This document shows positions 1 to 54,673 of a DNA stretch of 54,673 bases, in pieces. The notes under the pieces are model-generated. The model had not been told where the DNA came from and searched no databases. It was given only the letters and a program-made list of their open reading frames with translations. Position numbers and translations under genes: made by a program. The stretch's first letter is position 1; the number at the start of each line of letters is the position of its first letter. Source of the DNA: a virus; IMG/VR virus record IMGVR_UViG_3300020160_003718, positions 1 through 54,673 of that record; one strand, given 5' to 3'.

Positions 1-371
1 CAAATGGCAACGTTTATTACCTCAGTGGTGTAGCAACAACTCTTCCGCAAAATGGAACGGGTTGGGATTCAAATGGCAACGTTTATTACCTCAGTGGTGT
101 AGCAACAACTCTTCCGCAAAATGGAACGGGTTGGGATTCAAATAGTAGCGTTTATTACGTCAGTGGTGTGGCAACAACTCTTCCGCAAAATGGAACGGGT
201 TGGGATTCAAATGGCAACGTTTATTACCTCCAGAACACTTCTGGCGATGTGTTCTTCGGTGGTGTAGCAACAACTCTTCCGCAAAATGGAACGGGTTGGG
301 ATTCAAATAGCAGCGTTTATTACCTCAGTGGTGGGGCAACAGATCTTCCACAAAGTGGAACGGGTTGGTGC
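1..371 (+). repeat. 69-bp in-frame tandem repeats
   Basis: Near-identical 69-base units begin at 1, 70, 139 and 208, and a degenerate copy begins at 304. The fourth copy carries a 27-base in-frame insertion (residues QNTSGDVFF). Neighbouring copies differ mainly at the GGCAAC versus AGTAGC/AGCAGC position. The units keep the reading frame (23 residues each), so gain or loss of a unit changes fibre length without breaking the gene. Confidence 0.92.
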
Positions 372-599
372 GCTTTCTACGTCAACAACTCTTCCAGTGG
401 AACTGGTTGGAGTTACGATTTAAGCAATATTTATTACATCAGCGGTGTTGCAACACAACTTGATGAATATGGAAATGGAATCTATAATGGTCAAACCTAT
501 ATCAATGGCGTTGTCCAGGATGGCGGTGGGGGAAATTCTTCAGTCGTTGTTATTCAAGGAAATACTAAGTTCTACGGTAACGTAAAATTTAGCGTATAA
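3..599 (+). CDS. Repeat-containing fibre/adhesin-like virion protein (5' end outside window)
   Basis: The reading frame is open from the left edge to the TAA ending at 599, so the gene starts outside the window. A GTG at 168 could be mistaken for a start, but the same repeat continues upstream of it in frame. The visible protein is mostly 23-residue tandem repeats with the pattern VATTLPQNGTGWDS-N-VYYLSG. These are rich in Gly, Thr, Asn and aromatic residues, as in beta-structured phage fibres. The C-terminal part (from about 360) is non-repetitive and ends in a beta-rich VVVIQGNTKFYGNVKF segment. No enzymatic motif is visible. Its place beside virion genes suggests a head or tail fibre, but the exact role is unknown. 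A terminator follows directly. Confidence 0.6.
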   Translation, partial: NGNVYYLSGVATTLPQNGTGWDSNGNVYYLSGVATTLPQNGTGWDSNSSVYYVSGVATTLPQNGTGWDSNGNVYYLQNTSGDVFFGGVATTLPQNGTGWDSNSSVYYLSGGATDLPQSGTGWCAFYVNNSSSGTGWSYDLSNIYYISGVATQLDEYGNGIYNGQTYINGVVQDGGGGNSSVVVIQGNTKFYGNVKFSV

Positions 600-619
600 C
601 ATAAACAATTAAATTAAGA

Positions 620-653
620 CCCTGCATTGGTCCTAACCCAGTGCAGGGATTTT
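620..653 (+). terminator. Rho-independent terminator after the fibre gene
   Basis: An inverted repeat (arms CCCTGCATTGG and CCAGTGCAGGG, about 11 pairs with one G-T pair) has a short loop and is followed by ATTTT. It begins 20 bases after the stop at 599. The T run is short, so strength is uncertain. Confidence 0.65.
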
Positions 654-672
654 AAAAAAAACTTAAAATATT

Positions 673-777
673 ATGGCCAAAGGAAATAACGCTCACAAAA
701 AGGAAGTTAAAAAACCTAAAAAAGAAGGCTCTAAGTCTTCTCAAAAAGGTTCCAATAAGGGTTCTGGTAAAAAATAA
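673..777 (+). CDS. 34-residue lysine-rich small protein
   Basis: An ATG-initiated frame of 34 codons encodes MAKGNNAHKKEVKKPKKEG followed by a Ser/Gly/Lys tail. It is extremely basic, has no acidic cluster or cysteine, and is probably unstructured. Short proteins beginning MAKG and containing KKPKK are, to my recollection, a recurrent hypothetical family in bacteria and phages, with no function I can name. The gene lies alone between two terminators, so it may be expressed as a separate small unit or as read-through from the fibre gene. Nucleic-acid binding is possible from charge alone. No clear Shine-Dalgarno sequence precedes it. Confidence 0.55.
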   Translation: MAKGNNAHKKEVKKPKKEGSKSSQKGSNKGSGKK

Positions 778-806
778 TAAAAATCACTCTTAATTTTAAA
801 TTAAAG

Positions 807-843
807 TAGAGACGTATTTTACTATGCGTCTCTATTTTTTTTT
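807..843 (+). terminator. Strong rho-independent terminator
   Basis: Arms TAGAGACG and CGTCTCTA pair over 8 bases around a 12-base loop and are followed by nine Ts. It closes the small basic-protein unit and separates it from the promoter region before 962. Confidence 0.85.
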
Positions 844-895
844 AATAAATTCACTATTATTCAATTAGTTTTTTTTAATTTCAATTATTAAGGTG

Positions 896-901
896 TATAA
901 T
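896..901 (+). promoter_or_regulatory. Candidate promoter -10 (TATAAT) before the 962 gene
   Basis: A perfect TATAAT lies in GGTGTATAATAATTG, just after a terminator and about 60 bases before the next start codon. No good -35 hexamer is present at 16-18 bases. The GGTGTA core recurs before other virion genes, so this may be a phage-specific late promoter rather than a standard host one. Confidence 0.4.
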
Positions 902-961
902 AATTGATAAACTACAGTTTTTTTGCAATGTCGAACTGGCGACCGGTGATTAAAAAGGATA

Positions 962-1363
962 ATGTCAGCTATATTTAGATCTAAATTATTTGAAAGCAAG
1001 TCGGGATATTTTTCCGATTCTATCGGCATTGGTACAAAGCAACCATTAGAAGCCTTACATATTTATAGTGGTAATTTAAATGTAGAAAATGGTTTTGGTT
1101 ATTTCGGAAGTGGAATACAGGTTGGGGAAGATGGTTCTGGCGCTAGCAATCTTTTTATTAATCAAGATAGGGTTGGCATAAATAATGAAAACCCCGTTTC
1201 TACGCTCGATGTTTCTGGGCAAATAACGTGTTCTGGAATAAATATGAAGAACACCAAAATAACTAATTTAAAGTGGCCTGCTTTTACTGGTGACGCTGTT
1301 CCTTTGGGATTTTTATTGCAGCTTAGTGGATATTTTCAAGCTCAGATTGACAGCCTCAGATAG
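962..1363 (+). CDS. Short tail-fibre/virion-like protein with GIGT-P-LH repeats
   Basis: The 133-residue protein carries two copies of a motif common in phage fibre and beta-solenoid proteins. One is IGIGTKQPLEALHI near residue 22 and the other is VGINNENPVSTLDVSG near residue 71. The remainder is Gly/Ser/Asn-rich with alternating hydrophobics. There is no signal peptide, enzyme motif or C-terminal chaperone domain. The start ATG is preceded by AAAAAGGATA, a good ribosome-binding site. It opens the block of neck and tail genes, so a small fibre or decoration role is likely. Identity beyond that is not supported. Confidence 0.5.
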   Translation: MSAIFRSKLFESKSGYFSDSIGIGTKQPLEALHIYSGNLNVENGFGYFGSGIQVGEDGSGASNLFINQDRVGINNENPVSTLDVSGQITCSGINMKNTKITNLKWPAFTGDAVPLGFLLQLSGYFQAQIDSLR

Positions 1364-1393
1364 TTTTAGATTTAAGCAGGGGTAGTTTTATTA

Positions 1394-1422
1394 TTGAAAT
1401 AAACAGGTTAACATGGTATAAT
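1394..1422 (+). promoter_or_regulatory. Sigma-70-like promoter (TTGAAA-17-TATAAT, extended -10)
   Basis: TTGAAA at 1394-1399 and TATAAT at 1417-1422 are separated by exactly 17 bases, and TGG precedes the -10 as in extended -10 promoters. Transcription would start around 1428-1430, on top of the ATG at 1427, so the transcript would be leaderless or nearly so. Confidence 0.5.
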
Positions 1423-1426
1423 TTAT

Positions 1427-1801
1427 ATGAGTAAAAATAAAAAATTACAAGAATTGAATCAGGTTGATGGCAAGGTGGCTGGGGGCTCATCTTTTAGAAC
1501 TCTTGACGCTTTAATTGGAGAGGATTCAGCCAGTCCATACAGGCAATCTTCAGAAGCCACATATGAAGAATATTTAAATCAATTAAATTCAACTGATTTG
1601 CACAGGCATGCGGAAAAAGTCGGCTTGGTTCCGAGTGTGGAAAGGCGAGTGTTAAAAGACAGACTATTGAGAGAGTTTAGAAAATTTTTAGCTTCAAGAT
1701 CTGTGGTTTCTTCTGATTTGACTTTTAATCATATGAATCAGAATTCGTCAGCGTCTAATTTGAGCACGGACGTCCAAAAAATATTGCGCGAAGGCGCATG
1801 A
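1427..1801 (+). CDS. Hypothetical phage protein with SAP/Rho-N-like helical segment
   Basis: The protein has 124 residues. Residues about 45-90 (EEYLNQLNSTDLHRHAEKVG followed by a basic RRVLKDRLLREF helix) resemble the short helix-extended-helix fold of SAP or Rho-N-type domains, which often bind DNA. That assignment is by pattern only. The N-terminus is polar and the C-terminus is Ser/Asn-rich with a short final helix. It lies just upstream of the presumed head-tail connector genes. No Shine-Dalgarno sequence is visible before the ATG, and a promoter -10 ends only four bases upstream. Its function is unknown; a DNA-contacting role near the portal is speculation. Confidence 0.4.
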   Translation: MSKNKKLQELNQVDGKVAGGSSFRTLDALIGEDSASPYRQSSEATYEEYLNQLNSTDLHRHAEKVGLVPSVERRVLKDRLLREFRKFLASRSVVSSDLTFNHMNQNSSASNLSTDVQKILREGA

Positions 1802-1852
1802 TTGTTATATAATATTATGTCGTAAAGGCTATTTATAGGTGTAAATAGTTTT

Positions 1853-2404
1853 ATGAATTATTTTAATGATTTTATCAGATCTGTTCAGGAGGAAATAGGT
1901 GAAGAGGCTGGATATACCTACGAATATTTAGCCTATTGGTTTGTTGGAAATTATAATTTAGGCAGACTTAATACGCTTATTGATACTTGTTATTCTGGCT
2001 CTTATGTTACCGGTCAATATGGAGAAATGACAGGCTATACCATTACTCCAGAAATGGGTTCTGAGGAAACTGCAATTTATCAAAAAATATTTGAGTTGGA
2101 TTTTTATAGCAAGCAAGCGCGCAATACTTTAAAGAGCGCCGCTGGGTACAATGGCGGCGACTGGGTTTCTTTGCGAGAGGGAGATTCATCAATTACGAGA
2201 GCGAATAGAAATGAAGTTGCTAAAAATTATAAATCATTGGCTACTGAAACCAGATCTGAAATTGAAAAAATGGTGCAATCTTATCTTAAATTTAGAGCTA
2301 CTCCACAGCAAGTGGTTGGAGATGATACTGTTGAGGCATCTTACTACAGAGGTGTTACTTCTCTTTACGACGGCTATAGGGGAGATAGGGAAAGTTTATT
2401 ATAA
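1853..2404 (+). CDS. Putative head-tail connector/adaptor-position protein
   Basis: The 183-residue protein is mostly helical, with Tyr-rich segments (EEAGYTYEYLAYWFVGNYNLG near residue 18). No named family is recognised. Siphophage late operons usually run adaptor, stopper, neck protein, tail terminator, then tail tube. This is the first of four consecutive small genes leading to the tail tube gene at 4399, so adaptor is the positional guess. The next gene begins six bases after its stop, which supports co-transcription. The start follows AGGTGTAAATAGTTTT, the recurrent GGTGTAA element. A shadow frame inside it (from 2151) was not taken as a gene. Confidence 0.4.
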   Translation: MNYFNDFIRSVQEEIGEEAGYTYEYLAYWFVGNYNLGRLNTLIDTCYSGSYVTGQYGEMTGYTITPEMGSEETAIYQKIFELDFYSKQARNTLKSAAGYNGGDWVSLREGDSSITRANRNEVAKNYKSLATETRSEIEKMVQSYLKFRATPQQVVGDDTVEASYYRGVTSLYDGYRGDRESLL

Positions 2405-2410
2405 AAAATT

Positions 2411-2866
2411 ATGCAAAATTTTTTCACGCCTGAGCAAAAAGCTCAATATGAGGATGCGTTTGAATCTTTGCATGAATCCTTCGGTAGAGATGTGATTATA
2501 ATAAAAGAGTCAAAGCGCGTCATAGTTTCTACATCTGATTCTTCTTATAATTATTTTTATTCAGACGATAGTCAATCTTCAGTGCAGGAGACTATTATTC
2601 CTGTTTCTGGCGTTTTTAAAATGCGAGTGATGTGGCAGGATCCAAGTCGTGAGGCGTCTTCCTCTCAAGATGGCATGGACGCAGTTAGACCAAAAATTCA
2701 TGATAATTTATGTAGATTAAAAATGAGAAAAGATGCTTATGATTTCATAAATGGTTATAAGCAATTCATTGTTGATGAAAAAAAGTGTGACTGGGTTGGT
2801 TTTTCTAAGCCGCATGGAATAATTACTCCAAATTTTTATACCGTAATACTGAAAGAAGTAAATTGA
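2411..2866 (+). CDS. Putative head-closure/neck-position protein
   Basis: The 151-residue protein begins MQNFFTPEQKAQYEDAFESL and then shows a beta-rich pattern (residues 30-75), including a Ser-rich loop SSYNYFYSDDSQSS and GVFKMRVMWQ. It ends in a helical and then beta C-terminus. This layout is compatible with small beta-barrel head-closure (stopper) proteins, but no diagnostic motif is visible. It sits between the adaptor-position gene and the 2870 gene with very short spacers (6 and 3 bases), so it is almost certainly in the same transcript. The assignment rests on gene order and is weak. Confidence 0.38.
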   Translation: MQNFFTPEQKAQYEDAFESLHESFGRDVIIIKESKRVIVSTSDSSYNYFYSDDSQSSVQETIIPVSGVFKMRVMWQDPSREASSSQDGMDAVRPKIHDNLCRLKMRKDAYDFINGYKQFIVDEKKCDWVGFSKPHGIITPNFYTVILKEVN

Positions 2867-2869
2867 ACC

Positions 2870-3457
2870 ATGGCTGAGATTGATTATAAAAGATTAAATA
2901 TCAATATTGGGAAGTTCAAAGTTGTTAAAGATGCAGCTCTTGAGATTGCCGAAAGTAAGCTTAGCGACTCCAGAAAAGAATTCTTGCGGGAATTTTCGTC
3001 CCATCCTGTGACTGTTGAAATAGAAGCTGGAGAAAACGCTAGAAATTCGTCCGGAACACTTGGCGGTTATGGTAATCTTTTTTCTTTTATTGGTTTTCAA
3101 TCTGGCTCAAAGCCCGCCGAGGCTGTTAAATCATTAATAAATAAAATAAGGCTGATCAGGAAGTCCTATATCAAGCCCGAGGCAAATGGAACTTTGATTA
3201 AATTTAACGTCTTGTCTCCTAAAAAGTCTGATTTTGAAGATGCAACGCCTATTCCGTGGGCGGCTGGCAGAAGCTGGTTGACGGGAATAGAGAGGGGCAT
3301 TAGTGGCTTGGGGTATTTCATATCCAGAGTTGGCATTGGAAGATCTGAGGGCGGTCAGCAGTCCGATGATAAAATTAGACAATCTTCTTTTAAAAATGTT
3401 TCTTATTTTTCAAAAATGTATTCTGATTTCTTCAAGAAACTTGTAAGTAATAAATAA
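2870..3457 (+). CDS. Putative neck/tail-completion protein
   Basis: The protein has 195 residues. An N-terminal helix (ALEIAESKLSDSRKEFLREF) is followed by a Gly-rich section (SGTLGGYGNLFSFIGF, about 60-75). A conserved-looking segment PIPWAAGRSWLTGIERGISG follows near residue 127. The pattern of an N-terminal helix plus a Gly-rich loop is reminiscent of gp10-type neck proteins of HK97-like phages, but I cannot confirm it. It follows the previous stop by three bases and precedes the next gene by five. A positional role between head closure and tail terminator is the best inference. Confidence 0.38.
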   Translation: MAEIDYKRLNINIGKFKVVKDAALEIAESKLSDSRKEFLREFSSHPVTVEIEAGENARNSSGTLGGYGNLFSFIGFQSGSKPAEAVKSLINKIRLIRKSYIKPEANGTLIKFNVLSPKKSDFEDATPIPWAAGRSWLTGIERGISGLGYFISRVGIGRSEGGQQSDDKIRQSSFKNVSYFSKMYSDFFKKLVSNK

Positions 3458-3462
3458 CTAAT

Positions 3463-4314
3463 ATGAAACCTTCCTTTATAAACGAATTATCTGCATCATT
3501 TTTAATGTTTGTTGATCATCAGGTTTGTTATAATGCCGAGGGATTTTCAAATGTTGTGAGTGGTAAGTTGTATCCATCCACCGATACTTCTTTTGGAAAT
3601 TCAACAATATATCAGTCCGAGTATAGGCAGTGGGTTTCTGACGTGAGTATTTCTGGAGTCAATGGAACTGTTGCCAATTCAATAAATTATGGAGCAACTG
3701 TAATCGACAAATTGCAGAGTGGTTTAAAAATAGACTACGGAATGGGTAGAGTTTTTTTGGATGATTCGTTTCCTAAAAATTTAACAAATTTGACAGCTTC
3801 ATTCTCTAGAAAAGAATTTAATGTATTCCTCACTTCTAAAGATGAAATGCAATTGGTGATGGGTGATCCAATTTCTTATACTCAAGCCGCAACTGGCATG
3901 AGTAAAAGCACTGAGCCATATCCATTGGTTTATATTAAAAATTTTTACAGCGAAAATAATCCTTTTGCATTTGGTGGAATGGATGAGTCGCAATATGAGT
4001 TTAGATGCACTGTGCTGTCGGACAATGCTTTCAAGCTTGATTCTATCAATTCTACATTGCAAGATTGCGCAAGAAAAGATTTTTCTGTGATACCTTCTTC
4101 TGGTATACCATTCAATGTGTTTGGAGATTTTAAAAATATAGCCGCGCCGTATAATTATTTTGATTTGTGTTCTCAGTTTTCAAACAGATCGGCCTATATA
4201 GACTCTGTTAAGATTTCAAAATTTGATGAAAAAATGAACAAGGTTATTAAGGATGGTGTTTGGGGCGGCTTTGTTGATTTTAAAGTAAAAACGCTCAGGC
4301 ACCCAAGAATTTGA
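3463..4314 (+). CDS. Virion protein of tail-terminator position (unrecognised)
   Basis: The 283-residue protein is dominated by beta-forming, Ser/Asn/aromatic-rich sequence. It contains a segment MGDPISYTQAATGMSKSTEPYPLVYIKNFYSE in its middle, given here only as a landmark in two parts: MGDPISYTQAATGM and YPLVYIKNFYSE. There is no enzyme motif, signal peptide or membrane helix. It is the last gene before the tail tube protein, where a tail terminator or completion protein would be expected. It is longer than typical terminators (about 130-200 residues), so a baseplate or virion accessory protein is an alternative. An 84-base A-rich leader separates it from the tube gene. Confidence 0.35.
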   Translation: MKPSFINELSASFLMFVDHQVCYNAEGFSNVVSGKLYPSTDTSFGNSTIYQSEYRQWVSDVSISGVNGTVANSINYGATVIDKLQSGLKIDYGMGRVFLDDSFPKNLTNLTASFSRKEFNVFLTSKDEMQLVMGDPISYTQAATGMSKSTEPYPLVYIKNFYSENNPFAFGGMDESQYEFRCTVLSDNAFKLDSINSTLQDCARKDFSVIPSSGIPFNVFGDFKNIAAPYNYFDLCSQFSNRSAYIDSVKISKFDEKMNKVIKDGVWGGFVDFKVKTLRHPRI

Positions 4315-4373
4315 AATTAATATTCCCAACTTACGGTTTGGAATGTAATTTAGAATATATTTTCATTTAAAAA

Positions 4374-4398
4374 CAATAAAATAAAATAAAATAAAATT
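4374..4398 (+). promoter_or_regulatory. A-rich ATAAA-repeat leader of the tail tube gene, no Shine-Dalgarno
   Basis: Four to five ATAAA repeats lie directly upstream of the ATG at 4399. There is no G between 4375 and the start codon, so no Shine-Dalgarno sequence is possible there. For a gene expected to be among the most highly expressed, an A-rich enhancer leader is the likely ribosome-loading signal. This is inference. Confidence 0.4.
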
Positions 4399-5493
4399 AT
4401 GGCAAGAAATCGTATCATTTATCAAAGTTTAGCTCTTTATGCTGGACAAACTGGCGTCAGCGCAATGCATACCGGCGACGGCACAATAAAACAACTTACG
4501 CGAGTTCAAAGCTGGGACTCTGATTTTTCAAGAAATTTCACCGATATTAACCAGTATGGTCAACTTGCCGCTATCGATCGTATTGAGGTTGAAGCTCCTA
4601 CTGTGAACATGAGTGCTTCATGGTATCCAACAGACGGATCAAATGAAAAATATATTGGTCTTAGCGTGTGTGCTTCTGGCGCTGCGCCAACAGCATTATT
4701 ATCTGGTATTCTTAAGAAAGAAACAGATGAAAAGAATTATTTCTTGACAGTTGCGAACGAGGGAAGCGATGCTGTTAATTACAGCAATGTGAAAACTGGT
4801 GTTTTTGGCGTTGGTAATTGCTTTTTAACATCTTATTCTTTAGAAGCTTCAGTTGGAGATGTCCCGACGGCGAGTGCCGACTTCGAGGCTCTCAACTTTG
4901 CAGTTTATTCGCAAGCTACTGCAATAAGCCCAGTTCCGTCAATTAATGCAGCTAGTGGAACTAAGATTACAGGATCTTATTTTAAACTTCCAGTGGCTAC
5001 GCAAAATGACAACAGTAGCCAGGTTACGGTTCTTAGACCAGGTGACATTACTTTTGCTTTGACAAATAATCAAGTTAAAGGTTTCGATTCTAGCGATATA
5101 AAAATCCAAAGCTTTACTTTATCAACTGATTTGGGCAGAACTCCAATTGAAAAACTTGGAAGCCGTTTTCCGTTCAGTAGAGAAATTGATTTTCCTATTA
5201 CGGCTTCGCTTTCTGTCGAGGCTCAAATGGGGGATTTGAGTGATTTCAATTTGGCTGATCTTCTTTGCGAAACTGGGTTTTATGATATAGCAATTACTCT
5301 TAAGAAGAATGATTGTTCCGGCGCTGGTGCTCCGGCAATTTTGGCACAAATTAAGGGAGCTAAATTGTTGTCTGAAAATGTTTCTACTTCAATTGGCGAC
5401 AATGCATCTGTCACACTTGAATATGAAGCAAGTATCAGTGGTCCAGAAGACTTAACAAAGGGCGTGTTTATTTCTGGTAGCTATCCAGCGTAA
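4399..5493 (+). CDS. Major tail tube protein
   Basis: The 364-residue protein begins MARNRIIYQSLALYAGQ. It carries duplicated beta-rich domains with short repeated phrases (LSASW-like at about 73, SLEASVGDVPTASADF at about 150, LSVEAQMGDLSDFNLADLL at about 275). These are typical of tube subunits, which form a beta-barrel ring. It has an isolated A-rich leader and its own strong terminator, consistent with high expression, and it is followed by chaperone-position genes and the tape measure gene, the standard tail order. The length suggests an extra Ig-like or second barrel domain beyond a minimal tube subunit. The assignment rests on composition plus position, not on a catalytic motif. Confidence 0.68.
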   Translation: MARNRIIYQSLALYAGQTGVSAMHTGDGTIKQLTRVQSWDSDFSRNFTDINQYGQLAAIDRIEVEAPTVNMSASWYPTDGSNEKYIGLSVCASGAAPTALLSGILKKETDEKNYFLTVANEGSDAVNYSNVKTGVFGVGNCFLTSYSLEASVGDVPTASADFEALNFAVYSQATAISPVPSINAASGTKITGSYFKLPVATQNDNSSQVTVLRPGDITFALTNNQVKGFDSSDIKIQSFTLSTDLGRTPIEKLGSRFPFSREIDFPITASLSVEAQMGDLSDFNLADLLCETGFYDIAITLKKNDCSGAGAPAILAQIKGAKLLSENVSTSIGDNASVTLEYEASISGPEDLTKGVFISGSYPA

Positions 5494-5519
5494 ATAATAT
5501 ATTAAATTAATACAAGAAA

Positions 5520-5547
5520 AGAGCCGAGTAAAATCGGCTCTTTTTTT
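5520..5547 (+). terminator. Strong rho-independent terminator after the tail tube gene
   Basis: Perfect 8-base arms AGAGCCGA and TCGGCTCT flank a 6-base loop (GTAAAA), followed by seven Ts. It would allow the tail tube gene to be transcribed more than the downstream tape measure operon. Confidence 0.92.
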
Positions 5548-5573
5548 ATTTATTGTTCTATTTTTTTTATATC

Positions 5574-5591
5574 GGTGTAATAGTTTATAGG
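5574..5591 (+). promoter_or_regulatory. Recurrent GGTGTAATA element, candidate late promoter
   Basis: GGTGTAATAGTTTATAGG lies between the tail tube terminator and the next gene, where a promoter is needed. The same core occurs before other virion genes (892, 1838, 7856, 17334, 18987). No host-type -35 is apparent, so it may be read with the phage sigma factor encoded at 30495. Confidence 0.4.
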
Positions 5592-5641
5592 TAATTGTTG
5601 GTTAATGGTAATTTAATAGGTTTTAAAAGGTTATTGGTTTT

Positions 5642-5875
5642 ATGCAAAAATTTGAATTTTATTTTGATAAATTTCTTTCGCAAAAAGTTGAAAAAGAAGT
5701 GAAGTATGTTTTTATTTCTCATTTGTTATATATTGAGGAATTAATGAATAGGGGCGCTATATCTGAAGATGAATATAACTCAAAAAGAAAAGAAACTTTA
5801 GATAAGGGAAATGCGGCAATAAGAAATATTAATGAACAAATTGATTCGATTTTTTCGAATTTAGAATTAGTTTGA
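5642..5875 (+). CDS. Small helical protein in the tail-chaperone region
   Basis: The 77-residue protein is predicted almost entirely helical (VEKEVKYVFISHLLYIEELM near 17-36; then a charged helix to the end). It has no cysteine, signal peptide or known motif. It is the first gene after the tail tube terminator and lies 53 bases before a larger chaperone-position gene. Small proteins at this site can be tail assembly factors, but nothing in the sequence proves that. Confidence 0.45.
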   Translation: MQKFEFYFDKFLSQKVEKEVKYVFISHLLYIEELMNRGAISEDEYNSKRKETLDKGNAAIRNINEQIDSIFSNLELV

Positions 5876-5928
5876 CTATAATAAAATTGATTTAAAAATA
5901 AAACAATAAAAAGGTAAAAAGGAAAATT

Positions 5929-6759
5929 ATGACAAACAAGCAAGGCAAATATTTATATTCATTCAATTCAACTGACGCGCAGGGGAAGGATAGAAAATTC
6001 TGCATTCTTAAACCAACTAGAAAAATGAAGGAAGATGGCGAGCTTTATTATGCTTCAAAACTTTCTCAGTTTATTTCTTCTGGAATCCTCCCAAAAATTG
6101 TTTGGGATAAGATTTTTAAGGATAATGGCGGCATTATTTCAGAAACTGATAAAAAAGAATATTCGGATTTGTTCATTCAGCTTTCCGAGTTGAGAAACTC
6201 CATCAATTCTCTTTCTGTTAAATTAGAAAAAGATAGAACCGAGCAGGAGCAATTTAAGATAGAGGTATTGGAGGGTCAAGCTATCGAAGCTAGAAAAAGA
6301 ATGCAGGAACTTGAAATGTCTCAGATTAATGCATTTGAAAATACGGCAGAAGCAAAGGCCAGAAATCGCACAATTGTTTGGTGGGCTGCTACATTAGCCA
6401 CTGAAGAGCTAGAAGATGGGGTTAATAACTCAATTCTTGGTTCTGGATCCGTCGATGAAAAATTGGATAATTATGAACTAATTGTTGAAAATGATGAATT
6501 TTTAACAGATGTTTTTTCTAGAATTAACTACCTTGTCACTGTATGGTACCTTGGAAGCGCTTCATCTGCTGAAGATTTCAAGTCACTTGACGAGGAATAC
6601 GTAAACCGAATCAAGTCGGAGCAGGAAGCTCTTGCGGAACCTGAAAAATTAGAAGATAAAGTTGAAACTGTTGAGGATGTAAAGCTTGAAGCTGAAGCTC
6701 CTTCATCGGTTTTTGTCGATGAGATTCAAGTTGTTAATTTTACCGAAGCAAGTTTGTAA
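5929..6759 (+). CDS. Putative tail assembly chaperone
   Basis: The 276-residue protein is well placed between the tail tube and tape measure genes, the usual location of tail assembly chaperones that coat the tape measure protein. Residues about 85-145 form a long charged coiled coil (LRNSINSLSVKLEKDRTEQE onward). A conserved-looking helical region NRTIVWWAATLATEELEDG follows near 150, and the C-terminus is acidic (EALAEPEKLEDKVETVEDVK). The ATG follows AAAAAGGAAAATT, a good ribosome-binding site. No frameshift fusion to the next gene is possible, because the next gene's frame has a stop just before its ATG. Confidence 0.5.
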   Translation: MTNKQGKYLYSFNSTDAQGKDRKFCILKPTRKMKEDGELYYASKLSQFISSGILPKIVWDKIFKDNGGIISETDKKEYSDLFIQLSELRNSINSLSVKLEKDRTEQEQFKIEVLEGQAIEARKRMQELEMSQINAFENTAEAKARNRTIVWWAATLATEELEDGVNNSILGSGSVDEKLDNYELIVENDEFLTDVFSRINYLVTVWYLGSASSAEDFKSLDEEYVNRIKSEQEALAEPEKLEDKVETVEDVKLEAEAPSSVFVDEIQVVNFTEASL

Positions 6760-6765
6760 TTAATT

Positions 6766-6782
6766 TAGCGCTACTTGCGCTA
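6766..6782 (+). promoter_or_regulatory. Intergenic hairpin between chaperone-position genes
   Basis: TAGCGC and GCGCTA pair around a 5-base loop, 6 bases after one stop codon and 6 bases before the next ATG. There is no T run, so it is not a classic terminator. It could stabilise mRNA or tune translation of the 6789 gene. Confidence 0.4.
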
Positions 6783-6788
6783 TAAATT

Positions 6789-7838
6789 ATGGAATTTGAT
6801 GAAATACAACGACTCTATTCCAAAATATGCGCTGGATATGAGAAACTTATTATAGACAATAAGGAATGTTATTTTAAACATCACCTTTATCTTGATAGGG
6901 TCAAATTAAAAGATAAATACAATCTTGGCATATCTGTCGCAAGAGATAACGGCATCAAAACAGAAAAAGAGTATCTAGAGTTTTATATTGACAAGGGGTG
7001 GTGGTCTAAGTCAAAAGAGGATGAAATTAGAACCCTGTCGTCCTTTGTTGAAAGTTTAAAGAAAAGCAAGGAAAAACTTATTCTGCCATCTCAAAAAGAG
7101 CAGATTGCCAGAACAATTATAGAAGAGCAAGAGAAGCTTAATTCTGTTTTGGCAGAAAGAAGAACCATTATACCAATGACAGCTGAGGAATATGCAGATA
7201 AATATTATAATAAGTTTTATTTATATTGCTCTTTGTTTGAAGATCGGGACTTTTTAAATCCATTTGTTGAAAATCCAGATTATTTTCTTGAGATAGATGA
7301 AGATTTATATAATGATATTTGGAATAAGGTGTTGGGCGTTATTTCTTTTTTAAAATTAGAAAATATAAAATATCTCGCAGCTACTGGTTTTTTTCAAAAT
7401 TTGTTGATGTTGTGCGGCAAGGAAATGTCCGCTTTTGATTTTTATGGAAAGCCTGTTGTTTCTTTAACTGTTAATCAATCAGATTTATTTTCATACGCAT
7501 CCAATTACAGAAGATCTATTAATAATGCCACTGAGCAAATTCCAGATTATATACTGAGCAACCCAGAGAGTTTAATAGAGTGGTGCGAGGGCGGAAGCGG
7601 ATCAACCGCAAGAGCAAAGCAAATTTTAGATAGAACGCCAAATAAAAATAAAACCAAGGGTGAGAGGAGCGGTAGAATAAGTTCTATTGTTGGGGCAAGT
7701 GCCTCGGATTATAAAAAATTAGGAATTGGCGGTGTTGCAACCGAGGGTTCGGATTTACTTTCAGATGCTAAAAATTCTGGTGGAGAAATGGATATAAATC
7801 AAGTTGTTAGAAAAACAGATAATCTTAAAATAAAATAG
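6789..7838 (+). CDS. Tail-assembly-region protein (possible second chaperone)
   Basis: The 349-residue protein is helical and charged. Landmarks are a WWSKSKEDEIRTL segment near residue 71, a coiled-coil stretch about 95-130 (KEQIARTIIEEQEKLNSVLA), and a compact hydrophobic region about 150-260. The C-terminal tail (from about 275) is Gly/Ser/Lys-rich and low-complexity. It lies immediately upstream of the tape measure gene. No family is recognised. Position favours a role in tape measure folding or tail assembly. It is much longer than classical G/GT chaperones and starts independently rather than by frameshift. Confidence 0.42.
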   Translation: MEFDEIQRLYSKICAGYEKLIIDNKECYFKHHLYLDRVKLKDKYNLGISVARDNGIKTEKEYLEFYIDKGWWSKSKEDEIRTLSSFVESLKKSKEKLILPSQKEQIARTIIEEQEKLNSVLAERRTIIPMTAEEYADKYYNKFYLYCSLFEDRDFLNPFVENPDYFLEIDEDLYNDIWNKVLGVISFLKLENIKYLAATGFFQNLLMLCGKEMSAFDFYGKPVVSLTVNQSDLFSYASNYRRSINNATEQIPDYILSNPESLIEWCEGGSGSTARAKQILDRTPNKNKTKGERSGRISSIVGASASDYKKLGIGGVATEGSDLLSDAKNSGGEMDINQVVRKTDNLKIK

Positions 7839-7902
7839 AGAATGAATATATGATTATGTGTAAAATTATTAATACAAGGTAACTTTTCGGAATTAAAAGG
7901 AT

Positions 7903-10900
7903 ATGGCTGACAATTTAACTACGGCAACTATTGATGTAAGAGCAAATACAAGGGGTATGGAGAGAGATATCCTGAAGGCTCTTCAAACTGTTGAACTTTC
8001 ACAAATCAATACAAAGAAGAGTTCTCAGGCTTTGGGTAGGATTACGGGTCAAGTTTCTGAATTCAATAAGAGTTTAGAAGCGTCTAATGCTCGCGTTGTT
8101 GCTTTCGGGGCATCTGCTGGAGCTATTTTTGCGGTAGAAAAGGCTCTTTCGTCCTTGATATCCTCGACAATAAATGTTCAAAAGCAACTGGCTGACGTGA
8201 ACGTGTTGCTGAATCTTTCTTCTTCTAGTTTGGAAAAATTTGGAAGTAGTCTTTTTGATATAGCTAGAAACACAGCTCAATCTTTTTCGGAGGTTGCTAC
8301 GGCGGCAACAGAACTTTCACGTCAAGGCTTAGGGGTTGAAGAAACATTAAAAAGAACTAATGCCGCTCTTATTTTAACCAGGTTGAGTGGTTTAGATGCA
8401 AAATCTAGCGTTGAGGCGTTAACAGCTACTCTGAATTCATTTTCTGGGTCGGCTTTAGACGCGGTTGAGGTTGTTAATAAGCTGGCAAATGTGGACGCGG
8501 CTTTTGCTGTTAGTTCCGCTGATTTGGCTAACGCTATTAGTAGAGTTGGTTCTACCGCTGTTGACGCTGGCGTTTCATTAGATGAATTAATTGCTTTAGT
8601 TACTTCTGCTCAACAAACAACTGCTCGTGGTGGCGCTGTTATCGGTAACTCATTTAAAACAATTTTTACACGTTTGCAACGTGGAAAGGTTCAGGATTTG
8701 CTTGGTAGTCTTGGGGTTGATACTACTGAGGGACAAAGCGCAATTAGTTTGCTTCAGCAGCTGGCTTCTACTTATGATACTCTGGGAGCGTCTCAAAAAT
8801 CTTATGTAGCGGAACAAGTTGGTGGTGTTTTCCAAATTAACATTTTAAAAGCTGCACTTTCTGACCTCGGTAAAGAGTACAGTATATATGGTAGAGCGCT
8901 TGATACTTCTTTGTCATCTACTGATGAGGCGATAAGAAGAAATGAACTTTTAAATAAAACTGTATCAGCTCTTTCCAGTCAAACTGTTGCAAGTTTAGAA
9001 GAAGCAGCAAATAAAATTGGAACAATCGTTTTTGAGCCAAATGCTAAAGGATTTTTATCTGGATTTAATAATTTGTTAGAATCTTTTAATAATATAGATT
9101 CAGAAAGTGCCGGTGGGAAATTAATGGAGGGATTTTTCAAAGGTGTTAGTAATTTTATAGGTGGACCTGGTGCGGTTTTGGCAACAGCAGTTTTGGTAAA
9201 ACTGTTTGCTAGACTTGGGCAATTCGCCGCTGGTTCAGCCAAGGAGTTGCTTGGGACAAATAAGGCTGCTCAGCAACAGGCAGCAATAGAGCAAAGTATA
9301 CTGAGTATCTTGCAGAAGAACAGTCAATTTACTAGTCAAATATTGGCTGGTAAAATGACAACCGTTCAAGCTGAAAAGCAGATGTTAGATTACTTGACCG
9401 CTCAATCAAATATTTTAAGAGAACAAGAGAGATTGAGTAAAGTTATAGGTGCCAATTTGGCAATGAAGGGCGTTTCCGTTGGAGCTTCTGGCATACCAAT
9501 GACTGCGCCCGCTAAAAAAACAAAAGCGGCTGCTTCTGGATATATTCCAAATTTTGCCACAGATATGGCAGTTGGTCAGGCAATGGAAAGTGCTGGAGCC
9601 AGAGAACATGGTTATAAGGCTGGAAAAGCGAGAAAAACAACCATCCACGATGGTAATGGAAAATCATTTAAATCTTTTGTTAATAATAAAGAAGATGTAA
9701 AGACCTTTACTAATGCTGCTGGTAAAAAGGCTACAGTAGTTCGTCCGCCAAATGGATTTGGTGAAAATACTCAATATGCGGCTGGTGGATTTGTTCCCAA
9801 TTTTGCTGAAAAAAGAATAGCATCTGTTTTCAAGTCTGGATCGTCTTTGAGGGGGCTTTATGATACTGGTCCAGTCTTTGATATGTATAATGATTCGGCT
9901 GTGCTGAAATATGAAAGCTTGCCTAAAAAATACGAAGAATATAGAAAAGAAGGTAGATTTATCTTTGAGGAAGCTAGAAAAATTTATAATAATTCGGGCA
10001 ATGATATAGGAAAAGCAAATTCATATATATCAAAAAGAATTCCTGGCGGTTTTTCAAAAAAATTAAGCAAAGAGTATTTTGATAAACCATTTTCTGAAAA
10101 CGCTATAAATCCAATAGTTGGAGCGTTAGGCGAAAAAGATTTTTTTTCTAATAATCCTGAATTTTCTAAATTGGAAGATTATGTTGGTCCAGATTTTAAA
10201 AAGGGAGATTTGTTTGCAGAGGTAAAAATTCTTAGAAAAAAAATTTCAGAAAAAAAACTTTTAGAAAAGGCGTTAAGGGGGGCGGCGTATTCTTCTCCTA
10301 AAAAAACATTTAAAAATGAAGATAGGGATGTTATCTCGCCAAATTTAATTTTTGCTTCCGCTATAAAAGAATCCATGTCTTCTGGATTTGTCCCAAATTT
10401 TGCTTCGATGGGTAGCAAATTCAAGGCTATGTATGGTGGTGGAACCACAATGCGCGCTGTTGATAAAGAAAAAACCGCAAAGAAGAAAAACCTTGATGTA
10501 AAAAAACTTGATTTATCAGATAGATATACAATGGTTCATGGCGGCAATCAGGGTCTTGAATCGGCTAATGTTTCGCTAGAGGCTGGCAATAAGTTATTTG
10601 ATGCTAAAATAGCAACGGCTGGACTGAACACCGCCGGAACCAATTTGCAAAGATATGGAATTAAGGGATTGGTGGGAGACGCTTTGGTTGGTGCTACTAA
10701 TAACATAATTAAAACTTTTGGCGGCACGGAGCAGATAACCGACGCTTCTTCGTTGGACAACGCTGGCTCTGTTGGCTCTGCCGCTGGAACAGTTTTCGAA
10801 ACTGCTTTAAGAAAAGCGTTCAATGCTCCTGCTGTAAGTCAAACTCAAAGAATAGATTTTCCAGCTCCAACTCCTGAACTTAAAAAGTTTTTCCACAATG

Positions 10901-13900
10901 CTCCAGGGCAATATGAGGCTAAAATATCAAGAACTCCAGATAATTTAAAAAGCGCATTGAAAAAGTGGGTGGATGTTAATGGTCTTGCGTCTTCGGCTTC
11001 TGGTTTTGTTCCTAATTTTGCAAAATCTGGATTGTCATTTTCTCATAAAGATAAGGATGAATTTGGTTTTAGTGAAATTCAAGCCATAATGAGCGGAAAA
11101 AAGGTTGGATCATTTAGTTATGCTGAAGATAAAAAAGGATTGGTAGATGTTGGCGACTTTTCTGTTAACAAGAGTGAAAGAGGCAAGGGTATAGGCACTG
11201 AACTTTATAAAGAAGCAATAAGAAGAAATAGGGGCAAAAAAATGAAGGGGCAATTGCTGCCTCAAATGAATAGGTTATTGCAAAAGATAAAAAATGGCGA
11301 ACCCGTCTCTGCTGAAACTTTATACCCGCAAATTAAAAGAGCGGATTTAGCGAAAAGTTCCATGTTTGAAGTATATGGTCATAAGGGCATGACTGTTGAA
11401 AAAATGACGAGAGATCAATTCTCTTCTTTTGTTAATGCTAAAATTTCAGAACTTAAAAAAGACCCAAAAAAATTACAAAGCTATTTCGGAAATGTGGAGG
11501 CTGACGAATATGGCGGTCTTGGGGTCGATTTACAAACCCAACATGCTTCTGGCTTTGTGCCAAATTTCTTAGATATAAAAAGGGATGGCAGTTTGCCATT
11601 TGGAGTTAGAGGAAGAGCTAATTTTTCAAAACCAGGCTCGAAATCAAGTATCCAATTGGGAGTTGGAGCAACTCCAGACACGTTATTTCATGAGGCTTCT
11701 CATTTGGCTTATTCAAAAGCCACAATGTCAAAAGCTAATTCCAATGAGGGAATTGGTAGGTTCATTTCAGATCCTAAAAAATACGCTGGTGTTTCGTCCA
11801 TAATGGCTTCTTCTATATTTAAGAATGTAAATCAAAATGAATTGTTCAAATCATTAGGCTTGAATCCTGTTCAGTTGGATTTTGATGGTAGAAACCCGGG
11901 AGCTACATATTCTGGTGCTAAAGCAGTTGATGAAATTACTACAAGAATACAGGAAAAAATATTTAAAAATAAGGGGGACTTAGCTTCTCTTTCCGCGAAT
12001 GAAAATGCTTTTATTAAAAATGTTGAAGGTCTTGGTATTATAAGTAATAAGCGCATGTCGAATGTGTCCAGAAGATCTGCTGAGGGTTCGAAATTTAGAT
12101 CTCTAATTGAGGGTCGTTTTTCTTCTGCCATGGGCGGTGCGGCTGGTGGCTTTGTTCCTAATTTAGCCGATCAGGTTAGGAAAAATATGTATGATTGGGA
12201 CGGTACTATTATCCCAACAATACGAGGCGGCGCGGATGAGTATATAAAGCAATTGGGCTCATTAAAAGAAAAAGATCTTCTTCCGATAGGCAAAAAATTA
12301 AAAGCTGGCAAGAAAAAGTTTGATATATTAACGAGTCGCCCGCCGCTTTTTGAAAAAGCTATAAGCGAAACATCTTCAAGGCTCGGACTTCCTGTTAATA
12401 AGATTAATTTTGGTGTTAAACCAAAGGATAAGATTGCTGAAGCTGGAAGACGTGGCTCTAAAATTGTTGACGATAATCTTGATTTAATAGGAAAACCTGG
12501 TTTTTTAAACGCTAGGGTAGTTAATAAAAGATTAAGCTCTGGTTTTGTTCCTAATTTTTCAAGTGCTCTTAATGACGCAATCGCAAGAGAACAATCATCC
12601 GGATTGTCCAAGAGCCAAATATATGTTGATAGCCATAGCTCTTTAAAGAATAAAAATAACCCAATGGGGTTAATGGTGGCAAATAGGCGCGATGAGCCAG
12701 GTGGCGGAATTCAGGGAATTAAAAGAGCTAAAAAAGAGGGCAGGAATCCGAAAACTTATGGCGCGGGGATGTCGTCTGGTTTTGTACCAAATTTCGCTTT
12801 CTTGGGTCGCAGTGAAGCTGAAACTTCCGAAATAAATTCTTTGCAAGGTGAACTAAAAAAAATAGATTCTGAAATAGCGAATAGAAAAGCTGAAATAAAA
12901 AGTCGGCAGAAGGAATTGGCGGCTCTTAGAAATGATTTGAAGAAGGGCGCGGGAAACGCGGAGGCAGTCAAGCAGACTACGGATTTAGAAAACGAAAATA
13001 AGGGATATGAGCAGGCTAAATTAAAAAATCCTCAACTAAGTGCCGGGATGGATTTTAAAATTGCTGAAAATAATAAAAAAATAGCAGATATAAGAAATCA
13101 GCAAGCTGAAGCTATAAAAAAAGAAATTGAATCTACATTAGATATTAATAGGCAAAATCGTGACTTATTAACTGAAAAAATTAAAGAATCCGAGGTTGTG
13201 AATCAAAATCTTTCTACCAAGAAAAAAGAAACAAGTAAACTTGGTAAGGTGAAAAATTTTGTTGGTGGTAATGCCATGACTTTGGGTTTTGGACTACAGT
13301 CCGTTGCCTCTATTGCTGGAGAATTTGCGGGGAATGATGACACTCAAGCTGGCAGAACAACAAAGGCAGTGTCTGGGGGAATTGGGGACATAGCTAGTTT
13401 TGCTGGAACTGGAGCAATGATTGCTGGTCCTTGGGGGGCTGCTGCTGGTGCATTAGTTGGATTAGGCAAAGCGGCAATAGATGTTACGAAGGCTTTTAAT
13501 ACAAAAGTTCCAGATTTAGAAAAAGCGCTTCGAACCTCTTCTGATTCAATGGGTAGATTTAGCGAATCTGGTCAAAAATTATTGACTTTGAATGAGCAAT
13601 ATGGAGACGCTTTGATGTCTGGAAATCCAGCTCAAGCAGCGGACATAATGGTTAAAACTCAGCAGGCTTATGCAGAAGAATTGAGTAAGCTCACTGAGGT
13701 TCAAAGAAGCTCAATGATCTCTGCAATAGCTCAGGGCAAGGGGCAGGAAGAATATGCTAAAATACTTGGCGAGATGCAAAATTCCGTCAAGGCTCAAGAA
13801 ACTGCCACTCAATTGACTAAATTTTCTGAAAGTGGCAGTATATTTTCAGCGCCAGATAAAAAACTTTTAGCGGGCATGGACAAAGGATTGGCTTTGGATT

Positions 13901-16900
13901 TTACAAAAGGTATGGATACTGCCTCCATAACGGCGGCTTTGGAAAAATCAGCGCCATCTCTTTCTGACGCAAATCGTGGCACTGAAAATCAAGCACTAGA
14001 CTTGATGAAAAATTTAGCCAGCTCAGATTCTCTTACTGGAGATCAAAAAGAAAATTTGAATAAAATGATAGAGGCTTTTTCAAATGCTGCAGAAAATACT
14101 GATTTGAGCGCCGTTGCTGAAGGTTTTATAAAAAGTATAAAAGACAAGCCGAAATCTGACGCGGATGTTAAAAAGGCTCAGCAAGCTGCTAAGGTTGAAC
14201 TTGAGGCTAGAGCAGCGAAGGTGAAAAAAGAAATAGAAATAAGAGAGAAGACAAATGCGATGTTGATAAAGCTTCAATCGGATACTGAAGCTGTATACCA
14301 AAGATACAATAACTCAATGGAGGATTTTATTTCGTCCATACAGACCGCTTCCGAGATGATGGGCGCTGCTGGTCAGTTTAGGGAGGAATATTTGGCTCAA
14401 TCTGGGGCTAATAAGAATATTACAGACCCTATTAAAGAAAAAAATATAGTAAATAAAAGTAATGCTGATTTAAAGGTTGGGGTATATAAATCTCAACTAG
14501 ATACTAGTAAAAATTTCAACGAGGGAGTTAAAAGTTTATTATCTGGATTAGAAGCTGATTCGGCAAAAGCTGCAGTTGGGCAATCTGCAAGCGATCAATC
14601 AAGTCAATTTTTAGAGATGAAATCAAAACTTGAGCAGGCTCTTCTGCCTGTTGAAGAAATGATCACTAGCGGAAATTATGAAGGTGCCAAATCTAAAACT
14701 CAAGAGGTATTTGATCAGTTAAAACCGGAGGAAAGGACTGCAATTGGCGAAGATAAGATTGTTGGGGCGGTTAAGCAGCTGAATTCTGGAATTGATAAAG
14801 GTTCAAGAAGTCAAGATTTACTTGCTAAAAACTCGCAAAAAGATTTAGCTATCCAAGCCCAGCAGCTTGTATTTCAAAAAGCGATGACTAAGCTTACTCA
14901 GGCTCAAAATTTTGGAGGAACTTCTAATCAAATATTGGGCAATACTGAAGATTCACCATTTAATAAGGCTATTGAGGCTGTTACCAATGCTAAAATAATG
15001 GGATATAATCAAGCTGGATTGAAGCAAGGTAAAGAAAGCGCAGTTGAGGGCGGAGATAGGGAATCTTGGGGGGTGGATGGTAAAAAACCAAGTAATGCAA
15101 CGGCTGAGCAGATAGTGAATTTTTATAAGGCTGCTGGGGAGATTGGTGGGCAGTCAGTAATGTCAACCGAATCAAAAGATTTTGCAGCATTGATTCAGGC
15201 GCTAAGAGAGGAAAAGAGAAAAAAACTTGACGAACTTAAAGGAGCTGGTGAGGGAGTTGTAGATCAATCGGTATTTACAAGATTGGAAACGATCTTAGCC
15301 ACACTTGGCGGAGGTGATCAAGTTGCCAAAATGAAGCTAACAAACGAGTTGGGAGTTGCTAATTTTACTGGTAAACAAATACAAGATGAAGCATTGAAGG
15401 GATATACTGGCAGCGCTTTCCAGGGTTTAAATCCAGATCTTAAAAAAGCATTTGTAAATACCAGCGATGAAGGCGCGTCGGCTACATTTTTATTGCTTGC
15501 TGACCAGAAAAACCAAACGGCATCAATTCTTACTGGTCAAACTGCTCAAACAGATTCGCTTAATCAGGGGTTACAAGCTATAGTGAGCGCAGGCTTGGAT
15601 CAAAATGGTATATTGGCAGAACAACCTTCCGCTATAGCTCAAGCAATTGGAGCAATATTAGAAAAAGGTAGAGCCGAGCAAAAACAGGATCAATCGGTTC
15701 AAAAAGTTGCAGACTTAGTTGGCCAGGGGGAGAAGGTTGGTGCAACTATAGCGCAGAATGAGCAGTTGATATCGGAAGCAAGAACTAAATATGACGAAAT
15801 TGTTAAAAGTACAGGTTTTTCAGAAGAAGATTTAAAAGATGGAGAAAAATTAAAACAGGCTCAATCGTTTTTTCAGGGAAGAGGCAGGACAGAGTATATA
15901 GCGGAAGAATCAAAAAAAACAGGTAGGGCGCTTTCTCAATCTGATTATCAAAATAAATACGGAAAAACGGGATCTCTTGAAGAAAGAAGAAAAGGATATG
16001 TTGCGCAGCAATGGGATGAGCAAGCTAAACCTAATCAAGATTTTATAAATGCGGTAGAGGCTTTTAAGATGGCTCAAGAGCAATCAAAAATTATTAAAGA
16101 AAAAACAGGCGAAAATCAGGGTCTTACTAGTACAAAGCAGGAACTCAAAGCAAAGGAGATGACTGAAAGAAGTGCTCTGACTAAAATTATAAATGAAGAA
16201 GTAAACCCAAAAAGAAAACTTGCGGAAGTAGCTCAAAATACAATTTTAAATGAGCGTAGAACTGGGGGTCAAACTTACCTTGATAAGAACGAAGCTGCAA
16301 GGCAAGAAGCTGCCAAAAAGAAAGCTCTTGCGGAAAATCTTGGAATGCAGGATGGGGGAGATCTTACAACTGAACAACAAAAGAAAAATAAAGCCAGAAG
16401 TCAAGGACGTGGATTGGCAACCCCATCAGAACTTACTTTTAATAAGTTCAGTGGCAAAATGGATACATTCGAAAATGCTGCTATGCTTGAATTTGGTGGA
16501 GCTAATAACAAGTCTTTTGATAAGTTAATAAGTCAACAGGCTTTGCCAAGTTTTGAAAATTTTGCATCAGTATATGAAAAATTGGGAGGTGAAGGTAAGG
16601 GGCGAGAGTTTTACCAACAAACGAGGGCGGAATTGTTTGGAGCTGAAAAAACTGTGACTAAGCCAGCTGCTCCAGCTGCTCCAACTGCAACTACTCCTGA
16701 AAGCGTAAGTCAGGGAACTGCTGCCGCTATGGATCTTGAAAAGCGCAAGAAGAGCGAAATTGACAGTTTGATGCAGAAATATACAAAATATGGACAAGAT
16801 GGTAAAATGACATTTAATCCAAGAAATGGATTTGAATCTCAAGTAGAGCAAGAAGCATTCAATACAGAACTTGCAAATTTAAAGAAACAGCAAAGAGGAT

Positions 16901-17340
16901 ATACTTTAGAAAATGTTGGTGCCACTGGTCCAAATGTACAAGGAGCAACAACAAAAACTCAAGAACCTGCGGCAGCTCAAAAAACCAAACAAGAAGAGCA
17001 AAAGAAGCCTGAAACTGAAAAAGCGCAAGATCCTTCTCAATTAATTTCTAATATTTTAACAACTGTTAATCAAATAGCGGCGCAACTGCAAAAACAAGTT
17101 GCTCCAGCCGCAGCTGCTAATGGACAAGCTGGTGCTGTGGGACCAGTTAGCGTGAGTACGCCAGTAAACCTTTCAATAAACTCTACAGCTGGTGAAAATA
17201 AAACTGAAGTAGCAAGTGTTGCTGATCAAATAAAAAATGGCATATCTCAATTCTTTTCATCTCCAGAATTTCTGGAAAGAGTTACTACAATTGCAAAAAC
17301 TGCAGCTGGTAATCCTCCCCCTCCAAAGTCAATAGTGTAA
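7903..17340 (+). CDS. Giant tape measure protein with embedded cargo-like enzyme modules
   Basis: The protein has 3145 residues, starts after AAAAGGAT, and is the largest gene here. Residues about 10-300 match the core of TP901-type tape measure proteins (helical, with SEVATAATELSRQGLGVEE, LDELIALVTSAQQTTARGG and FKTIFTRLQRGKVQDLLGSL as landmarks). Residues 544-1632 contain eight copies of a short motif (SGFVPNFA and close variants) separating seven modules, several with enzyme-like motifs; each is listed separately. A long coiled coil follows at about 1633-1800. A glycine/alanine-rich hydrophobic stretch at about 1827-1860 may be the membrane-interacting segment used in DNA delivery. The rest to about 2870 is helical and Gln/Lys-rich, and the end is a Pro/Ala/Gln-rich tail. 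It sets tail length and is expelled at infection in known phages. The cargo role is inference. Confidence 0.9.
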   Translation: MADNLTTATIDVRANTRGMERDILKALQTVELSQINTKKSSQALGRITGQVSEFNKSLEASNARVVAFGASAGAIFAVEKALSSLISSTINVQKQLADVNVLLNLSSSSLEKFGSSLFDIARNTAQSFSEVATAATELSRQGLGVEETLKRTNAALILTRLSGLDAKSSVEALTATLNSFSGSALDAVEVVNKLANVDAAFAVSSADLANAISRVGSTAVDAGVSLDELIALVTSAQQTTARGGAVIGNSFKTIFTRLQRGKVQDLLGSLGVDTTEGQSAISLLQQLASTYDTLGASQKSYVAEQVGGVFQINILKAALSDLGKEYSIYGRALDTSLSSTDEAIRRNELLNKTVSALSSQTVASLEEAANKIGTIVFEPNAKGFLSGFNNLLESFNNIDSESAGGKLMEGFFKGVSNFIGGPGAVLATAVLVKLFARLGQFAAGSAKELLGTNKAAQQQAAIEQSILSILQKNSQFTSQILAGKMTTVQAEKQMLDYLTAQSNILREQERLSKVIGANLAMKGVSVGASGIPMTAPAKKTKAAASGYIPNFATDMAVGQAMESAGAREHGYKAGKARKTTIHDGNGKSFKSFVNNKEDVKTFTNAAGKKATVVRPPNGFGENTQYAAGGFVPNFAEKRIASVFKSGSSLRGLYDTGPVFDMYNDSAVLKYESLPKKYEEYRKEGRFIFEEARKIYNNSGNDIGKANSYISKRIPGGFSKKLSKEYFDKPFSENAINPIVGALGEKDFFSNNPEFSKLEDYVGPDFKKGDLFAEVKILRKKISEKKLLEKALRGAAYSSPKKTFKNEDRDVISPNLIFASAIKESMSSGFVPNFASMGSKFKAMYGGGTTMRAVDKEKTAKKKNLDVKKLDLSDRYTMVHGGNQGLESANVSLEAGNKLFDAKIATAGLNTAGTNLQRYGIKGLVGDALVGATNNIIKTFGGTEQITDASSLDNAGSVGSAAGTVFETALRKAFNAPAVSQTQRIDFPAPTPELKKFFHNAPGQYEAKISRTPDNLKSALKKWVDVNGLASSASGFVPNFAKSGLSFSHKDKDEFGFSEIQAIMSGKKVGSFSYAEDKKGLVDVGDFSVNKSERGKGIGTELYKEAIRRNRGKKMKGQLLPQMNRLLQKIKNGEPVSAETLYPQIKRADLAKSSMFEVYGHKGMTVEKMTRDQFSSFVNAKISELKKDPKKLQSYFGNVEADEYGGLGVDLQTQHASGFVPNFLDIKRDGSLPFGVRGRANFSKPGSKSSIQLGVGATPDTLFHEASHLAYSKATMSKANSNEGIGRFISDPKKYAGVSSIMASSIFKNVNQNELFKSLGLNPVQLDFDGRNPGATYSGAKAVDEITTRIQEKIFKNKGDLASLSANENAFIKNVEGLGIISNKRMSNVSRRSAEGSKFRSLIEGRFSSAMGGAAGGFVPNLADQVRKNMYDWDGTIIPTIRGGADEYIKQLGSLKEKDLLPIGKKLKAGKKKFDILTSRPPLFEKAISETSSRLGLPVNKINFGVKPKDKIAEAGRRGSKIVDDNLDLIGKPGFLNARVVNKRLSSGFVPNFSSALNDAIAREQSSGLSKSQIYVDSHSSLKNKNNPMGLMVANRRDEPGGGIQGIKRAKKEGRNPKTYGAGMSSGFVPNFAFLGRSEAETSEINSLQGELKKIDSEIANRKAEIKSRQKELAALRNDLKKGAGNAEAVKQTTDLENENKGYEQAKLKNPQLSAGMDFKIAENNKKIADIRNQQAEAIKKEIESTLDINRQNRDLLTEKIKESEVVNQNLSTKKKETSKLGKVKNFVGGNAMTLGFGLQSVASIAGEFAGNDDTQAGRTTKAVSGGIGDIASFAGTGAMIAGPWGAAAGALVGLGKAAIDVTKAFNTKVPDLEKALRTSSDSMGRFSESGQKLLTLNEQYGDALMSGNPAQAADIMVKTQQAYAEELSKLTEVQRSSMISAIAQGKGQEEYAKILGEMQNSVKAQETATQLTKFSESGSIFSAPDKKLLAGMDKGLALDFTKGMDTASITAALEKSAPSLSDANRGTENQALDLMKNLASSDSLTGDQKENLNKMIEAFSNAAENTDLSAVAEGFIKSIKDKPKSDADVKKAQQAAKVELEARAAKVKKEIEIREKTNAMLIKLQSDTEAVYQRYNNSMEDFISSIQTASEMMGAAGQFREEYLAQSGANKNITDPIKEKNIVNKSNADLKVGVYKSQLDTSKNFNEGVKSLLSGLEADSAKAAVGQSASDQSSQFLEMKSKLEQALLPVEEMITSGNYEGAKSKTQEVFDQLKPEERTAIGEDKIVGAVKQLNSGIDKGSRSQDLLAKNSQKDLAIQAQQLVFQKAMTKLTQAQNFGGTSNQILGNTEDSPFNKAIEAVTNAKIMGYNQAGLKQGKESAVEGGDRESWGVDGKKPSNATAEQIVNFYKAAGEIGGQSVMSTESKDFAALIQALREEKRKKLDELKGAGEGVVDQSVFTRLETILATLGGGDQVAKMKLTNELGVANFTGKQIQDEALKGYTGSAFQGLNPDLKKAFVNTSDEGASATFLLLADQKNQTASILTGQTAQTDSLNQGLQAIVSAGLDQNGILAEQPSAIAQAIGAILEKGRAEQKQDQSVQKVADLVGQGEKVGATIAQNEQLISEARTKYDEIVKSTGFSEEDLKDGEKLKQAQSFFQGRGRTEYIAEESKKTGRALSQSDYQNKYGKTGSLEERRKGYVAQQWDEQAKPNQDFINAVEAFKMAQEQSKIIKEKTGENQGLTSTKQELKAKEMTERSALTKIINEEVNPKRKLAEVAQNTILNERRTGGQTYLDKNEAARQEAAKKKALAENLGMQDGGDLTTEQQKKNKARSQGRGLATPSELTFNKFSGKMDTFENAAMLEFGGANNKSFDKLISQQALPSFENFASVYEKLGGEGKGREFYQQTRAELFGAEKTVTKPAAPAAPTATTPESVSQGTAAAMDLEKRKKSEIDSLMQKYTKYGQDGKMTFNPRNGFESQVEQEAFNTELANLKKQQRGYTLENVGATGPNVQGATTKTQEPAAAQKTKQEEQKKPETEKAQDPSQLISNILTTVNQIAAQLQKQVAPAAAANGQAGAVGPVSVSTPVNLSINSTAGENKTEVASVADQIKNGISQFFSSPEFLERVTTIAKTAAGNPPPPKSIV
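9559..9780 (+). other. Tape measure module 1: small uncharacterised domain
   Basis: This covers residues 553-626, between motif copies 1 and 2. It is basic and Gly/Asn-rich, with landmarks HGYKAGKARKTTIHDGNGKS and AAGKKATVVRPPNGFG. I recognise no fold. The conserved-looking H-D-G and R-P-P residues could be a small catalytic or binding domain, but no function is claimed. Confidence 0.4.
9808..10377 (+). other. Tape measure module 2: PD-(D/E)XK nuclease-like
   Basis: This covers residues 636-825, between motif copies 2 and 3. The segment GPDFKKGDLFAEVKI places Asp769, Glu773 and Lys775 in the D-(x)-ExK arrangement of PD-(D/E)XK nucleases. The upstream helix NPIVGALGEKDFF could supply the usual N-terminal acidic residue. 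The fold assignment is by motif only. Confidence 0.45.
10405..10995 (+). other. Tape measure module 3: second PD-(D/E)XK nuclease-like
   Basis: This covers residues 835-1031, between motif copies 3 and 4. It has AAGTVFETALRKAF (Glu966), then RIDFPAP (Asp985), then YEAKIS (Glu1005 and Lys1007). That is the E...D...ExK order of many PD-(D/E)XK nucleases. It is unlike module 2 outside the motif, so it is not a simple duplication. Confidence 0.48.
11023..11544 (+). other. Tape measure module 4: GNAT N-acetyltransferase-like
   Basis: This covers residues 1041-1214, between motif copies 4 and 5. The sequence GDFSVNKSERGKGIGTELYK contains the acetyl-CoA-binding loop of GNAT enzymes (R-G-K-G-I-G at 1093-1098) followed by the expected helix. 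It is preceded by beta strands (KKVGSFSYAED, LVDVGDFSV). The C-terminal third is helical and may be a separate subdomain. Confidence 0.6.
11572..12141 (+). other. Tape measure module 5: HExxH metallopeptidase-like
   Basis: This covers residues 1224-1413, between motif copies 5 and 6. FHEASHLAY holds an HExxH zinc motif at 1263-1267, preceded by a strand and TPDTL as in many zincins. DEITTRIQEKIF downstream could give the third ligand. It may be an autoprocessing protease or an injected peptidase; the sequence does not distinguish these. Confidence 0.5.
12169..12534 (+). other. Tape measure module 6: HAD-like phosphatase
   Basis: This covers residues 1423-1544, between motif copies 6 and 7. 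The HAD motifs appear in order: DWDGT at 1431-1435 (nucleophile Asp1431, acid Asp1433), LTSRP with Thr1477/Ser1478, a Lys in GVKPKDK, and VDDN with Asp1523/Asp1524. The domain is compact, similar to minimal HAD phosphatases or the phosphatase half of polynucleotide kinase. Confidence 0.65.
12562..12771 (+). other. Tape measure module 7: small uncharacterised domain
   Basis: This covers residues 1554-1623, between motif copies 7 and 8. Landmarks are QIYVDSHSSLKNKNNPMGLM and RRDEPGGGIQGIKRAKKEG. No family is recognised. Its size is similar to module 1. Confidence 0.4.
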
Positions 17341-17346
17341 TAGTTT

Positions 17347-18987
17347 ATGAATTTTCAAGATGTAAAATTGCTGACTTACGACCACAAAAATAATTTTTGG
17401 GGCAATAATGCTTTTAAATATGGTTCTACAGTTTCATTTTCAATCAATGGATATATTCTTGATTTGTCAAATACTTCTGGAGTTAATGATATTTTTCAAG
17501 CTTGTAAAAGTTTGTCAGATTCACTGGGTTCTTATCAAGAAATAATTGTAAATAGTGTCAATTATGGAATAGGGAAAATTACTGATGTTTCTTTTGATTC
17601 TGGAAATTGGGTAAAGGTAACTGAGTATAATGTTTCAATACAAATAGTTCAAGAGGGTGATTTGGTTTCTTTTACTGGAGATGAGTTTGATGGGGGCATA
17701 ATATCAAGTATTAAGTCTTCTGCGGAGTATTTGGAGGAATTCACTGAGTCTTATTCATGCGATTATTCTTCTAATGATAATTCCGTATCTGGAACTCACT
17801 CTATTGATGTTAGGTTATCAACTCTTTTTTCTGGAGACAAGATTGATTTTGCAAAAAACTTGGCGGCTGTTCTTTTTTCAAAAACATTTCTTGAAAAATT
17901 ATCTGAAATAACTTATTCAAAACCACCAGAATCAACTAGAAAAGATTATTATTCTGAAAATTATGATTTAATCAGCGGGGCGTGTGGATTTAAAAGAAGT
18001 TTTTCATTTGTAAATTCAACTGATTGTTTTTCGAAAAAACGTTCAATAAATTTGAGTTTTGGCGAAGATGGCATAACCAATGTGACTGAATCAAATTCAA
18101 TCAAGGGTGAGTGCTTGAGTCCAACGCTGTTTGACTCTGCCGAAGCAGGATTTCAATCTGAAATTTCTGGTGTTTTTTCTAGATGTTTGGCAGTTTTTAA
18201 TACATACAAAGCATCCTTTGGCATACAGAATGATCTTATAAATAAAGAATTAGATAGGGGCATCAAAAGAAATAAATTTTCTGGAGAGATTGAATACAAT
18301 GTTTCTTTTACGAATGATAAAAGAAGAAAAAATGATTATACTTTTGAATATACTTTGGATTTATCTAGGTCAGAGGATGGAATTTGGGAGGCTGTTGAAG
18401 CTGGCTCAGTTAGGGGTAATGATGTGATTGGCTCAGCGGCTAAATTTAATAAAGCAATTGCTGGTTACAATACTGAAAAAACTGGAATTTTGAGCAGATT
18501 GGACGCCTTTTATGCTGGAGCAAGTCCGAAACCAGTTGGCGCAACTTTAAAATTAATAACTAAAAATTTAGGATATCAGCCATATGAAGGCGTTGTATCA
18601 TACAGTTGGTCAACTACAGATGACTTGACACTGGATATGTCTAGCGATATTAGAAGAAAAATAATAGAAATAACTGATTCTAAGGCTACTAGAATTCATA
18701 ATGATTTTCTTATTCCAGGCGGTGTTACGACTTATGCGATTGCTCAAGTTGCAAATCAGTCAAAGCAGGGCGAAAGGGATATCAAGGGCGATTTAGAAAT
18801 ATCTAGTTCGCAGCTTCCATTTGTTGGAAATACTTATTTTCAAAATTGCGTTACCCTGGCAAATGATAATAAAGGCACTGGAACTGACATGTATTTAGAG
18901 TCTTTTTCTTTTTCGTCCGATGAAATTGAGCAAAATGTTAATTTTAATGCCAAGTATAAATATTCTGAAGCTGCATCTGTCAGTTAG
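17347..18987 (+). CDS. Distal tail protein, paralogue of the next gene
   Basis: The 546-residue beta-rich protein has Ser/Asn/Asp-rich strands and no cysteine-based or enzymatic motif. It begins six bases after the tape measure stop and is clearly co-transcribed with it, in the position of distal tail or tail-tip proteins. Its second half shares layout with the protein at 19024: a helix starting KFNKAIAGYNTEKTGILSRL, then YEGVVSYSWSTTDD followed by a TYAIAQV-type strand and an N/Q-rich linker. This suggests duplication of a tail domain. A GTGTAATAG element overlaps the preceding stop codon. Exact identity (Dit-like or baseplate wedge) is not supported. Confidence 0.5.
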   Translation: MNFQDVKLLTYDHKNNFWGNNAFKYGSTVSFSINGYILDLSNTSGVNDIFQACKSLSDSLGSYQEIIVNSVNYGIGKITDVSFDSGNWVKVTEYNVSIQIVQEGDLVSFTGDEFDGGIISSIKSSAEYLEEFTESYSCDYSSNDNSVSGTHSIDVRLSTLFSGDKIDFAKNLAAVLFSKTFLEKLSEITYSKPPESTRKDYYSENYDLISGACGFKRSFSFVNSTDCFSKKRSINLSFGEDGITNVTESNSIKGECLSPTLFDSAEAGFQSEISGVFSRCLAVFNTYKASFGIQNDLINKELDRGIKRNKFSGEIEYNVSFTNDKRRKNDYTFEYTLDLSRSEDGIWEAVEAGSVRGNDVIGSAAKFNKAIAGYNTEKTGILSRLDAFYAGASPKPVGATLKLITKNLGYQPYEGVVSYSWSTTDDLTLDMSSDIRRKIIEITDSKATRIHNDFLIPGGVTTYAIAQVANQSKQGERDIKGDLEISSSQLPFVGNTYFQNCVTLANDNKGTGTDMYLESFSFSSDEIEQNVNFNAKYKYSEAASVS

Positions 18988-19004
18988 GTGTAATTTTATA
19001 CAGG
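18987..19004 (+). promoter_or_regulatory. GGTGTAAT element before the 19024 gene
   Basis: GGTGTAATTTTATACAGG begins at the stop codon of the previous gene and matches the core of the other virion-module elements. It lies 37 bases before the next ATG. Confidence 0.35.
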
Positions 19005-19023
19005 TAGTAAAAGGTTTAAAAGG

Positions 19024-20646
19024 ATGCAAGGAAATGTTAAAATATTATATGGTGGAAGTGATGTATTCGCTGGAATATGTCCCACTCCTTTTTTGTATTT
19101 TGATAAAGAATATATTGAATATGGCTCGAGTTGGGGGTCAAAATATAACTTTTCTATAGAGGGTCAAATTACTGGAAAACTTGGACCTGATTCTTTCTAT
19201 GATCTTGAAAAGAAAAAAAATCAGTTAATACTTAATTTTAAAAAAGATAACCTACCAATAAAAGTTACTGAGGATTCTTCAGAAATTTTTCTTTCGGATA
19301 TTTGCTCTATTGATTCTATATCATTCGATCAATCAAAATATTATGCATTATTGCCTTTCAGTATTAAAGCTTCTTGTTATGATAGCGGAACTTTTGGCGA
19401 AAATTATGGAGTTTTAGAACCCCAAGATTCTTGGGATTATTCTGAATCGGAGGATGGAATAGTTTCTTTGCGGCATTCTGTTTCTGCCGCTGGGTTCAAT
19501 TCCTCTGGAATTTCTGCTATTGCGAATGTTAAAAAATGGGCAGCTACAAAAACTGGAATTAGTAAGAAAATAGATTCTTTAAAAATTAAAAATTTATCAT
19601 CTGATGATTTTGTTTTAGAGTCTTTTTCCGAACAAGTAGATAGATTCAATGGGAAGTACTCAATTGAAGAAGTTTATAGAGGAGATTTGTTGAGTTCTAA
19701 TAGTGCTGGAGGGGGAATTTTAAGATATAGCGCCGATATTTCAAAAAATATAGACGATGGTATAACTAAAGTTGTAATAGATGGATCAGTGGCTGGAAAA
19801 AAGAATATTGGCGAGGCTGATATGGCTTTGTTGAGAGCGAAAATAAATGCGGAAGATTTCTTTCAATATGCGGCTAATTGCGCAAGTACTTCGACTGGTT
19901 CTAGCAAACTTAATTCAACTCCATTTTCAAGGACTATAACAGAAAATAAAGAAAATTCTGAGATAACTTTTTCTTTGAGTTATGATGATAATCCAGTTGC
20001 GCCGGGTCAGGCGAAATGTGTTTACAAGGTTGATTTATCTGAAAATTTAATAAAAAATATAGTTGATGTAAAACTAGATGCAGAAATTTTATGTGACCGT
20101 GGCGATGCTTCTATTAGATGGATTGCTGTAAAAAATTATTACGAAACTAAGTTCAATGGATATGATATAGCATTGAAAGAATATAAAAGAGCTGGATATA
20201 CTAAAAGTTTTAATTCAACGCCAAGAACTGAATCAATAAATTACGACGAATTTAACAGTAAGATTACTTATTCGGCAAGTTGGAGTGATAGGTATATGCC
20301 TTATTCTGATATTTTAACTTCAATAACCGAACAAGTAGAAGTTACGCCTTCTTTGAAAACTTATACTATACAACCATCTTTATATAATAATGCTGCTCAC
20401 AATATTCAGGATTTTGGGTGCTCTTCTAGATCTTCAGTTTCAATATCAATTAGCGCCACCGCAAAGCCAGATAAGACAATGGAGCAATTGAAGTCTTGTG
20501 TTTTTGCTGAGCTTTCTAGGTTGAGAGGCTTGTATGTAGCATTGAATAATATGATAGTTGATCAAAAAACTGAAACAGTTAATGAGAAATATAAAAAAAT
20601 GTCAATTAATTATTCTTACTCTTTTGATGGAACAATTGTAACTTAA
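19024..20646 (+). CDS. Distal tail protein, paralogue of the preceding gene
   Basis: The protein has 540 residues. The ATG follows TTTAAAAGG with almost no spacer; the strong purine run supports this start. The N-terminal quarter (VKILYGGSDVFAGICPTPFL, then YDLEKKKNQLILNF) looks like an early tail-attachment domain. The later parts repeat the arrangement seen in the 17347 protein, ending with a helix LKSCVFAELSRLRGLYVALN and a beta hairpin. An overlapping frame from 18920 was judged a shadow. It is a probable tail-tip or baseplate structural protein; no enzyme function is visible. Confidence 0.5.
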   Translation: MQGNVKILYGGSDVFAGICPTPFLYFDKEYIEYGSSWGSKYNFSIEGQITGKLGPDSFYDLEKKKNQLILNFKKDNLPIKVTEDSSEIFLSDICSIDSISFDQSKYYALLPFSIKASCYDSGTFGENYGVLEPQDSWDYSESEDGIVSLRHSVSAAGFNSSGISAIANVKKWAATKTGISKKIDSLKIKNLSSDDFVLESFSEQVDRFNGKYSIEEVYRGDLLSSNSAGGGILRYSADISKNIDDGITKVVIDGSVAGKKNIGEADMALLRAKINAEDFFQYAANCASTSTGSSKLNSTPFSRTITENKENSEITFSLSYDDNPVAPGQAKCVYKVDLSENLIKNIVDVKLDAEILCDRGDASIRWIAVKNYYETKFNGYDIALKEYKRAGYTKSFNSTPRTESINYDEFNSKITYSASWSDRYMPYSDILTSITEQVEVTPSLKTYTIQPSLYNNAAHNIQDFGCSSRSSVSISISATAKPDKTMEQLKSCVFAELSRLRGLYVALNNMIVDQKTETVNEKYKKMSINYSYSFDGTIVT

Positions 20647-20647
20647 T

Positions 20648-22606
20648 ATGTCTTTAGTAAATTCTTCTGGTTTTAAATATTATTTGGAAAATTTGGGGAT
20701 GAGTCATTCTTCAATTTTTGCAGCATATGACTTTGTGTCTGGTTCTAGTTTTACAAATTCATATTTGGATAATCCTTCATGGGTAACTGGATCAGTTAAT
20801 AGTGGAAAGATAAATGGAAATTCTTCCAATTTTTATCAAGTTAATGGCAGTGGGTTTTTTAATGGGTCTAATTCTGTTTCAATTTCTGGAAAGGTTCCGG
20901 AAGATGATTTTTCTTTTCTTTTTTGTTATGAAAAAATAAGAAGTGGGCAAGAGGTTCTTTTAAGCTCTGCCGCTGGTAATGGTTTTTCAACTGCATCTGG
21001 ACTAATGGTTGGAATAAATGATGCTAATAAACTATACATGGAATACTGGAATCCGGTACAGGGTAAGTTTTCTCTGAATTATGAAAAAGCTATTCCTTCA
21101 AAAAATTTAGTATTTTTTCAAAAAAGCTTTGGGGAATTTAAATTAGGTATTTTTGATCCGGTTGAAAATTCTTTAGATTTCTCTTCTACGGCATATTCTC
21201 AATTGACATATCAACATTCTGATATGTTTAAAATAGCCTCTGGATCTGATTCATACTGGTCAAAGGGAAGTACTTTTAGTGGATATTTTGATGATTTTTA
21301 TTGTTTGACGGGGAAAATACCTAATGATTATTTTTTAAATTTATATAGTGGCTTTTATTCAAAACTAATTTCCGGTGGAATAAGCGGAACTGGTTATTTT
21401 TGTGAAAATATTTCTACAATAACTGGTAGTGGAGTTATTTTGGGAACAGGAGTTACGGGTTATACAACAGACTTATCTTATTCTACTGGATATGTGCCAA
21501 CTGGATATTATGAAAGTGGTTATGTTTATTTTGTTGGAACAGGAGTTACTGGATATGAAAACAAATTTATTGGAAATGTTCAAGATGCGTGCGGATTTAA
21601 TAATCCAGTTTATGTTAGATCGCCGCTTACCGGAAATATTTACGCATCTGGCACAACTGGAATATATACTGGACTATCTGAAGTTGTTACAACAATCTAT
21701 ACAAATAGAGACTTGACGGGCATATTAACTGGTGAAGTTTTTATTCCTATTGACGTTTCTGTTTGCTCTTTGTCCACTGGATATTATCCAAATTCGTTAT
21801 ATGTGGATTCTGGATTTATTTCGTCGCTTGGCTTTGATGGGGTTTATTCTTTTAATAATTATTCTTCTGGCGATTATTTTGAGGCATATTTTAATACTGG
21901 GTCTTTTTACAATAATATTAATTTAAAACCTACTTATGATTCTATGGTTTTTGACTATAAAATACCACAATCAGATATTGGAAGTGGAGTAAACACATTT
22001 TTTAATAATGGTCAGTTATTACTTGAGAGTGGATGGTCCTCATATCAAAATGGATATGAAACTTTATACAATATAACTGGTGACATATTTTTAGAAAATA
22101 ATATAATTAGATCAAATGGATATAATGAAGCAAGTGATAGTTTGATTTACGATCATAATTTTTCGAATTATACTCCAATAATTAATTTTTTATCAACCGG
22201 TTGGGGAAGCGGGGTTGCGTATACTTCATTTGGAACGCAAATAAAACCAGATTTATACTTTTTAAATGGAATAAAATTACTTAGCGGCGAAGACTATAAT
22301 AATACCACGCTTTCTGGTCTAAGATTTAAATTTGACATTCCGGCTTCTTCTGTGTTAACGAAAGTAAATGATTATTTTATATCTAGTGATAGCGTTTATA
22401 TTTCGGGTTTAAATAATTTAATTAAATTAAATAGTGGTAATTTTTGTAATAATTCTTCTCAATTTTATGTAAATGGTTTGAGACAATTGATAGATTATGA
22501 TTATGTCGAGGTTTCCAAATTCAATATTTTAACGGGGTCTCCGGTCAAAGAAAACTTGAATTATCAACTTTGCTATTCCAAGTCAACGGATTTTTGGAAC
22601 ATGTGA
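20648..22606 (+). CDS. Tail protein with LamG/concanavalin-like domain
   Basis: The 652-residue protein starts one base after the previous stop. Residues about 18-230 follow the pattern of a laminin-G or concanavalin-type jelly roll (SIFAAYDFVSGSSFTN, DFSFLFCYEKIRSGQEVLLS, SGYFDDFYCLTGKIP near the end), typical of carbohydrate-binding phage tail proteins. The middle (about 240-400) is rich in GTGVTGY and STGY phrases that recur with variation, a repeat style seen in fibres. The C-terminus contains further beta segments with LYFLNGIKLLSGEDY and FYVNGLRQLIDYD, similar to each other. It is a likely receptor-binding or tail-tip protein; the ligand is unknown. Confidence 0.55.
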   Translation: MSLVNSSGFKYYLENLGMSHSSIFAAYDFVSGSSFTNSYLDNPSWVTGSVNSGKINGNSSNFYQVNGSGFFNGSNSVSISGKVPEDDFSFLFCYEKIRSGQEVLLSSAAGNGFSTASGLMVGINDANKLYMEYWNPVQGKFSLNYEKAIPSKNLVFFQKSFGEFKLGIFDPVENSLDFSSTAYSQLTYQHSDMFKIASGSDSYWSKGSTFSGYFDDFYCLTGKIPNDYFLNLYSGFYSKLISGGISGTGYFCENISTITGSGVILGTGVTGYTTDLSYSTGYVPTGYYESGYVYFVGTGVTGYENKFIGNVQDACGFNNPVYVRSPLTGNIYASGTTGIYTGLSEVVTTIYTNRDLTGILTGEVFIPIDVSVCSLSTGYYPNSLYVDSGFISSLGFDGVYSFNNYSSGDYFEAYFNTGSFYNNINLKPTYDSMVFDYKIPQSDIGSGVNTFFNNGQLLLESGWSSYQNGYETLYNITGDIFLENNIIRSNGYNEASDSLIYDHNFSNYTPIINFLSTGWGSGVAYTSFGTQIKPDLYFLNGIKLLSGEDYNNTTLSGLRFKFDIPASSVLTKVNDYFISSDSVYISGLNNLIKLNSGNFCNNSSQFYVNGLRQLIDYDYVEVSKFNILTGSPVKENLNYQLCYSKSTDFWNM

Positions 22607-22645
22607 TTAATTTGATATTGAATATGAAAATTTTAAAATAAGTTT

Positions 22646-25078
22646 ATGGCTATAGAACAAATTCCACAAATTACCGCTTCATTTTCTTCAAATGGATTTG
22701 TTTATTCTATTGATTTTCAAAAATCTTTTTCGAGTGAACCATCTAAGGTTACTTATAAGGTAATTAACAAGACTGGAAGCTATACTGCGCCGACTATAGA
22801 AGCTGACGCCTCAATAAGTTTTTCTGGTTTTACTTTTAATGGCTATGTTTATTCTTACGAAATAGAGGAATCTAACTCTGGAAATATCTTGACTGTGACC
22901 TTGATAGATAAAAGCGTAATTTTAGACAAACTTTATGTAACTGTTTTTAGACCAGGAATTTTCGGTAAAAATGGAACAAGTAAAACAACAAATTTGAATG
23001 TCGTATTTGATCCAGAGGATGAGTTCTATACAATAGCAAATAATGGAGATGGTTATAAAATTGTTAAAAACAAATATACAAATGGAACTGTCCAAAGAAA
23101 GGTAAGAAGTTTTAGTGGTAAAAGTGGGGATATTCTTATTGTTGGTTCAGAAGAACCGCCGGAAACAAATTGTGAACTACCGGCTTGTTCTTATACATTT
23201 GATGATTTAAAAGGCATTACTGGCGTATCTGGCTTTAGCAGTTGCCCAATAAGTGACGCAACAATTAGGCAAACATACGAGGGTACTTTGAGGTCTGTTT
23301 TGAACAGTTGGTGTCAAGATTTTGGATACTCTTTCTACTGGAATTATTCAACTAATTCATTGGTTTTTTTTGATGTTAAAAATAGCGTATTTACAATTCC
23401 GGCAAGTGCGACAGACAGCAAAATTATTTCTAAAAGATATTCAAAATCGGCTGAAGGTAAATATAATCAAATTTCTGCAAATTATTTTGCAAAGCCATAT
23501 ACGCCAAAAAGCGCATCTGCAGATACTGGGTCGACTTATTATGGAACATATAATTTAAACCCATATAATCTTGAATATTTTATAGATAAATCTTTTGTAG
23601 AAAATCAGACTACTATATACGGCGGGGGTAGGACTCGAAATGAGTTTATTACTAGTGCAGCATTGGGCTACGTGTCTCCGCCATTGAGGAAAATATATAA
23701 CTATTCCTGGATAACCGCGTGGGGTAGTCAGGTTGGCTTTTCTGGACAAACTTTGAAATATCTTGCTGTTAATAAGCTTGCTGTGGCAATGAATAGTTAT
23801 GGACTGAAGGATGATGTTAATGATTTAATAAAATTTTCTGGACAGACAATTGAAAATTTAGACTCTTCATATGTTGCTATTATGGCAAATTATGATGCCG
23901 GATTAGAGGACAGATGGACAAATATGGAACAGGATATATTTACATCTAAAATAGGTAATTTTTATAGGTGTCCACCAACAAAATCTGGAAGTTCTGTTTT
24001 TTGTAGTAAAAATATGATAGTTAATACTTCTATTTCTTTTGAACCGGAAGGTTCTATAATGGAAGATATGGACAATAAAGACAATTCTTCTAAGAATTTT
24101 AATGGAAGACCTGTTTTTTCTAGAGGTGCGCCGGGTCCAGAAGTTACAAGCATGCAAGCATTAGAGAAGCTTGGAATAAAAGAAGATGCAAATAAAAATT
24201 TAGAAAAATTGCTTCCATTGCAGATACCAGTGCTGCTGGATTCTAAATTTGCAAAGGGCTTGGTGTCAAGTCAATTGGTTACTAATGAAGATTTATTAAA
24301 ATATAACACTATATTGATAATTCCAAGAACAGAATTGGTTACATCAAAAATGAACTTTTCAGCAAATTATACAACTGGATCAAATAATAGGGAGGTTACT
24401 TATATTGATATTGAAAATAATCAGGACCCCGACCCTCCAAAATGCTCACTTGAAGATCAAAATGCTAAAAAATGCCTTTCTGGAAAAGAAGAGCTTTCAA
24501 AAAAACAAGAGGATGCTAAAAAACCAACAGGATTCGAGCCAAAAAAACCAACTTCCGGTTTGCTTGCTAAAACGCCCTGTATTGGCGCAAATATTTCTAT
24601 AAATGGAAAATCTGTTAAAATTCTTTCGTCTTCTTATGCCCAACATAGAGGCGTAGTGCAATATGATACTTCAGTGAATGTGATTCAGGATGCAACAATT
24701 CAAGAAAGTATTGTTTTTAATCTGGATGGAAATTCATCTTCATCTGATAAAATCATAGAAACTAGACTCATAGTGGAAAATAGAACAACATCTGAAAATT
24801 TATCAAAACAAAAACCAACGCCAAAAGAATTGGCTACAAGAAAGGGCTACTTACAAAATAATAATATTGAAAAAGTGTCTTATACCTGTGCTGGATTTGT
24901 TAATTCACTTCCTCTGGACATAAGTTCTGGTCTTGAAAATTTGGATATGTCAATTTCAGATTCCGGATTTTCTGCGTCTTATTCTTATTCTACTCGCCCA
25001 CCAGTTTTTCCAGCTCAAGATTCTTCGGTGATAAAAAATTCTTCAAACCCGTCTATGCCAGCTAACCAATCAAGATAA
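22646..25078 (+). CDS. Putative baseplate/tail hub protein
   Basis: The protein has 810 residues. The N-terminal part has beta strands ending in LTVTLIDKSVILDKLYVTVF, followed by a central domain with TLRSVLNSWCQDFGYSFYWN and SLVFFDVKN. Hub proteins of the gp27/late-control-D type have such a helix plus strand pair. KYNQISANYFAKPYTPK follows. Several cysteines occur in pairs (CELPACSYTF). The C-terminus is Lys/Pro-rich, then Ser-rich and probably flexible. It lies between the lectin-like protein and smaller tip proteins, as expected for a hub. No peptidoglycan hydrolase motif is visible. The family call is by pattern and position. Confidence 0.45.
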   Translation: MAIEQIPQITASFSSNGFVYSIDFQKSFSSEPSKVTYKVINKTGSYTAPTIEADASISFSGFTFNGYVYSYEIEESNSGNILTVTLIDKSVILDKLYVTVFRPGIFGKNGTSKTTNLNVVFDPEDEFYTIANNGDGYKIVKNKYTNGTVQRKVRSFSGKSGDILIVGSEEPPETNCELPACSYTFDDLKGITGVSGFSSCPISDATIRQTYEGTLRSVLNSWCQDFGYSFYWNYSTNSLVFFDVKNSVFTIPASATDSKIISKRYSKSAEGKYNQISANYFAKPYTPKSASADTGSTYYGTYNLNPYNLEYFIDKSFVENQTTIYGGGRTRNEFITSAALGYVSPPLRKIYNYSWITAWGSQVGFSGQTLKYLAVNKLAVAMNSYGLKDDVNDLIKFSGQTIENLDSSYVAIMANYDAGLEDRWTNMEQDIFTSKIGNFYRCPPTKSGSSVFCSKNMIVNTSISFEPEGSIMEDMDNKDNSSKNFNGRPVFSRGAPGPEVTSMQALEKLGIKEDANKNLEKLLPLQIPVLLDSKFAKGLVSSQLVTNEDLLKYNTILIIPRTELVTSKMNFSANYTTGSNNREVTYIDIENNQDPDPPKCSLEDQNAKKCLSGKEELSKKQEDAKKPTGFEPKKPTSGLLAKTPCIGANISINGKSVKILSSSYAQHRGVVQYDTSVNVIQDATIQESIVFNLDGNSSSSDKIIETRLIVENRTTSENLSKQKPTPKELATRKGYLQNNNIEKVSYTCAGFVNSLPLDISSGLENLDMSISDSGFSASYSYSTRPPVFPAQDSSVIKNSSNPSMPANQSR

Positions 25079-25080
25079 CT

Positions 25081-26202
25081 ATGTTTTTAACAAGCGGATC
25101 AATATTTAAAAGTTTTGCGGAGCAATCTTGCTTTTCTTTTTCTTCGGATGTTCAGATTTCAAACTCTTCTGGAGTCTCTGCAATTGGCGTATCTGGAGCC
25201 TCTGGTTCGTTTAATTTATTTAGTTTTAATAGTGGAAAAGTGCTTGATTGTAAAAATAAGTTTGTAAATTGTTATTCTCCGAATGAGACGTTTAATATTT
25301 CTGGAAATCTTTGCAGTGGCAATTTTGGTTATTTTATAAATGACGAGGCGGTTGCTTTAAATTCTAATTTGTGTCCTTCTGGTTTTTCTTTTGAGAATTT
25401 ATTTTTTTCAACAACTGGCGCGGCGATAGATTTTTCTACTGACGTTTGGGGAAGTACAATTCCTTCTTGCGCTCTTTATTTTAATGATAGATTTCTTACG
25501 GGATCCAATGTAACCGGCTATTTGAAAAACAATTCTGAGTCTTCTTATCAGAGTTTTAAAATTTTTTCTAGTCGAGTGTCTTTTCCTAATAATGAAGATT
25601 ATTATTTATCTTCTAACCTTACTGGATTAAAAATTAAGCCAAATAATTCTGGTCAGGTTGTTTTGAGCTTCGGGGGCAATTCCAGCTTTAAGACGGACGA
25701 AAGCAAACAAGCTCTTCCGGTCAGCGGAGACTTGTTACTGGAAACAAGTTTTGGCGCAGCGTCATTGCCGCTTTATATTGATTTAAAAAGCTCTCCTGAA
25801 TATAATATTAATTTTGATTTGATTGCTTCTGGCGACCTCTTAACTGGAAATTTTTGGATATATTCTCTAAAAAGGCAAGCGTGTAGCGGAACAAGATTTG
25901 AATTTCAATTGGCGGAACAGACATGGTACGATCCGAATTCAGCTTTTTCTGAAAGTTTTATAATTAATAGTGGATATGATAACGGTAATTATTCGCCGTC
26001 TTTAATATCTTACAACGTGGCTAAATCTGCATATCTTGGGACTGGTTACTTATCTGGTGCAGGTTGTTCTGGCTCTGATGTTTTTAATACTAAATTCAAC
26101 ATTTTATATGATAATAAAAATGGAATTCATTACAATAGTGTAAAATATACAATTAGCGGAATAGATGAAACTTTCTTATTTTCTGGAATATTAACAAACT
26201 AA
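25081..26202 (+). CDS. Tail-tip/fibre-like virion protein
   Basis: The 373-residue protein is rich in Ser, Gly, Asn and Phe, with strongly alternating beta pattern and an unusual number of cysteines for a cytoplasm-assembled phage protein (for example CFSFSSDVQISNSSG and ACSGTRFEF). It starts two bases after the hub gene stop. Its composition resembles the lectin-like protein at 20648 (phrases such as GSNVTGYLKNN and LGTGYLSGAG). It probably contributes to the tail tip; nothing more specific can be supported. Confidence 0.45.
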   Translation: MFLTSGSIFKSFAEQSCFSFSSDVQISNSSGVSAIGVSGASGSFNLFSFNSGKVLDCKNKFVNCYSPNETFNISGNLCSGNFGYFINDEAVALNSNLCPSGFSFENLFFSTTGAAIDFSTDVWGSTIPSCALYFNDRFLTGSNVTGYLKNNSESSYQSFKIFSSRVSFPNNEDYYLSSNLTGLKIKPNNSGQVVLSFGGNSSFKTDESKQALPVSGDLLLETSFGAASLPLYIDLKSSPEYNINFDLIASGDLLTGNFWIYSLKRQACSGTRFEFQLAEQTWYDPNSAFSESFIINSGYDNGNYSPSLISYNVAKSAYLGTGYLSGAGCSGSDVFNTKFNILYDNKNGIHYNSVKYTISGIDETFLFSGILTN

Positions 26203-26206
26203 TTTT

Positions 26207-26716
26207 ATGTCTTTAAAATTTTCAAGCGGCGGTTCAAGTATAACGAATAGATTCGCAAGAAGCGCATCAGTAGAAAACGAGCTAAGGCATCCTTGGGCAA
26301 TATTTTTATCCCCAGATGGAAAAAAGTTTGGAGTAGAATATAAGAGTGACGTTTATGATGGTTATGGTTATGATAAAATTACTGTTAGTGGCTTGGTTGA
26401 AAAGGCGGATGATGAAAGTGATCCAGGTTGGACGATTCCTACGGAGGGTTATATATTTTTATGGGGCACGCTAACTGACGGAGAGATCGAATCTATAACC
26501 GTTAAAAATGATCAAAATAGTTTGGACAATATTTATCGGGCATATTTTGATTCAGAAGGAAAACAAATTAATTTTGCTCATGTTCTTGGATATATTTGGA
26601 ACTCTGGTACGGCGGACTCTCCAGATTGGCAGATAAGACAATCTGCGTGGAGAGATATTACATTGCTATATGTTGTGGCAAATGGTGCGCTTGCTAAGGC
26701 GACATTTGAAATGTAA
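26207..26716 (+). CDS. Last gene of the virion module, unknown
   Basis: The 169-residue protein is beta-rich and aromatic-rich (HPWAIFLSPDGKKFGVEY, GYIFLWGTLTDGEIESITV), without Cys clusters or membrane segments. It begins four bases after the previous stop and ends only five bases from the stop of the convergent leftward gene at 26722. It is the final rightward gene of the structural operon. No hairpin terminator is visible between the convergent genes, so antisense read-through is possible. Function is unknown; a small tail accessory protein is likely. Confidence 0.42.
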   Translation: MSLKFSSGGSSITNRFARSASVENELRHPWAIFLSPDGKKFGVEYKSDVYDGYGYDKITVSGLVEKADDESDPGWTIPTEGYIFLWGTLTDGEIESITVKNDQNSLDNIYRAYFDSEGKQINFAHVLGYIWNSGTADSPDWQIRQSAWRDITLLYVVANGALAKATFEM

Positions 26717-26721
26717 TTTTT

Positions 26722-27960
26722 TTATAAATTTCTTTGTATTTTGTCGCACCAGCCTTTGGATTCCGAGTGAGGCCAAACAACCCAATATAAGGGTTTTTCT
26801 TCAGTATTGAATTCTCTCCAAATTTTACAATACTTATCTGGATCATTCATTAGTCTACCTATTTCTTCTTTATGGGCGTCTTTTCTATAAAGCTCTTTTC
26901 CATCTGATCCGTGAAATGCAACTACCCAAAAATCATAATCTTTTTCTGGCACATCTTTGTATGCAACATCTATACAATGCTTAAAGATCCTTAAGAAGGA
27001 ATTTTGAAACTTTTCTTCTGAGTCGTATTGGGGGTTGGGCGGATTTTTGCGATCTATGGTTTCTTTTTGAACAGCTCTTTTTTTGAAAGATATTCCTGCA
27101 TATTTTTCATAATCCAGAAGGCTTCTTTCTTTACCGAATCCATAAATTCCAAAATCTATGTCCTGAATTTCCCCATCCATTCCGAATAATTTTCGGTTGC
27201 GCCTGTGGCAATTTTCGTTTTTTTGCCCCCAGGTTCTATCGTCATCCCAGTGTTTTGTTCTACCTTTTCTGGTATATTCGTGCCATGCAATTATTTTGTG
27301 AGGATGAAACAAGTCATATCCCCAAGTGAAGGCTCTTACAGCAATTGAAATTTCTTCTCCGTGAAAGTAATATTCTGGATCGTGAGGCACTTCTTTGCAA
27401 AAGACTCCATCAGTAAAACAAAAATGGGCAGAGTAAAAGCGGGCGGGAATTGGTTTTTGTAAATTTTTAAAATCTGGAATTGACGCTGGTAAAAAGAAAA
27501 TAGCCCCCTCTGGTATGAATCTATCAAAATCCATTTTCCACGGTACGCCTCCTCTGCCAGCCGGATCGTTATCTGGATCAAAACTAGAAATATAACTTGT
27601 GAGCAATGGCTTTTTGTATCCTTCCTCTCTAAGCCCTTCCAGCATGTTTATCAATTCTTCATCCCAATTTTTGATAAATCTATGGTGGCTATCTAGTTGA
27701 AGGGTGTATTTTTCTCCATTGTATTCTTGTTGAATCTTGTGTCTTGCCCAACATGCGCCCTTGGATTCTTGGTACGGAATATCAATTATCCTGAATCTAG
27801 GGTCATCTTTATATTTTTCAAGATTTTCTTCTTCCCCATGCTGCCAAGCGATTCCGAACCTTAAATTTTCTGGATATTTTGCGTTTTTAATGCAGTCGTC
27901 CAGAGTGGGAATCAGTTGAGGATCTCTGTATGAAGCAATTTGAATATAAATTGTTGACAT
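26722..27960 (-). CDS. GlcNAc-type glycosyltransferase (Skp1 GnT-like family)
   Basis: The 412-residue protein begins TIYIQIASYRDPQLIPTLDD, followed by RFGIAWQHGEE. It has LQLDSHHRF with the DxH metal-site motif near residue 90, HGEEISIAVRAFTWGYDLFHP near 210, and IIAWHEYTRKGRTKHWDDDR. This series is characteristic of the glycosyltransferase (GlcNAc) family that includes the Dictyostelium Skp1 GlcNAc-transferase and homologues in giant viruses, bacteria and phages. Glycosyl transfer from a UDP-sugar to a protein or glycan is expected; the acceptor is unknown. The first half is the GT-A catalytic domain. It is the terminal gene of the leftward island and its start lies 35 bases past the neighbouring gene's stop. 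Confidence 0.83.
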   Translation of the reverse strand: MSTIYIQIASYRDPQLIPTLDDCIKNAKYPENLRFGIAWQHGEEENLEKYKDDPRFRIIDIPYQESKGACWARHKIQQEYNGEKYTLQLDSHHRFIKNWDEELINMLEGLREEGYKKPLLTSYISSFDPDNDPAGRGGVPWKMDFDRFIPEGAIFFLPASIPDFKNLQKPIPARFYSAHFCFTDGVFCKEVPHDPEYYFHGEEISIAVRAFTWGYDLFHPHKIIAWHEYTRKGRTKHWDDDRTWGQKNENCHRRNRKLFGMDGEIQDIDFGIYGFGKERSLLDYEKYAGISFKKRAVQKETIDRKNPPNPQYDSEEKFQNSFLRIFKHCIDVAYKDVPEKDYDFWVVAFHGSDGKELYRKDAHKEEIGRLMNDPDKYCKIWREFNTEEKPLYWVVWPHSESKGWCDKIQRNL

Positions 27961-27995
27961 GTTTTATAATAAAAACACGCCTATATTTTTCCAAT

Positions 27996-28469
27996 TTATT
28001 CTTGTGCCTTTTTCCAGGATTGGGCGTCTGGTCTGTCTGGTGACCCAGCTGGTGCTGGCTTATAATTTTTGCCCATTCTTTTCTTTTTATCTCTTATATT
28101 GTCCCACAAACCTCTTCTTTTTGCTGCCTCAGCCTCTTCCATTTCTTCTGGTGGTTCAGAGCTAAACATAACATAATTATGAATTGTAGAGACGTAATCC
28201 TCAGCTAAAGCTGCCATTTGCTGCAAGAAAGGTTCGGATAAATTTTCTACAACTGACTGATTTGACAAATTATTTAAAATATTTTCGGAGTGTGTTTTTA
28301 TGGCGTTTATTGAGCCAATAACCATTTCTGATAAGTCTTCCTTCAGATCCATCAATTCCATTTCTGGAGTTTCATCTTCTGAAGATTTTACCACATTTTC
28401 TTTTTTATTGAAAGACACTATAAATGTATCAATTCCGTTTTCTTTTGTTTTTGAGAAGTTCTTGTTCAT
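27996..28469 (-). CDS. Phage protein with helical core and C-terminal GLWDNI domain
   Basis: The protein has 157 residues. The centre is an amphipathic, acidic helix region (DLKEDLSEMVIGSINAIKTH onward to about 100). The C-terminus has a basic sequence beginning KRRGLWDNIRDKKKRMGKNY and ending in SPDRPDAQSWKKAQE. To my recollection this GLWxNI-plus-basic tail recurs at the C-terminus of otherwise different phage proteins, often near head genes, so it may be a shared docking or nucleic-acid-contact tag. It is co-directional with 28490 (20 bases apart). The function is unknown. Confidence 0.5.
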   Translation of the reverse strand: MNKNFSKTKENGIDTFIVSFNKKENVVKSSEDETPEMELMDLKEDLSEMVIGSINAIKTHSENILNNLSNQSVVENLSEPFLQQMAALAEDYVSTIHNYVMFSSEPPEEMEEAEAAKRRGLWDNIRDKKKRMGKNYKPAPAGSPDRPDAQSWKKAQE

Positions 28470-28489
28470 AATTTTATTACGTTTTAATT

Positions 28490-29107
28490 TTACCAGCTTT
28501 TGCAGGCCCAGTAACGCGGGGTTGTTTTGTCTGTAGCTTGGTCACATTTATGACGAGCGCGAAAACTTTTTCTTCTAGCTGGGATGTTTTTCTTGATAGA
28601 CATATTTTTGTCACCAAATCTTACAATAACAACTTTTCCGCTTTGATTTTTTACATATACGGCAGATTTTTTGGGACCATCTGGGGTTCTGAATGGTTTG
28701 TTTAATGTTACTTTTCTGCCTTGGTATTCTGCGGCGCTTACGACTTCAATATTAAAATATTCATCTACGTTGACTTCAGCAAATTCGGACTGATCAATTT
28801 CGATTTCTTCAGCGCTAAGATATTCCTCGACGGTTGGGATGTGTAAATTTTGTAATGTAAGCGCTTCTTCGGCTGCTTCAACCGTCTCGTCACATTCAAA
28901 ACAATCTGACTCAGAAAAAACCAAAAATTCATCATTATTTAATTCCACAGAAGCTGCGGCTTCTTTTTTTGCCTTATCCCACTGGGAGTAACAAACGGCA
29001 ATTCTTTGTTTTTGATCTGGAAAATCCTTGCCGCTTTGAGTATCGCCAATACAGCGCGATACGAATTCGCTCTTTTTCTCTTTGTTTTTTGGTTTTGTAA
29101 GTGGCAT
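28490..29107 (-). CDS. Phage protein with two conserved end domains, unknown function
   Basis: The protein has 205 residues. The N-terminal part (EFVSRCIGDTQSGKDFPDQK, then QRIAVCYSQWDKAKKE) is a short Cys-containing helical domain I associate with phage proteins. The middle is very acidic. The C-terminal part (VTLNKPFRTPDGPKKSAVYV, then RFGDKNMSIKKNIPARRKSF and a CDQATDKTTPRYWACKSW ending) resembles a domain found at the ends of phage head-maturation or capsid-associated proteins. That domain has been given a DUF number I will not assert. This joining of two mobile end domains by an acidic linker suggests a virion- or morphogenesis-related adaptor. No catalytic triad is visible. Confidence 0.55.
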   Translation of the reverse strand: MPLTKPKNKEKKSEFVSRCIGDTQSGKDFPDQKQRIAVCYSQWDKAKKEAAASVELNNDEFLVFSESDCFECDETVEAAEEALTLQNLHIPTVEEYLSAEEIEIDQSEFAEVNVDEYFNIEVVSAAEYQGRKVTLNKPFRTPDGPKKSAVYVKNQSGKVVIVRFGDKNMSIKKNIPARRKSFRARHKCDQATDKTTPRYWACKSW

Positions 29108-29146
29108 AATTTTTCTTTTTTTATCTATTTCAATATATTACACTTT

Positions 29147-29545
29147 TTATTTAAAAACTGATCTTTTAATCAGGAAAAGAGTATAGAATACTATAACTGA
29201 AATTAAAAAACTCGGCATGATAAGCATTATGTTTTTTGTAACCAAAAGTCCAGCTAAAAATGAAAGAAAGCAATTCAGGCATAGAAAACAGGTGACAAGT
29301 CTTGAAGCGAACCCTACTATATTTTTTTTGACACCGCAAACTGCGCCGATAAACATTATGTAGTTTTCAAAGCTGTTTGAATTTTCATACTGGTCAAATT
29401 TCAAAAATGCTGAAACTTTTTTTAGATTGAGGATTCTAAGAAGCATTGAGGCGTATTCATACACAAAATCAGTTTGCTGTATTAAAAACACTATGCACCC
29501 TATTGATATCGATAAAAGCAACTGTGAAATATAAAATTCTTGCAT
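29147..29545 (-). CDS. Small membrane protein (three to four helices)
   Basis: The 132-residue protein is strongly hydrophobic. Likely membrane segments are at about 5-23 (ISQLLLSISIGCIVFLI), 62-72, 84-105 (LVTCFLCLNCFLSFLAGLLV) and 107-128 (IMLIMPSFLISVIVFYTLFL). It contains a CFLCLNC cluster inside a helix. It is the first gene of the leftward island, with a TATAAT-containing palindrome upstream. Holin is one possibility, but no lysin gene lies beside it and the size is large for a holin. A membrane protein that changes the host envelope is equally possible. Confidence 0.45.
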   Translation of the reverse strand: MQEFYISQLLLSISIGCIVFLIQQTDFVYEYASMLLRILNLKKVSAFLKFDQYENSNSFENYIMFIGAVCGVKKNIVGFASRLVTCFLCLNCFLSFLAGLLVTKNIMLIMPSFLISVIVFYTLFLIKRSVFK

Positions 29546-29552
29546 ATGTATT

Positions 29553-29566
29553 GTATAATATTATAC
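29553..29566. promoter_or_regulatory. GTATAATATTATAC palindrome at the leftward promoter
   Basis: This is a perfect 14-base palindrome containing TATAAT on both strands. On the minus strand its -10 (29560-29565) lies 14 bases before the ATG of the 29147-29545 gene. It may be a leftward -10 element, a repressor operator, or both. Confidence 0.4.
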
Positions 29567-29596
29567 TGCCAATTTTCTATTTATTAAAAAAATATC

Positions 29597-29625
29597 TTGA
29601 CTCTGGCCCCAAAATCAAGTAGAAT
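29597..29625 (+). promoter_or_regulatory. Sigma-70-like promoter TTGACT-17-TAGAAT
   Basis: TTGACT at 29597-29602 and TAGAAT at 29620-29625 are separated by 17 bases. No coding frame begins within the next 200 bases, so this promoter would first transcribe the non-coding stretch up to 29882. Confidence 0.55.
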
Positions 29626-29631
29626 AACGTC

Positions 29632-29830
29632 ATTCCCCGTGCCTAACGGCTACCATTTAAAATTATTTTTTAAAAAGTAAACTAGCAAGCGCAGCGCAGC
29701 TCGGATTTTTAGTATGCGAAGTTTTCTCACTGGCTAGAACAAAAATACGAACGCTAGTTTCCCTCATGTGCCAATTGGAAACGCAAGAAACAAGTATACG
29801 CCCAAGTATGGCCCTTAATAAAATAATGTC
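29632..29830 (+). ncRNA. Candidate structured non-coding RNA
   Basis: About 200 bases without a credible coding frame follow a good promoter and precede a second promoter. The composition is less AT-rich than other intergenic DNA here (for example GCAAGCGCAGCGCAGCTCGG). AAACTAGC at 29679-29686 pairs perfectly with GCTAGTTT at 29753-29760, enclosing a 66-base domain. A near-repeat, CAAGTATACGCC then CAAGTATGGCCC, lies near the 3' end. There is no tRNA cloverleaf, CCA end or obvious tmRNA/6S signature. No family is recognised; it could be a phage regulatory RNA. Confidence 0.35.
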
Positions 29831-29839
29831 AGTATTGAA

Positions 29840-29868
29840 TTGACAAAATCTTAAAAAGATGATTTAAT
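29840..29868 (+). promoter_or_regulatory. Consensus-like promoter TTGACA-17-TTTAAT
   Basis: A perfect -35 TTGACA (29840-29845) lies 17 bases from TTTAAT (29863-29868). Predicted initiation is just before the ATG at 29883, so it should drive the rightward nucleotide-metabolism genes as a host-recognised promoter with a very short leader. Confidence 0.7.
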
Positions 29869-29882
29869 CTGTTTTACGCTGT

Positions 29883-30491
29883 ATGATAAATTTAAAAACT
29901 AAAAAAACAGTTATAGGAATTTCAGGATATGCAAGATCAGGCAAGGACACTCTTGCGAATATATTGCGTTCTTCATTTCTTGAAAATGAGATAAACGCGA
30001 AAATTTTTTCCTTCGCCTTCGCCTTGAAAAATGATATCGATGATTTTTGCCTGTCGAAAATAGGGGTCTCAGCGTTTACCGAGGACACGAGTCTAAAGTC
30101 GAAAATTAGACCGATGTTAATTTCTTATGGACAAGTTCAAAGAAGTGCGTCAAATGGAACCTATTGGTTTAATAAACTGAAGCCGGAAATTGATCAATTT
30201 TTACAAAACGGAGGGGATGTAGCAATAATTTCTGACCTAAGATTTAAAGAATACGAGTTCGACGAAACTGATTTCATAAAATCTTATGAAAATAATGCTA
30301 TTGTGACAATTTCTAGAATTATGGAAAACGGCATCTTGAACACGGCGGCGCACGAATCGGAACTGGAAAACTTGCCAAGAATTTCTAAAATTGCAGACTT
30401 TGAACTCACCTGGACGACCAACAACAATAAAAATGAATTGAATTTGCAAAGCCAAAAGTGTTTGGACTTTTTATATTCTAAATTTAGATAA
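29883..30491 (+). CDS. Deoxynucleoside monophosphate kinase-like protein
   Basis: The protein has 202 residues. The P-loop GISGYARSGKDTLANIL (about residues 12-28, with G-x4-GKD-T) is followed by FSFAFALKNDIDDF and then SYGQVQRSASNGTYWFNKL. The latter resembles the (G/S)x-RxxDxxxW substrate region of T4 gp1-like dNMP kinases. IISDLRFKEYEFD matches the usual DxRF segment. Such enzymes phosphorylate dNMPs for phage DNA synthesis, which fits the downstream ribonucleotide reductase and dUTPase. It is the first rightward gene after the divergent control region and lacks a Shine-Dalgarno sequence. Confidence 0.75.
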   Translation: MINLKTKKTVIGISGYARSGKDTLANILRSSFLENEINAKIFSFAFALKNDIDDFCLSKIGVSAFTEDTSLKSKIRPMLISYGQVQRSASNGTYWFNKLKPEIDQFLQNGGDVAIISDLRFKEYEFDETDFIKSYENNAIVTISRIMENGILNTAAHESELENLPRISKIADFELTWTTNNNKNELNLQSQKCLDFLYSKFR

Positions 30492-30494
30492 AAT

Positions 30495-31115
30495 ATGCAA
30501 GACCTAAATCAACTTGAAGAGATAAATATTATCAACTTGGCAAAAAACGGGGATAATGAATCAATCAAAACACTGATTGAAAAACATAGCGGCATATGCG
30601 TTGACGTTTATAAAAAATATATAAATATGCCCAATGTTTCAGGATTCATATCTGACGACATTATTTCCAGCAAAGATTATATCATTTACAATTCTGCAAA
30701 AACTTACGACCCTAGTCGCGGCAGTAAGTTTTCTACCTGGCTGGCAAATCAAACCAGATACTTTTGTTTGAACTGCATAAATAAAACCGGAAAGCTTATA
30801 CCGGTTGAAACCGAGGCGCTGAATTCCATGATTGAAACAAAAAATCAAGAATCGAAAAACGAAGAAAAAAGAATCGAAAAATCAAACGAAGTCCTTGAAA
30901 TTGTAAAGGAGACATTGAATTCACTATCAGACAAAAAAATCAAACAATGCATAGAAACAAAATACTTCTCCGAAGACGGAAATCACAAAAGCTACACTGA
31001 TATTGCTGAAAAAATGAACGTAACAGTTCAAACAGTCATAAATTGGCATAATAAATTTATTAAAATAATAAAGCAAAAATGCAGAAATAGAAAAATAATA
31101 TTTGACTTGAATTAA
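30495..31115 (+). CDS. Phage-encoded RNA polymerase sigma factor
   Basis: The protein has 206 residues. Region 2 is recognisable at about 60-95 (DYIIYNSAKTYDPSRGSKFS then TWLANQTRYFCLN), with the YDPSRGxxFxTWL pattern of core-binding and -10-recognition helices. Region 4 is at about 142-190, with a helix-turn-helix YTDIAEKMNVTVQTVINWHN. A charged linker replaces region 3. It is small, like late-transcription sigma factors of T4-type phages or group 4 sigmas. It starts three bases after the kinase gene stop, so it is likely expressed early. It probably redirects host RNA polymerase to virion promoters; the recurrent GGTGTAA element is a candidate target. Confidence 0.8.
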   Translation: MQDLNQLEEINIINLAKNGDNESIKTLIEKHSGICVDVYKKYINMPNVSGFISDDIISSKDYIIYNSAKTYDPSRGSKFSTWLANQTRYFCLNCINKTGKLIPVETEALNSMIETKNQESKNEEKRIEKSNEVLEIVKETLNSLSDKKIKQCIETKYFSEDGNHKSYTDIAEKMNVTVQTVINWHNKFIKIIKQKCRNRKIIFDLN

Positions 31116-31150
31116 AAAAACATTATATTAAAATTCTAACAAACACAAAA

Positions 31151-31462
31151 ATGAACACAGATACACAAACGAGCAACACGCAATCAGTAAAAAATTCACG
31201 AGATTCCGAAAGGGGGGCGCTTTGGATTAAAAAGTCAAAGGCTGGCGCTAATTTCCTTTCAGGTTATGTTCTCGACGAGAATAAGAATAAAATTAACGTA
31301 GTGGTCTTTAAAAACAACTACAAGAAGCCGGGCGAAAGTTCCCCAGATTATCGGATTTACTTGTCTGAATCTCCAGCTTCAACAGCGCAGCCATCGGAAA
31401 AAAATACGAAAAACACCGAGGTAGATACTCAGGAATCGGAATCTGACGATATTCCATTTTAA
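31151..31462 (+). CDS. SSB-like protein with DDIPF tail
   Basis: The 103-residue protein has a compact beta core (ERGALWIKKSKAGANFLSGY; NKINVVVFKNNYKKPGESSP; DYRIYLSE) of the size of a minimal OB-like domain. A polar linker and acidic C-terminus follow, ending ESDDIPF. That ending matches the DDIPF protein-interaction tip of bacterial SSB. The core also resembles short phage and bacterial proteins of unknown function with the ALW...VVFKN...PDYRIY pattern. A single-strand DNA-binding or replisome-recruiting role is inferred from the tail. It follows the sigma gene by 35 bases and has an A-rich leader without Shine-Dalgarno. Confidence 0.55.
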   Translation: MNTDTQTSNTQSVKNSRDSERGALWIKKSKAGANFLSGYVLDENKNKINVVVFKNNYKKPGESSPDYRIYLSESPASTAQPSEKNTKNTEVDTQESESDDIPF

Positions 31463-31465
31463 TAT

Positions 31466-32560
31466 ATGCAAGAAATCAGTCTAGAAATTCCGGTAAATAA
31501 TTTATCTTTCGGTAATTGCTCCGTTAATATTCTAAAGGAGCTTTTCAAAAAAGAAATAAATCCAACTATCTTCCTCATCGGGGATAGGGCAGATCTTTCT
31601 TCTTTTGAGGGAAACCTGCAGCCGGAATTTTTAGATTGGTTTAAAAACTGCTTTTCCCAATCTTACAAAAAGCACAAAAGGGACAATCCCACACTTAAGT
31701 TGTGGCACTTAAACGGTTCTTTAAATTCATATTCTAAAGATCAGTATCTTTTTACATTTTATGAGTTGGACAACCCGACCGAAACAGAGCTAAATATTGC
31801 TAATAATCAAAAAAAAGTAATACTTTCATCTAAGTACGCGAAGAGTGTTTTTGAGCAATTTGGATGTAAAAATGTAGAGCATTGCCCGCTTGGTTTTGAT
31901 TCCTCAAGTTTTTTTAAAAAAGAAAGAACCGGAGAGCACGATAAAATTATTTTTGGATTAGCTGGCAAATTAGAAAGAAGAAAACAGCATCATAGGGTTC
32001 TTTCAGCTTGGGCAAAGAAATATGGCAACAATCCAAAGTATCTTCTCAATTGTGCTATTAAAAACGCATTCTTAACACCGGAACAACAAGCCTCCGCCAT
32101 AAATGGCGTGCTGGAGGGCAAAAGTTATTTTAATATTAATTTCTTGGACTTCATGCCAACAAACGCCCTATATAATGATTACTTAAATAGTAATGATATA
32201 ATTATAGGTATGTCCGCTGGAGAAGGCTGGGGGCTTCCAGAGTTTCAGAGTTTGTGCCTTGGAAAGCATGGCGTGATATTAAACGCCCACTCTTACAAGG
32301 ATTGGGCTAATGAAGAGAATTCTGTTTTAGTAAACCCATCCGCGAAAATTCCATGTTATGACGGAGTATTCTTCAAGGAAGGCGCAGATTTCAATCAGGG
32401 TAGTTATTTTGACTGGAATGACGATGAATTTATTTCCGCTTGCGAAGAGGCTGAAAAAAGATTTGAAAAAAATAAAAACAACGAAGCTGGGGTAAACTTG
32501 TCTAAAATTTTCACATGGGAAAAAACTACAGATAAATTATTAGAGATTTTATCTAATTAA
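31466..32560 (+). CDS. Glycosyltransferase family 4-like (GT-B)
   Basis: The protein has 364 residues. The C-terminal domain carries the family 4 nucleotide-sugar site as SAGEGWGLPEFQSLCLGKHG (the E-x7-E-like region near residue 260). It is preceded by GLAGKLERRKQHHRVLSAWA, the start of the second Rossmann domain, and by an SxYA-K linker. The N-terminal domain is diverged. It starts three bases after the SSB-like gene and overlaps nothing. It is separated from the main glycan cassette by ribonucleotide reductase genes, so it may act on a different acceptor. Donor and acceptor cannot be read from sequence. Confidence 0.78.
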   Translation: MQEISLEIPVNNLSFGNCSVNILKELFKKEINPTIFLIGDRADLSSFEGNLQPEFLDWFKNCFSQSYKKHKRDNPTLKLWHLNGSLNSYSKDQYLFTFYELDNPTETELNIANNQKKVILSSKYAKSVFEQFGCKNVEHCPLGFDSSSFFKKERTGEHDKIIFGLAGKLERRKQHHRVLSAWAKKYGNNPKYLLNCAIKNAFLTPEQQASAINGVLEGKSYFNINFLDFMPTNALYNDYLNSNDIIIGMSAGEGWGLPEFQSLCLGKHGVILNAHSYKDWANEENSVLVNPSAKIPCYDGVFFKEGADFNQGSYFDWNDDEFISACEEAEKRFEKNKNNEAGVNLSKIFTWEKTTDKLLEILSN

Positions 32561-32561
32561 A

Positions 32562-32960
32562 ATGCCAATATACACCTTTGAAAATCCAAATACCGGAAAG
32601 ACAATCGATATTGTTCAATCAATGAATGACGACCATGTCTACATTGATGAAGATGGTATAAAATATACAAGGGTTTACTATTCCCCTAACACAGCCATTG
32701 ATTCGCAATTTGACGCCTTTTCGTCAAGGGATTTTGCAGAAAAAACAAGAAATAAAAAGGGCACAATAGGCGATCTAATAAACAAGAGTAAGGAATTGAG
32801 CGAAAAAAGGGGCGGCGCTGGAAATGATCCAGTACTGAAAAGCTTTTACTCATCCTATGAAAAAGAGAATAAAGTCAAACATTCTGCCGAAATTAAAACA
32901 GAAAAACTAGAAAAAGCCAATAATAAATTAAAAAAATACGGCATATCCCTTTCTAGCTGA
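32562..32960 (+). CDS. FmdB-like N-terminal domain protein lacking zinc cysteines
   Basis: The protein has 132 residues. The start MPIYTFENPNTGKTIDIVQS followed by MNDDHVYIDEDGIKYTRVY matches the first strands and the IVQSM segment of FmdB-type zinc-ribbon proteins, but there is no cysteine to hold zinc. Such degenerate versions occur in phages. The C-terminus is helical and Lys-rich (SEKRGGAGNDPVLKSFYSSY then KTEKLEKANNKLKKYG). It begins one base after the glycosyltransferase stop. Function is unknown; the fold assignment is by motif. Confidence 0.55.
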   Translation: MPIYTFENPNTGKTIDIVQSMNDDHVYIDEDGIKYTRVYYSPNTAIDSQFDAFSSRDFAEKTRNKKGTIGDLINKSKELSEKRGGAGNDPVLKSFYSSYEKENKVKHSAEIKTEKLEKANNKLKKYGISLSS

Positions 32961-33019
32961 TCTTGCGTACACTTATTTTTTTGTTTAAATCTTATTTGGT
33001 AAAGTATAATATTTTTTCT

Positions 33020-33048
33020 TTGACGCATTAGAAAAATTGTTGTAAATT
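33020..33048 (+). promoter_or_regulatory. Candidate promoter before nrdB (TTGACG-17-TAAATT)
   Basis: TTGACG and TAAATT are 17 bases apart, with predicted initiation about 33055, ahead of the nrdB ATG at 33071. A second possible -10, TATAAT at 33005-33010, lies just upstream. Either would start a nucleotide-metabolism transcript. Confidence 0.42.
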
Positions 33049-33070
33049 TATATTCAACAATAACACTATT

Positions 33071-34042
33071 ATGCTTTTTGAAGAACAAATCCCGCTCAAG
33101 CCAAATCATTACCCATGGACGAAGAATTTTATTCTTGCCATGCATAATGGCTTCTGGACTGATGCGGAATTCAATTTTCAATCGGATCTCCAAGATTTTA
33201 AAGTAAAATTGTCTGAAAAAGAAAAAGAAATCATAGTCAGGTCTCTCTCCACTATTGGACAGCTTGAGATTTCTGTTAAGAAGTTCTGGGCAAAACTTGG
33301 CGACAACCTTCCGCACCCATCCTTAAATGACCTTGGATACGTCATGGCAAACATTGAAGTTATTCACGGAGAAGCGTATTCTCGTCTTTTAGAAGTACTT
33401 GGCATTGAAGACTCTTTTGATAAAATTTTAGAGGAGCCGATTATAAAAGGAAGGGTTAATTATTTGCGCAAACATCTTCGCAAATTTCACGAAGACAATA
33501 AAAAACAATTTGTCTATTCGTTGATTCTTTTTACCTTGTTTGTTGAAAATATAGCTTTATTTTCACAATTTTATATAATTAATTGGTTTGGAAGATTTCA
33601 AAATTCATTAAAAGATACCAATAAGCAAGTCGAATACACCTCAAGAGAAGAGGATCTTCATGCTAAAATAGGCATTAAAATTATCAATACAATTAGATCC
33701 GAGTATCCAGATCTTTTCGACGAACATCTCGAAGAAAAAATCCGCTCAGAAGCAGAAGAGGCAATTGAGCATGAATGCAAAATAATTGAATGGATCGTAA
33801 ATGGTTACGATCATGAAAACCTCAACTCGCCACTTCTTAAAGAATTTATTAAAAATAGAATGAATGAGGCGCTTTTAGAGATTGGATTTGCAAAATTATT
33901 CAATATAGATAATGAAGCTATTTTGAAAACAAAATGGTTTGACGAACAGCTTTTAGGAAATGGAAAAACTGATTTTTTCAATTCTCGGCCGACAGAGTAT
34001 TCAAAAAATTCACAATCCTTCTCCGAGGACGAACTTTTTTAA
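33071..34042 (+). CDS. nrdB: Ribonucleotide reductase class I, beta (radical) subunit
   Basis: The protein has 323 residues. All six metal ligands of the di-metal site are visible: Glu66 (TIGQLEISV), Glu96 and His99 (NIEVIHGEAYS), Glu159 (LFVEN), Glu194 and His197 (EEDLHAKIG). Tyr103 is four residues after His99, where the radical tyrosine sits in class Ia/Ib enzymes. With nrdA downstream it forms the enzyme that makes dNTPs from host ribonucleotides. The C-terminal tail is short, ending SFSEDELF, consistent with the flexible acidic tail that docks on the alpha subunit. It has its own promoter candidate and no Shine-Dalgarno. Confidence 0.93.
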   Translation: MLFEEQIPLKPNHYPWTKNFILAMHNGFWTDAEFNFQSDLQDFKVKLSEKEKEIIVRSLSTIGQLEISVKKFWAKLGDNLPHPSLNDLGYVMANIEVIHGEAYSRLLEVLGIEDSFDKILEEPIIKGRVNYLRKHLRKFHEDNKKQFVYSLILFTLFVENIALFSQFYIINWFGRFQNSLKDTNKQVEYTSREEDLHAKIGIKIINTIRSEYPDLFDEHLEEKIRSEAEEAIEHECKIIEWIVNGYDHENLNSPLLKEFIKNRMNEALLEIGFAKLFNIDNEAILKTKWFDEQLLGNGKTDFFNSRPTEYSKNSQSFSEDELF

Positions 34043-34090
34043 AGTTTGTTAATTTTATTTATTTGATAATAGTTAAAATATCTATTATTG

Positions 34091-34096
34091 TATAAT
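34091..34096 (+). promoter_or_regulatory. TATAAT box before nrdA
   Basis: A perfect TATAAT lies 17 bases before the nrdA ATG, within the 71-base gap after nrdB. A -35-like TTGATA exists at 34063-34068 but is 22 bases away, so the promoter is uncertain. Confidence 0.35.
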
Positions 34097-34113
34097 CACA
34101 TTTAATTATAAAC

Positions 34114-35769
34114 ATGAATATAGAAGAAAAGTATTATTGGCTAAATGAAGATTCTATTCAATTTCTAAAAGCTGGATATTTAGAAGATGGAACTTCGCCA
34201 GAGCAAAGAGTAAGACAAATTTCCGATAATGCGGAAAAAATTTTAGGAATCGAAGGGTTTTCGTCTAAATTTGAAAACTATATGTCAATGGGATTCTACT
34301 CGTTGGCAACTCCGGTTTGGACGAACTTTGGAAACAAGAGAGGTTTGCCAGTAAGCTGCTTTGGGTCTATTCTATCTGACAAAATGGAGTCCATTCTGGA
34401 AAAGGCTTCAGAAGTTGGAATGATGTCAAAGCTGGGGGGCGGAACATCTGGTTTTTTTGGAGATCTTAGACCAAGAGGCGCAAAAATAAGCGTTGGTGGA
34501 GAATCAAGCGGCCCAGTCCACTTCATGGAGCTTTTTAGCACTATCTCAGACGTTGTTTCGCAAGGATCTGCGCGAAGAGGGTCTTTTGCCGCTTACCTTC
34601 CAGTAGAGCATCCAGACATTGAAGAATTTTTACAAATTCGCTCTGTAGGACATCCAATTCAAAACATGAGCATTGGCGTGACCATTACTGATAAATGGAT
34701 GAGCGAGATGGTAGATGGAGACAAAGGCAAGAGAAAAATATGGGCTAACATTATCAAAAAAAGGTTTGAAACTGGATATCCATATATACAATTTACTGAT
34801 ACTGTGAACAATAATGCTCCACAGGTTTATAAAGATAAAAATTTAAAAATTAATCATAGCAACCTCTGCTCTGAAATCGAACTCTCCAATTCTGAAAATG
34901 AATCTTTTGTTTGCGTTCTGTCTTCTCTTAATTTGCTTCATTGGGACAAAATTAAAGAAACTGACGCGATCGAAACTTTAATTTATTTTCTAGACGCTGT
35001 TAATGAAGAATTTGTAGTAAAATCAGATTCAATAAAATTTATGGAAGCTCCTCGTAATTTTGCCAAAAATCAAAGGGCACTTGGTATGGGGGTGCTGGGA
35101 TGGCATTCATTACTTCAAGATAAAATGGTAGCATTTGAATCGATGGAGGCGAAAATGCTAAACAATCAAATCTGGAAAACTATCAAAGAAAAATCTGACA
35201 AAGCAACTGAAGAACTTGCGGTAAAATTTGGCGAACCAGAATTATTGAAGGGATATGGTCGCAGAAATGTTACCACATTAGCCGTGGCTCCCACAACTTC
35301 TTCAAGCTTTATCCTTGGTCAGGTATCGCCATCTATTGAGCCTCTTAATAGCAATTATTTTGTCAATAAGCTTGCAAAAGGGAACTTTACATACAGAAAC
35401 CCCTATCTTGAAAGGCTACTTGAAACAAAAGATCAAAATAATGAAGAGGCATGGAAATCGATTTTGGTAAAAGGTGGCAGTGTTCAGCATTTGAGTTTTC
35501 TTTCTCAAGAAGAAAAAGATGTATTTAAAACATTTGGCGAAATTTCGCAAAAAGAAATCGTTATTCAAGCCTCTCAAAGACAAAAATATATTGACCAAAG
35601 CCAATCATTGAATATAATGATTCCACCATCAACCCCCGCCAAAGACGTTAGCACATTGCTAATTGATGGTTGGAAAATGGGAATTAAAACATTTTATTAT
35701 CAAAGATCGGCATCCCCAAGTCAAGAACTTTCAAGAAATATACTTGTCTGTAAAAACTGTGAATCATAA
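34114..35769 (+). CDS. nrdA: Ribonucleotide reductase class I, alpha (catalytic) subunit
   Basis: The 551-residue protein is compact compared with about 700-760 residues for bacterial NrdA. The N-terminal ATP-cone is absent, so overall allosteric activity control is probably missing, as in NrdE-like and many phage enzymes. Active-site residues are present: Cys82 (PVSCFG), Asn250-x-Cys252-x-Glu254 (NLCSEIEL), and the redox partner Cys267 (SFVCVLSSLNL). The specificity and radical-transfer region includes adjacent tyrosines in KTFYYQRSA near the C-terminus, and the tail ends CKNCES, a CxxC for thioredoxin or glutaredoxin reduction. Confidence 0.95.
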   Translation: MNIEEKYYWLNEDSIQFLKAGYLEDGTSPEQRVRQISDNAEKILGIEGFSSKFENYMSMGFYSLATPVWTNFGNKRGLPVSCFGSILSDKMESILEKASEVGMMSKLGGGTSGFFGDLRPRGAKISVGGESSGPVHFMELFSTISDVVSQGSARRGSFAAYLPVEHPDIEEFLQIRSVGHPIQNMSIGVTITDKWMSEMVDGDKGKRKIWANIIKKRFETGYPYIQFTDTVNNNAPQVYKDKNLKINHSNLCSEIELSNSENESFVCVLSSLNLLHWDKIKETDAIETLIYFLDAVNEEFVVKSDSIKFMEAPRNFAKNQRALGMGVLGWHSLLQDKMVAFESMEAKMLNNQIWKTIKEKSDKATEELAVKFGEPELLKGYGRRNVTTLAVAPTTSSSFILGQVSPSIEPLNSNYFVNKLAKGNFTYRNPYLERLLETKDQNNEEAWKSILVKGGSVQHLSFLSQEEKDVFKTFGEISQKEIVIQASQRQKYIDQSQSLNIMIPPSTPAKDVSTLLIDGWKMGIKTFYYQRSASPSQELSRNILVCKNCES

Positions 35770-35785
35770 TTTAAATTAATTAAAA

Positions 35786-36211
35786 ATGAATATAAATATC
35801 AAATTACTTAATGCGAATTCAAAAATTCCATCTAAAACATCAGCAGATGATGCAGGATATGACCTTTATTCTTCTGAAGAAGTAATCATAAAACCAATGG
35901 AGAGAAAATTGGTTAAAACTGGTGTTGCAATGAGTATTCCATCGGGATATTATGGTCATATTTCAGACCGAAGCGGAATGGCTTTTAAAAAAGGCGCGCA
36001 CTGTCTTGGTAAGATCGTTGATTCTTCTTATAGGGGTGATATAGGAGTTATTATTTTAAATACAGACATGTATGAATCAATTAAAATTTATAGCGGAGAT
36101 AGGATCGCGCAAATGATATTTAAAAAATATGAAAATGTAAACTTCATCAACGATGGAGAGCTTGACGAAACAAATAGAGGTTCAGCTGGCTATGGAAGTT
36201 CTGGCGATTAA
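35786..36211 (+). CDS. dut: dUTP diphosphatase (trimeric dUTPase)
   Basis: The 141-residue protein has all five trimeric dUTPase motifs in order: I DAGYDLYS, II DRSGMAFKKG, III GKIVDSSYRGDIGVII, IV GDRIAQMIF, V RGSAGYGSSG. It converts dUTP to dUMP and pyrophosphate, preventing uracil misincorporation and feeding dTMP synthesis. Motif III keeps the Asp and Tyr-equivalent positions and motif V the P-loop-like arginine. It starts 16 bases after nrdA and belongs with the nucleotide-supply genes. No thymidylate synthase is in the window. Confidence 0.95.
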   Translation: MNINIKLLNANSKIPSKTSADDAGYDLYSSEEVIIKPMERKLVKTGVAMSIPSGYYGHISDRSGMAFKKGAHCLGKIVDSSYRGDIGVIILNTDMYESIKIYSGDRIAQMIFKKYENVNFINDGELDETNRGSAGYGSSGD

Positions 36212-36234
36212 CTTTAATCAAGTAAATAAATTAC

Positions 36235-36672
36235 ATGAATTTTGACGAAGAAAATTTTGATTTTACTCCGAATGATCTCTCAATAGAAAATTTAAAAAAA
36301 AGCCTCATCCAGAATAATGAATTGCTGCTTGAAAATTTAAAAGGCAGATTTACTCAAGAGCTATTAGCGAGCATGGTATTTTTTGTCTTTAACGAAATAT
36401 GCAAAAATAAAGACGAATATTTAAATAGAGGAGACGCTCAAGAAGAGAAAAAAACAACGGCACAAATATTTTTTTCAACTTGGCACAAGCATACAAAAAA
36501 GCAATCTAAAAAAGAGCTATTGGACATAAATGAGCAATTGAAAGACGAAAAAATGTATTTTTTAAGTGCCATTTCAAATTTTTCACTACCAAGTACTGAA
36601 GACTATCAACGCATTTACGACACTGCTTTAAATGAGATTCAAAGAATCTTTGAAAAAAATACATCATTTTAA
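36235..36672 (+). CDS. Hypothetical helical protein
   Basis: The 145-residue protein is mostly helical and charged (LKKSLIQNNELLLENLKGRF; FTQELLASMVFFVFNEICKN; SKKELLDINEQLKDEKMYFL). It has no metal-binding cluster, signal peptide or membrane-length segment. It sits between dUTPase (23 bases upstream) and the small 36726 gene. No family is recognised. Confidence 0.45.
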   Translation: MNFDEENFDFTPNDLSIENLKKSLIQNNELLLENLKGRFTQELLASMVFFVFNEICKNKDEYLNRGDAQEEKKTTAQIFFSTWHKHTKKQSKKELLDINEQLKDEKMYFLSAISNFSLPSTEDYQRIYDTALNEIQRIFEKNTSF

Positions 36673-36692
36673 GTGAATCGCCTTAATAATTT

Positions 36693-36720
36693 TTGATTTA
36701 TATCTTATACATAATATAAT
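36693..36720 (+). promoter_or_regulatory. Promoter TTGATT-16-TATAAT directly before an ATG
   Basis: TTGATT (36693-36698) and TATAAT (36715-36720) are 16 bases apart. Transcription would start at or next to the ATG at 36726, giving a nearly leaderless mRNA. It would start the glycan cassette transcript. Confidence 0.5.
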
Positions 36721-36725
36721 CTTCT

Positions 36726-36968
36726 ATGTTAAAGGTAAAAGTTTCCAGTTTTTCTATAGATGAAAGCGCTATCGGCGCCTCTGCAGAGCTTGAATTAAAA
36801 TCTTTTATTGTAAAAAATAGCAAAGACGACCAAACTTTTTCAGAGAATTCCATAAAAAATGACTATATAGTCATCATGTCCGAGTCAGAATATAAAGAGA
36901 AACTGTTTGCAAAATCTGGAAGAAAATCCAACCCGCTTATGATTAATTTTGAGGAATATAGCGACTAA
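36726..36968 (+). CDS. Small hypothetical protein heading the glycan cassette
   Basis: The 80-residue protein has an alternating beta then helix pattern (LKVKVSSFSIDESAIGASAE; then NDYIVIMSESEYKEKLFAKS). No motif is recognised. It is preceded by a promoter whose predicted start coincides with the ATG, and it is followed 20 bases later by the first glycosyltransferase, so it is probably the leader gene of that operon. Confidence 0.42.
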   Translation: MLKVKVSSFSIDESAIGASAELELKSFIVKNSKDDQTFSENSIKNDYIVIMSESEYKEKLFAKSGRKSNPLMINFEEYSD

Positions 36969-36988
36969 ATCAAGCAGAAGTTCCTCAT

Positions 36989-37735
36989 ATGAATTCGGTT
37001 ATTTTAACATCTTACTTTTCAGTTAAAAAACATCCAAATGATCCAAATGACAAATGCGTTATTGGTCGTGGTTCTGACGGTAGAGTTTTACAAAATGATT
37101 TTCAATATATAAAGCCGTGGTATAATTCCGTAAATAAATTAAACTTAGAGGGAAGAATTTTTTACGATAATTTATCAGACGACTTCTTAAATGAATACAC
37201 TACGGATAAAATAAAATTTATAAAAGTTACCCCATCAGATTACTCCAATAATGATTGGAGATTTTTTTGTTACAGGAACTTTTTAGAGGAAAATAAATTT
37301 AATTCTGTATTTTTAACCGATGGGTCTGATGTAACTGTAGTTAAAGATCCAGGCAGAATCATAAAGGATAATCCGCTGATAGACTTGTTTGTCTGCAAGG
37401 ACAGCATCATGCTTAATGAATTTCCATATTTACAAATTCACAAACAGGCAAGATGGGATAATTATACTTGGTTCCACAATCATCAACAAATGCTTAATTT
37501 AATTAATATGGGAGTTATTGGCGGCGGTTATGATAATATCATGTTATTTTTAAATAATTTCTGCGAAACAAGAATTAAACTTGGTCATCCAGATTTTAAT
37601 TCCGATATGTGGACTGGTCAATATGTTTTCAGAAATCTTCTGTCATATAAAAATATGTTAATTGGAGAACCGTTCACTAGTAATTTTAAAAAATACGAAA
37701 TCGACAGGGGAGACGTTTATTTTATTCATAAATAA
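36989..37735 (+). CDS. Putative glycosyltransferase (GT-A-like)
   Basis: The protein has 248 residues. NSVFLTDGSDVTVVKDPGRI near residue 105 gives a DGSDV element in the position of the DxD metal site. LINMGVIGGGYDNIMLFLNN later resembles the acceptor-side N(M)GxxGG segment common in phage-encoded GT-A proteins. The order of strand, acidic motif and helix fits a GT-A fold. It opens a packed row of glycan genes. The sugar donor cannot be deduced. Confidence 0.55.
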   Translation: MNSVILTSYFSVKKHPNDPNDKCVIGRGSDGRVLQNDFQYIKPWYNSVNKLNLEGRIFYDNLSDDFLNEYTTDKIKFIKVTPSDYSNNDWRFFCYRNFLEENKFNSVFLTDGSDVTVVKDPGRIIKDNPLIDLFVCKDSIMLNEFPYLQIHKQARWDNYTWFHNHQQMLNLINMGVIGGGYDNIMLFLNNFCETRIKLGHPDFNSDMWTGQYVFRNLLSYKNMLIGEPFTSNFKKYEIDRGDVYFIHK

Positions 37736-37736
37736 T

Positions 37737-38657
37737 ATGAAAATTTGCTTTATAGCTCCAGGAGAGATCAGCGTTCCACCATCTGGATGGGGGGCTCTTG
37801 AAACCGTAATATGGAATCAGTATTCTGTTTTTAAAAAAAATGGTTACGATGTTTTTATTGTTAACGAGCTGGACTCTCAATTAACTTTAGATAAAATTAA
37901 TGAGATAAATCCAGATATAGCCCATCTCCATTATGGATCCCATTACGAAATAATGCCATATATAAAATGTAGAAAAATTATAACCAATCATGATGGAAGT
38001 TTTTTATCTTCAAAAAATTTTCACGAATCAGTCGTAAGAAACTTTTTATATGATTGTGAGTTTTTTATTCTCACCACATGGGAGAGGGAGTTTCTTTTAA
38101 AAATTGGAATCTCTCCACGAAAAGTCAAAATATTACCAAACGGGGTAGATTTTGGCAGTTTTAATTTTAAAATAAAGCCAAAATTTCCAAATTCAAGTAT
38201 TTGCTTGGGGAAAATAGATAGAAGAAAAAATCAAGCATTTCTTCAGTCACTAGACCGTGGCATTTATTTTGTTGGTCAAAATACCATTCCTGAATTCAAT
38301 CCGCTAGATGATAAATATCTTGGCTCATGGAGCAGGGATCAGGTATATGAAAATTTGACAGACTACACTAATTTAGTTTTAATTTCAGATTTAGAACTTC
38401 AACCGCTAGTATGTCTTGAGGCATTGAGCGCAGGCTTGGGCTTGGTAGTATCAGAAGCAGCCTCCCAAAATTTAGACGTATCTCTGCCTTTTATTACGGT
38501 AATAAAACAGGATTCAATACACGATGCAGGAATAGTTTCCTCGTCAATATCCGATAATCGAAATACTTGTAATAACATTGGTCGTGAAAAAATTAGAGAA
38601 TACGCTGAACAATTTGACTGGGGAAATATCATAAAAAAATACACAAATTACTTATGA
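37737..38657 (+). CDS. Glycosyltransferase family 4-like
   Basis: The protein has 306 residues. I use the ATG at 37737, one base after the previous stop, because the residues from MKICFIAPGEISVPPSGWGA are the typical N-terminus (Rossmann strand plus Gly-rich loop); a longer upstream frame only overlaps the previous gene. VKILPNGVDFGSF and SSICLGKIDRRKNQAFLQSL mark the inter-domain region, and LELQPLVCLEALSAGLGLVV carries the ELQPxxxxEAxSxG nucleotide-sugar site. GT-B retaining transferase is expected. Its stop overlaps the next ATG by four bases. Confidence 0.82.
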   Translation: MKICFIAPGEISVPPSGWGALETVIWNQYSVFKKNGYDVFIVNELDSQLTLDKINEINPDIAHLHYGSHYEIMPYIKCRKIITNHDGSFLSSKNFHESVVRNFLYDCEFFILTTWEREFLLKIGISPRKVKILPNGVDFGSFNFKIKPKFPNSSICLGKIDRRKNQAFLQSLDRGIYFVGQNTIPEFNPLDDKYLGSWSRDQVYENLTDYTNLVLISDLELQPLVCLEALSAGLGLVVSEAASQNLDVSLPFITVIKQDSIHDAGIVSSSISDNRNTCNNIGREKIREYAEQFDWGNIIKKYTNYL

Positions 38658-39328
38658 AAATTCAAGCAATATTATTTATGTGTAATGACTTTGCAAGAGC
38701 AAAGTTCACATTAGAAAATTTTAACAAGTGGAATCCAGAAGTCCCCATTAGAGTAATTAATTCCGGCGGTGATTGCCCTAAACCGTACCTGGAACACATA
38801 TCAAATATTGAATTCATCAACGCTCCTAATTTATGGCACAAAAAAACCTTATGCGGCATTGGATCATTTGGTCCTCAATATTATGACTATCTTTTTGATT
38901 TTGGTTTAAATGAAAATTTTTCCCATACTCTGTTTTTGGAAACAGACGTCCTCACGAATAGAAAAATTACAATTGAGCCTGAATATGATATTAGTGGACC
39001 CAATAATCCATGCGGCTCAAACGAACACATTTTATATGATTATTTGAATATTCCAGGCAGCAGAATACATACCGGCTGCGGGGGCACGATGTTCAGTTTA
39101 AATTATTTCAAAACATTAAAAAATAAAGACTATGGGTTTTTTCAAGAAATATTTGAAAAATTTCCTCAAAATTATTTTATGGATCTTATTTCTACCTTGG
39201 CGGCAAGAAAGAATGAATTATCATTCGGTCACTGGGAAGAAGTTTCAAACGTTCCAATCCATGTAGTAGATGGAAGCTTTGTCTCAGTCAACTATGACGC
39301 AACTTTAGTACATAATTATAAAATATGA
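38654..39328 (+). CDS. Putative glycosyltransferase (GT-A-like)
   Basis: The 224-residue protein has an N-terminal strand (KIQAILFMCNDFARAKFTLE) and a metal-site-like HTLFLETDVLTNRKI (ETD in place of DxD) at about 95-108. TGCGGTMFSLNYF follows near residue 136, resembling the acceptor-binding loop of GT-A enzymes. It is translationally coupled to the genes on both sides by ATGA overlaps. Function as a glycosyltransferase is by pattern and context. Confidence 0.58.
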   Translation: MKIQAILFMCNDFARAKFTLENFNKWNPEVPIRVINSGGDCPKPYLEHISNIEFINAPNLWHKKTLCGIGSFGPQYYDYLFDFGLNENFSHTLFLETDVLTNRKITIEPEYDISGPNNPCGSNEHILYDYLNIPGSRIHTGCGGTMFSLNYFKTLKNKDYGFFQEIFEKFPQNYFMDLISTLAARKNELSFGHWEEVSNVPIHVVDGSFVSVNYDATLVHNYKI

Positions 39329-39873
39329 AAAAAAAATTACAAACAAGTTATGAAAAATTTAAAGGACCGTGTGGCGATGGAGACAAGGGAACCTTCCATT
39401 CTTATATAGATATATACAATGATATTTTTTCTCAATTCCAAGACGCGGAATTTAATTTTCTTGAAATAGGGATATTGAATGGCAAGAGCGTACATTTATG
39501 GAACGATTATTTTGAAAAAGCTAATATTTTTGCAGTTGATATAAATAATAAAGATCACTTAAATTTACAAAATTCAAGAACGTTTATTTTTCACGATGAT
39601 GCAACCAAGTCCACTTTTTTAGAAAAAATAAAAAATAAAAAATTTAAAATCATTATTGACGATGGATCTCACCAATTGAACGATCAAATATCTTCATTTT
39701 ATCTTTTAAAAGATTTTATTGAAGATGGCGGCATATATATTATAGAAGACGTATTTCCCTCTCATGTAGATCCAATTCAAAATAAATTTGAAAACTGTTT
39801 TAAGACTTTAAATTTAATTCATGAAAGACCTGATTGTCCAGATAATATATTAATGATATATGAAAAAAAGTGA
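39325..39873 (+). CDS. SAM-dependent O-methyltransferase (sugar-type)
   Basis: The protein has 182 residues. The Rossmann motif FLEIGILNGKSVHLW (about 45-59) is followed by IFAVDI, a second-strand acidic residue. IIIDDGSHQLNDQISSFYLL is the DDGSH metal and catalytic motif of the mycinose/rhamnosyl O-methyltransferase class, and GGIYIIEDV follows. These enzymes methylate sugar hydroxyls with S-adenosylmethionine, fitting its place among glycosyltransferases. It overlaps its neighbours (4 bases upstream, 14 bases downstream). Confidence 0.78.
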   Translation: MKKKLQTSYEKFKGPCGDGDKGTFHSYIDIYNDIFSQFQDAEFNFLEIGILNGKSVHLWNDYFEKANIFAVDINNKDHLNLQNSRTFIFHDDATKSTFLEKIKNKKFKIIIDDGSHQLNDQISSFYLLKDFIEDGGIYIIEDVFPSHVDPIQNKFENCFKTLNLIHERPDCPDNILMIYEKK

Positions 39874-40681
39874 GTCTTATCTCTTTTTATGTTTTGGCAG
39901 ATCTTATATTTTAGACTGCCAGGATACAATTAAGACATTACGCTCTTGCGGCGATTCAAGATCAATAAATATTGTTACATTACCCGAGGATTACTTGTTT
40001 GCAAAAACGCTTGATATTTTCAATGAAATCTACACCTTTGACATAAAAAATCATAAATTATTTGATTTCTGCAAAACTAATTTTGAGAAATTCTGTCTTT
40101 TGCCAAGACTTGAGCTGTACAAGTTTTTAAACACGGATTATACAATAGTATTAGACACTGACATATTATGCTCACATAATGCTGACGAAGCTTGGAATTT
40201 TTTAATCAATAAAAATCAAGATCTAATAATGCTTGGCTCAAAAAATAATCCTTCATGGCACTGGGGATATTGGGGCGAAATTTGTTCTAAAATTAATATA
40301 AAGCCGCAAGAAACGCATGGCGGACTTTTTTTCTTAAAGAAAACAGATAATCTAGAAAAAATTTTTAACGATGCTAAAAAATGTTTTTTAAACTATGACA
40401 ACCTCGGAATGCTGAGATTTTATCAAAATGGCGCTGTGGACGAGCCATGTTTTTCTTACGCTTTTTCAAAGAATAATTTACAGCCAGTTGAGTTTTCAGA
40501 ATTTCCAATCATGACATTCAATTTAGGTTCAGAGGACGAAATTCCAACAAAAAAAATGACTGAAGAAAGACAGGCAAGCATAATGGAAGACTATATCCCA
40601 TTTATTCACATGTTTGAAAAAAATCATGGTAAAAACTTTTTAACAATAAAAGAAAAAATTATTCAAAATGCAAAAAATTAA
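39860..40681 (+). CDS. Putative glycosyltransferase (GT8/GT-A-like)
   Basis: The 273-residue protein contains LYKFLNTDYTIVLDTDILCS near residues 85-105, with a clear DTD metal motif after a hydrophobic strand, as in GT8-type enzymes. PQETHGGLFFLKKTDNLEKI follows in the position of the acceptor loop. HMFEKNHGKNF near the end is compatible with the terminal metal-ligand His. Its start overlaps the methyltransferase end by 14 bases and its end overlaps glf by 14 bases, so it belongs to the same transcript. Confidence 0.62.
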   Translation: MKKSESYLFLCFGRSYILDCQDTIKTLRSCGDSRSINIVTLPEDYLFAKTLDIFNEIYTFDIKNHKLFDFCKTNFEKFCLLPRLELYKFLNTDYTIVLDTDILCSHNADEAWNFLINKNQDLIMLGSKNNPSWHWGYWGEICSKINIKPQETHGGLFFLKKTDNLEKIFNDAKKCFLNYDNLGMLRFYQNGAVDEPCFSYAFSKNNLQPVEFSEFPIMTFNLGSEDEIPTKKMTEERQASIMEDYIPFIHMFEKNHGKNFLTIKEKIIQNAKN

Positions 40682-41660
40682 AATAGTGGGCTGCGGCTTA
40701 TCTGGCGCAACGGCGGCAAGAATTCTAAAGGATCGAGGCTATGATGTGACAGTCTTTGAAACAAGAAATCACATAGGCGGCAATTGTTATGATTCTAATG
40801 TTTGCGGAACCTTAATGCACAATTATGGACCGCATATATTTCACACTGACGATGAAGAAGTTTTTGAATTTTTAAGCAGATTCACTGAATGGATCAATTT
40901 TGAATTAAGACCAGTTGGAAACACTGTATTGGGAAAAATACCATTGCCATATCATGATACGGGTTGCGAAAAAGCCATTGGTAAAAAATTTACACAAGAA
41001 GATGTAATTAATTATATTTTCAAAGATTACTCAGAAAAGCAGTGGGGGGTTGAATTTGAAACTATTCCAAAAACAATCACCAATCGAATTCCGAAAACCA
41101 AAGACTGCGAAAACCCAACCTGGTTCGAGGGACAAAAATATCAATGTATTCCCAAACTCGGCTATACAAAAATGTTTGAAAAAATGCTGAGCGGAATAGA
41201 AGTAAAATTAAACTGTGGCGAAGATGAATGGAAAAACTCAGAATCTGATTTGATTATTTATACTGGACCAATTGATAAGTATTTTAATTATCATTATGGT
41301 AAGCTTCCATACAGATCCCTAAATTTCGAGCATACAACAACTTCTAAAAAAATGCCATTCTTTATTCAAAATGAAAATAATCGGATGGTAGAATACACTA
41401 GAATGTATGATCATAGTTTTTTTTCAGAAAATCACAAAGGATTAACTATAATAACTAAAGAATACCCTAAAAAATTTGAAGATGGAGACATTCCATATTA
41501 TCCAATACCATGGGGAGATTCACAAGAAACATATGAAAAATATAAAAAACTTGCAGAAAAAGAAAATAATGTTATCTTTTTGGGTAGACTTTCAACTTAT
41601 AAATACTTAGATATGTGGATGGCTGTTAAGCATGTAATGTTAAAATTAAAAAATATATGA
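40668..41660 (+). CDS. glf: UDP-galactopyranose mutase
   Basis: The 330-residue protein has the FAD-binding start KIVGCGLSGATAARIL, then VFETRNHIGGNCYD and NYGPHIFHTDDEEVFEFL. These are hallmark motifs of UDP-galactopyranose mutase, as is the C-terminal FLGRLSTYKYLDMWMAVKHV. The enzyme converts UDP-galactopyranose to UDP-galactofuranose using reduced FAD. It supplies a rare nucleotide sugar for the surrounding glycosyltransferases. The length is slightly shorter than bacterial Glf (about 370-390), mainly in the central region. ATGA overlap with the next gene. Confidence 0.95.
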   Translation: MQKIKIVGCGLSGATAARILKDRGYDVTVFETRNHIGGNCYDSNVCGTLMHNYGPHIFHTDDEEVFEFLSRFTEWINFELRPVGNTVLGKIPLPYHDTGCEKAIGKKFTQEDVINYIFKDYSEKQWGVEFETIPKTITNRIPKTKDCENPTWFEGQKYQCIPKLGYTKMFEKMLSGIEVKLNCGEDEWKNSESDLIIYTGPIDKYFNYHYGKLPYRSLNFEHTTTSKKMPFFIQNENNRMVEYTRMYDHSFFSENHKGLTIITKEYPKKFEDGDIPYYPIPWGDSQETYEKYKKLAEKENNVIFLGRLSTYKYLDMWMAVKHVMLKLKNI

Positions 41661-42736
41661 AAAAAGTAATTATCACGGGCGTAACCGGAATGGACGGTAG
41701 TCACATGGCTGACTTTTTAATTAATCATACCGACCATTTAATAGTCGCCGGAATAAGAAGGCTAAGCAACGACAATCACAAAAACATAAAGCATCTAAAA
41801 GATAACCCAAGATTTAAACTAATAGATCTAGACATTACTGATTCGTCAAATGTAGAGGCTGTAATAAGAGAAGAGAAGCCAGATTACTTTATTAATTTTG
41901 CCGCCAATTCTTTTGTTGGCAACAGCTGGACAATGCCTATCAATCATATGCAAACTAACTGCATGGCGGTTTTATATCAATTGGAAGCCATCAGAAAGTT
42001 TGCGCCTAATTGCAGATATTATCAGGCTGGCTCAAGTGAAGAATTCGGCGATGTTGTGACGGTTCCACAAGATGAAACTCATCCTATTAGACCAAGAAGT
42101 CCATATGGGGCATCAAAAGCTGCCGCAAGAATGCTTGTTAAGGTATACAGAGAATCTTATAATCTTTACGCAATTCAGGGGTGGCTCTTTAACCACGAAG
42201 GCCTACGCAGAGGGGTCGAATTCGTTACGCGAAAAATCACAAAAGCCGTAGCAAGAATTAAAAATGCAATAGATAATGGCGAAGAATTTGAACCACTTGA
42301 ACTTGGAAATTTAGATTCCAAAAGAGACTGGAGTGACGCTGAAGATTTTGTAGAAGGCATATGGAAAATGATAAATCAAGAAAAATATTGGGGCAGTGCT
42401 ACTTTAAGTATTTTTCCAGAATCAGAATACCCCAAACATATTAAAGAATATGTCCTTTCTTCCAATGAAACTCACACAATCCGCGAATTTGTTGAACTTG
42501 CATTTCAAGCGGCTGGAATTTTCGGCGAATGGATAGGTTCTGGCATCAGCGAAATTTTTAAAGAAAAAGAAAGTGGCAGAATTCTAATGGTGGTCAATGA
42601 AAAATTCTACAGGCCAGCCGAAGTTGATACTTTGCTTGGAGATTCATCGCTAGCAAGGGCAGATTTGGGATGGAAGCCGAAAACCTCTTTCGACCAACTT
42701 GTAAAAAAAATGGTAGAAAATGATTTGAAAAATTAA
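41657..42736 (+). CDS. gmd: GDP-mannose 4,6-dehydratase
   Basis: The protein has 359 residues. The NAD(P)-binding GVTGMDGSHMADFL (Gly8, Gly11, Gly14), catalytic GSSEEFG (126-131), Tyr150-x3-Lys154 in SPYGASKAAARML, and the substrate motifs FNHEGLRRGVEFVTRKI and LGNLDSKRDWSDAEDFVEG all match GDP-mannose dehydratase of the extended SDR family. It makes GDP-4-keto-6-deoxymannose, precursor of GDP-rhamnose, GDP-fucose and GDP-perosamine. No epimerase, reductase or aminotransferase lies next to it, so the final sugar depends on host enzymes or genes outside the window. Confidence 0.93.
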   Translation: MKKVIITGVTGMDGSHMADFLINHTDHLIVAGIRRLSNDNHKNIKHLKDNPRFKLIDLDITDSSNVEAVIREEKPDYFINFAANSFVGNSWTMPINHMQTNCMAVLYQLEAIRKFAPNCRYYQAGSSEEFGDVVTVPQDETHPIRPRSPYGASKAAARMLVKVYRESYNLYAIQGWLFNHEGLRRGVEFVTRKITKAVARIKNAIDNGEEFEPLELGNLDSKRDWSDAEDFVEGIWKMINQEKYWGSATLSIFPESEYPKHIKEYVLSSNETHTIREFVELAFQAAGIFGEWIGSGISEIFKEKESGRILMVVNEKFYRPAEVDTLLGDSSLARADLGWKPKTSFDQLVKKMVENDLKN

Positions 42737-42757
42737 TTATTAAGTGTAATATACTGT

Positions 42758-42934
42758 ATGAGTGGACAAGAAAAATTTGATTCATGCAAGCATAGACCAG
42801 ATGATCAAATAGAAATATTTGACGGTTGCCCCTGCAAAAAAATAAAAAAACTTGTTTATAAATGCGACAAGCGCAATATAGTAGATCTTAGACCAGAAGT
42901 TTGTGAAGGTTGCGACTTATACGAGCAGAAATAG
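42758..42934 (+). CDS. 58-residue six-cysteine mini-protein
   Basis: The ATG at 42758 opens 58 codons ending TAG at 42932-42934. Six cysteines (10, 24, 26, 36, 49, 52), arranged as C..., CPC, C, CEGC, plus His12, suggest a small zinc-binding or iron-sulphur knuckle. The rest is charged (Lys/Asp/Glu). It lies in the gap after gmd. A TATACT -10-like box ends only two bases before the ATG, and TTGAAA is 19 bases further up, so it may have its own promoter. Function is unknown. Confidence 0.6.
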   Translation: MSGQEKFDSCKHRPDDQIEIFDGCPCKKIKKLVYKCDKRNIVDLRPEVCEGCDLYEQK

Positions 42935-42961
42935 CTTGATTTATTTTTAAAAATAATCCAA

Positions 42962-42979
42962 CATGCCCCATTAGGCATG
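42962..42979 (+). promoter_or_regulatory. Stem-loop that includes a start codon
   Basis: CATGCC (42962-42967) pairs with GGCATG (42974-42979) around a 6-base loop, and the 3' arm contains the ATG of the next gene (42977). Translation start could be masked by this hairpin. The stem is short, so the effect may be modest. Confidence 0.35.
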
Positions 42980-43357
42980 GCTAAGTTCAAATATAAAAAA
43001 GAGTATACTGAAAAAAATTTCAGGTCGGAATTCATAATTTCTTGTCTTCAGGTTGCCCCTTCCCAGCATAGAAATATCGCATGGGCTAAAGAGATGAAGA
43101 TTATGAACGATCTTGTTAAAAAATGCGAAGATCCCGTATTCTGGTTTCATGCTAGAACAGATTTCGCAATACCGTCTCTAGCCTGGTTTTTAACAGAAAG
43201 CGGTAGAAAATACTTAAATGATAAATATCACAAGTTCAAGCTGGAGCTAAAAAACCAACCGCAAATTTTTGAAATTTTAGATGAAAAACAAGGGGAAGAT
43301 CAAGTCCATATTCCCAAAAAAATAAAAACAGTCATGGACTTTATTAAAAAAAAATAA
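42977..43357 (+). CDS. Hypothetical protein upstream of the recombinase
   Basis: The 126-residue mixed helical protein has an aromatic-rich centre (FWFHARTDFAIPSLAWFLTE) and a basic C-terminus ending in three lysines. No family is recognised. It precedes the RecA-like gene by 15 bases. Its start codon lies in a short hairpin. The next in-frame ATGs are far downstream, so this start is preferred. Confidence 0.48.
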   Translation: MAKFKYKKEYTEKNFRSEFIISCLQVAPSQHRNIAWAKEMKIMNDLVKKCEDPVFWFHARTDFAIPSLAWFLTESGRKYLNDKYHKFKLELKNQPQIFEILDEKQGEDQVHIPKKIKTVMDFIKKK

Positions 43358-43372
43358 TACAGTATTACAAGT

Positions 43373-44455
43373 ATGAAATCAAAAGAACTATTGTCAAGCT
43401 ATCTTAAAAGCAATAAAGACGAACATTATAATTATGTCCAAGATAAAGATTATCTTATCTCTACAGGGAGTTTGATTTTTGATATTGAAGTTGGCGGCGG
43501 ATTGCATCCTTCTATTTTGAGATTTAGTGGCGTCTCAGGTGGTGGCAAAACAAGTTGCAGTCTTTCTATTATGAAAAGCTTTCTCTCTACGGCAAAGGGT
43601 AGAAAAGCTCTATATATAAAAGCTGAGGGTAGGCTTTCTAAAAATGTAGTTGATAGGTCTGGTATTAAATTTGTAGAGGATCCAGAGCAGTGGGAAGACG
43701 GAAGTTGTTTTATATTCAAAACAAATATTTACGAAACCGCCGCCAATCTAATCCATAAGCTCGTTCAAAACAACGAAGAGGAAACCGCTTACTTTTTTGT
43801 CATTGATAGTATGGACGCTCTTATTCCTAAAGGAGACAAAGATAAAACTTTTGAAGACGCGGTAAAAGTCAGCGGCGGCGCAGCGATTTCGTCCCACTTC
43901 TTGAAAAAGATGGCGTTGCCATTTTCAGTTGGCGGACATATATGCGCTATGATTAGCCAAGTTAGAAGTGAGGTCAAAATAAATCAATATGCCAAAACCG
44001 ACCCGCGACTGACAAATGCTTCTGGAGGATCAGCACTACTTCACTATTCTGATTGGATTTTTGAATTCGCTCCAAGATACAAATCTGATTATATTACTGC
44101 AACTATAAACGGAAAAGAGGAGAACATCGGTCATTGGGCTAAAATTACATTTAAAAAATCTACAAACGAGAAGGATGGAAAAGAAATTAGATACCCAATC
44201 AAGCATAGTCAAAACGGCGGCAACTCGGTTTGGGTCGAGTATGAGATTGCTGACCTCATGATCATGTGGGAATTTGCCAAAAAAGCAGGCGCATGGATTA
44301 AAATTGAGCCCTCTTTGGTTGAAGAATTAAAATCAAATAATATTATGTTCCCCGAAACTATTCAGGGAATTGACAATCTTAGACTTGCTCTTTCAAATAA
44401 TGAAGAGGCTACAAAATACCTTTTTAATAAATTTAAAGAAATCTGCATAAGCTAA
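43373..44455 (+). CDS. RecA/UvsX-like recombinase
   Basis: The protein has 360 residues. Walker A is at about 53-61 (GVSGGGKTS). The glutamate-containing KALYIKAEGRLS corresponds to the YxDxEx segment, Walker B is AYFFVIDSMDALIP, and ICAMISQVRSE supplies the motif that contacts DNA and ATP. An N-terminal region SLIFDIEVGGGLHPSILRFS matches the RecA-family LDxxLGGGxPxGxxxEIxG pattern. It promotes strand exchange in recombination-dependent replication and repair. It overlaps the downstream nuclease gene by one base (TAATG). Confidence 0.86.
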   Translation: MKSKELLSSYLKSNKDEHYNYVQDKDYLISTGSLIFDIEVGGGLHPSILRFSGVSGGGKTSCSLSIMKSFLSTAKGRKALYIKAEGRLSKNVVDRSGIKFVEDPEQWEDGSCFIFKTNIYETAANLIHKLVQNNEEETAYFFVIDSMDALIPKGDKDKTFEDAVKVSGGAAISSHFLKKMALPFSVGGHICAMISQVRSEVKINQYAKTDPRLTNASGGSALLHYSDWIFEFAPRYKSDYITATINGKEENIGHWAKITFKKSTNEKDGKEIRYPIKHSQNGGNSVWVEYEIADLMIMWEFAKKAGAWIKIEPSLVEELKSNNIMFPETIQGIDNLRLALSNNEEATKYLFNKFKEICIS

Positions 44456-44868
44456 TGATCTTATTAGATATAAGAGGCAGAGAAAGAAAAATATCTGCCT
44501 CAAAATATAGAATAGAATGGGACAAAGAGAGGGCTAGCGTCCCACAGTATAGGGCAAAACAATTTTTGAAAGAATTTTGGATTGGGGACACCGTATGTGA
44601 AGAGTTTATTATTCCTGGAAGTAGACTGCGGATAGATTTAATAAATTTTTCTAAAATGATTGCCGTTGAAGTTTCCGGACAACAGCACGAATCCTTTAGC
44701 AAGTTTTTTCATAAAACTAGAATAGGTTTCATCAAGTCAATAAAAAGAGATTTTCAAAAAATTAAATGGCTTGAGATTAATAATATTAAATTAGTAGAGA
44801 TTTATGATTACGAAACCCTAGGTTTGAATAAAAAAGAAATAGAAAAAAAATTTGATATTACATTATGA
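44455..44868 (+). CDS. Vsr-like (EDxHD superfamily) endonuclease
   Basis: The 137-residue protein has RLRIDLINF (Asp61) then IAVEVSGQQHESF (Glu72, His78), a downstream His86, and KRDFQKIKWLEINNIKLVEI (Asp99). This acidic-His-Asp order and the closing strand pattern match very-short-patch-repair type nucleases and the related homing endonuclease at 51846. It is translationally coupled to the recombinase (one-base overlap) and to the next gene (ATGA overlap), which argues for a settled recombination or repair nuclease. A domesticated homing endonuclease is the alternative. Confidence 0.62.
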   Translation: MILLDIRGRERKISASKYRIEWDKERASVPQYRAKQFLKEFWIGDTVCEEFIIPGSRLRIDLINFSKMIAVEVSGQQHESFSKFFHKTRIGFIKSIKRDFQKIKWLEINNIKLVEIYDYETLGLNKKEIEKKFDITL

Positions 44869-45152
44869 AGGATAAATACAATCACATGTTTGAACTTCCA
44901 GAGTCTATTTTATCCCAAATAGACGAAATGAGCGGGGGCGGATATATTATTTTTATTTTAGACGAAAACAATAGACCCTCAGTATACGAGAGCTTTGATG
45001 GAATTGGTCAAGAATCTCAAGTAAAAGGATTTGCCCTTGATTGGCTTGACGCCGAAAGAGAAGTTAGAAAAGAAAAATTTAAACACGACATTTGGAATGC
45101 ATATAGCGTTCAAAATGAAAACGACGATACAAATGAAGATGAGGAAGAGTAG
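44865..45152 (+). CDS. Hypothetical protein with acidic tail
   Basis: The protein has 95 residues. Its core (GGGYIIFILDENNRPSVYES; then FALDWLDAEREVRKEKFKHD) is a likely small alpha/beta domain. It ends in a very acidic tail (NENDDTNEDEEE). It is coupled to the nuclease by an ATGA overlap. DNA-mimic or protein-recruiting tails look like this, but no function is known. Confidence 0.48.
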   Translation: MKDKYNHMFELPESILSQIDEMSGGGYIIFILDENNRPSVYESFDGIGQESQVKGFALDWLDAEREVRKEKFKHDIWNAYSVQNENDDTNEDEEE

Positions 45153-45181
45153 TTGACATGTTTATAAAAAAACAATACTCT
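45153..45181 (+). promoter_or_regulatory. Weak promoter candidate TTGACA-17-TACTCT
   Basis: A perfect -35 TTGACA begins in the gap after the 44865-45152 gene, with TACTCT 17 bases downstream and the helicase ATG at 45191. The -10 is a poor match, so this is tentative. Confidence 0.3.
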
Positions 45182-45190
45182 GCATGAGCA

Positions 45191-46693
45191 ATGATTTATT
45201 CACTACCCGTAGAAAAACACGTTATAGCTGGCTGCTTAAAATATCCTAAGCAATTTTTTGAAATCGATATCTTTGTAAGTGAAAAAGACTTTTATCACGA
45301 TGTTCACTCTGTTATTTTCTCTGTTATAAAATCCTCCATCGGTCAAAATGAGGATGTTGATAATGTTCTCATAAGCGAAAAAATTAAAAATTTAGGTATT
45401 ACATTTAAAAATACTGTAAATATCTTTGAATATCTGCAAAGTCTCAGCTTGATCAACCTTTCTGAAAAGGCTCTTATTGAGTCGGCGAAAACGCTCAAAA
45501 CCCTAACTATTCGTAGGGAAATTTTTGAAACGGCTGAAAAACTCAAAAGCAAAATGTCTGCAAAAGAAGAGATGAGTGCAGATCAAATTATTTCTGCTGC
45601 CGATGCCATTTATAATGAAAAAATTAGCGCTTATGATCTTTTCGAAGAACCTGTAAATATTTTTGAAGATGCTCAGTTCCAAATTGAGGAAATTGGAAAC
45701 AATCCAGTAGATGACTCAGGATTCCTGACTCCATTTAGTGATTTTAACAGACTTTATGGCGGACTTAGACCAAAAAATCTTTATGCATTTGTAGCAAGAC
45801 CAAAATCTGGAAAAACTACAATGCTTTGTGATTTGAATTATAAAATTTGTAATAATGTTTATAACGGTCAAGTTTCATGCTTGTATCTTGATACAGAAAT
45901 GGAAACATTGGATGTTCAAAAAAGACTTATTGCGTCAATTTCTGGAATACCATTTTGGTATATCGATACTGGAAACTGGAGAAAAAATCCAGAAATGACT
46001 CAAAAAATTCGACAAACATGGGTCAAAATCAAGAATTTTAAATTTCACCATCTGAAAGTTGGAAATAAAACTACTAGCGAAATACTTTCCATTGCCCGAA
46101 GGTGGTATTATTCTAAAGTTGGAAGGGGCGAAAAAGCAATTATTACTTATGATTATTTGAAAATGACCGGAGAAGGAGTTTCAGAATCTTGGAAAGAATA
46201 TCAAGTAATTGGTGACAAAACAGATAAGCTTAAAAAACTTGGAGAAGAGTTGAATTGCGTAGTATTGACATCTACTCAAATGAATAGAAGTGGAGAAAGT
46301 CAAAACAAGAAAGCTGGTAGCTTCTCAGATGACTCTTCTGCGATTGCTCTCTCAGATCGACTGCAATGGTTCGCTTCTTATGTTGGCATCTTTCGTAGAA
46401 AGACAATTGAGGAAATCGCTGAAGATGGAGAAGACTGGGGTACTCATAAACTTGTTACTACAGCAAGCCGCTTCCAGGGTAAGGAAGCCGCTGGACATGT
46501 CGATTTAGTAGAAAGAAATATAGACGGAGAAAAAAGATTTGTTAGCAACTACATATCTTTTGATGTTAAAAACTTCAATGTTGAAGAAAAGGGAAGCCTT
46601 GACTCGCTCGTGAAAAAAGGCGGATTAAAATATCAAATTTTTGATAAAAATGGAAAAGCCGTTGACAAAAACGAAAATGACGACCTCTTATAA
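45191..46693 (+). CDS. DnaB-like replicative DNA helicase
   Basis: The protein has 500 residues. The N-terminal helical domain (about 1-150) resembles DnaB N-domains (EKHVIAGCLKYPKQFFEIDI). The RecA-like motor has Walker A ARPKSGKTT (202-210), CLYLDTEMETLDVQKRLIAS, Walker B KAIITYDYLKMTG, and CVVLTSTQMNRSGES as the H3/DNA-binding segment. A hexameric 5'-3' helicase is expected to unwind the phage fork and bind the primase encoded next. The gene overlaps the primase start by 17 bases. Confidence 0.9.
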   Translation: MIYSLPVEKHVIAGCLKYPKQFFEIDIFVSEKDFYHDVHSVIFSVIKSSIGQNEDVDNVLISEKIKNLGITFKNTVNIFEYLQSLSLINLSEKALIESAKTLKTLTIRREIFETAEKLKSKMSAKEEMSADQIISAADAIYNEKISAYDLFEEPVNIFEDAQFQIEEIGNNPVDDSGFLTPFSDFNRLYGGLRPKNLYAFVARPKSGKTTMLCDLNYKICNNVYNGQVSCLYLDTEMETLDVQKRLIASISGIPFWYIDTGNWRKNPEMTQKIRQTWVKIKNFKFHHLKVGNKTTSEILSIARRWYYSKVGRGEKAIITYDYLKMTGEGVSESWKEYQVIGDKTDKLKKLGEELNCVVLTSTQMNRSGESQNKKAGSFSDDSSAIALSDRLQWFASYVGIFRRKTIEEIAEDGEDWGTHKLVTTASRFQGKEAAGHVDLVERNIDGEKRFVSNYISFDVKNFNVEEKGSLDSLVKKGGLKYQIFDKNGKAVDKNENDDLL

Positions 46694-47600
46694 TCAAGAA
46701 GACGTAAAGCAAATACTGGAGCAGTTAGGATATAAACTAAATGATAGAGGTAGAGAATGGAGATCCAAGCCCCTCTATAGAGACTCTGGAAATGACACCT
46801 CTTTAAAAATTAATAAAAAAGATGGTAGATGGATTGATTTTGCAAGAAATGAGTTTGGAAATATTGAACAGCTTATAGAAAAAACTCTCGGTATTAATTT
46901 CATTGCTGCAAAAAAATGGATAAAAAAGAACGGAATAGAACTTACAAACTCAACAGAAAATAAGGAGGAAATAAATTTGGACTATATAAAATTCTTTGAT
47001 CCAGAGTTGCTAAAGAAGCTTGTTAAAAATTATAAATATTGGAACGACAGGGGGATAAAAAGCGAAACGCTTGATTACTTCGAAGGAGGATCGTGCTCTA
47101 CTGGTAAAATGGCGGGCAGATATGTTTTTCCTATTTTCGATGAGGATAAAAAAATAAGAGGTTTTGCCGGAAGATCAGTATATTCCAATAATGATATAAA
47201 ATGGAAACTAATAGGCAAAAGAAGCGACTGGAATTATCCGCTCTTCCTGACTAAAGAATACATCGAGAAGGAAAATGAGTGTATCATTGTTGAAAGTATT
47301 GGCGACGCGCTGAGTCTATGGCAAGCAGGTATTAAAAATTTTATTATTTCATTTGGATTAAATTCGCTGGAACATATTTGCTATACTTTAGTAAAATTGG
47401 ATCCAGCTAAAATTATAATAGCATTCAATAACGACGTGGTTGACAATAAAAAAACAGGAGCAGGAAATATTGCCGCTGTAAATTTTAAAAAAAACTTAGA
47501 GACTTTCTTTTCAAAAGATCAGATAATGATTAAGCTTCCAGAATATAATGATTTTGGATCAATGACAGAAGAACAAATAATAAAATGGAAGAACAACTAG
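46677..47600 (+). CDS. DnaG-type primase with degenerate zinc and Toprim motifs
   Basis: I choose the ATG at 46677 (MTTSYNQEDVKQILEQLGYK) because the frame upstream lies wholly inside the helicase gene; this gives 307 residues. Residues about 20-60 (REWRSKPLYRDSGNDTSLKI; DGRWIDFA) follow the CHC2 domain pattern but without zinc-binding cysteines. The Toprim part has CIIVESIGDALSLWQAGI with the Glu and Asp, and IIIAFNNDVVDNKKTGAG, where the usual first Asp of DxD is Asn. It probably makes primers for the helicase-polymerase complex. Its end overlaps the nuclease gene by 16 bases. Confidence 0.75.
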   Translation: MTTSYNQEDVKQILEQLGYKLNDRGREWRSKPLYRDSGNDTSLKINKKDGRWIDFARNEFGNIEQLIEKTLGINFIAAKKWIKKNGIELTNSTENKEEINLDYIKFFDPELLKKLVKNYKYWNDRGIKSETLDYFEGGSCSTGKMAGRYVFPIFDEDKKIRGFAGRSVYSNNDIKWKLIGKRSDWNYPLFLTKEYIEKENECIIVESIGDALSLWQAGIKNFIISFGLNSLEHICYTLVKLDPAKIIIAFNNDVVDNKKTGAGNIAAVNFKKNLETFFSKDQIMIKLPEYNDFGSMTEEQIIKWKNN

Positions 47601-48607
47601 AAGAAAAACCGCTCTATTTGAGCGCATCAAAAATCAAAACATTTACCTCATGCTCATGGCAGTATTTCGCATCGTATAATTTAAAAATTCCACAAAGTGG
47701 CAATAGTGGAGCCTCAAGGGGGACAGTTGTTCATAACTTGTTTGAACTTATCGCAAAGCCAAAGCACAATCATTATATCAAAAAAATATGGCTGGCGGGC
47801 AGTCCCGAAAAAATTCCAGCAATTAAAAAGTTTCTTGAAAAACAGTTCTCGTATGAGAAGTTGAATAAGTCTGAAGAAGTAAAGCCCATCAAAGTTAAAT
47901 ATGGCGTTAAAAATAATTGGGAGAGCGTGTGCGAAATGGTGATGGTCACGCTTAAATTTGAATTTATTGACACCAGTAATCATAAGGTAATTCATTCGGA
48001 GTATGAATTTGACATAGTGAACGATAGCCCGAAATACGCAGTTAGAGGTTTTATCGACAGGCTCTCTGAAGAGAATGATGGAAAAACCCTTAAAATCCTA
48101 GACTATAAAAGCTCTTCAAAGAAATTCAAAGGAGAAGACGAAGATTCAAATATTCAAGCAATGATTTATTCATTAGTTGCTAGAAAAATTTGGAAAAATT
48201 ATGATCAGTACAAGGCTAGTTTTTTCTTCATGAGATTTCCAGAGGATCCATATCAACATAGCGAATTCTCAGAAAACGAATTGGATGGACTTGAGCATTA
48301 TTTAGAATATATCACAGATATTCTTAAAAATTTAAATGAAGAAACCGCTAAAAACAATATGGCTTCAAAAGATAGAGAGAAGTCCTGGCTTTGCGGAAGG
48401 GGAAAATGGGTCTGTCCATATAGGGATAAATTAAAATTCTTTAAAATTAAAGATCCAACCAAGGAAGGAAAAGACTCGGAAATATCCTCGCATTTAAAAA
48501 AAGAAGACGCGGAAGAAAAAATCAAAAAAAATAAAAACTGGATTATCGAAGAAGCCTATTACGATGGATGCCCATCGTTCAAAGCCAACGACTCATTCTT
48601 CCCTTGA
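47585..48607 (+). CDS. RecB/Cas4-like PD-(D/E)XK nuclease
   Basis: The protein has 340 residues. The motifs are SASKIKTFTSCSWQYF (Cys23), RGTVVHNLFE (His50), VRGFIDRL (Asp158), KILDYKSS (Asp173 and Lys175) and NIQAMIYSL (QxxxY). This is the order of RecB, AddB and Cas4-type nucleases. C-terminal cysteines (WLCGRGKWVCPYRD) could, with Cys23, form part of an iron-sulphur cluster as in Cas4/AddB, though only some of the four ligands are visible. It is likely a 5' or single-strand exonuclease acting in replication or recombination. No CRISPR array or other cas gene is nearby, so an adaptation role is unlikely. Confidence 0.78.
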   Translation: MEEQLEEKPLYLSASKIKTFTSCSWQYFASYNLKIPQSGNSGASRGTVVHNLFELIAKPKHNHYIKKIWLAGSPEKIPAIKKFLEKQFSYEKLNKSEEVKPIKVKYGVKNNWESVCEMVMVTLKFEFIDTSNHKVIHSEYEFDIVNDSPKYAVRGFIDRLSEENDGKTLKILDYKSSSKKFKGEDEDSNIQAMIYSLVARKIWKNYDQYKASFFFMRFPEDPYQHSEFSENELDGLEHYLEYITDILKNLNEETAKNNMASKDREKSWLCGRGKWVCPYRDKLKFFKIKDPTKEGKDSEISSHLKKEDAEEKIKKNKNWIIEEAYYDGCPSFKANDSFFP

Positions 48608-48641
48608 AAAGGTATTAAAAAAAATATATTGTTACCATACG

Positions 48642-49400
48642 ATGATTATTCCAGCTTTCAAGTCTCACTATTCTCTAAATAAGAGCATACTCACTTTAGA
48701 AAAAGATCATGGCGCTTCTGGTCCAAAGTCAATTTTAAAATTGATAAAGGATCATAGTCTAGAAAACTCTTTTCTTATTGAAGACAATATGAGTAGCTTT
48801 TTAGAGGCTTATTACAACTCTAAAGATTGCGGTGTTAAATTAAACTTTGGACTAAGGTTGACTTTTTGTGCCGATATAGACGATAAAAGTGAAGCTTCTA
48901 TAAAAACTGAATCAAAATATATAATTTTTTTAACCGAGTCGGGCGGGTACGAGGCTTTAAGCAAAATTTTTTCCATAGCGGCGTCTCGCGGCTTTTATTA
49001 CTTGCCAAGAATGGATTTTAAAACCCTCAAGCAGGAATGGAATGACTCGCTAGATATCGGCGTTCCATTTTATGACAGTTTTCTTTTCAATAATCATATG
49101 AAAATGTACAACTGTCTTCCTCCTGATTTTTGGAGCTGTCCAACATTTTTTTGGGAAGATAATTCAACGCCTTTCGACAAAATTTATAAATCGGCTCTGT
49201 CAAAACATATGGATAAAAATTATCCAGAGTGCGAGTTGATTAGAACCCAATCTATTTACTATGAAATGAAAGACGATTTTCTTGCCTATTTGACAATGAG
49301 ATGCATTGGTAAAAAATCAACATTGCAAAAACCCAATCTGGACCATATGTGTAGTGATGAATTTTGTTTGGAATCTTATCTTGAAAAAATTGAGGAATAA
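48642..49400 (+). CDS. Stand-alone PHP domain of DNA polymerase III alpha
   Basis: I use the ATG at 48642, giving 252 residues. Upstream frame would overlap the nuclease gene. IIPAFKSHYSLNKSILTLEK followed by DHGASGPKSILKLIKDHSL matches the start of DnaE-type PHP domains. YIIFLTESGGYEALSKIFSI is the LLAxNxxGYxNLxKL segment. The HxH metal ligands at the very start are replaced (IPAFKSH), so metal-dependent activity is probably lost. Normally this domain is fused to the polymerase; here it is two genes upstream of it and is likely a structural partner of the polymerase. Confidence 0.75.
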   Translation: MIIPAFKSHYSLNKSILTLEKDHGASGPKSILKLIKDHSLENSFLIEDNMSSFLEAYYNSKDCGVKLNFGLRLTFCADIDDKSEASIKTESKYIIFLTESGGYEALSKIFSIAASRGFYYLPRMDFKTLKQEWNDSLDIGVPFYDSFLFNNHMKMYNCLPPDFWSCPTFFWEDNSTPFDKIYKSALSKHMDKNYPECELIRTQSIYYEMKDDFLAYLTMRCIGKKSTLQKPNLDHMCSDEFCLESYLEKIEE

Positions 49401-49402
49401 AA

Positions 49403-50053
49403 ATGGAAGAAAATCTTATTAGATTCAACAAGAAGGTAAAACTTCTTTTTATTGACTTTGAAACTGCAAATCTATGCCTTAATTATAGATTTAATTTGCC
49501 GTGGCAAATGGCTTTAATAAATACCGTTGGCGGAGAACCAGTTGACGCAGGAAAAGATATTCTTATTAATTGGGGCGATGATTTTAAATTTTCTAAAGGT
49601 GCCGAAGCAATGGCTTATTCCTACTCTCAAGAGAGGATGGACAAGGAAGGGCTTAAACCAATAGATGCTCTAAAAATTTTATCTGAAAATTTAAATAATT
49701 GCGATGGAATTGTTGGTCATAACATTCTTGGCTTTGATATTTATTTAATTAAATGCATGTACAATAAACTTGGAAGACCGTATCCGGATATTCTTTCAAA
49801 GAAGCCAATATTTGATACTTTCGCTATGGCTAAAGGCTATTTTAACAATATACCATATCAAAAAGGGAATGATTTTGCTTTTTATCAATACAAAGTATTA
49901 AATCAAATCATTAAAGGATCAAAAAACTCACTATCAAAGGTTGCATCTAATTTCAACATAGCTTATGATGAATCAAAGCTGCACGATGCACTTTACGATC
50001 TTCATCTAAACGTGCAAGTCTGGAATAAATTAAAGTTTCAAGTAGATATTTAA
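49403..50053 (+). CDS. DnaQ-like 3'-5' proofreading exonuclease
   Basis: The 216-residue protein has the DEDDh motifs: LFIDFETAN (Asp18, Glu20), GHNILGFDIY (Asp112) and HDALYDLH (His194 with Asp199). It is the expected epsilon-like proofreader for the DnaE-type polymerase. It lies between the PHP gene (2 bases upstream) and the polymerase gene (3 bases downstream), so the order PHP, exonuclease, polymerase echoes the domain order of PolC enzymes, in which the exonuclease sits inside the PHP domain. Confidence 0.87.
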   Translation: MEENLIRFNKKVKLLFIDFETANLCLNYRFNLPWQMALINTVGGEPVDAGKDILINWGDDFKFSKGAEAMAYSYSQERMDKEGLKPIDALKILSENLNNCDGIVGHNILGFDIYLIKCMYNKLGRPYPDILSKKPIFDTFAMAKGYFNNIPYQKGNDFAFYQYKVLNQIIKGSKNSLSKVASNFNIAYDESKLHDALYDLHLNVQVWNKLKFQVDI

Positions 50054-50056
50054 ATT

Positions 50057-51844
50057 ATGTTTTTAGAAAAATTCAAACCAATTACCTTGCCGTTGCATGG
50101 CGTAAGATGTCCATCAATCACCCTTGACCCAAGAGACAGGGTAGAATATGGAATTAAAAATGATGCTACAAACCTTGAAATTTTGCAAACATTATGCAAT
50201 CAAGGATTTAAGAAAATGCTCCCCGCTTGGAAGGAGCAGGGCGGTAATATAGAAGAGTACAAAAGCCGAGTCAAATTTGAAGTTGAAACACTGTCAAAAT
50301 TAGATTTTGTTGACTATATATTGATTATATGGGACGTATTTAATTTTTGTAACAAGAACAATATTCCAACTGGACTTGGAAGAGGAAGTGCGGCGGGAAG
50401 TCTTGTATTGTATCTACTTGGGGTAACAGGAATTGATCCAGTTAAATATGGTTTATTTTTTCAAAGATTTGTTTCGGAGGTTAGGGCTAAAAAGCAAATT
50501 GTTGACGGCGTAACTTACCTAGATGGCAAAATGATTGCCGATATCGATAGCGACATTTGCTATTATCGACGCAAAGAGGTGGTGAAGTATTTGGAAGAAA
50601 AGTATCCAAACAGAACTTCCAAAATGTTGACGGTATCGACCTTATCTGGAAAGGCTCTTATCAAAGATGCTGGTAAAATTATCGGAGAAAAAGAAGAAAC
50701 CGAGATGAATAAAATAACATCTCTCTTTACATCTAAATATGGCAAAGTTGCAGAGCCAGAAGAAATGTATGAAACAAGTGAAGAGTTTAAAGATTGGTGC
50801 GATGAAAATAAATTAATTTATGATACCGCTCTAAAACTAAAAAACCTTATTAGGAATAAGGGCGTTCACGCTTCTGGAATTGTTGTCAGCTATGAAGATT
50901 TAAATAAAACAACACCAACCGAACTTACAGCAGACAAAGAAACCGTTTCATCTTTTACGATGGATTGGGCGACAAAGATTAATATCAAGCTAGATTTGCT
51001 TGGCTTGAAAAGCGTCTCTGTCATTCATGAAGTGTCCAAGTTGGTTGGGGTTGATTATAAAAGTATCGACTTGGAAAGTTATGAAAATATTTACGCGCAC
51101 CTTCAGGAGCTTAAAAATCCTAAAGGATTGTTTCAAATTGAAGCTGATACTAATTACAAAGTTTGTAAAAAAGTTCAGCCCAAAAATTTGGACCAGCTTA
51201 GCGCTGTTGTAGCGCTGGCAAGACCCGGGGCCTTAGCGTTTGTGGATCAGTATGCGGCATATGCTCAAACCGGCGTTTTTCCAGAGAATGGGGAGCAAAT
51301 TGACGCAATTTTAAAGGAAACGGGCGGGGCGGTTCTTTATCAGGAAAGCTTGATGGCTATCGGTCATAAGGTTTTTGGCTTAACGCTTTCCGAAGCAGAA
51401 GTTTTAAGGAAAATAGTTGGCAAAAAGAAATCAGATGAAATGCCCGAGTGGGAGAGCAAAATTTACGACAAAGCGAAAGAACTTGGAATCTCCAAAGAGA
51501 TTGCTGATTTTTACTGGAATGCTCTTAGCGACAGTGCAAATTATTCTTTTTGCAAGTGCCTTTCTCCAGAGACGATTGTTCAGAAAACGGGCGGTGAATA
51601 TATTCCAATGATAGATGCAAAAATTGGAGATAAAATATTTTCATTTAATCCGGACACGAATCAAACAGAAGAAGCCGAAATATTAGACATTATGCTCTCA
51701 GAGGCGGAAATGTTCGAATTCGAGATGGAAGATGGCAGACTAATCACATGCTCTATGGATCATAAGTTTATGTGTGAAGATAAAAAGATGAGAAAAATTT
51801 CAGAAATTTTATCGAACAATCACAAGATTGTGTGTATAGAATAG
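50057..51844 (+). CDS. dnaE: DnaE-type DNA polymerase, N-extein fused to N-intein half
   Basis: The protein has 595 residues. Residues 1-500 are the polymerase part just after the PHP domain: GLGRGSAAGSLVLYLLG at about 106-122, acidic triad ADIDSDI (Asp162, Asp164), IKLDLLGLKSVSV with the third catalytic Asp, and IVGKKKSDEM. The extein ends SANYSFCK. Residue 501 is the intein Cys1; 501-595 are the N-terminal splicing half (CLSPETIVQ, block A; ITCSMDHKFMC, block B), ending KIVCIE and a stop. The rest of the polymerase is in the 52685 gene. Active enzyme requires protein trans-splicing. Confidence 0.92.
   Translation: MFLEKFKPITLPLHGVRCPSITLDPRDRVEYGIKNDATNLEILQTLCNQGFKKMLPAWKEQGGNIEEYKSRVKFEVETLSKLDFVDYILIIWDVFNFCNKNNIPTGLGRGSAAGSLVLYLLGVTGIDPVKYGLFFQRFVSEVRAKKQIVDGVTYLDGKMIADIDSDICYYRRKEVVKYLEEKYPNRTSKMLTVSTLSGKALIKDAGKIIGEKEETEMNKITSLFTSKYGKVAEPEEMYETSEEFKDWCDENKLIYDTALKLKNLIRNKGVHASGIVVSYEDLNKTTPTELTADKETVSSFTMDWATKINIKLDLLGLKSVSVIHEVSKLVGVDYKSIDLESYENIYAHLQELKNPKGLFQIEADTNYKVCKKVQPKNLDQLSAVVALARPGALAFVDQYAAYAQTGVFPENGEQIDAILKETGGAVLYQESLMAIGHKVFGLTLSEAEVLRKIVGKKKSDEMPEWESKIYDKAKELGISKEIADFYWNALSDSANYSFCKCLSPETIVQKTGGEYIPMIDAKIGDKIFSFNPDTNQTEEAEILDIMLSEAEMFEFEMEDGRLITCSMDHKFMCEDKKMRKISEILSNNHKIVCIE
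51557..51841 (+). other. N-terminal half of a split intein
   Basis: This covers 95 residues starting with Cys1 directly after the DnaE residues YSFCK. Block A is CLSPETIVQK, with AKIGDKIFSF following, and block B is RLITCSMDHKFMC with the conserved Thr and His. It ends at a stop codon one base before the homing endonuclease ATG, so splicing must occur in trans. Confidence 0.92.
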
Positions 51845-51845
51845 C

Positions 51846-52784
51846 ATGAGCTTATTAAAACTAGATTCACACTATCTCATACCAAAGAGCAATTTCAAAA
51901 TCTGCCTAATTGACAATAAAACAGATAAAGACATCATATCTATATATAATAAAAGGTCAGACGGCCCATACTACTTAGATAAATTTTGTAAGTATATCGA
52001 AAAATTTCATAATATTTCTATTATCGAGTATTGTGAAAAATATTTAAATATAAAATGGCCTAAATGCCCAAGCAAAAATACAAAAGTAGGATTCAGATGC
52101 AGGGGGAACGGCTTAATTTTAAGCATTTATTCAAGAGGGGGGGTGAATAAATCCACTTGTGAAAACTTTAAAAAAGGGTGTGAAAAGTTGTCGAAAGATA
52201 GAATTGGTAACAAAAATCCAATGCACGGCAAAAAACCCTGGAATCTCGGAAGATCTTATGAGAGCCCAAAGATGAAAGGTAGAAAGCTTTCCGCCGAACA
52301 TATAAATAAATTAAAACAAGCAAGAGCAAATAGTCCAATCAAAGCAAGGCATACTCAAAAACACTCCGAAGAAACAAAGCAAATATTAAAAATAAGACAA
52401 GCTGAAAAATGGAAAAATGGCGTTTTCAATAGAAAAACCTCAATAGAGTTCAAGGTAGAAGAGTTTTTAAAAGAAATTAATTTATCAGGCGATTTTAAAT
52501 TCCAGGAGCAGGTTGAGTACTTTACGCTTGACTTTGGTGACAATAAGCGTAAAATAGGAATAGAGTGTCAGGGGACGTTTTTTCATGTTGATCCTAGATT
52601 TTATCCAGATGGAGCAGTCTACCCAATTCAAAAAAGAAACCTGAGCAGGGATACAAGCAAAAGAAAATTTTTTAAAAAATTAAAATGGACAATAATAGAA
52701 TTGTGGGAAACGGAGATAAACAACGGGAGCTTCAAGGAAATACTAATGTCAAAATTGTTGGAATTAGGAGTTCTAGAAGCCTAG
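51846..52784 (+). CDS. Free-standing homing endonuclease (NUMOD3 plus Vsr-like EDxHD)
   Basis: The protein has 312 residues. An N-terminal cysteine-containing region is followed by NUMOD3-type DNA-binding repeats (RIGNKNPMHGKKPWNLG at about 119-135, LSAEHINKLKQAR, HSEETKQILKIRQAEKWKNG). The nuclease is Vsr-like, with Glu201, Asp229 (FTLDFG), IGIECQGTFFHVDPRF (Glu240, His247) and RDTSKRKFFKKLKWTIIELW (Asp269). This is the EDxHD family, known from free-standing genes between split-intein halves. It would cut intein-less dnaE alleles and spread the element. It starts one base after the N-half stop and overlaps the C-half gene by 100 bases in another frame. Confidence 0.85.
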   Translation: MSLLKLDSHYLIPKSNFKICLIDNKTDKDIISIYNKRSDGPYYLDKFCKYIEKFHNISIIEYCEKYLNIKWPKCPSKNTKVGFRCRGNGLILSIYSRGGVNKSTCENFKKGCEKLSKDRIGNKNPMHGKKPWNLGRSYESPKMKGRKLSAEHINKLKQARANSPIKARHTQKHSEETKQILKIRQAEKWKNGVFNRKTSIEFKVEEFLKEINLSGDFKFQEQVEYFTLDFGDNKRKIGIECQGTFFHVDPRFYPDGAVYPIQKRNLSRDTSKRKFFKKLKWTIIELWETEINNGSFKEILMSKLLELGVLEA

Positions 52785-52861
52785 GCATTAAAAAAAGTAT
52801 AGATTTTGAAGTAAAAAATAGATTTCATAATTTTTTTGCTGAGGGTATGGTCACATCCAAT
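52685..52861 (+). other. C-terminal half of a split intein
   Basis: This covers up to 59 residues; the recognisable part runs from about residue 21 (VKIVGIRSSRSLGIKKSIDF, then block F). It ends TSN before Ser. The penultimate residue is Ser rather than His, as in the cyanobacterial DnaE split intein. All residues needed for Cys1/Asn/Ser+1 splicing are present. Confidence 0.88.
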
Positions 52862-53965
52862 AGTCATGCCTTTTCCTATTCAGCAATGGCGGCTTTGACA
52901 ATTTATTTTAAATTCAACCACTCTAAAGAATTCTTTTTAGCTTTGCTTAGAATGGCTAAGAACGAACAAGATAGTCTTGGTGAAATTAGTACAATTAGTC
53001 AAGAAATGAAACATTTTGGAATCAAATTGCTTCCACCAGATTTGGCTAAAAGCCAAGAGGACTTTGAAATTGAGGGCAATAATATTAGATACGGACTGTC
53101 TGCCATTAAAGGCATTAGCAAAAAAGTAATTGAAAAAATGATCAATTTTAGAGGAGTTTATAATTCTAAAATAGATTTATTTGTTGCGGCAAAACAGGCA
53201 AAAATTTCTATTGGGGTTCTTTCTGCTCTAATACAAGCTGGCGCATTGGAAAGTTTAAATACCAAAACTCGTAGCCGATTAGTTTTAGAAGCTCAAACAT
53301 GGAATATCCTAAAAGATAAGGAAAAAATTCTAGTTAAACAACTAATTGAGCAAAATAAGTTCGAAGACGTGCTGACGGCTATCAAAGCCTTAAATACAGA
53401 AATCAAGGATGATAAAGGGAAATTGATTATTAAAGATTCAAGATTCTCCACCATCAAAAGGGATTATGAAAGATTTAAAACTATTTATTTGTTGAATAGT
53501 CGAAATGAGAATTTAGCAAATTTCTTTTACGAGAAGGAATTGCTTGGAATGCCATACAGCCAAAGCCTTAGTAAAATTTTTCAACAAAAAAATGAAAATA
53601 TTCAAAGCATTGAGCAATGCAACAATGCAAAAGAAAAAAGCTCTTTGTTTTTTGCTGGAATAGTTACCGATGTAACAAAAAGAACATCTAAAAATGGCAA
53701 TCCATATGTGAAATACGAACTATCCGATGAAGGTGGCAAAATAGAATGCTTTGTTTTCAGTAGCGAAAAAAGGGACAAGCTGGAGGAGGTAAAACAGAAT
53801 AATGCTGGAAAACTTCCCGAAGAAGGCGACGTGCTTATAGTTAAAGCGAATAAGAAAGATGGCAATGCCTGTTATGCTGAAAAAATAGGGATACAAAGTG
53901 CTAAAATATATATGGCTCTAAGAGATCTAAAAGATCAAGATTTAATTGAAGAAGAAGTGGTCTAA
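52685..53965 (+). CDS. dnaE: DnaE-type DNA polymerase, C-intein half fused to C-extein
   Basis: The protein has 426 residues. Residues 1-59 are the C-intein half, ending FEVKNRFHNFFAEGMVTSN (blocks F and G, terminal Asn59). Residue 60 is the +1 Ser of the extein: SHAFSYSAMAALTIYFKFNH, the continuation of the DnaE YxFxKSHAxxY motif. The polymerase then continues with LLPPDLAKSQEDF, YGLSAIKGISKKVIEKM (helix-hairpin-helix), and a C-terminal OB-fold (FFAGIVTDVTKRTSKNGNPY). The first 20 or so residues come from the overlap with the endonuclease gene, and the true start is uncertain because no ribosome-binding site precedes 52685. Joined exteins total 867 residues. Confidence 0.9.
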   Translation: MDNNRIVGNGDKQRELQGNTNVKIVGIRSSRSLGIKKSIDFEVKNRFHNFFAEGMVTSNSHAFSYSAMAALTIYFKFNHSKEFFLALLRMAKNEQDSLGEISTISQEMKHFGIKLLPPDLAKSQEDFEIEGNNIRYGLSAIKGISKKVIEKMINFRGVYNSKIDLFVAAKQAKISIGVLSALIQAGALESLNTKTRSRLVLEAQTWNILKDKEKILVKQLIEQNKFEDVLTAIKALNTEIKDDKGKLIIKDSRFSTIKRDYERFKTIYLLNSRNENLANFFYEKELLGMPYSQSLSKIFQQKNENIQSIEQCNNAKEKSSLFFAGIVTDVTKRTSKNGNPYVKYELSDEGGKIECFVFSSEKRDKLEEVKQNNAGKLPEEGDVLIVKANKKDGNACYAEKIGIQSAKIYMALRDLKDQDLIEEEVV

Positions 53966-53998
53966 ATTATAATATTAAGATTTAAAAAAAAACAAACT

Positions 53999-54478
53999 AT
54001 GAGTCTTAATAATATTCAATTTTATAAACCTAATTCTTCGAATAAGGGTGTCGCAGTTTCCGTGTCATTTAATCCTGCCGATAGTGGGATTTACGTATCG
54101 TTTATAAGGCAATTCAGCTGGGATGCCGGAAAGAAAATTGGATCCTTTAAAGGAAATAAAGATAATCCAAGGGCTAAGAAAAATATAAAATTCAACGACA
54201 TCGAGGTGTCTGGAATTATTAGAGCAATAGAAAAGGAAGAGAAGTGGTCTACCTTTCATAAGTTCAATAATGATTCCGGTGTGTCTATTTCTTTTGCCCC
54301 ATACATTAAAGACAATATAATGGCCGGATTTGGATTAAGAGTTTCTGATTCAAAAGATAAAGAAAATGTATTTTCAGTTGGCTTTACAAATGATGAAGCT
54401 GTAAAATTAAGAGAATGGTTGAAACTCAGCCTAGAGGAGTCGTTTAAAGTTGCAACTTCATCAAGTTCGGAAGAATAA
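53999..54478 (+). CDS. Hypothetical replication-associated protein
   Basis: The 159-residue protein is beta-rich in two parts (GVAVSVSFNPADSGIYVSFI; GVSISFAPYIKDNIMAGFGL) with a conserved-looking GNKDNPRAKKNIKFNDIEVS and a final helix EAVKLREWLKLSLEESF plus a Ser/Glu tail. The repeated strand pattern and basic loop are compatible with single-strand nucleic-acid binding of the PC4/Whirly kind, but I cannot confirm that. It follows the polymerase C-half by 33 bases and has an A-rich leader without Shine-Dalgarno. Confidence 0.45.
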   Translation: MSLNNIQFYKPNSSNKGVAVSVSFNPADSGIYVSFIRQFSWDAGKKIGSFKGNKDNPRAKKNIKFNDIEVSGIIRAIEKEEKWSTFHKFNNDSGVSISFAPYIKDNIMAGFGLRVSDSKDKENVFSVGFTNDEAVKLREWLKLSLEESFKVATSSSSEE

Positions 54479-54482
54479 TAAA

Positions 54483-54673
54483 ATGAGAAAAAAAAGAGTT
54501 CTTTTCCATTCCGATTTTGCCCTTGTGAAAACCGGATTCGGCAGAGTGATGAAAACCCTTCTGTCGCATTTATATAAAACTGGCAAATATGATATTCATC
54601 ACGTTTGTTGTGGTATAACTCAAAATACTCCAGAGCTTCAGCAGACGCCATGGAAAAGTTACGGGGCAATAAC
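54483..54673 (+). CDS. Glycosyltransferase N-terminus (3' end outside window)
   Basis: 63 codons are visible before the window ends. KRVLFHSDFALVKTGFGRVM followed by LLSHLYKTGKYDIHHVCCG is the N-terminal Rossmann start typical of phage GT-B glycosyltransferases (SDxxxxxTGFGRV loop). It begins four bases after the previous stop. The donor-binding domain is not visible, so the call rests on the N-terminus only. Confidence 0.6.
   Translation, partial: MRKKRVLFHSDFALVKTGFGRVMKTLLSHLYKTGKYDIHHVCCGITQNTPELQQTPWKSYGAI

Follow-up and report, generated by a model that had tools for sequence, protein, structure and literature searches.

The window analysed here, a 54,673-nucleotide stretch of viral DNA (IMG/VR record IMGVR_UViG_3300020160_003718, positions 1 to 54,673), carries a gene (7903..17340, plus strand, as are all features described below) that encodes a tape measure protein (TMP) of 3145 amino acids. 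This assignment was first made in a sequence-only reading and is upheld by a Pfam search, which recovers the PhageMin_Tail domain with E=8e-24, and by matches to tape-measure families of PHROG, the best of which is PHROG 4211 (1.7e-42). The PhageMin_Tail domain (8266..8826; residues 122-308) lies inside a conserved N-terminal part comprising residues 1-543, and an HMM of the TMP N-terminus matches 121 ORFs in the fetched set. At the opposite end, residues 1633-3145 (12799..17337) form a C-terminal part that is free of the motif described below. Among the neighbouring genes, weak matches to tail families occur upstream only (phrog_290, phrog_3269), and most neighbours have no match.

Between these two parts, a short peptide of the pattern [AS]xG[FY][VI]PN[FL]A, or similar, occurs eight times: ASGYIPNFA (copy 1, residue 544; 9532..9558), AGGFVPNFA (copy 2, residue 627; 9781..9807), SSGFVPNFA (copy 3, residue 826; 10378..10404), ASGFVPNFA (copy 4, residue 1032; 10996..11022), ASGFVPNFL (copy 5, residue 1215; 11545..11571), AGGFVPNLA (copy 6, residue 1414; 12142..12168), SSGFVPNFS (copy 7, residue 1545; 12535..12561) and SSGFVPNFA (copy 8, residue 1624; 12772..12798). 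The eight positions listed in the sequence-only reading, from residue 544 to 1624, match exactly. Searching all six frames of the window for GFVPNFA with up to two substitutions yielded a single unrelated minus-strand stretch besides these copies, and the string is absent from the open-access papers that made up the literature searched. A profile was built from 359 copies, drawn from this TMP and related ones; against it, the eight copies score 26.8–33.6 bits, whereas the best of 200 whole-protein shuffles reaches 11.6, ruling out a chance origin. Across the copies, glycine is encoded by three different codons, valine by four and proline by three; thus, as had been claimed, conservation lies in the peptide, not in the DNA. 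Simple DNA repetition as the source of the motif is ruled out by these codon differences together with the short DNA identity.

The copies are separated by intervals of 74, 190, 197, 174, 190, 122 and 70 residues. The earlier proposal that each motif is followed by a module of 70-197 residues holds for the lengths, but the first interval and the last one probably carry no cargo. Both are conserved elements, which would leave five cargo modules in the window and not seven. The N-terminal element (9559..9780; residues 553-626) contains a 49-residue core with 71 domain matches, which is conserved near the array start in about 70 TMPs. The last interval holds an anchor element of 70 amino acids (12562..12771; ...AIxRE..AG...NPMGLMVANxRDEP...) that closes the array. 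The anchor or a related second type is present in 72 of 73 complete TMPs and directly precedes the last motif in 64 of those 72. Profile comparison gave no support for the first-slot and last-slot elements being one family. The anchor has no relative in the PDB and no match among 50,697 GenBank phages; in genome_contigs it matched one short MAG contig, and a single-sequence scan gave no match.

The five cargo modules differ in their predicted activities. Module 2 (9808..10377, abutting copy 3 at 10378; 190 aa) shows a GALGE...GPDF...FAEVK pattern and is possibly PD-(D/E)xK nuclease-like. It has a relative in L003 (86%) and weak ones in L025 and L072, lacks a Pfam match and is folded in part in its AF2 model. 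Module 3 (10405..10995; 197 aa) is modelled by AF2 as one confident domain. An alignment of 41 sequences shows invariant G, D and K and near-invariant FE, a PD-(D/E)xK-like pattern that marks it as a putative, unconfirmed nuclease. In neither the PDB nor BFVD did Foldseek, given a model of modules 2-3, return a significant match; for module 3, the nuclease interpretation therefore derives from conserved residues. Module 4 (11023..11544; 174 aa) contains a GNAT acetyltransferase domain (Pfam Acetyltransf_1, 24.0 bits versus a cut-off of 20.7). Module 5 (11572..12141; 190 aa) carries HEASH, also found in L007 and as HELFH in L006, and is a putative, unconfirmed zincin-like metallopeptidase; it has no Pfam match and a low-confidence AF2 model. 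Its relatives occur in 3 of 145 ORFs with at least two motifs. Module 6 (12169..12534; 122 aa) has a HAD-type phosphatase fold with DWDGT, TSR and DD motifs. Its AF2 model (pLDDT 84-98) matches vegetative storage protein 4fyp (Foldseek prob 0.99, E 0.008) and, second, the T4 PNKP phosphatase 5uj0 (prob 0.63).

Structure prediction had been proposed as a check on the modular reading, and it resolves at least two modules as separate domains. In the AlphaFold models the motifs sit mostly in linkers with pLDDT of about 25-55, values that may partly come from shallow alignments, beside domains with pLDDT >90. A single continuous fold across the motifs was looked for and not found.

The same layout recurs in IMG/VR, where dozens of TMPs, all from uncultivated contigs, carry 2-12 motif copies between fixed N-terminal and C-terminal parts. 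In the 73 complete TMPs of this kind, the first copy lies at residue 547-649 and the motif-free C-terminal part measures 1250-2090 aa (10th to 90th percentile for both). The array measures 341-1556 aa; the coefficient of variation in length is 0.06 for the N-terminal part, 0.53 for the array and 0.23 for the C-terminal part. Individual modules span 67-304 aa (10th to 90th percentile). The motif is largely confined to TMPs, which account for 73 of 85 ORFs from a DNA-pattern scan, and within TMPs it is restricted to the array, with 0 of 33 copies after the anchor. Copies in unrelated positions, away from module boundaries, were searched for and did not turn up. A few junctions between fused modules hold degenerate copies (GFIPSFA in L004, RFLPNFA in L006).

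Comparison of relatives bears out the suggestion that modules are swapped: the motif is the point at which they are gained and lost, reordered and transferred horizontally. Of 242 similarity breakpoints, 62% fall within 10 residues of a motif, against an expected 10.6%. The TMP of L003 is 94% identical to ours up to residue 1222; modules 5 and 6 are then exactly missing, and the alignment resumes at a motif. A P-loop module is 92% identical between TMPs whose N-termini are ~40% identical. Order also changes: a P-loop module precedes the GNAT module in L006 and follows it in L004 and L005. The coincidence of breakpoints and motif could also be read as a recombination scar, an exchange site of short homology that has no role in the protein. 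However, DNA identity between motif copies is short, with one 33-bp match of 88% for the array's first 1 kb. Codons were free to differ while the peptide was kept, which argues for selection on the peptide. This explanation is already disfavoured, and we consider it improbable.

Clustering of 587 modules gave 111 clusters. Single polypeptides join several disparate domains, GNAT and HAD here and SNase, P-loop and others in relatives. The GNAT acetyltransferase, HAD phosphatase, staphylococcal-type nuclease (SNase) and P-loop modules are supported as enzymes. The P-loop module was identified in relatives, as was the SNase module, which scores 28 bits (cut-off 21), matches thermonuclease chains at 1e-9 and has an invariant DGD and further invariant residues. 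Other modules appear nuclease-, kinase- or ADP-ribosyltransferase-like by motif; profile searches against the PDB gave no support for the last two classes. Most of 131 sampled modules had no match in Pfam, NCBIfam or PADLOC, and the few matches were mostly weak. Neither these 131 modules nor the TMP of the window gave a Pfam match to a peptidoglycan hydrolase.

In known siphophages, the length of the TMP sets the length of the tail. With arrays varying so widely in length, the modules might be inert filler that tunes tail length or bulk, their enzymatic activity lost. Catalytic-type residues nevertheless stay invariant even among divergent modules, including the D and K in all 41 module 3 relatives and the DGD of the SNase modules, and the predicted folds are globular rather than coiled coil. 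We give this possibility little weight.

Exchangeable enzyme-like modules, in a layout recurring in many uncultivated phages, suggest instead that the ruler doubles as a protein magazine. We propose that the TMP is probably both ruler and cargo carrier, with the array ejected along with the DNA and the motif serving as a boundary peptide read by a partner. Between the fixed N-terminal and C-terminal parts would lie an array whose modules, mostly enzyme-like, fold independently and are each bracketed by the short conserved peptide in a flexible linker. The cargo set would here comprise two nuclease-like modules, a GNAT acetyltransferase, a putative zincin peptidase and a HAD phosphatase, with the anchor closing the array. 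At infection, the TMP would be expelled ahead of the DNA and the modules, fully or partly unfolded, would travel along and then act in the newly infected cell in DNA or RNA processing, protein modification or counter-defence. Injection is suggested by analogy with T5, whose TMP is expelled and cleaved beside an enzymatic domain (PMC10038345), and with lambda, whose TMP is found at the inner membrane while injection proceeds (PMC13190303). As all modules share one boundary, phages could trade them and keep an intact ruler.

The partner reading this boundary signal would be matched to each phage. Motif copies within one TMP are more alike than copies from different TMPs at four positions (p 0.001-0.014), the outcome expected of a phage-matched reader; crossovers that leave the motif with the recipient could also produce it. 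The peptide most likely acts as a processing site that frees the modules, or else as a docking or handling site that orders them in the tail. In its strict form the former, in which a phage protease cuts every copy at assembly or after ejection and yields a separate N-terminal part, cargo proteins and C-terminal part, is a tentative but serious possibility. It fits the bracketing of N modules by N+1 motifs, the predicted position of the motif in flexible linkers, the phage-specific motif dialects and the cleavage of the T5 and lambda TMPs, the T5 cut separating an enzyme domain (PMC10038345). Polyvalent proteins, too, are likely processed by zincin peptidases, and this array holds the HEASH module. 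Yet no candidate protease or other reader was identified, zincin-like modules are as rare as noted above, the roughly nine conserved positions exceed what is usual for a cut site, and cutting at all copies would divide the ruler in two. We are slightly more doubtful of the alternative that the motif is a docking or handling peptide, which would bind to the wall of the tail tube, to a chaperone of tail assembly or to a partner in translocation and so space and align modules for threading through the lumen. The aromatic-aliphatic-PN-aromatic core resembles a short linear motif, the peptide also flanks the non-cargo anchor and N-terminal element, and dialects exist inside one TMP. However, the motif is missing from the remaining TMP, which needs handling too, and the irregular copy spacing (67-304 aa) implies no fixed tube register.

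The proposed carrier shares features with several known systems, of which polyvalent proteins come closest. Polyvalent proteins are long phage polypeptides that, like this TMP, join disparate activities; their entry into the host along with the DNA is predicted, and processing by zincin-like peptidases is likely (Iyer et al. 2017; PMC5512222). In contrast, the proposed carrier in this phage is a tape measure protein, a type of protein that the main text of PMC5512222 does not mention, and one fixed peptide separates the modules next to a fixed anchor, an arrangement not found in the consulted portion of that paper. T5 pb2 and SPbeta YomI (annotated as a transglycosylase) are, as here, TMPs with enzyme domains. 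They carry one or two wall-cleaving domains in place of an array, and our array has no recognised peptidoglycan hydrolase; for pb2 proteolytic separation and ejection are documented (PMC10038345), whereas both are proposed here. Polymorphic toxin systems likewise combine a constant delivery part with interchangeable effector-like modules, but they swap a C-terminal toxin, usually along with an immunity gene (PMC3482391); here several modules are internal and a long motif-free C-terminal part follows, so no variable toxin sits at the extreme C-terminus. In crAss001, cargo proteins stored in the tail are extruded before the DNA in a partly unfolded state, as we propose for the modules, but they are separate proteins in a barrel-shaped tail and not parts of a TMP (PMC10172136). 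A survey of shuffled phage protein fragments obtained a sequence-level mosaic signal for TMPs and could not confirm genuine recent mosaicism (Smug et al. 2023; PMC10684548), unlike the TMP pairs found here, which are clear cases of it. A tape-measure carrier with a fixed delimiter was not found in the literature searched.

We are inclined to see here a widespread, undescribed architecture in which the tail ruler of many uncultivated phages is also a magazine of interchangeable effectors, set apart by a delimiter that a phage-matched factor reads. The first minutes of an infection hinge on the proteins that enter with phage DNA, few of which, to our knowledge, are known beyond model phages. With a conserved delimiter, candidates can be located from sequence, since each motif pair encloses a candidate injected effector, and the 111 module clusters already come from a small sample. 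If the proposal is true, a phage lineage could change its early-infection protein set by swapping cassettes.

The window spans 54,673 bases and is a virus record from IMG/VR; its tape measure protein (TMP) is encoded by an ORF of 3145 residues on the plus strand (7903–17340). Eight copies of a nine-residue SGFVPNFA-like motif, which the sequence-only reading had placed at residues 544, 627, 826, 1032, 1215, 1414, 1545 and 1624, are indeed present, scoring 26.8–33.6 bits with a profile built from this TMP and its relatives, versus a best score of 11.6 in 200 shuffles. At the DNA level the copies vary at synonymous positions and thus, as had been proposed, the peptide itself is the conserved entity. 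The profile of 359 copies reads [AS]xG[FY][VI]PN[FY]A; the invariance of G, P and N follows from how the search pattern was built, and conservation is slight outside positions –3 to +6. The TMPs of two relatives, L010 and L011, use a dialect, GHVPNYA/GFVPNYA, with Tyr at position 5 in nearly all copies.

Using the N-terminal 543 residues as a query, we retrieved nine IMG/VR relatives, and a DNA-pattern scan for GFVPNFA matched at least 120 stretches; the relatives are metagenomic contigs throughout. Comparing these proteins, a check suggested in the sequence-only reading, reveals that the modules between motifs are exchanged among relatives. L003, the TMP of a 134-kb contig, is 94% identical to the window protein up to residue 1222 and resumes the match at 1545; modules 5 and 6 (numbered by the interval after each motif) are missing, and the gap lies exactly between motifs. 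Three further relatives (L004, L005 and L006) diverge at residues 634–638, i.e. at motif 2, and regain the match at or near later motifs. Module order varies too, with a P-loop module preceding the GNAT module in L006 and following it in L004 and L005. Of 242 breakpoints across 171 pairs, 62% fall no more than 10 residues from a motif, versus 10.6% expected. A conserved motif can shift the point where an alignment stops by a few residues, but not by the tens by which random breakpoints would miss it. The breakpoints are partly non-independent because pairs have common ancestry; collapsing neighbouring ones left 163, of which 53% are equally close to a motif. Moreover, 27 module pairs exceed the identity of their N-termini by at least 15 points; in one of them, the P-loop modules of the relatives L136 and L144 are 92% identical while their N-termini share 40%. 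These cases of TMP module shuffling are recent and clean. In a survey of mosaicism among phage proteins, the authors were unable to confirm recent events for tape measure proteins (PMC10684548).

The exchanged modules form an array of variable length within an otherwise regular protein. In 73 complete TMPs, the first motif copy falls at residue 547–649 and the motif-free C-terminal part spans 1250–2090 residues (both 10–90%), whereas the array measures 341–1556 residues; the coefficients of variation are 0.06, 0.23 and 0.53, respectively. About 70 TMPs carry a 49-residue element near the array start. The array is closed by an anchor of about 70 residues with invariant RE, NPxG, VxN and EP, which sits immediately before the last motif in 64 TMPs, counting a second type of similar length. 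One or the other type occurs in 72 of the 73 complete TMPs, a figure biased upward as many were fetched via the anchor; among the pattern-scan matches listed, the first type is found in seven of eight complete ORFs. The first type is encoded in 439 IMG/VR stretches, and no cultured phage among 50,697 records was found to carry the anchor at the sensitivity used. In the complete TMPs among the pattern-scan matches listed, none of the 33 motif copies follows the anchor. An open frame of 146 aa (12171–12611, minus strand) antisense to the module 6/anchor region is probably incidental.

The motif proved largely confined to TMPs: among the matches listed, 85 distinct ORFs encode the exact peptide, and 73 of these are recognised as TMPs by their repeated motifs or by a profile of the N-terminus, C-terminus or anchor. 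Among the remainder listed, five ORFs of about 1830 residues (L034, L068, L081, L099 and L123) share one motif context, a single GGFVPNFAN near residue 1620, and several others look like chance matches. Of the five, L034 was profiled and gave a match to phrog_6651 (E=3e-39), a family of internal virion proteins. Internal virion proteins are another class of protein ejected by phages, and GGFVPNFAN in these ORFs may have arisen by chance or be the motif put to a further use.

Structure prediction revealed no continuous fold through the motifs in either region modelled. In the model of residues 620–1045, module 3 has pLDDT values mostly >90 and the three motif stretches lie in segments with values of about 30–55. 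In that of residues 1205–1650, module 6 (84–98) and the anchor (about 80) are flanked by motifs of low confidence. The models support an array of separate domains on flexible linkers; relatives of modules 2 and 5 are too scarce for their models to be firm.

The 595 intervals gave 587 modules after a length cut (median 157 residues), falling into 111 clusters. Assignments of window module 4 as GNAT, of P-loop modules in arrays and of staphylococcal nuclease modules in several relatives are supported, as is a predicted HAD fold for module 6. In Foldseek, the AlphaFold model of module 6 was closest to a vegetative storage protein of plants; the phosphatase domain of T4 polynucleotide kinase was also among the matches, and DWDGT, TSR and DD motifs back the HAD fold. 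From residue patterns only, module 5 is a putative zincin (HEASH), modules 2 and 3 are putatively PD-(D/E)xK-like, and relatives carry putative ADP-ribosyltransferase-like and kinase-like modules. All 41 aligned module 3 sequences keep the same Asp and the same Lys, which argues for an active enzyme; its confident model found no match among solved or viral structures. P-loop and HAD modules occur together in the arrays of L005 and of another relative, L093. Given the likeness of the HAD model to the T4 Pnkp phosphatase, the pair might, speculatively, act in RNA end repair.

Elsewhere in the window (50057–53965), the NTPase/finger and HHH/OB parts of DNA polymerase III alpha lie in two separate ORFs. 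The ORF between them weakly matches NUMOD3 and MTES_1575 REase, with a weak intein-splicing match upstream; the insertion is likely a homing endonuclease or intein. Phage-borne sugar genes at 26722–27960 (minus strand), 40668–41660 and 41657–42736 comprise a GlcNAc-type glycosyltransferase, a UDP-galactopyranose mutase and a GDP-mannose dehydratase-like epimerase.

The motif string was absent from the literature searched. The nearest concept to the array is that of polyvalent proteins, described in a paper whose main text does not mention tape measure proteins (PMC5512222). Tape measure proteins with wall-cleaving domains lack such an array. Polymorphic toxins swap a C-terminal toxin, a feature looked for and not found in these TMPs.

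Tape measure proteins occupy the tail and leave first at ejection. Within one TMP, motif copies are more alike than between TMPs at four positions, which fits a matched reader of the motif in each phage; the same pattern would arise if crossovers left the recipient's own motif in place. A processing (cleavage) site is slightly favoured as the motif's role because N+1 motifs surround N modules, and docking or simple insulation may instead be its role. The T5 tape measure protein is cut beside an enzyme domain and is expelled (PMC10038345), that of lambda contacts inner-membrane proteins during injection (PMC13190303), and tail cargo of crAss001 is obliged to unfold partly (PMC10172136). By analogy with these phages, the array would be ejected along with the ruler, and its modules would refold inside the host.

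What the first reader, a model, noticed from the sequence alone, without database searches (positions are those of the whole stretch)
50057..53965. Fractured DnaE polymerase: split intein with a homing endonuclease gene between the halves
The polymerase stops at an N-intein half (Cys1 at 51557), a free-standing EDxHD/NUMOD3 endonuclease follows, and the C-intein half (ending TSN at 52861) restarts the polymerase at Ser. This matches the 'fractured gene' arrangement reported for metagenomic phage-like DNA, so the class is known, but this is a complete example in the replicative polymerase with phage context on both sides.
Basis: partly seen in the sequence, partly recalled or inferred. Interest (0 to 1): 0.78.

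Follow-up and report, generated by a model that had tools for sequence, protein, structure and literature searches.

The report
Split-intein DNA polymerase with endonuclease gene
A phage's replicative DNA polymerase gene is cut in two by a self-splicing protein element with a DNA-cutting gene lodged between the halves; about 40 related loci at the same spot, and phages with the gene still whole, show this parasite jumping in, losing its cutter and apparently sometimes fusing its halves back together.

Summary
The polymerase ORF (50057-51844) ends in a class-1 IntN (Cys1 at 51557), an EDxHD/NUMOD3 endonuclease gene follows (51846-52784), and IntC ends at 52861 (TSN) before Ser+1. It is a 'fractured gene'. 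Ten related viral contigs carry the polymerase uninterrupted. About 40 distinct loci carry relatives of this intein at the same DnaE site, with the key splicing residues conserved. A joined-intein model (pLDDT 95) matches gp41-1 and NpuDnaE best; the endonuclease matches I-Bth0305I and Vsr. IntN, endonuclease and IntC are under purifying selection (dN/dS 0.03-0.06).

(1) The window is ~98% identical to empty allele L003 except for ~110 codons just 5' of the insertion (46%), which resemble occupied L004: an asymmetric co-conversion tract, a homing footprint. (2) At this one slot relatives carry EDxHD, LAGLIDADG or HNH nucleases, a truncated nuclease (L058), or none with an endonuclease scar (L023, L025, L038). 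(3) L061 is a contiguous intein 96-100% identical in DNA to fractured L053, in exteins of ~63-77%: apparently a healed split intein.

Trans-splicing and cleavage are inferred, not shown. The kind is known; the same-site allele series is the valuable part.

The parts
48564..49400 (+). PHP-domain part of the DNA polymerase III alpha subunit, as a separate gene
   Evidence: Pfam PHP E 6e-6; matches the N-terminal part of pol III alpha models
49403..50053 (+). DnaQ-like proofreading exonuclease gene lying between the PHP gene and the polymerase core
   Evidence: Pfam RNase_T E 3e-7; phrog_192 DNA polymerase exonuclease subunit E 8e-20
50057..51556 (+). N-extein: DnaE catalytic core up to ...SANYSFCK
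   Evidence: DNA_pol3_alpha E 4e-58, finger domain E 3e-27; phrog_405 E 6e-117
51227..51556 (+). Mosaic (co-conversion) tract of about 110 codons directly 5' of the intein; 46% identical to L003 against 98% for the rest of the gene
51557..51844 (+). IntN (95 aa, Cys1) with its stop codon
51846..52784 (+). Free-standing EDxHD (Vsr-like) homing endonuclease gene with NUMOD3 motif, 312 aa
   Evidence: dN/dS 0.055
52685..53965 (+). Third ORF: IntC plus C-extein; overlaps the HEG 3' end; true start codon uncertain
52748..52861 (+). IntC core (about 38 aa) ending ...AEGMVTSN
   Evidence: aligned to IntC of 40 other loci; block F Asp and His, block G SN conserved in all
52862..53965 (+). C-extein: rest of DnaE (HhH and OB-fold), beginning Ser-His
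   Evidence: HHH_6 E 3e-19; phrog_405 E 6e-35

Best explanation
The locus is a fractured dnaE. A class-1 split intein sits at the conserved site F-x-K|S-H of the phage replicative polymerase and carries its own homing endonuclease gene in the break. The two precursor proteins (polymerase core-IntN and IntC-C-extein) associate, the intein halves fold together, and trans-splicing (Cys1 to Ser+1) joins the exteins into one polymerase chain. The EDxHD endonuclease, translated separately, cuts intein-free dnaE alleles of co-infecting relatives; repair on the occupied copy moves IntN-HEG-IntC as one block together with flanking sequence. In the window lineage the transfer converted about 330 bp on the 5' side and only a few codons on the 3' side. 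Shown: anatomy, homology, fold of the joined family intein, selection, empty alleles, nested phylogenetic position and mosaic tract. Inferred: trans-splicing, cleavage by this enzyme, and the start codon of IntC.
For: Domain anatomy. Intein homology and fold: PDB phmmer 9e-6 to DnaE inteins; AF2 of the contiguous relative L061 with the split halves as alignment, pLDDT 95, Foldseek best hit gp41-1 E 4e-10 TM 0.86, then NpuDnaE E 3e-9. HEG residues 196-312: I-Bth0305I Z 13.3 and Vsr Z 12.2. Splice residues: block B His, block F Asp and His, SN and +1 Ser in 41 of 41 loci; residue 1 Cys in 34 and Ser in 7. Selection: dN/dS window/L002 IntN 0.058, HEG 0.055, IntC 0.027. Empty alleles L003, L005-L013 (L012 truncated at its 5' end). 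Mobility: outside the tract window and L002 nest inside the empty clade beside L003 (support 100/99); inside the tract a window+L002+L003 clade is rejected (AU p 2.5e-63) and a clade of window+L002 with the empty set, excluding L004, is disfavoured (p 0.0145). HEG and intein distances co-vary across 22 loci (Mantel r 0.84, 0/2000).
Against: No protein or transcript data. IntC of the window and L002 has no standard start codon at the position where relatives start; translation would begin at ATG 52685 or GTG 52700 and add an N-terminal extension. The catalytic pattern of the HEG is conserved but activity is untested, and one relative (L017) has Asn where the motif His stands. The tract could in principle reflect recombination without the endonuclease. 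All sequences are metagenomic contigs.
Confidence: 0.9

Rival explanations
1. RNA splicing: the insert is a group I or II intron whose ORF is the endonuclease, and the exons are joined in RNA.
For: EDxHD endonucleases are also known from phage introns (own knowledge; EDxHD is listed among homing endonuclease families in PMC6083498).
Against: No Rfam match in the window. The N-side ORF runs 95 codons past the junction under purifying selection and is homologous to a Hint fold. Relatives L026, L050 and L061 encode IntN and IntC in one continuous frame with no room for an intron. Cys1 or Ser1, SN and Ser+1 are conserved.
Confidence: 0.02
2. No splicing: the two halves are separate subunits that assemble non-covalently, and IntN and IntC are only association domains.
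For: Polymerases of these phages are also split elsewhere without inteins (separate PHP gene in the window; palm/finger break in L015, L018 and L030), so non-covalent assembly is tolerated.
Against: Catalytic splice residues, including Asn at the C end and Ser+1, are kept in all 41 loci, which association alone does not require.
Confidence: 0.06
3. Decayed or chimeric locus: a sequencing or assembly artefact or a pseudogene.
For: It is a single metagenomic contig.
Against: The same arrangement is found independently in L002 and L004 and in further divergent contigs; dN/dS is about 0.05.
Confidence: 0.01
4. The mosaic tract arose the other way round: the intein and its flank are ancestral, and the empty clade acquired a different, intein-free (perhaps resistant) tract.
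For: Both tract types are about equally far from the outgroup L013 (55% and 50%).
Against: Window and L002 nest inside the empty clade, so several independent replacements by the same tract type would be needed; the tract runs exactly up to the intein insertion point.
Confidence: 0.12

Closest known systems
Fractured genes of Dassa et al. 2009 (NAR 37:2560; not held in the library, content from memory and from citing papers)
   Same: Conserved phage enzyme broken by a split intein with a free-standing, often EDxHD (Vsr-like) endonuclease gene between the halves
   Different: Here the gene is dnaE (I could not check whether dnaE was among their eight enzymes). The locus comes with empty alleles, a conversion tract, endonuclease-deleted, re-fused and endonuclease-swapped relatives at the same site
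gp41-1 split intein (PDB 6QAZ)
   Same: Closest fold to the joined family intein (TM 0.86), split at the same position, phage origin
   Different: Host gene is gp41 helicase; 33% identity
Cyanobacterial DnaE split inteins (Npu and Ssp DnaE; PDB 4KL5, 1ZD7)
   Same: Same host protein family, same fold (Foldseek E 3e-9), sequence homology of IntN (E about 1e-5), same split position, penultimate Ser
   Different: Inserted four residues upstream (the known site precedes C-F-N-K, recalled from memory), halves far apart in the genome, no endonuclease gene, Cys+1
I-Bth0305I (EDxHD homing endonuclease, PDB 3R3P) and E. coli Vsr
   Same: Best structural matches of the endonuclease C-terminal domain (Z 13.3 and 12.2)
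   Different: N-terminal 195 residues with NUMOD3 are not covered by those matches

Membership tests
Fractured gene (Dassa et al.) | Conserved enzyme ORF interrupted by IntN, resumed after IntC | tested here: met
Fractured gene (Dassa et al.) | Free-standing endonuclease gene between the halves | tested here: met
   HEG ORF 51846-52784
Fractured gene (Dassa et al.) | Uninterrupted homologues exist | tested here: met
   L003, L005-L011 and L013 encode 856-866-aa uninterrupted polymerases; L012 is 5'-truncated
Class-1 split intein | Residue 1 Cys or Ser, block B His, block F Asp, terminal Asn, +1 nucleophile | tested here: met
Class-1 split intein | Hint fold when joined | tested here: met
   Tested on contiguous relative L061 with the halves in the alignment: pLDDT 95, gp41-1 TM 0.86
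Class-1 split intein | Protein trans-splicing activity | not testable with these tools
   needs expression of both precursors
EDxHD homing endonuclease | Vsr-like nuclease fold with D...E...H-x-D pattern | tested here: met
   D229, E240 and G243 invariant, H247 at least 90% in 21 sequences; I-Bth0305I Z 13.3
EDxHD homing endonuclease | Cleaves the intein-less allele and promotes homing | not testable with these tools
   only the footprint was tested
Group I or II intron | Catalytic intron RNA in the insert | tested here: not met
   no Rfam match at gathering threshold in the window
Cyanobacterial DnaE split intein | Same insertion site (before C-F-N-K in DnaE) | tested here: not met
   Insertion is after F-x-K, before S-H; the cyanobacterial site is recalled from memory

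The most novel reading that the evidence does not exclude
The split state of this intein family is made and kept by the resident endonuclease gene and is reversible. At one dnaE site the series runs empty, fractured with endonuclease, split with truncated endonuclease or only a scar, and contiguous again by in-frame loss of the whole endonuclease segment. Unrelated nuclease families have taken over the same slot. HEG-less split inteins such as cyanobacterial DnaE could then be relics of fractured loci rather than simple breaks of a mini-intein.
Probability: 0.7. Interest if true: 0.75.

Novelty: new member of a known kind. Interest (0 to 1): 0.62.

Why it matters
How split inteins arise has been argued from isolated end states. 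Reviews give either a break in a mini-intein (PMC7765530) or endonuclease invasion of a contiguous intein (PMC11766414, citing Dassa). Here one site in one gene of related phages shows intermediate states side by side: empty alleles, the homing footprint, scars of endonuclease loss and a near-identical split/contiguous pair. That makes the pathway testable with natural alleles, including matched split and contiguous versions of the same intein (L053/L061), which is also useful for protein engineering.

Tried and rejected
RNA intron: Rfam scan empty. Named phages: IntN relatives in the phage collection lie under records annotated mainly as ribonucleotide reductase or helicase genes, none as dnaE; the dnaE hits there stop at or near the junction. 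The HEG has no PDB relative by sequence and no PHROG. L060 was examined for an endonuclease scar and gave none (311/1000 shuffles as good). The contiguous loci L050 and L061 showed no scar upstream of IntC; the +1-frame 'LQKLN' similarity in L026 and L050 was dropped because the HEG end overlaps IntC, so IntC homology alone produces it. L026 scored 17/1000 with a segment in no convincing register and is not counted. The fold of the joined window halves could not be submitted as such, since a joined protein is not a direct translation; a contiguous relative was used instead. The Dassa 2009 paper is not held, so its gene list was not checked.

Full report
Observation. The window is a whole IMG/VR virus record of 54,673 bp with a tape-measure gene, RNR genes, a UvsX-like recombinase, a DnaB-like helicase and a Toprim primase-like gene. 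The replication block runs PDDEXK (47585), PHP (48564), DnaQ-like exonuclease (49403), polymerase core-IntN (50057-51844), endonuclease (51846-52784) and IntC-C-extein (to 53965). Removing 51557-52861 joins ...SANYSFCK to SHAFSYS... in frame.

Empty alleles. A scan of viral contigs with the N-side ORF found 12 relatives. L002 (96%) and L004 (71%) have the same three-ORF arrangement. L003, L005-L011 and L013 have one uninterrupted ORF of 856-866 aa, and L012 the same with its 5' end cut off by the contig end. The empty junction reads ...SAGYQFNL|SHS... in the close clade and ...SANYSFNK|SHS... in L013.

Homing footprint. Over the spliced polymerase the window is 98% identical to empty L003 outside, and 46% inside, the ~110 codons just 5' of the insertion point. 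With occupied L004 the figures are 66% outside and 74% inside. Nucleotide identity to L003 falls to 47-73% in this tract and recovers to 90-100% within about 30 bp 3' of the site. Outside the tract, window and L002 sit beside L003 within the empty clade (100/99). Inside the tract a window+L002+L003 clade is rejected (AU p 2.5e-63), and a clade of window+L002 with the empty set, leaving out L004, is disfavoured (p 0.0145). Simplest reading: an ancestor of window and L002 acquired intein, endonuclease and about 330 bp of 5' flank from an L004-like donor. [quoted passage not shown] Here the same type of asymmetry is seen; its cause is inferred.

Parts work as predicted, by sequence. The joined intein was modelled on contiguous relative L061 with the split halves as alignment: pLDDT 95, best PDB matches gp41-1 and NpuDnaE. 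The endonuclease model (pLDDT 86) matches I-Bth0305I and Vsr over residues 196-312. dN/dS between window and L002 is 0.058 for IntN, 0.055 for the endonuclease and 0.027 for IntC (Nei-Gojobori, few codons for IntC). In 41 loci at this site block B His, block F Asp and His, terminal SN and +1 Ser are invariant; residue 1 is Cys in 34 and Ser in 7.

States at one site. Iterated searches gave loci whose IntN, IntC and both exteins match; 41 core loci were put on a tree of 131 intein columns. They comprise 22 split with EDxHD, 6 split with LAGLIDADG-like genes (Pfam checked for L031, L068 and L069; L074, L075 and L080 assigned by resemblance, L080 truncated), 2 with NUMOD4-HNH fused in frame to IntN (L062, L063), 1 with a truncated EDxHD gene (L058), 4 split without endonuclease (L023, L025, L038, L060) and 6 contiguous (L026, L036, L050, L061, L081, L085). 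The states are intermixed: at least 14 changes in all, 6 between split and contiguous on the best tree. Unrooted counts do not by themselves give direction, and many deep branches are weak. Loci L037 and L038 come from contigs binned with bacterial MAGs; I take them as phage sequence but did not test it.

Direction. (a) L057 and L058 are about 94% identical in nucleotides around the locus; L058 lacks one 674-bp block that removes the IntN stop and two thirds of the endonuclease gene. (b) Upstream of the IntC start L038, L023 and L025 keep out-of-frame remnants of the endonuclease C-terminus, e.g. LELWEKEINNKQFEEIL in L038 (HMM E 8e-7) and ISDGTFKEDL in L023; 0, 0 and 6 of 1000 shuffles score as well, with base-composition shuffles and the best of several references, so the L025 figure is only suggestive. 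(c) L061 (contiguous) and L053 (fractured) share IntN 259/270 and IntC 108/108 nt, while exteins 100-300 bp away share 153/200 and 126/200; L061 lacks the segment from the IntN stop through the IntC start codon. It is nested among fractured loci, and the endonuclease-IntC overlap is shared with distant fractured loci, so loss with in-frame fusion is more likely than a fresh insertion. Two extra substitutions at the join, and possible recombination with a contiguous donor, leave some doubt.

Unit of mobility. Endonuclease and intein distances co-vary over 22 loci (Mantel r 0.84, 0/2000 permutations), as expected if they travel together. L053/L061 shows transfer of the intein with only about 30-60 bp of flank.

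Status. By anatomy this is a fractured gene, a known kind. I could not read Dassa et al. 2009 and rely on memory and on citing papers (PMC11766414, PMC7090010). In the papers I could search I found no description of a same-site series with scars and a re-fused copy; most subscription papers are missing, so novelty of the series is provisional.

Noticed in passing
48564-50057: The PHP domain of the polymerase is a separate gene, followed by a DnaQ-like exonuclease gene, before the polymerase core; the same order is seen in L002-L011 where covered, and in L013 with one extra ORF.
   Followed up: partly
L015:1037-5884, L018:860-4390, L030:4982-5782, L031:5422-6315: In a second polymerase lineage the alpha subunit is cut again between palm and finger (seen in L015 and L018), with exonuclease, HNH or other genes nearby, apparently without an intein at that break.
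   Followed up: partly
L030:1696-2885: A second IntN-like match (1696-1917) and a possible IntC-like end (2733-2885, ...LTVSNSH) upstream suggest another fractured gene in the same contig.
   Followed up: no
L062:6016-6831, L063:6016-6837: NUMOD4-HNH endonuclease fused in frame to IntN while IntC is still a separate ORF: a form between embedded and free-standing endonuclease.
   Followed up: partly
52685-52784: IntC ORF and endonuclease ORF overlap by 100 nt in different frames; the overlap is 94% identical between window and L002, more than the regions around it.
   Followed up: partly
L033, L034, L035: A more distant IntN at the same DnaE motif is followed by a 515-aa ORF without a clear endonuclease match and by an IntC-like end HKN|S.
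   Followed up: no
L031, L036, L068, L074, L075, L080, L081: Ser instead of Cys at intein residue 1 occurs only in the branch with LAGLIDADG-like genes and two contiguous copies.
   Followed up: no
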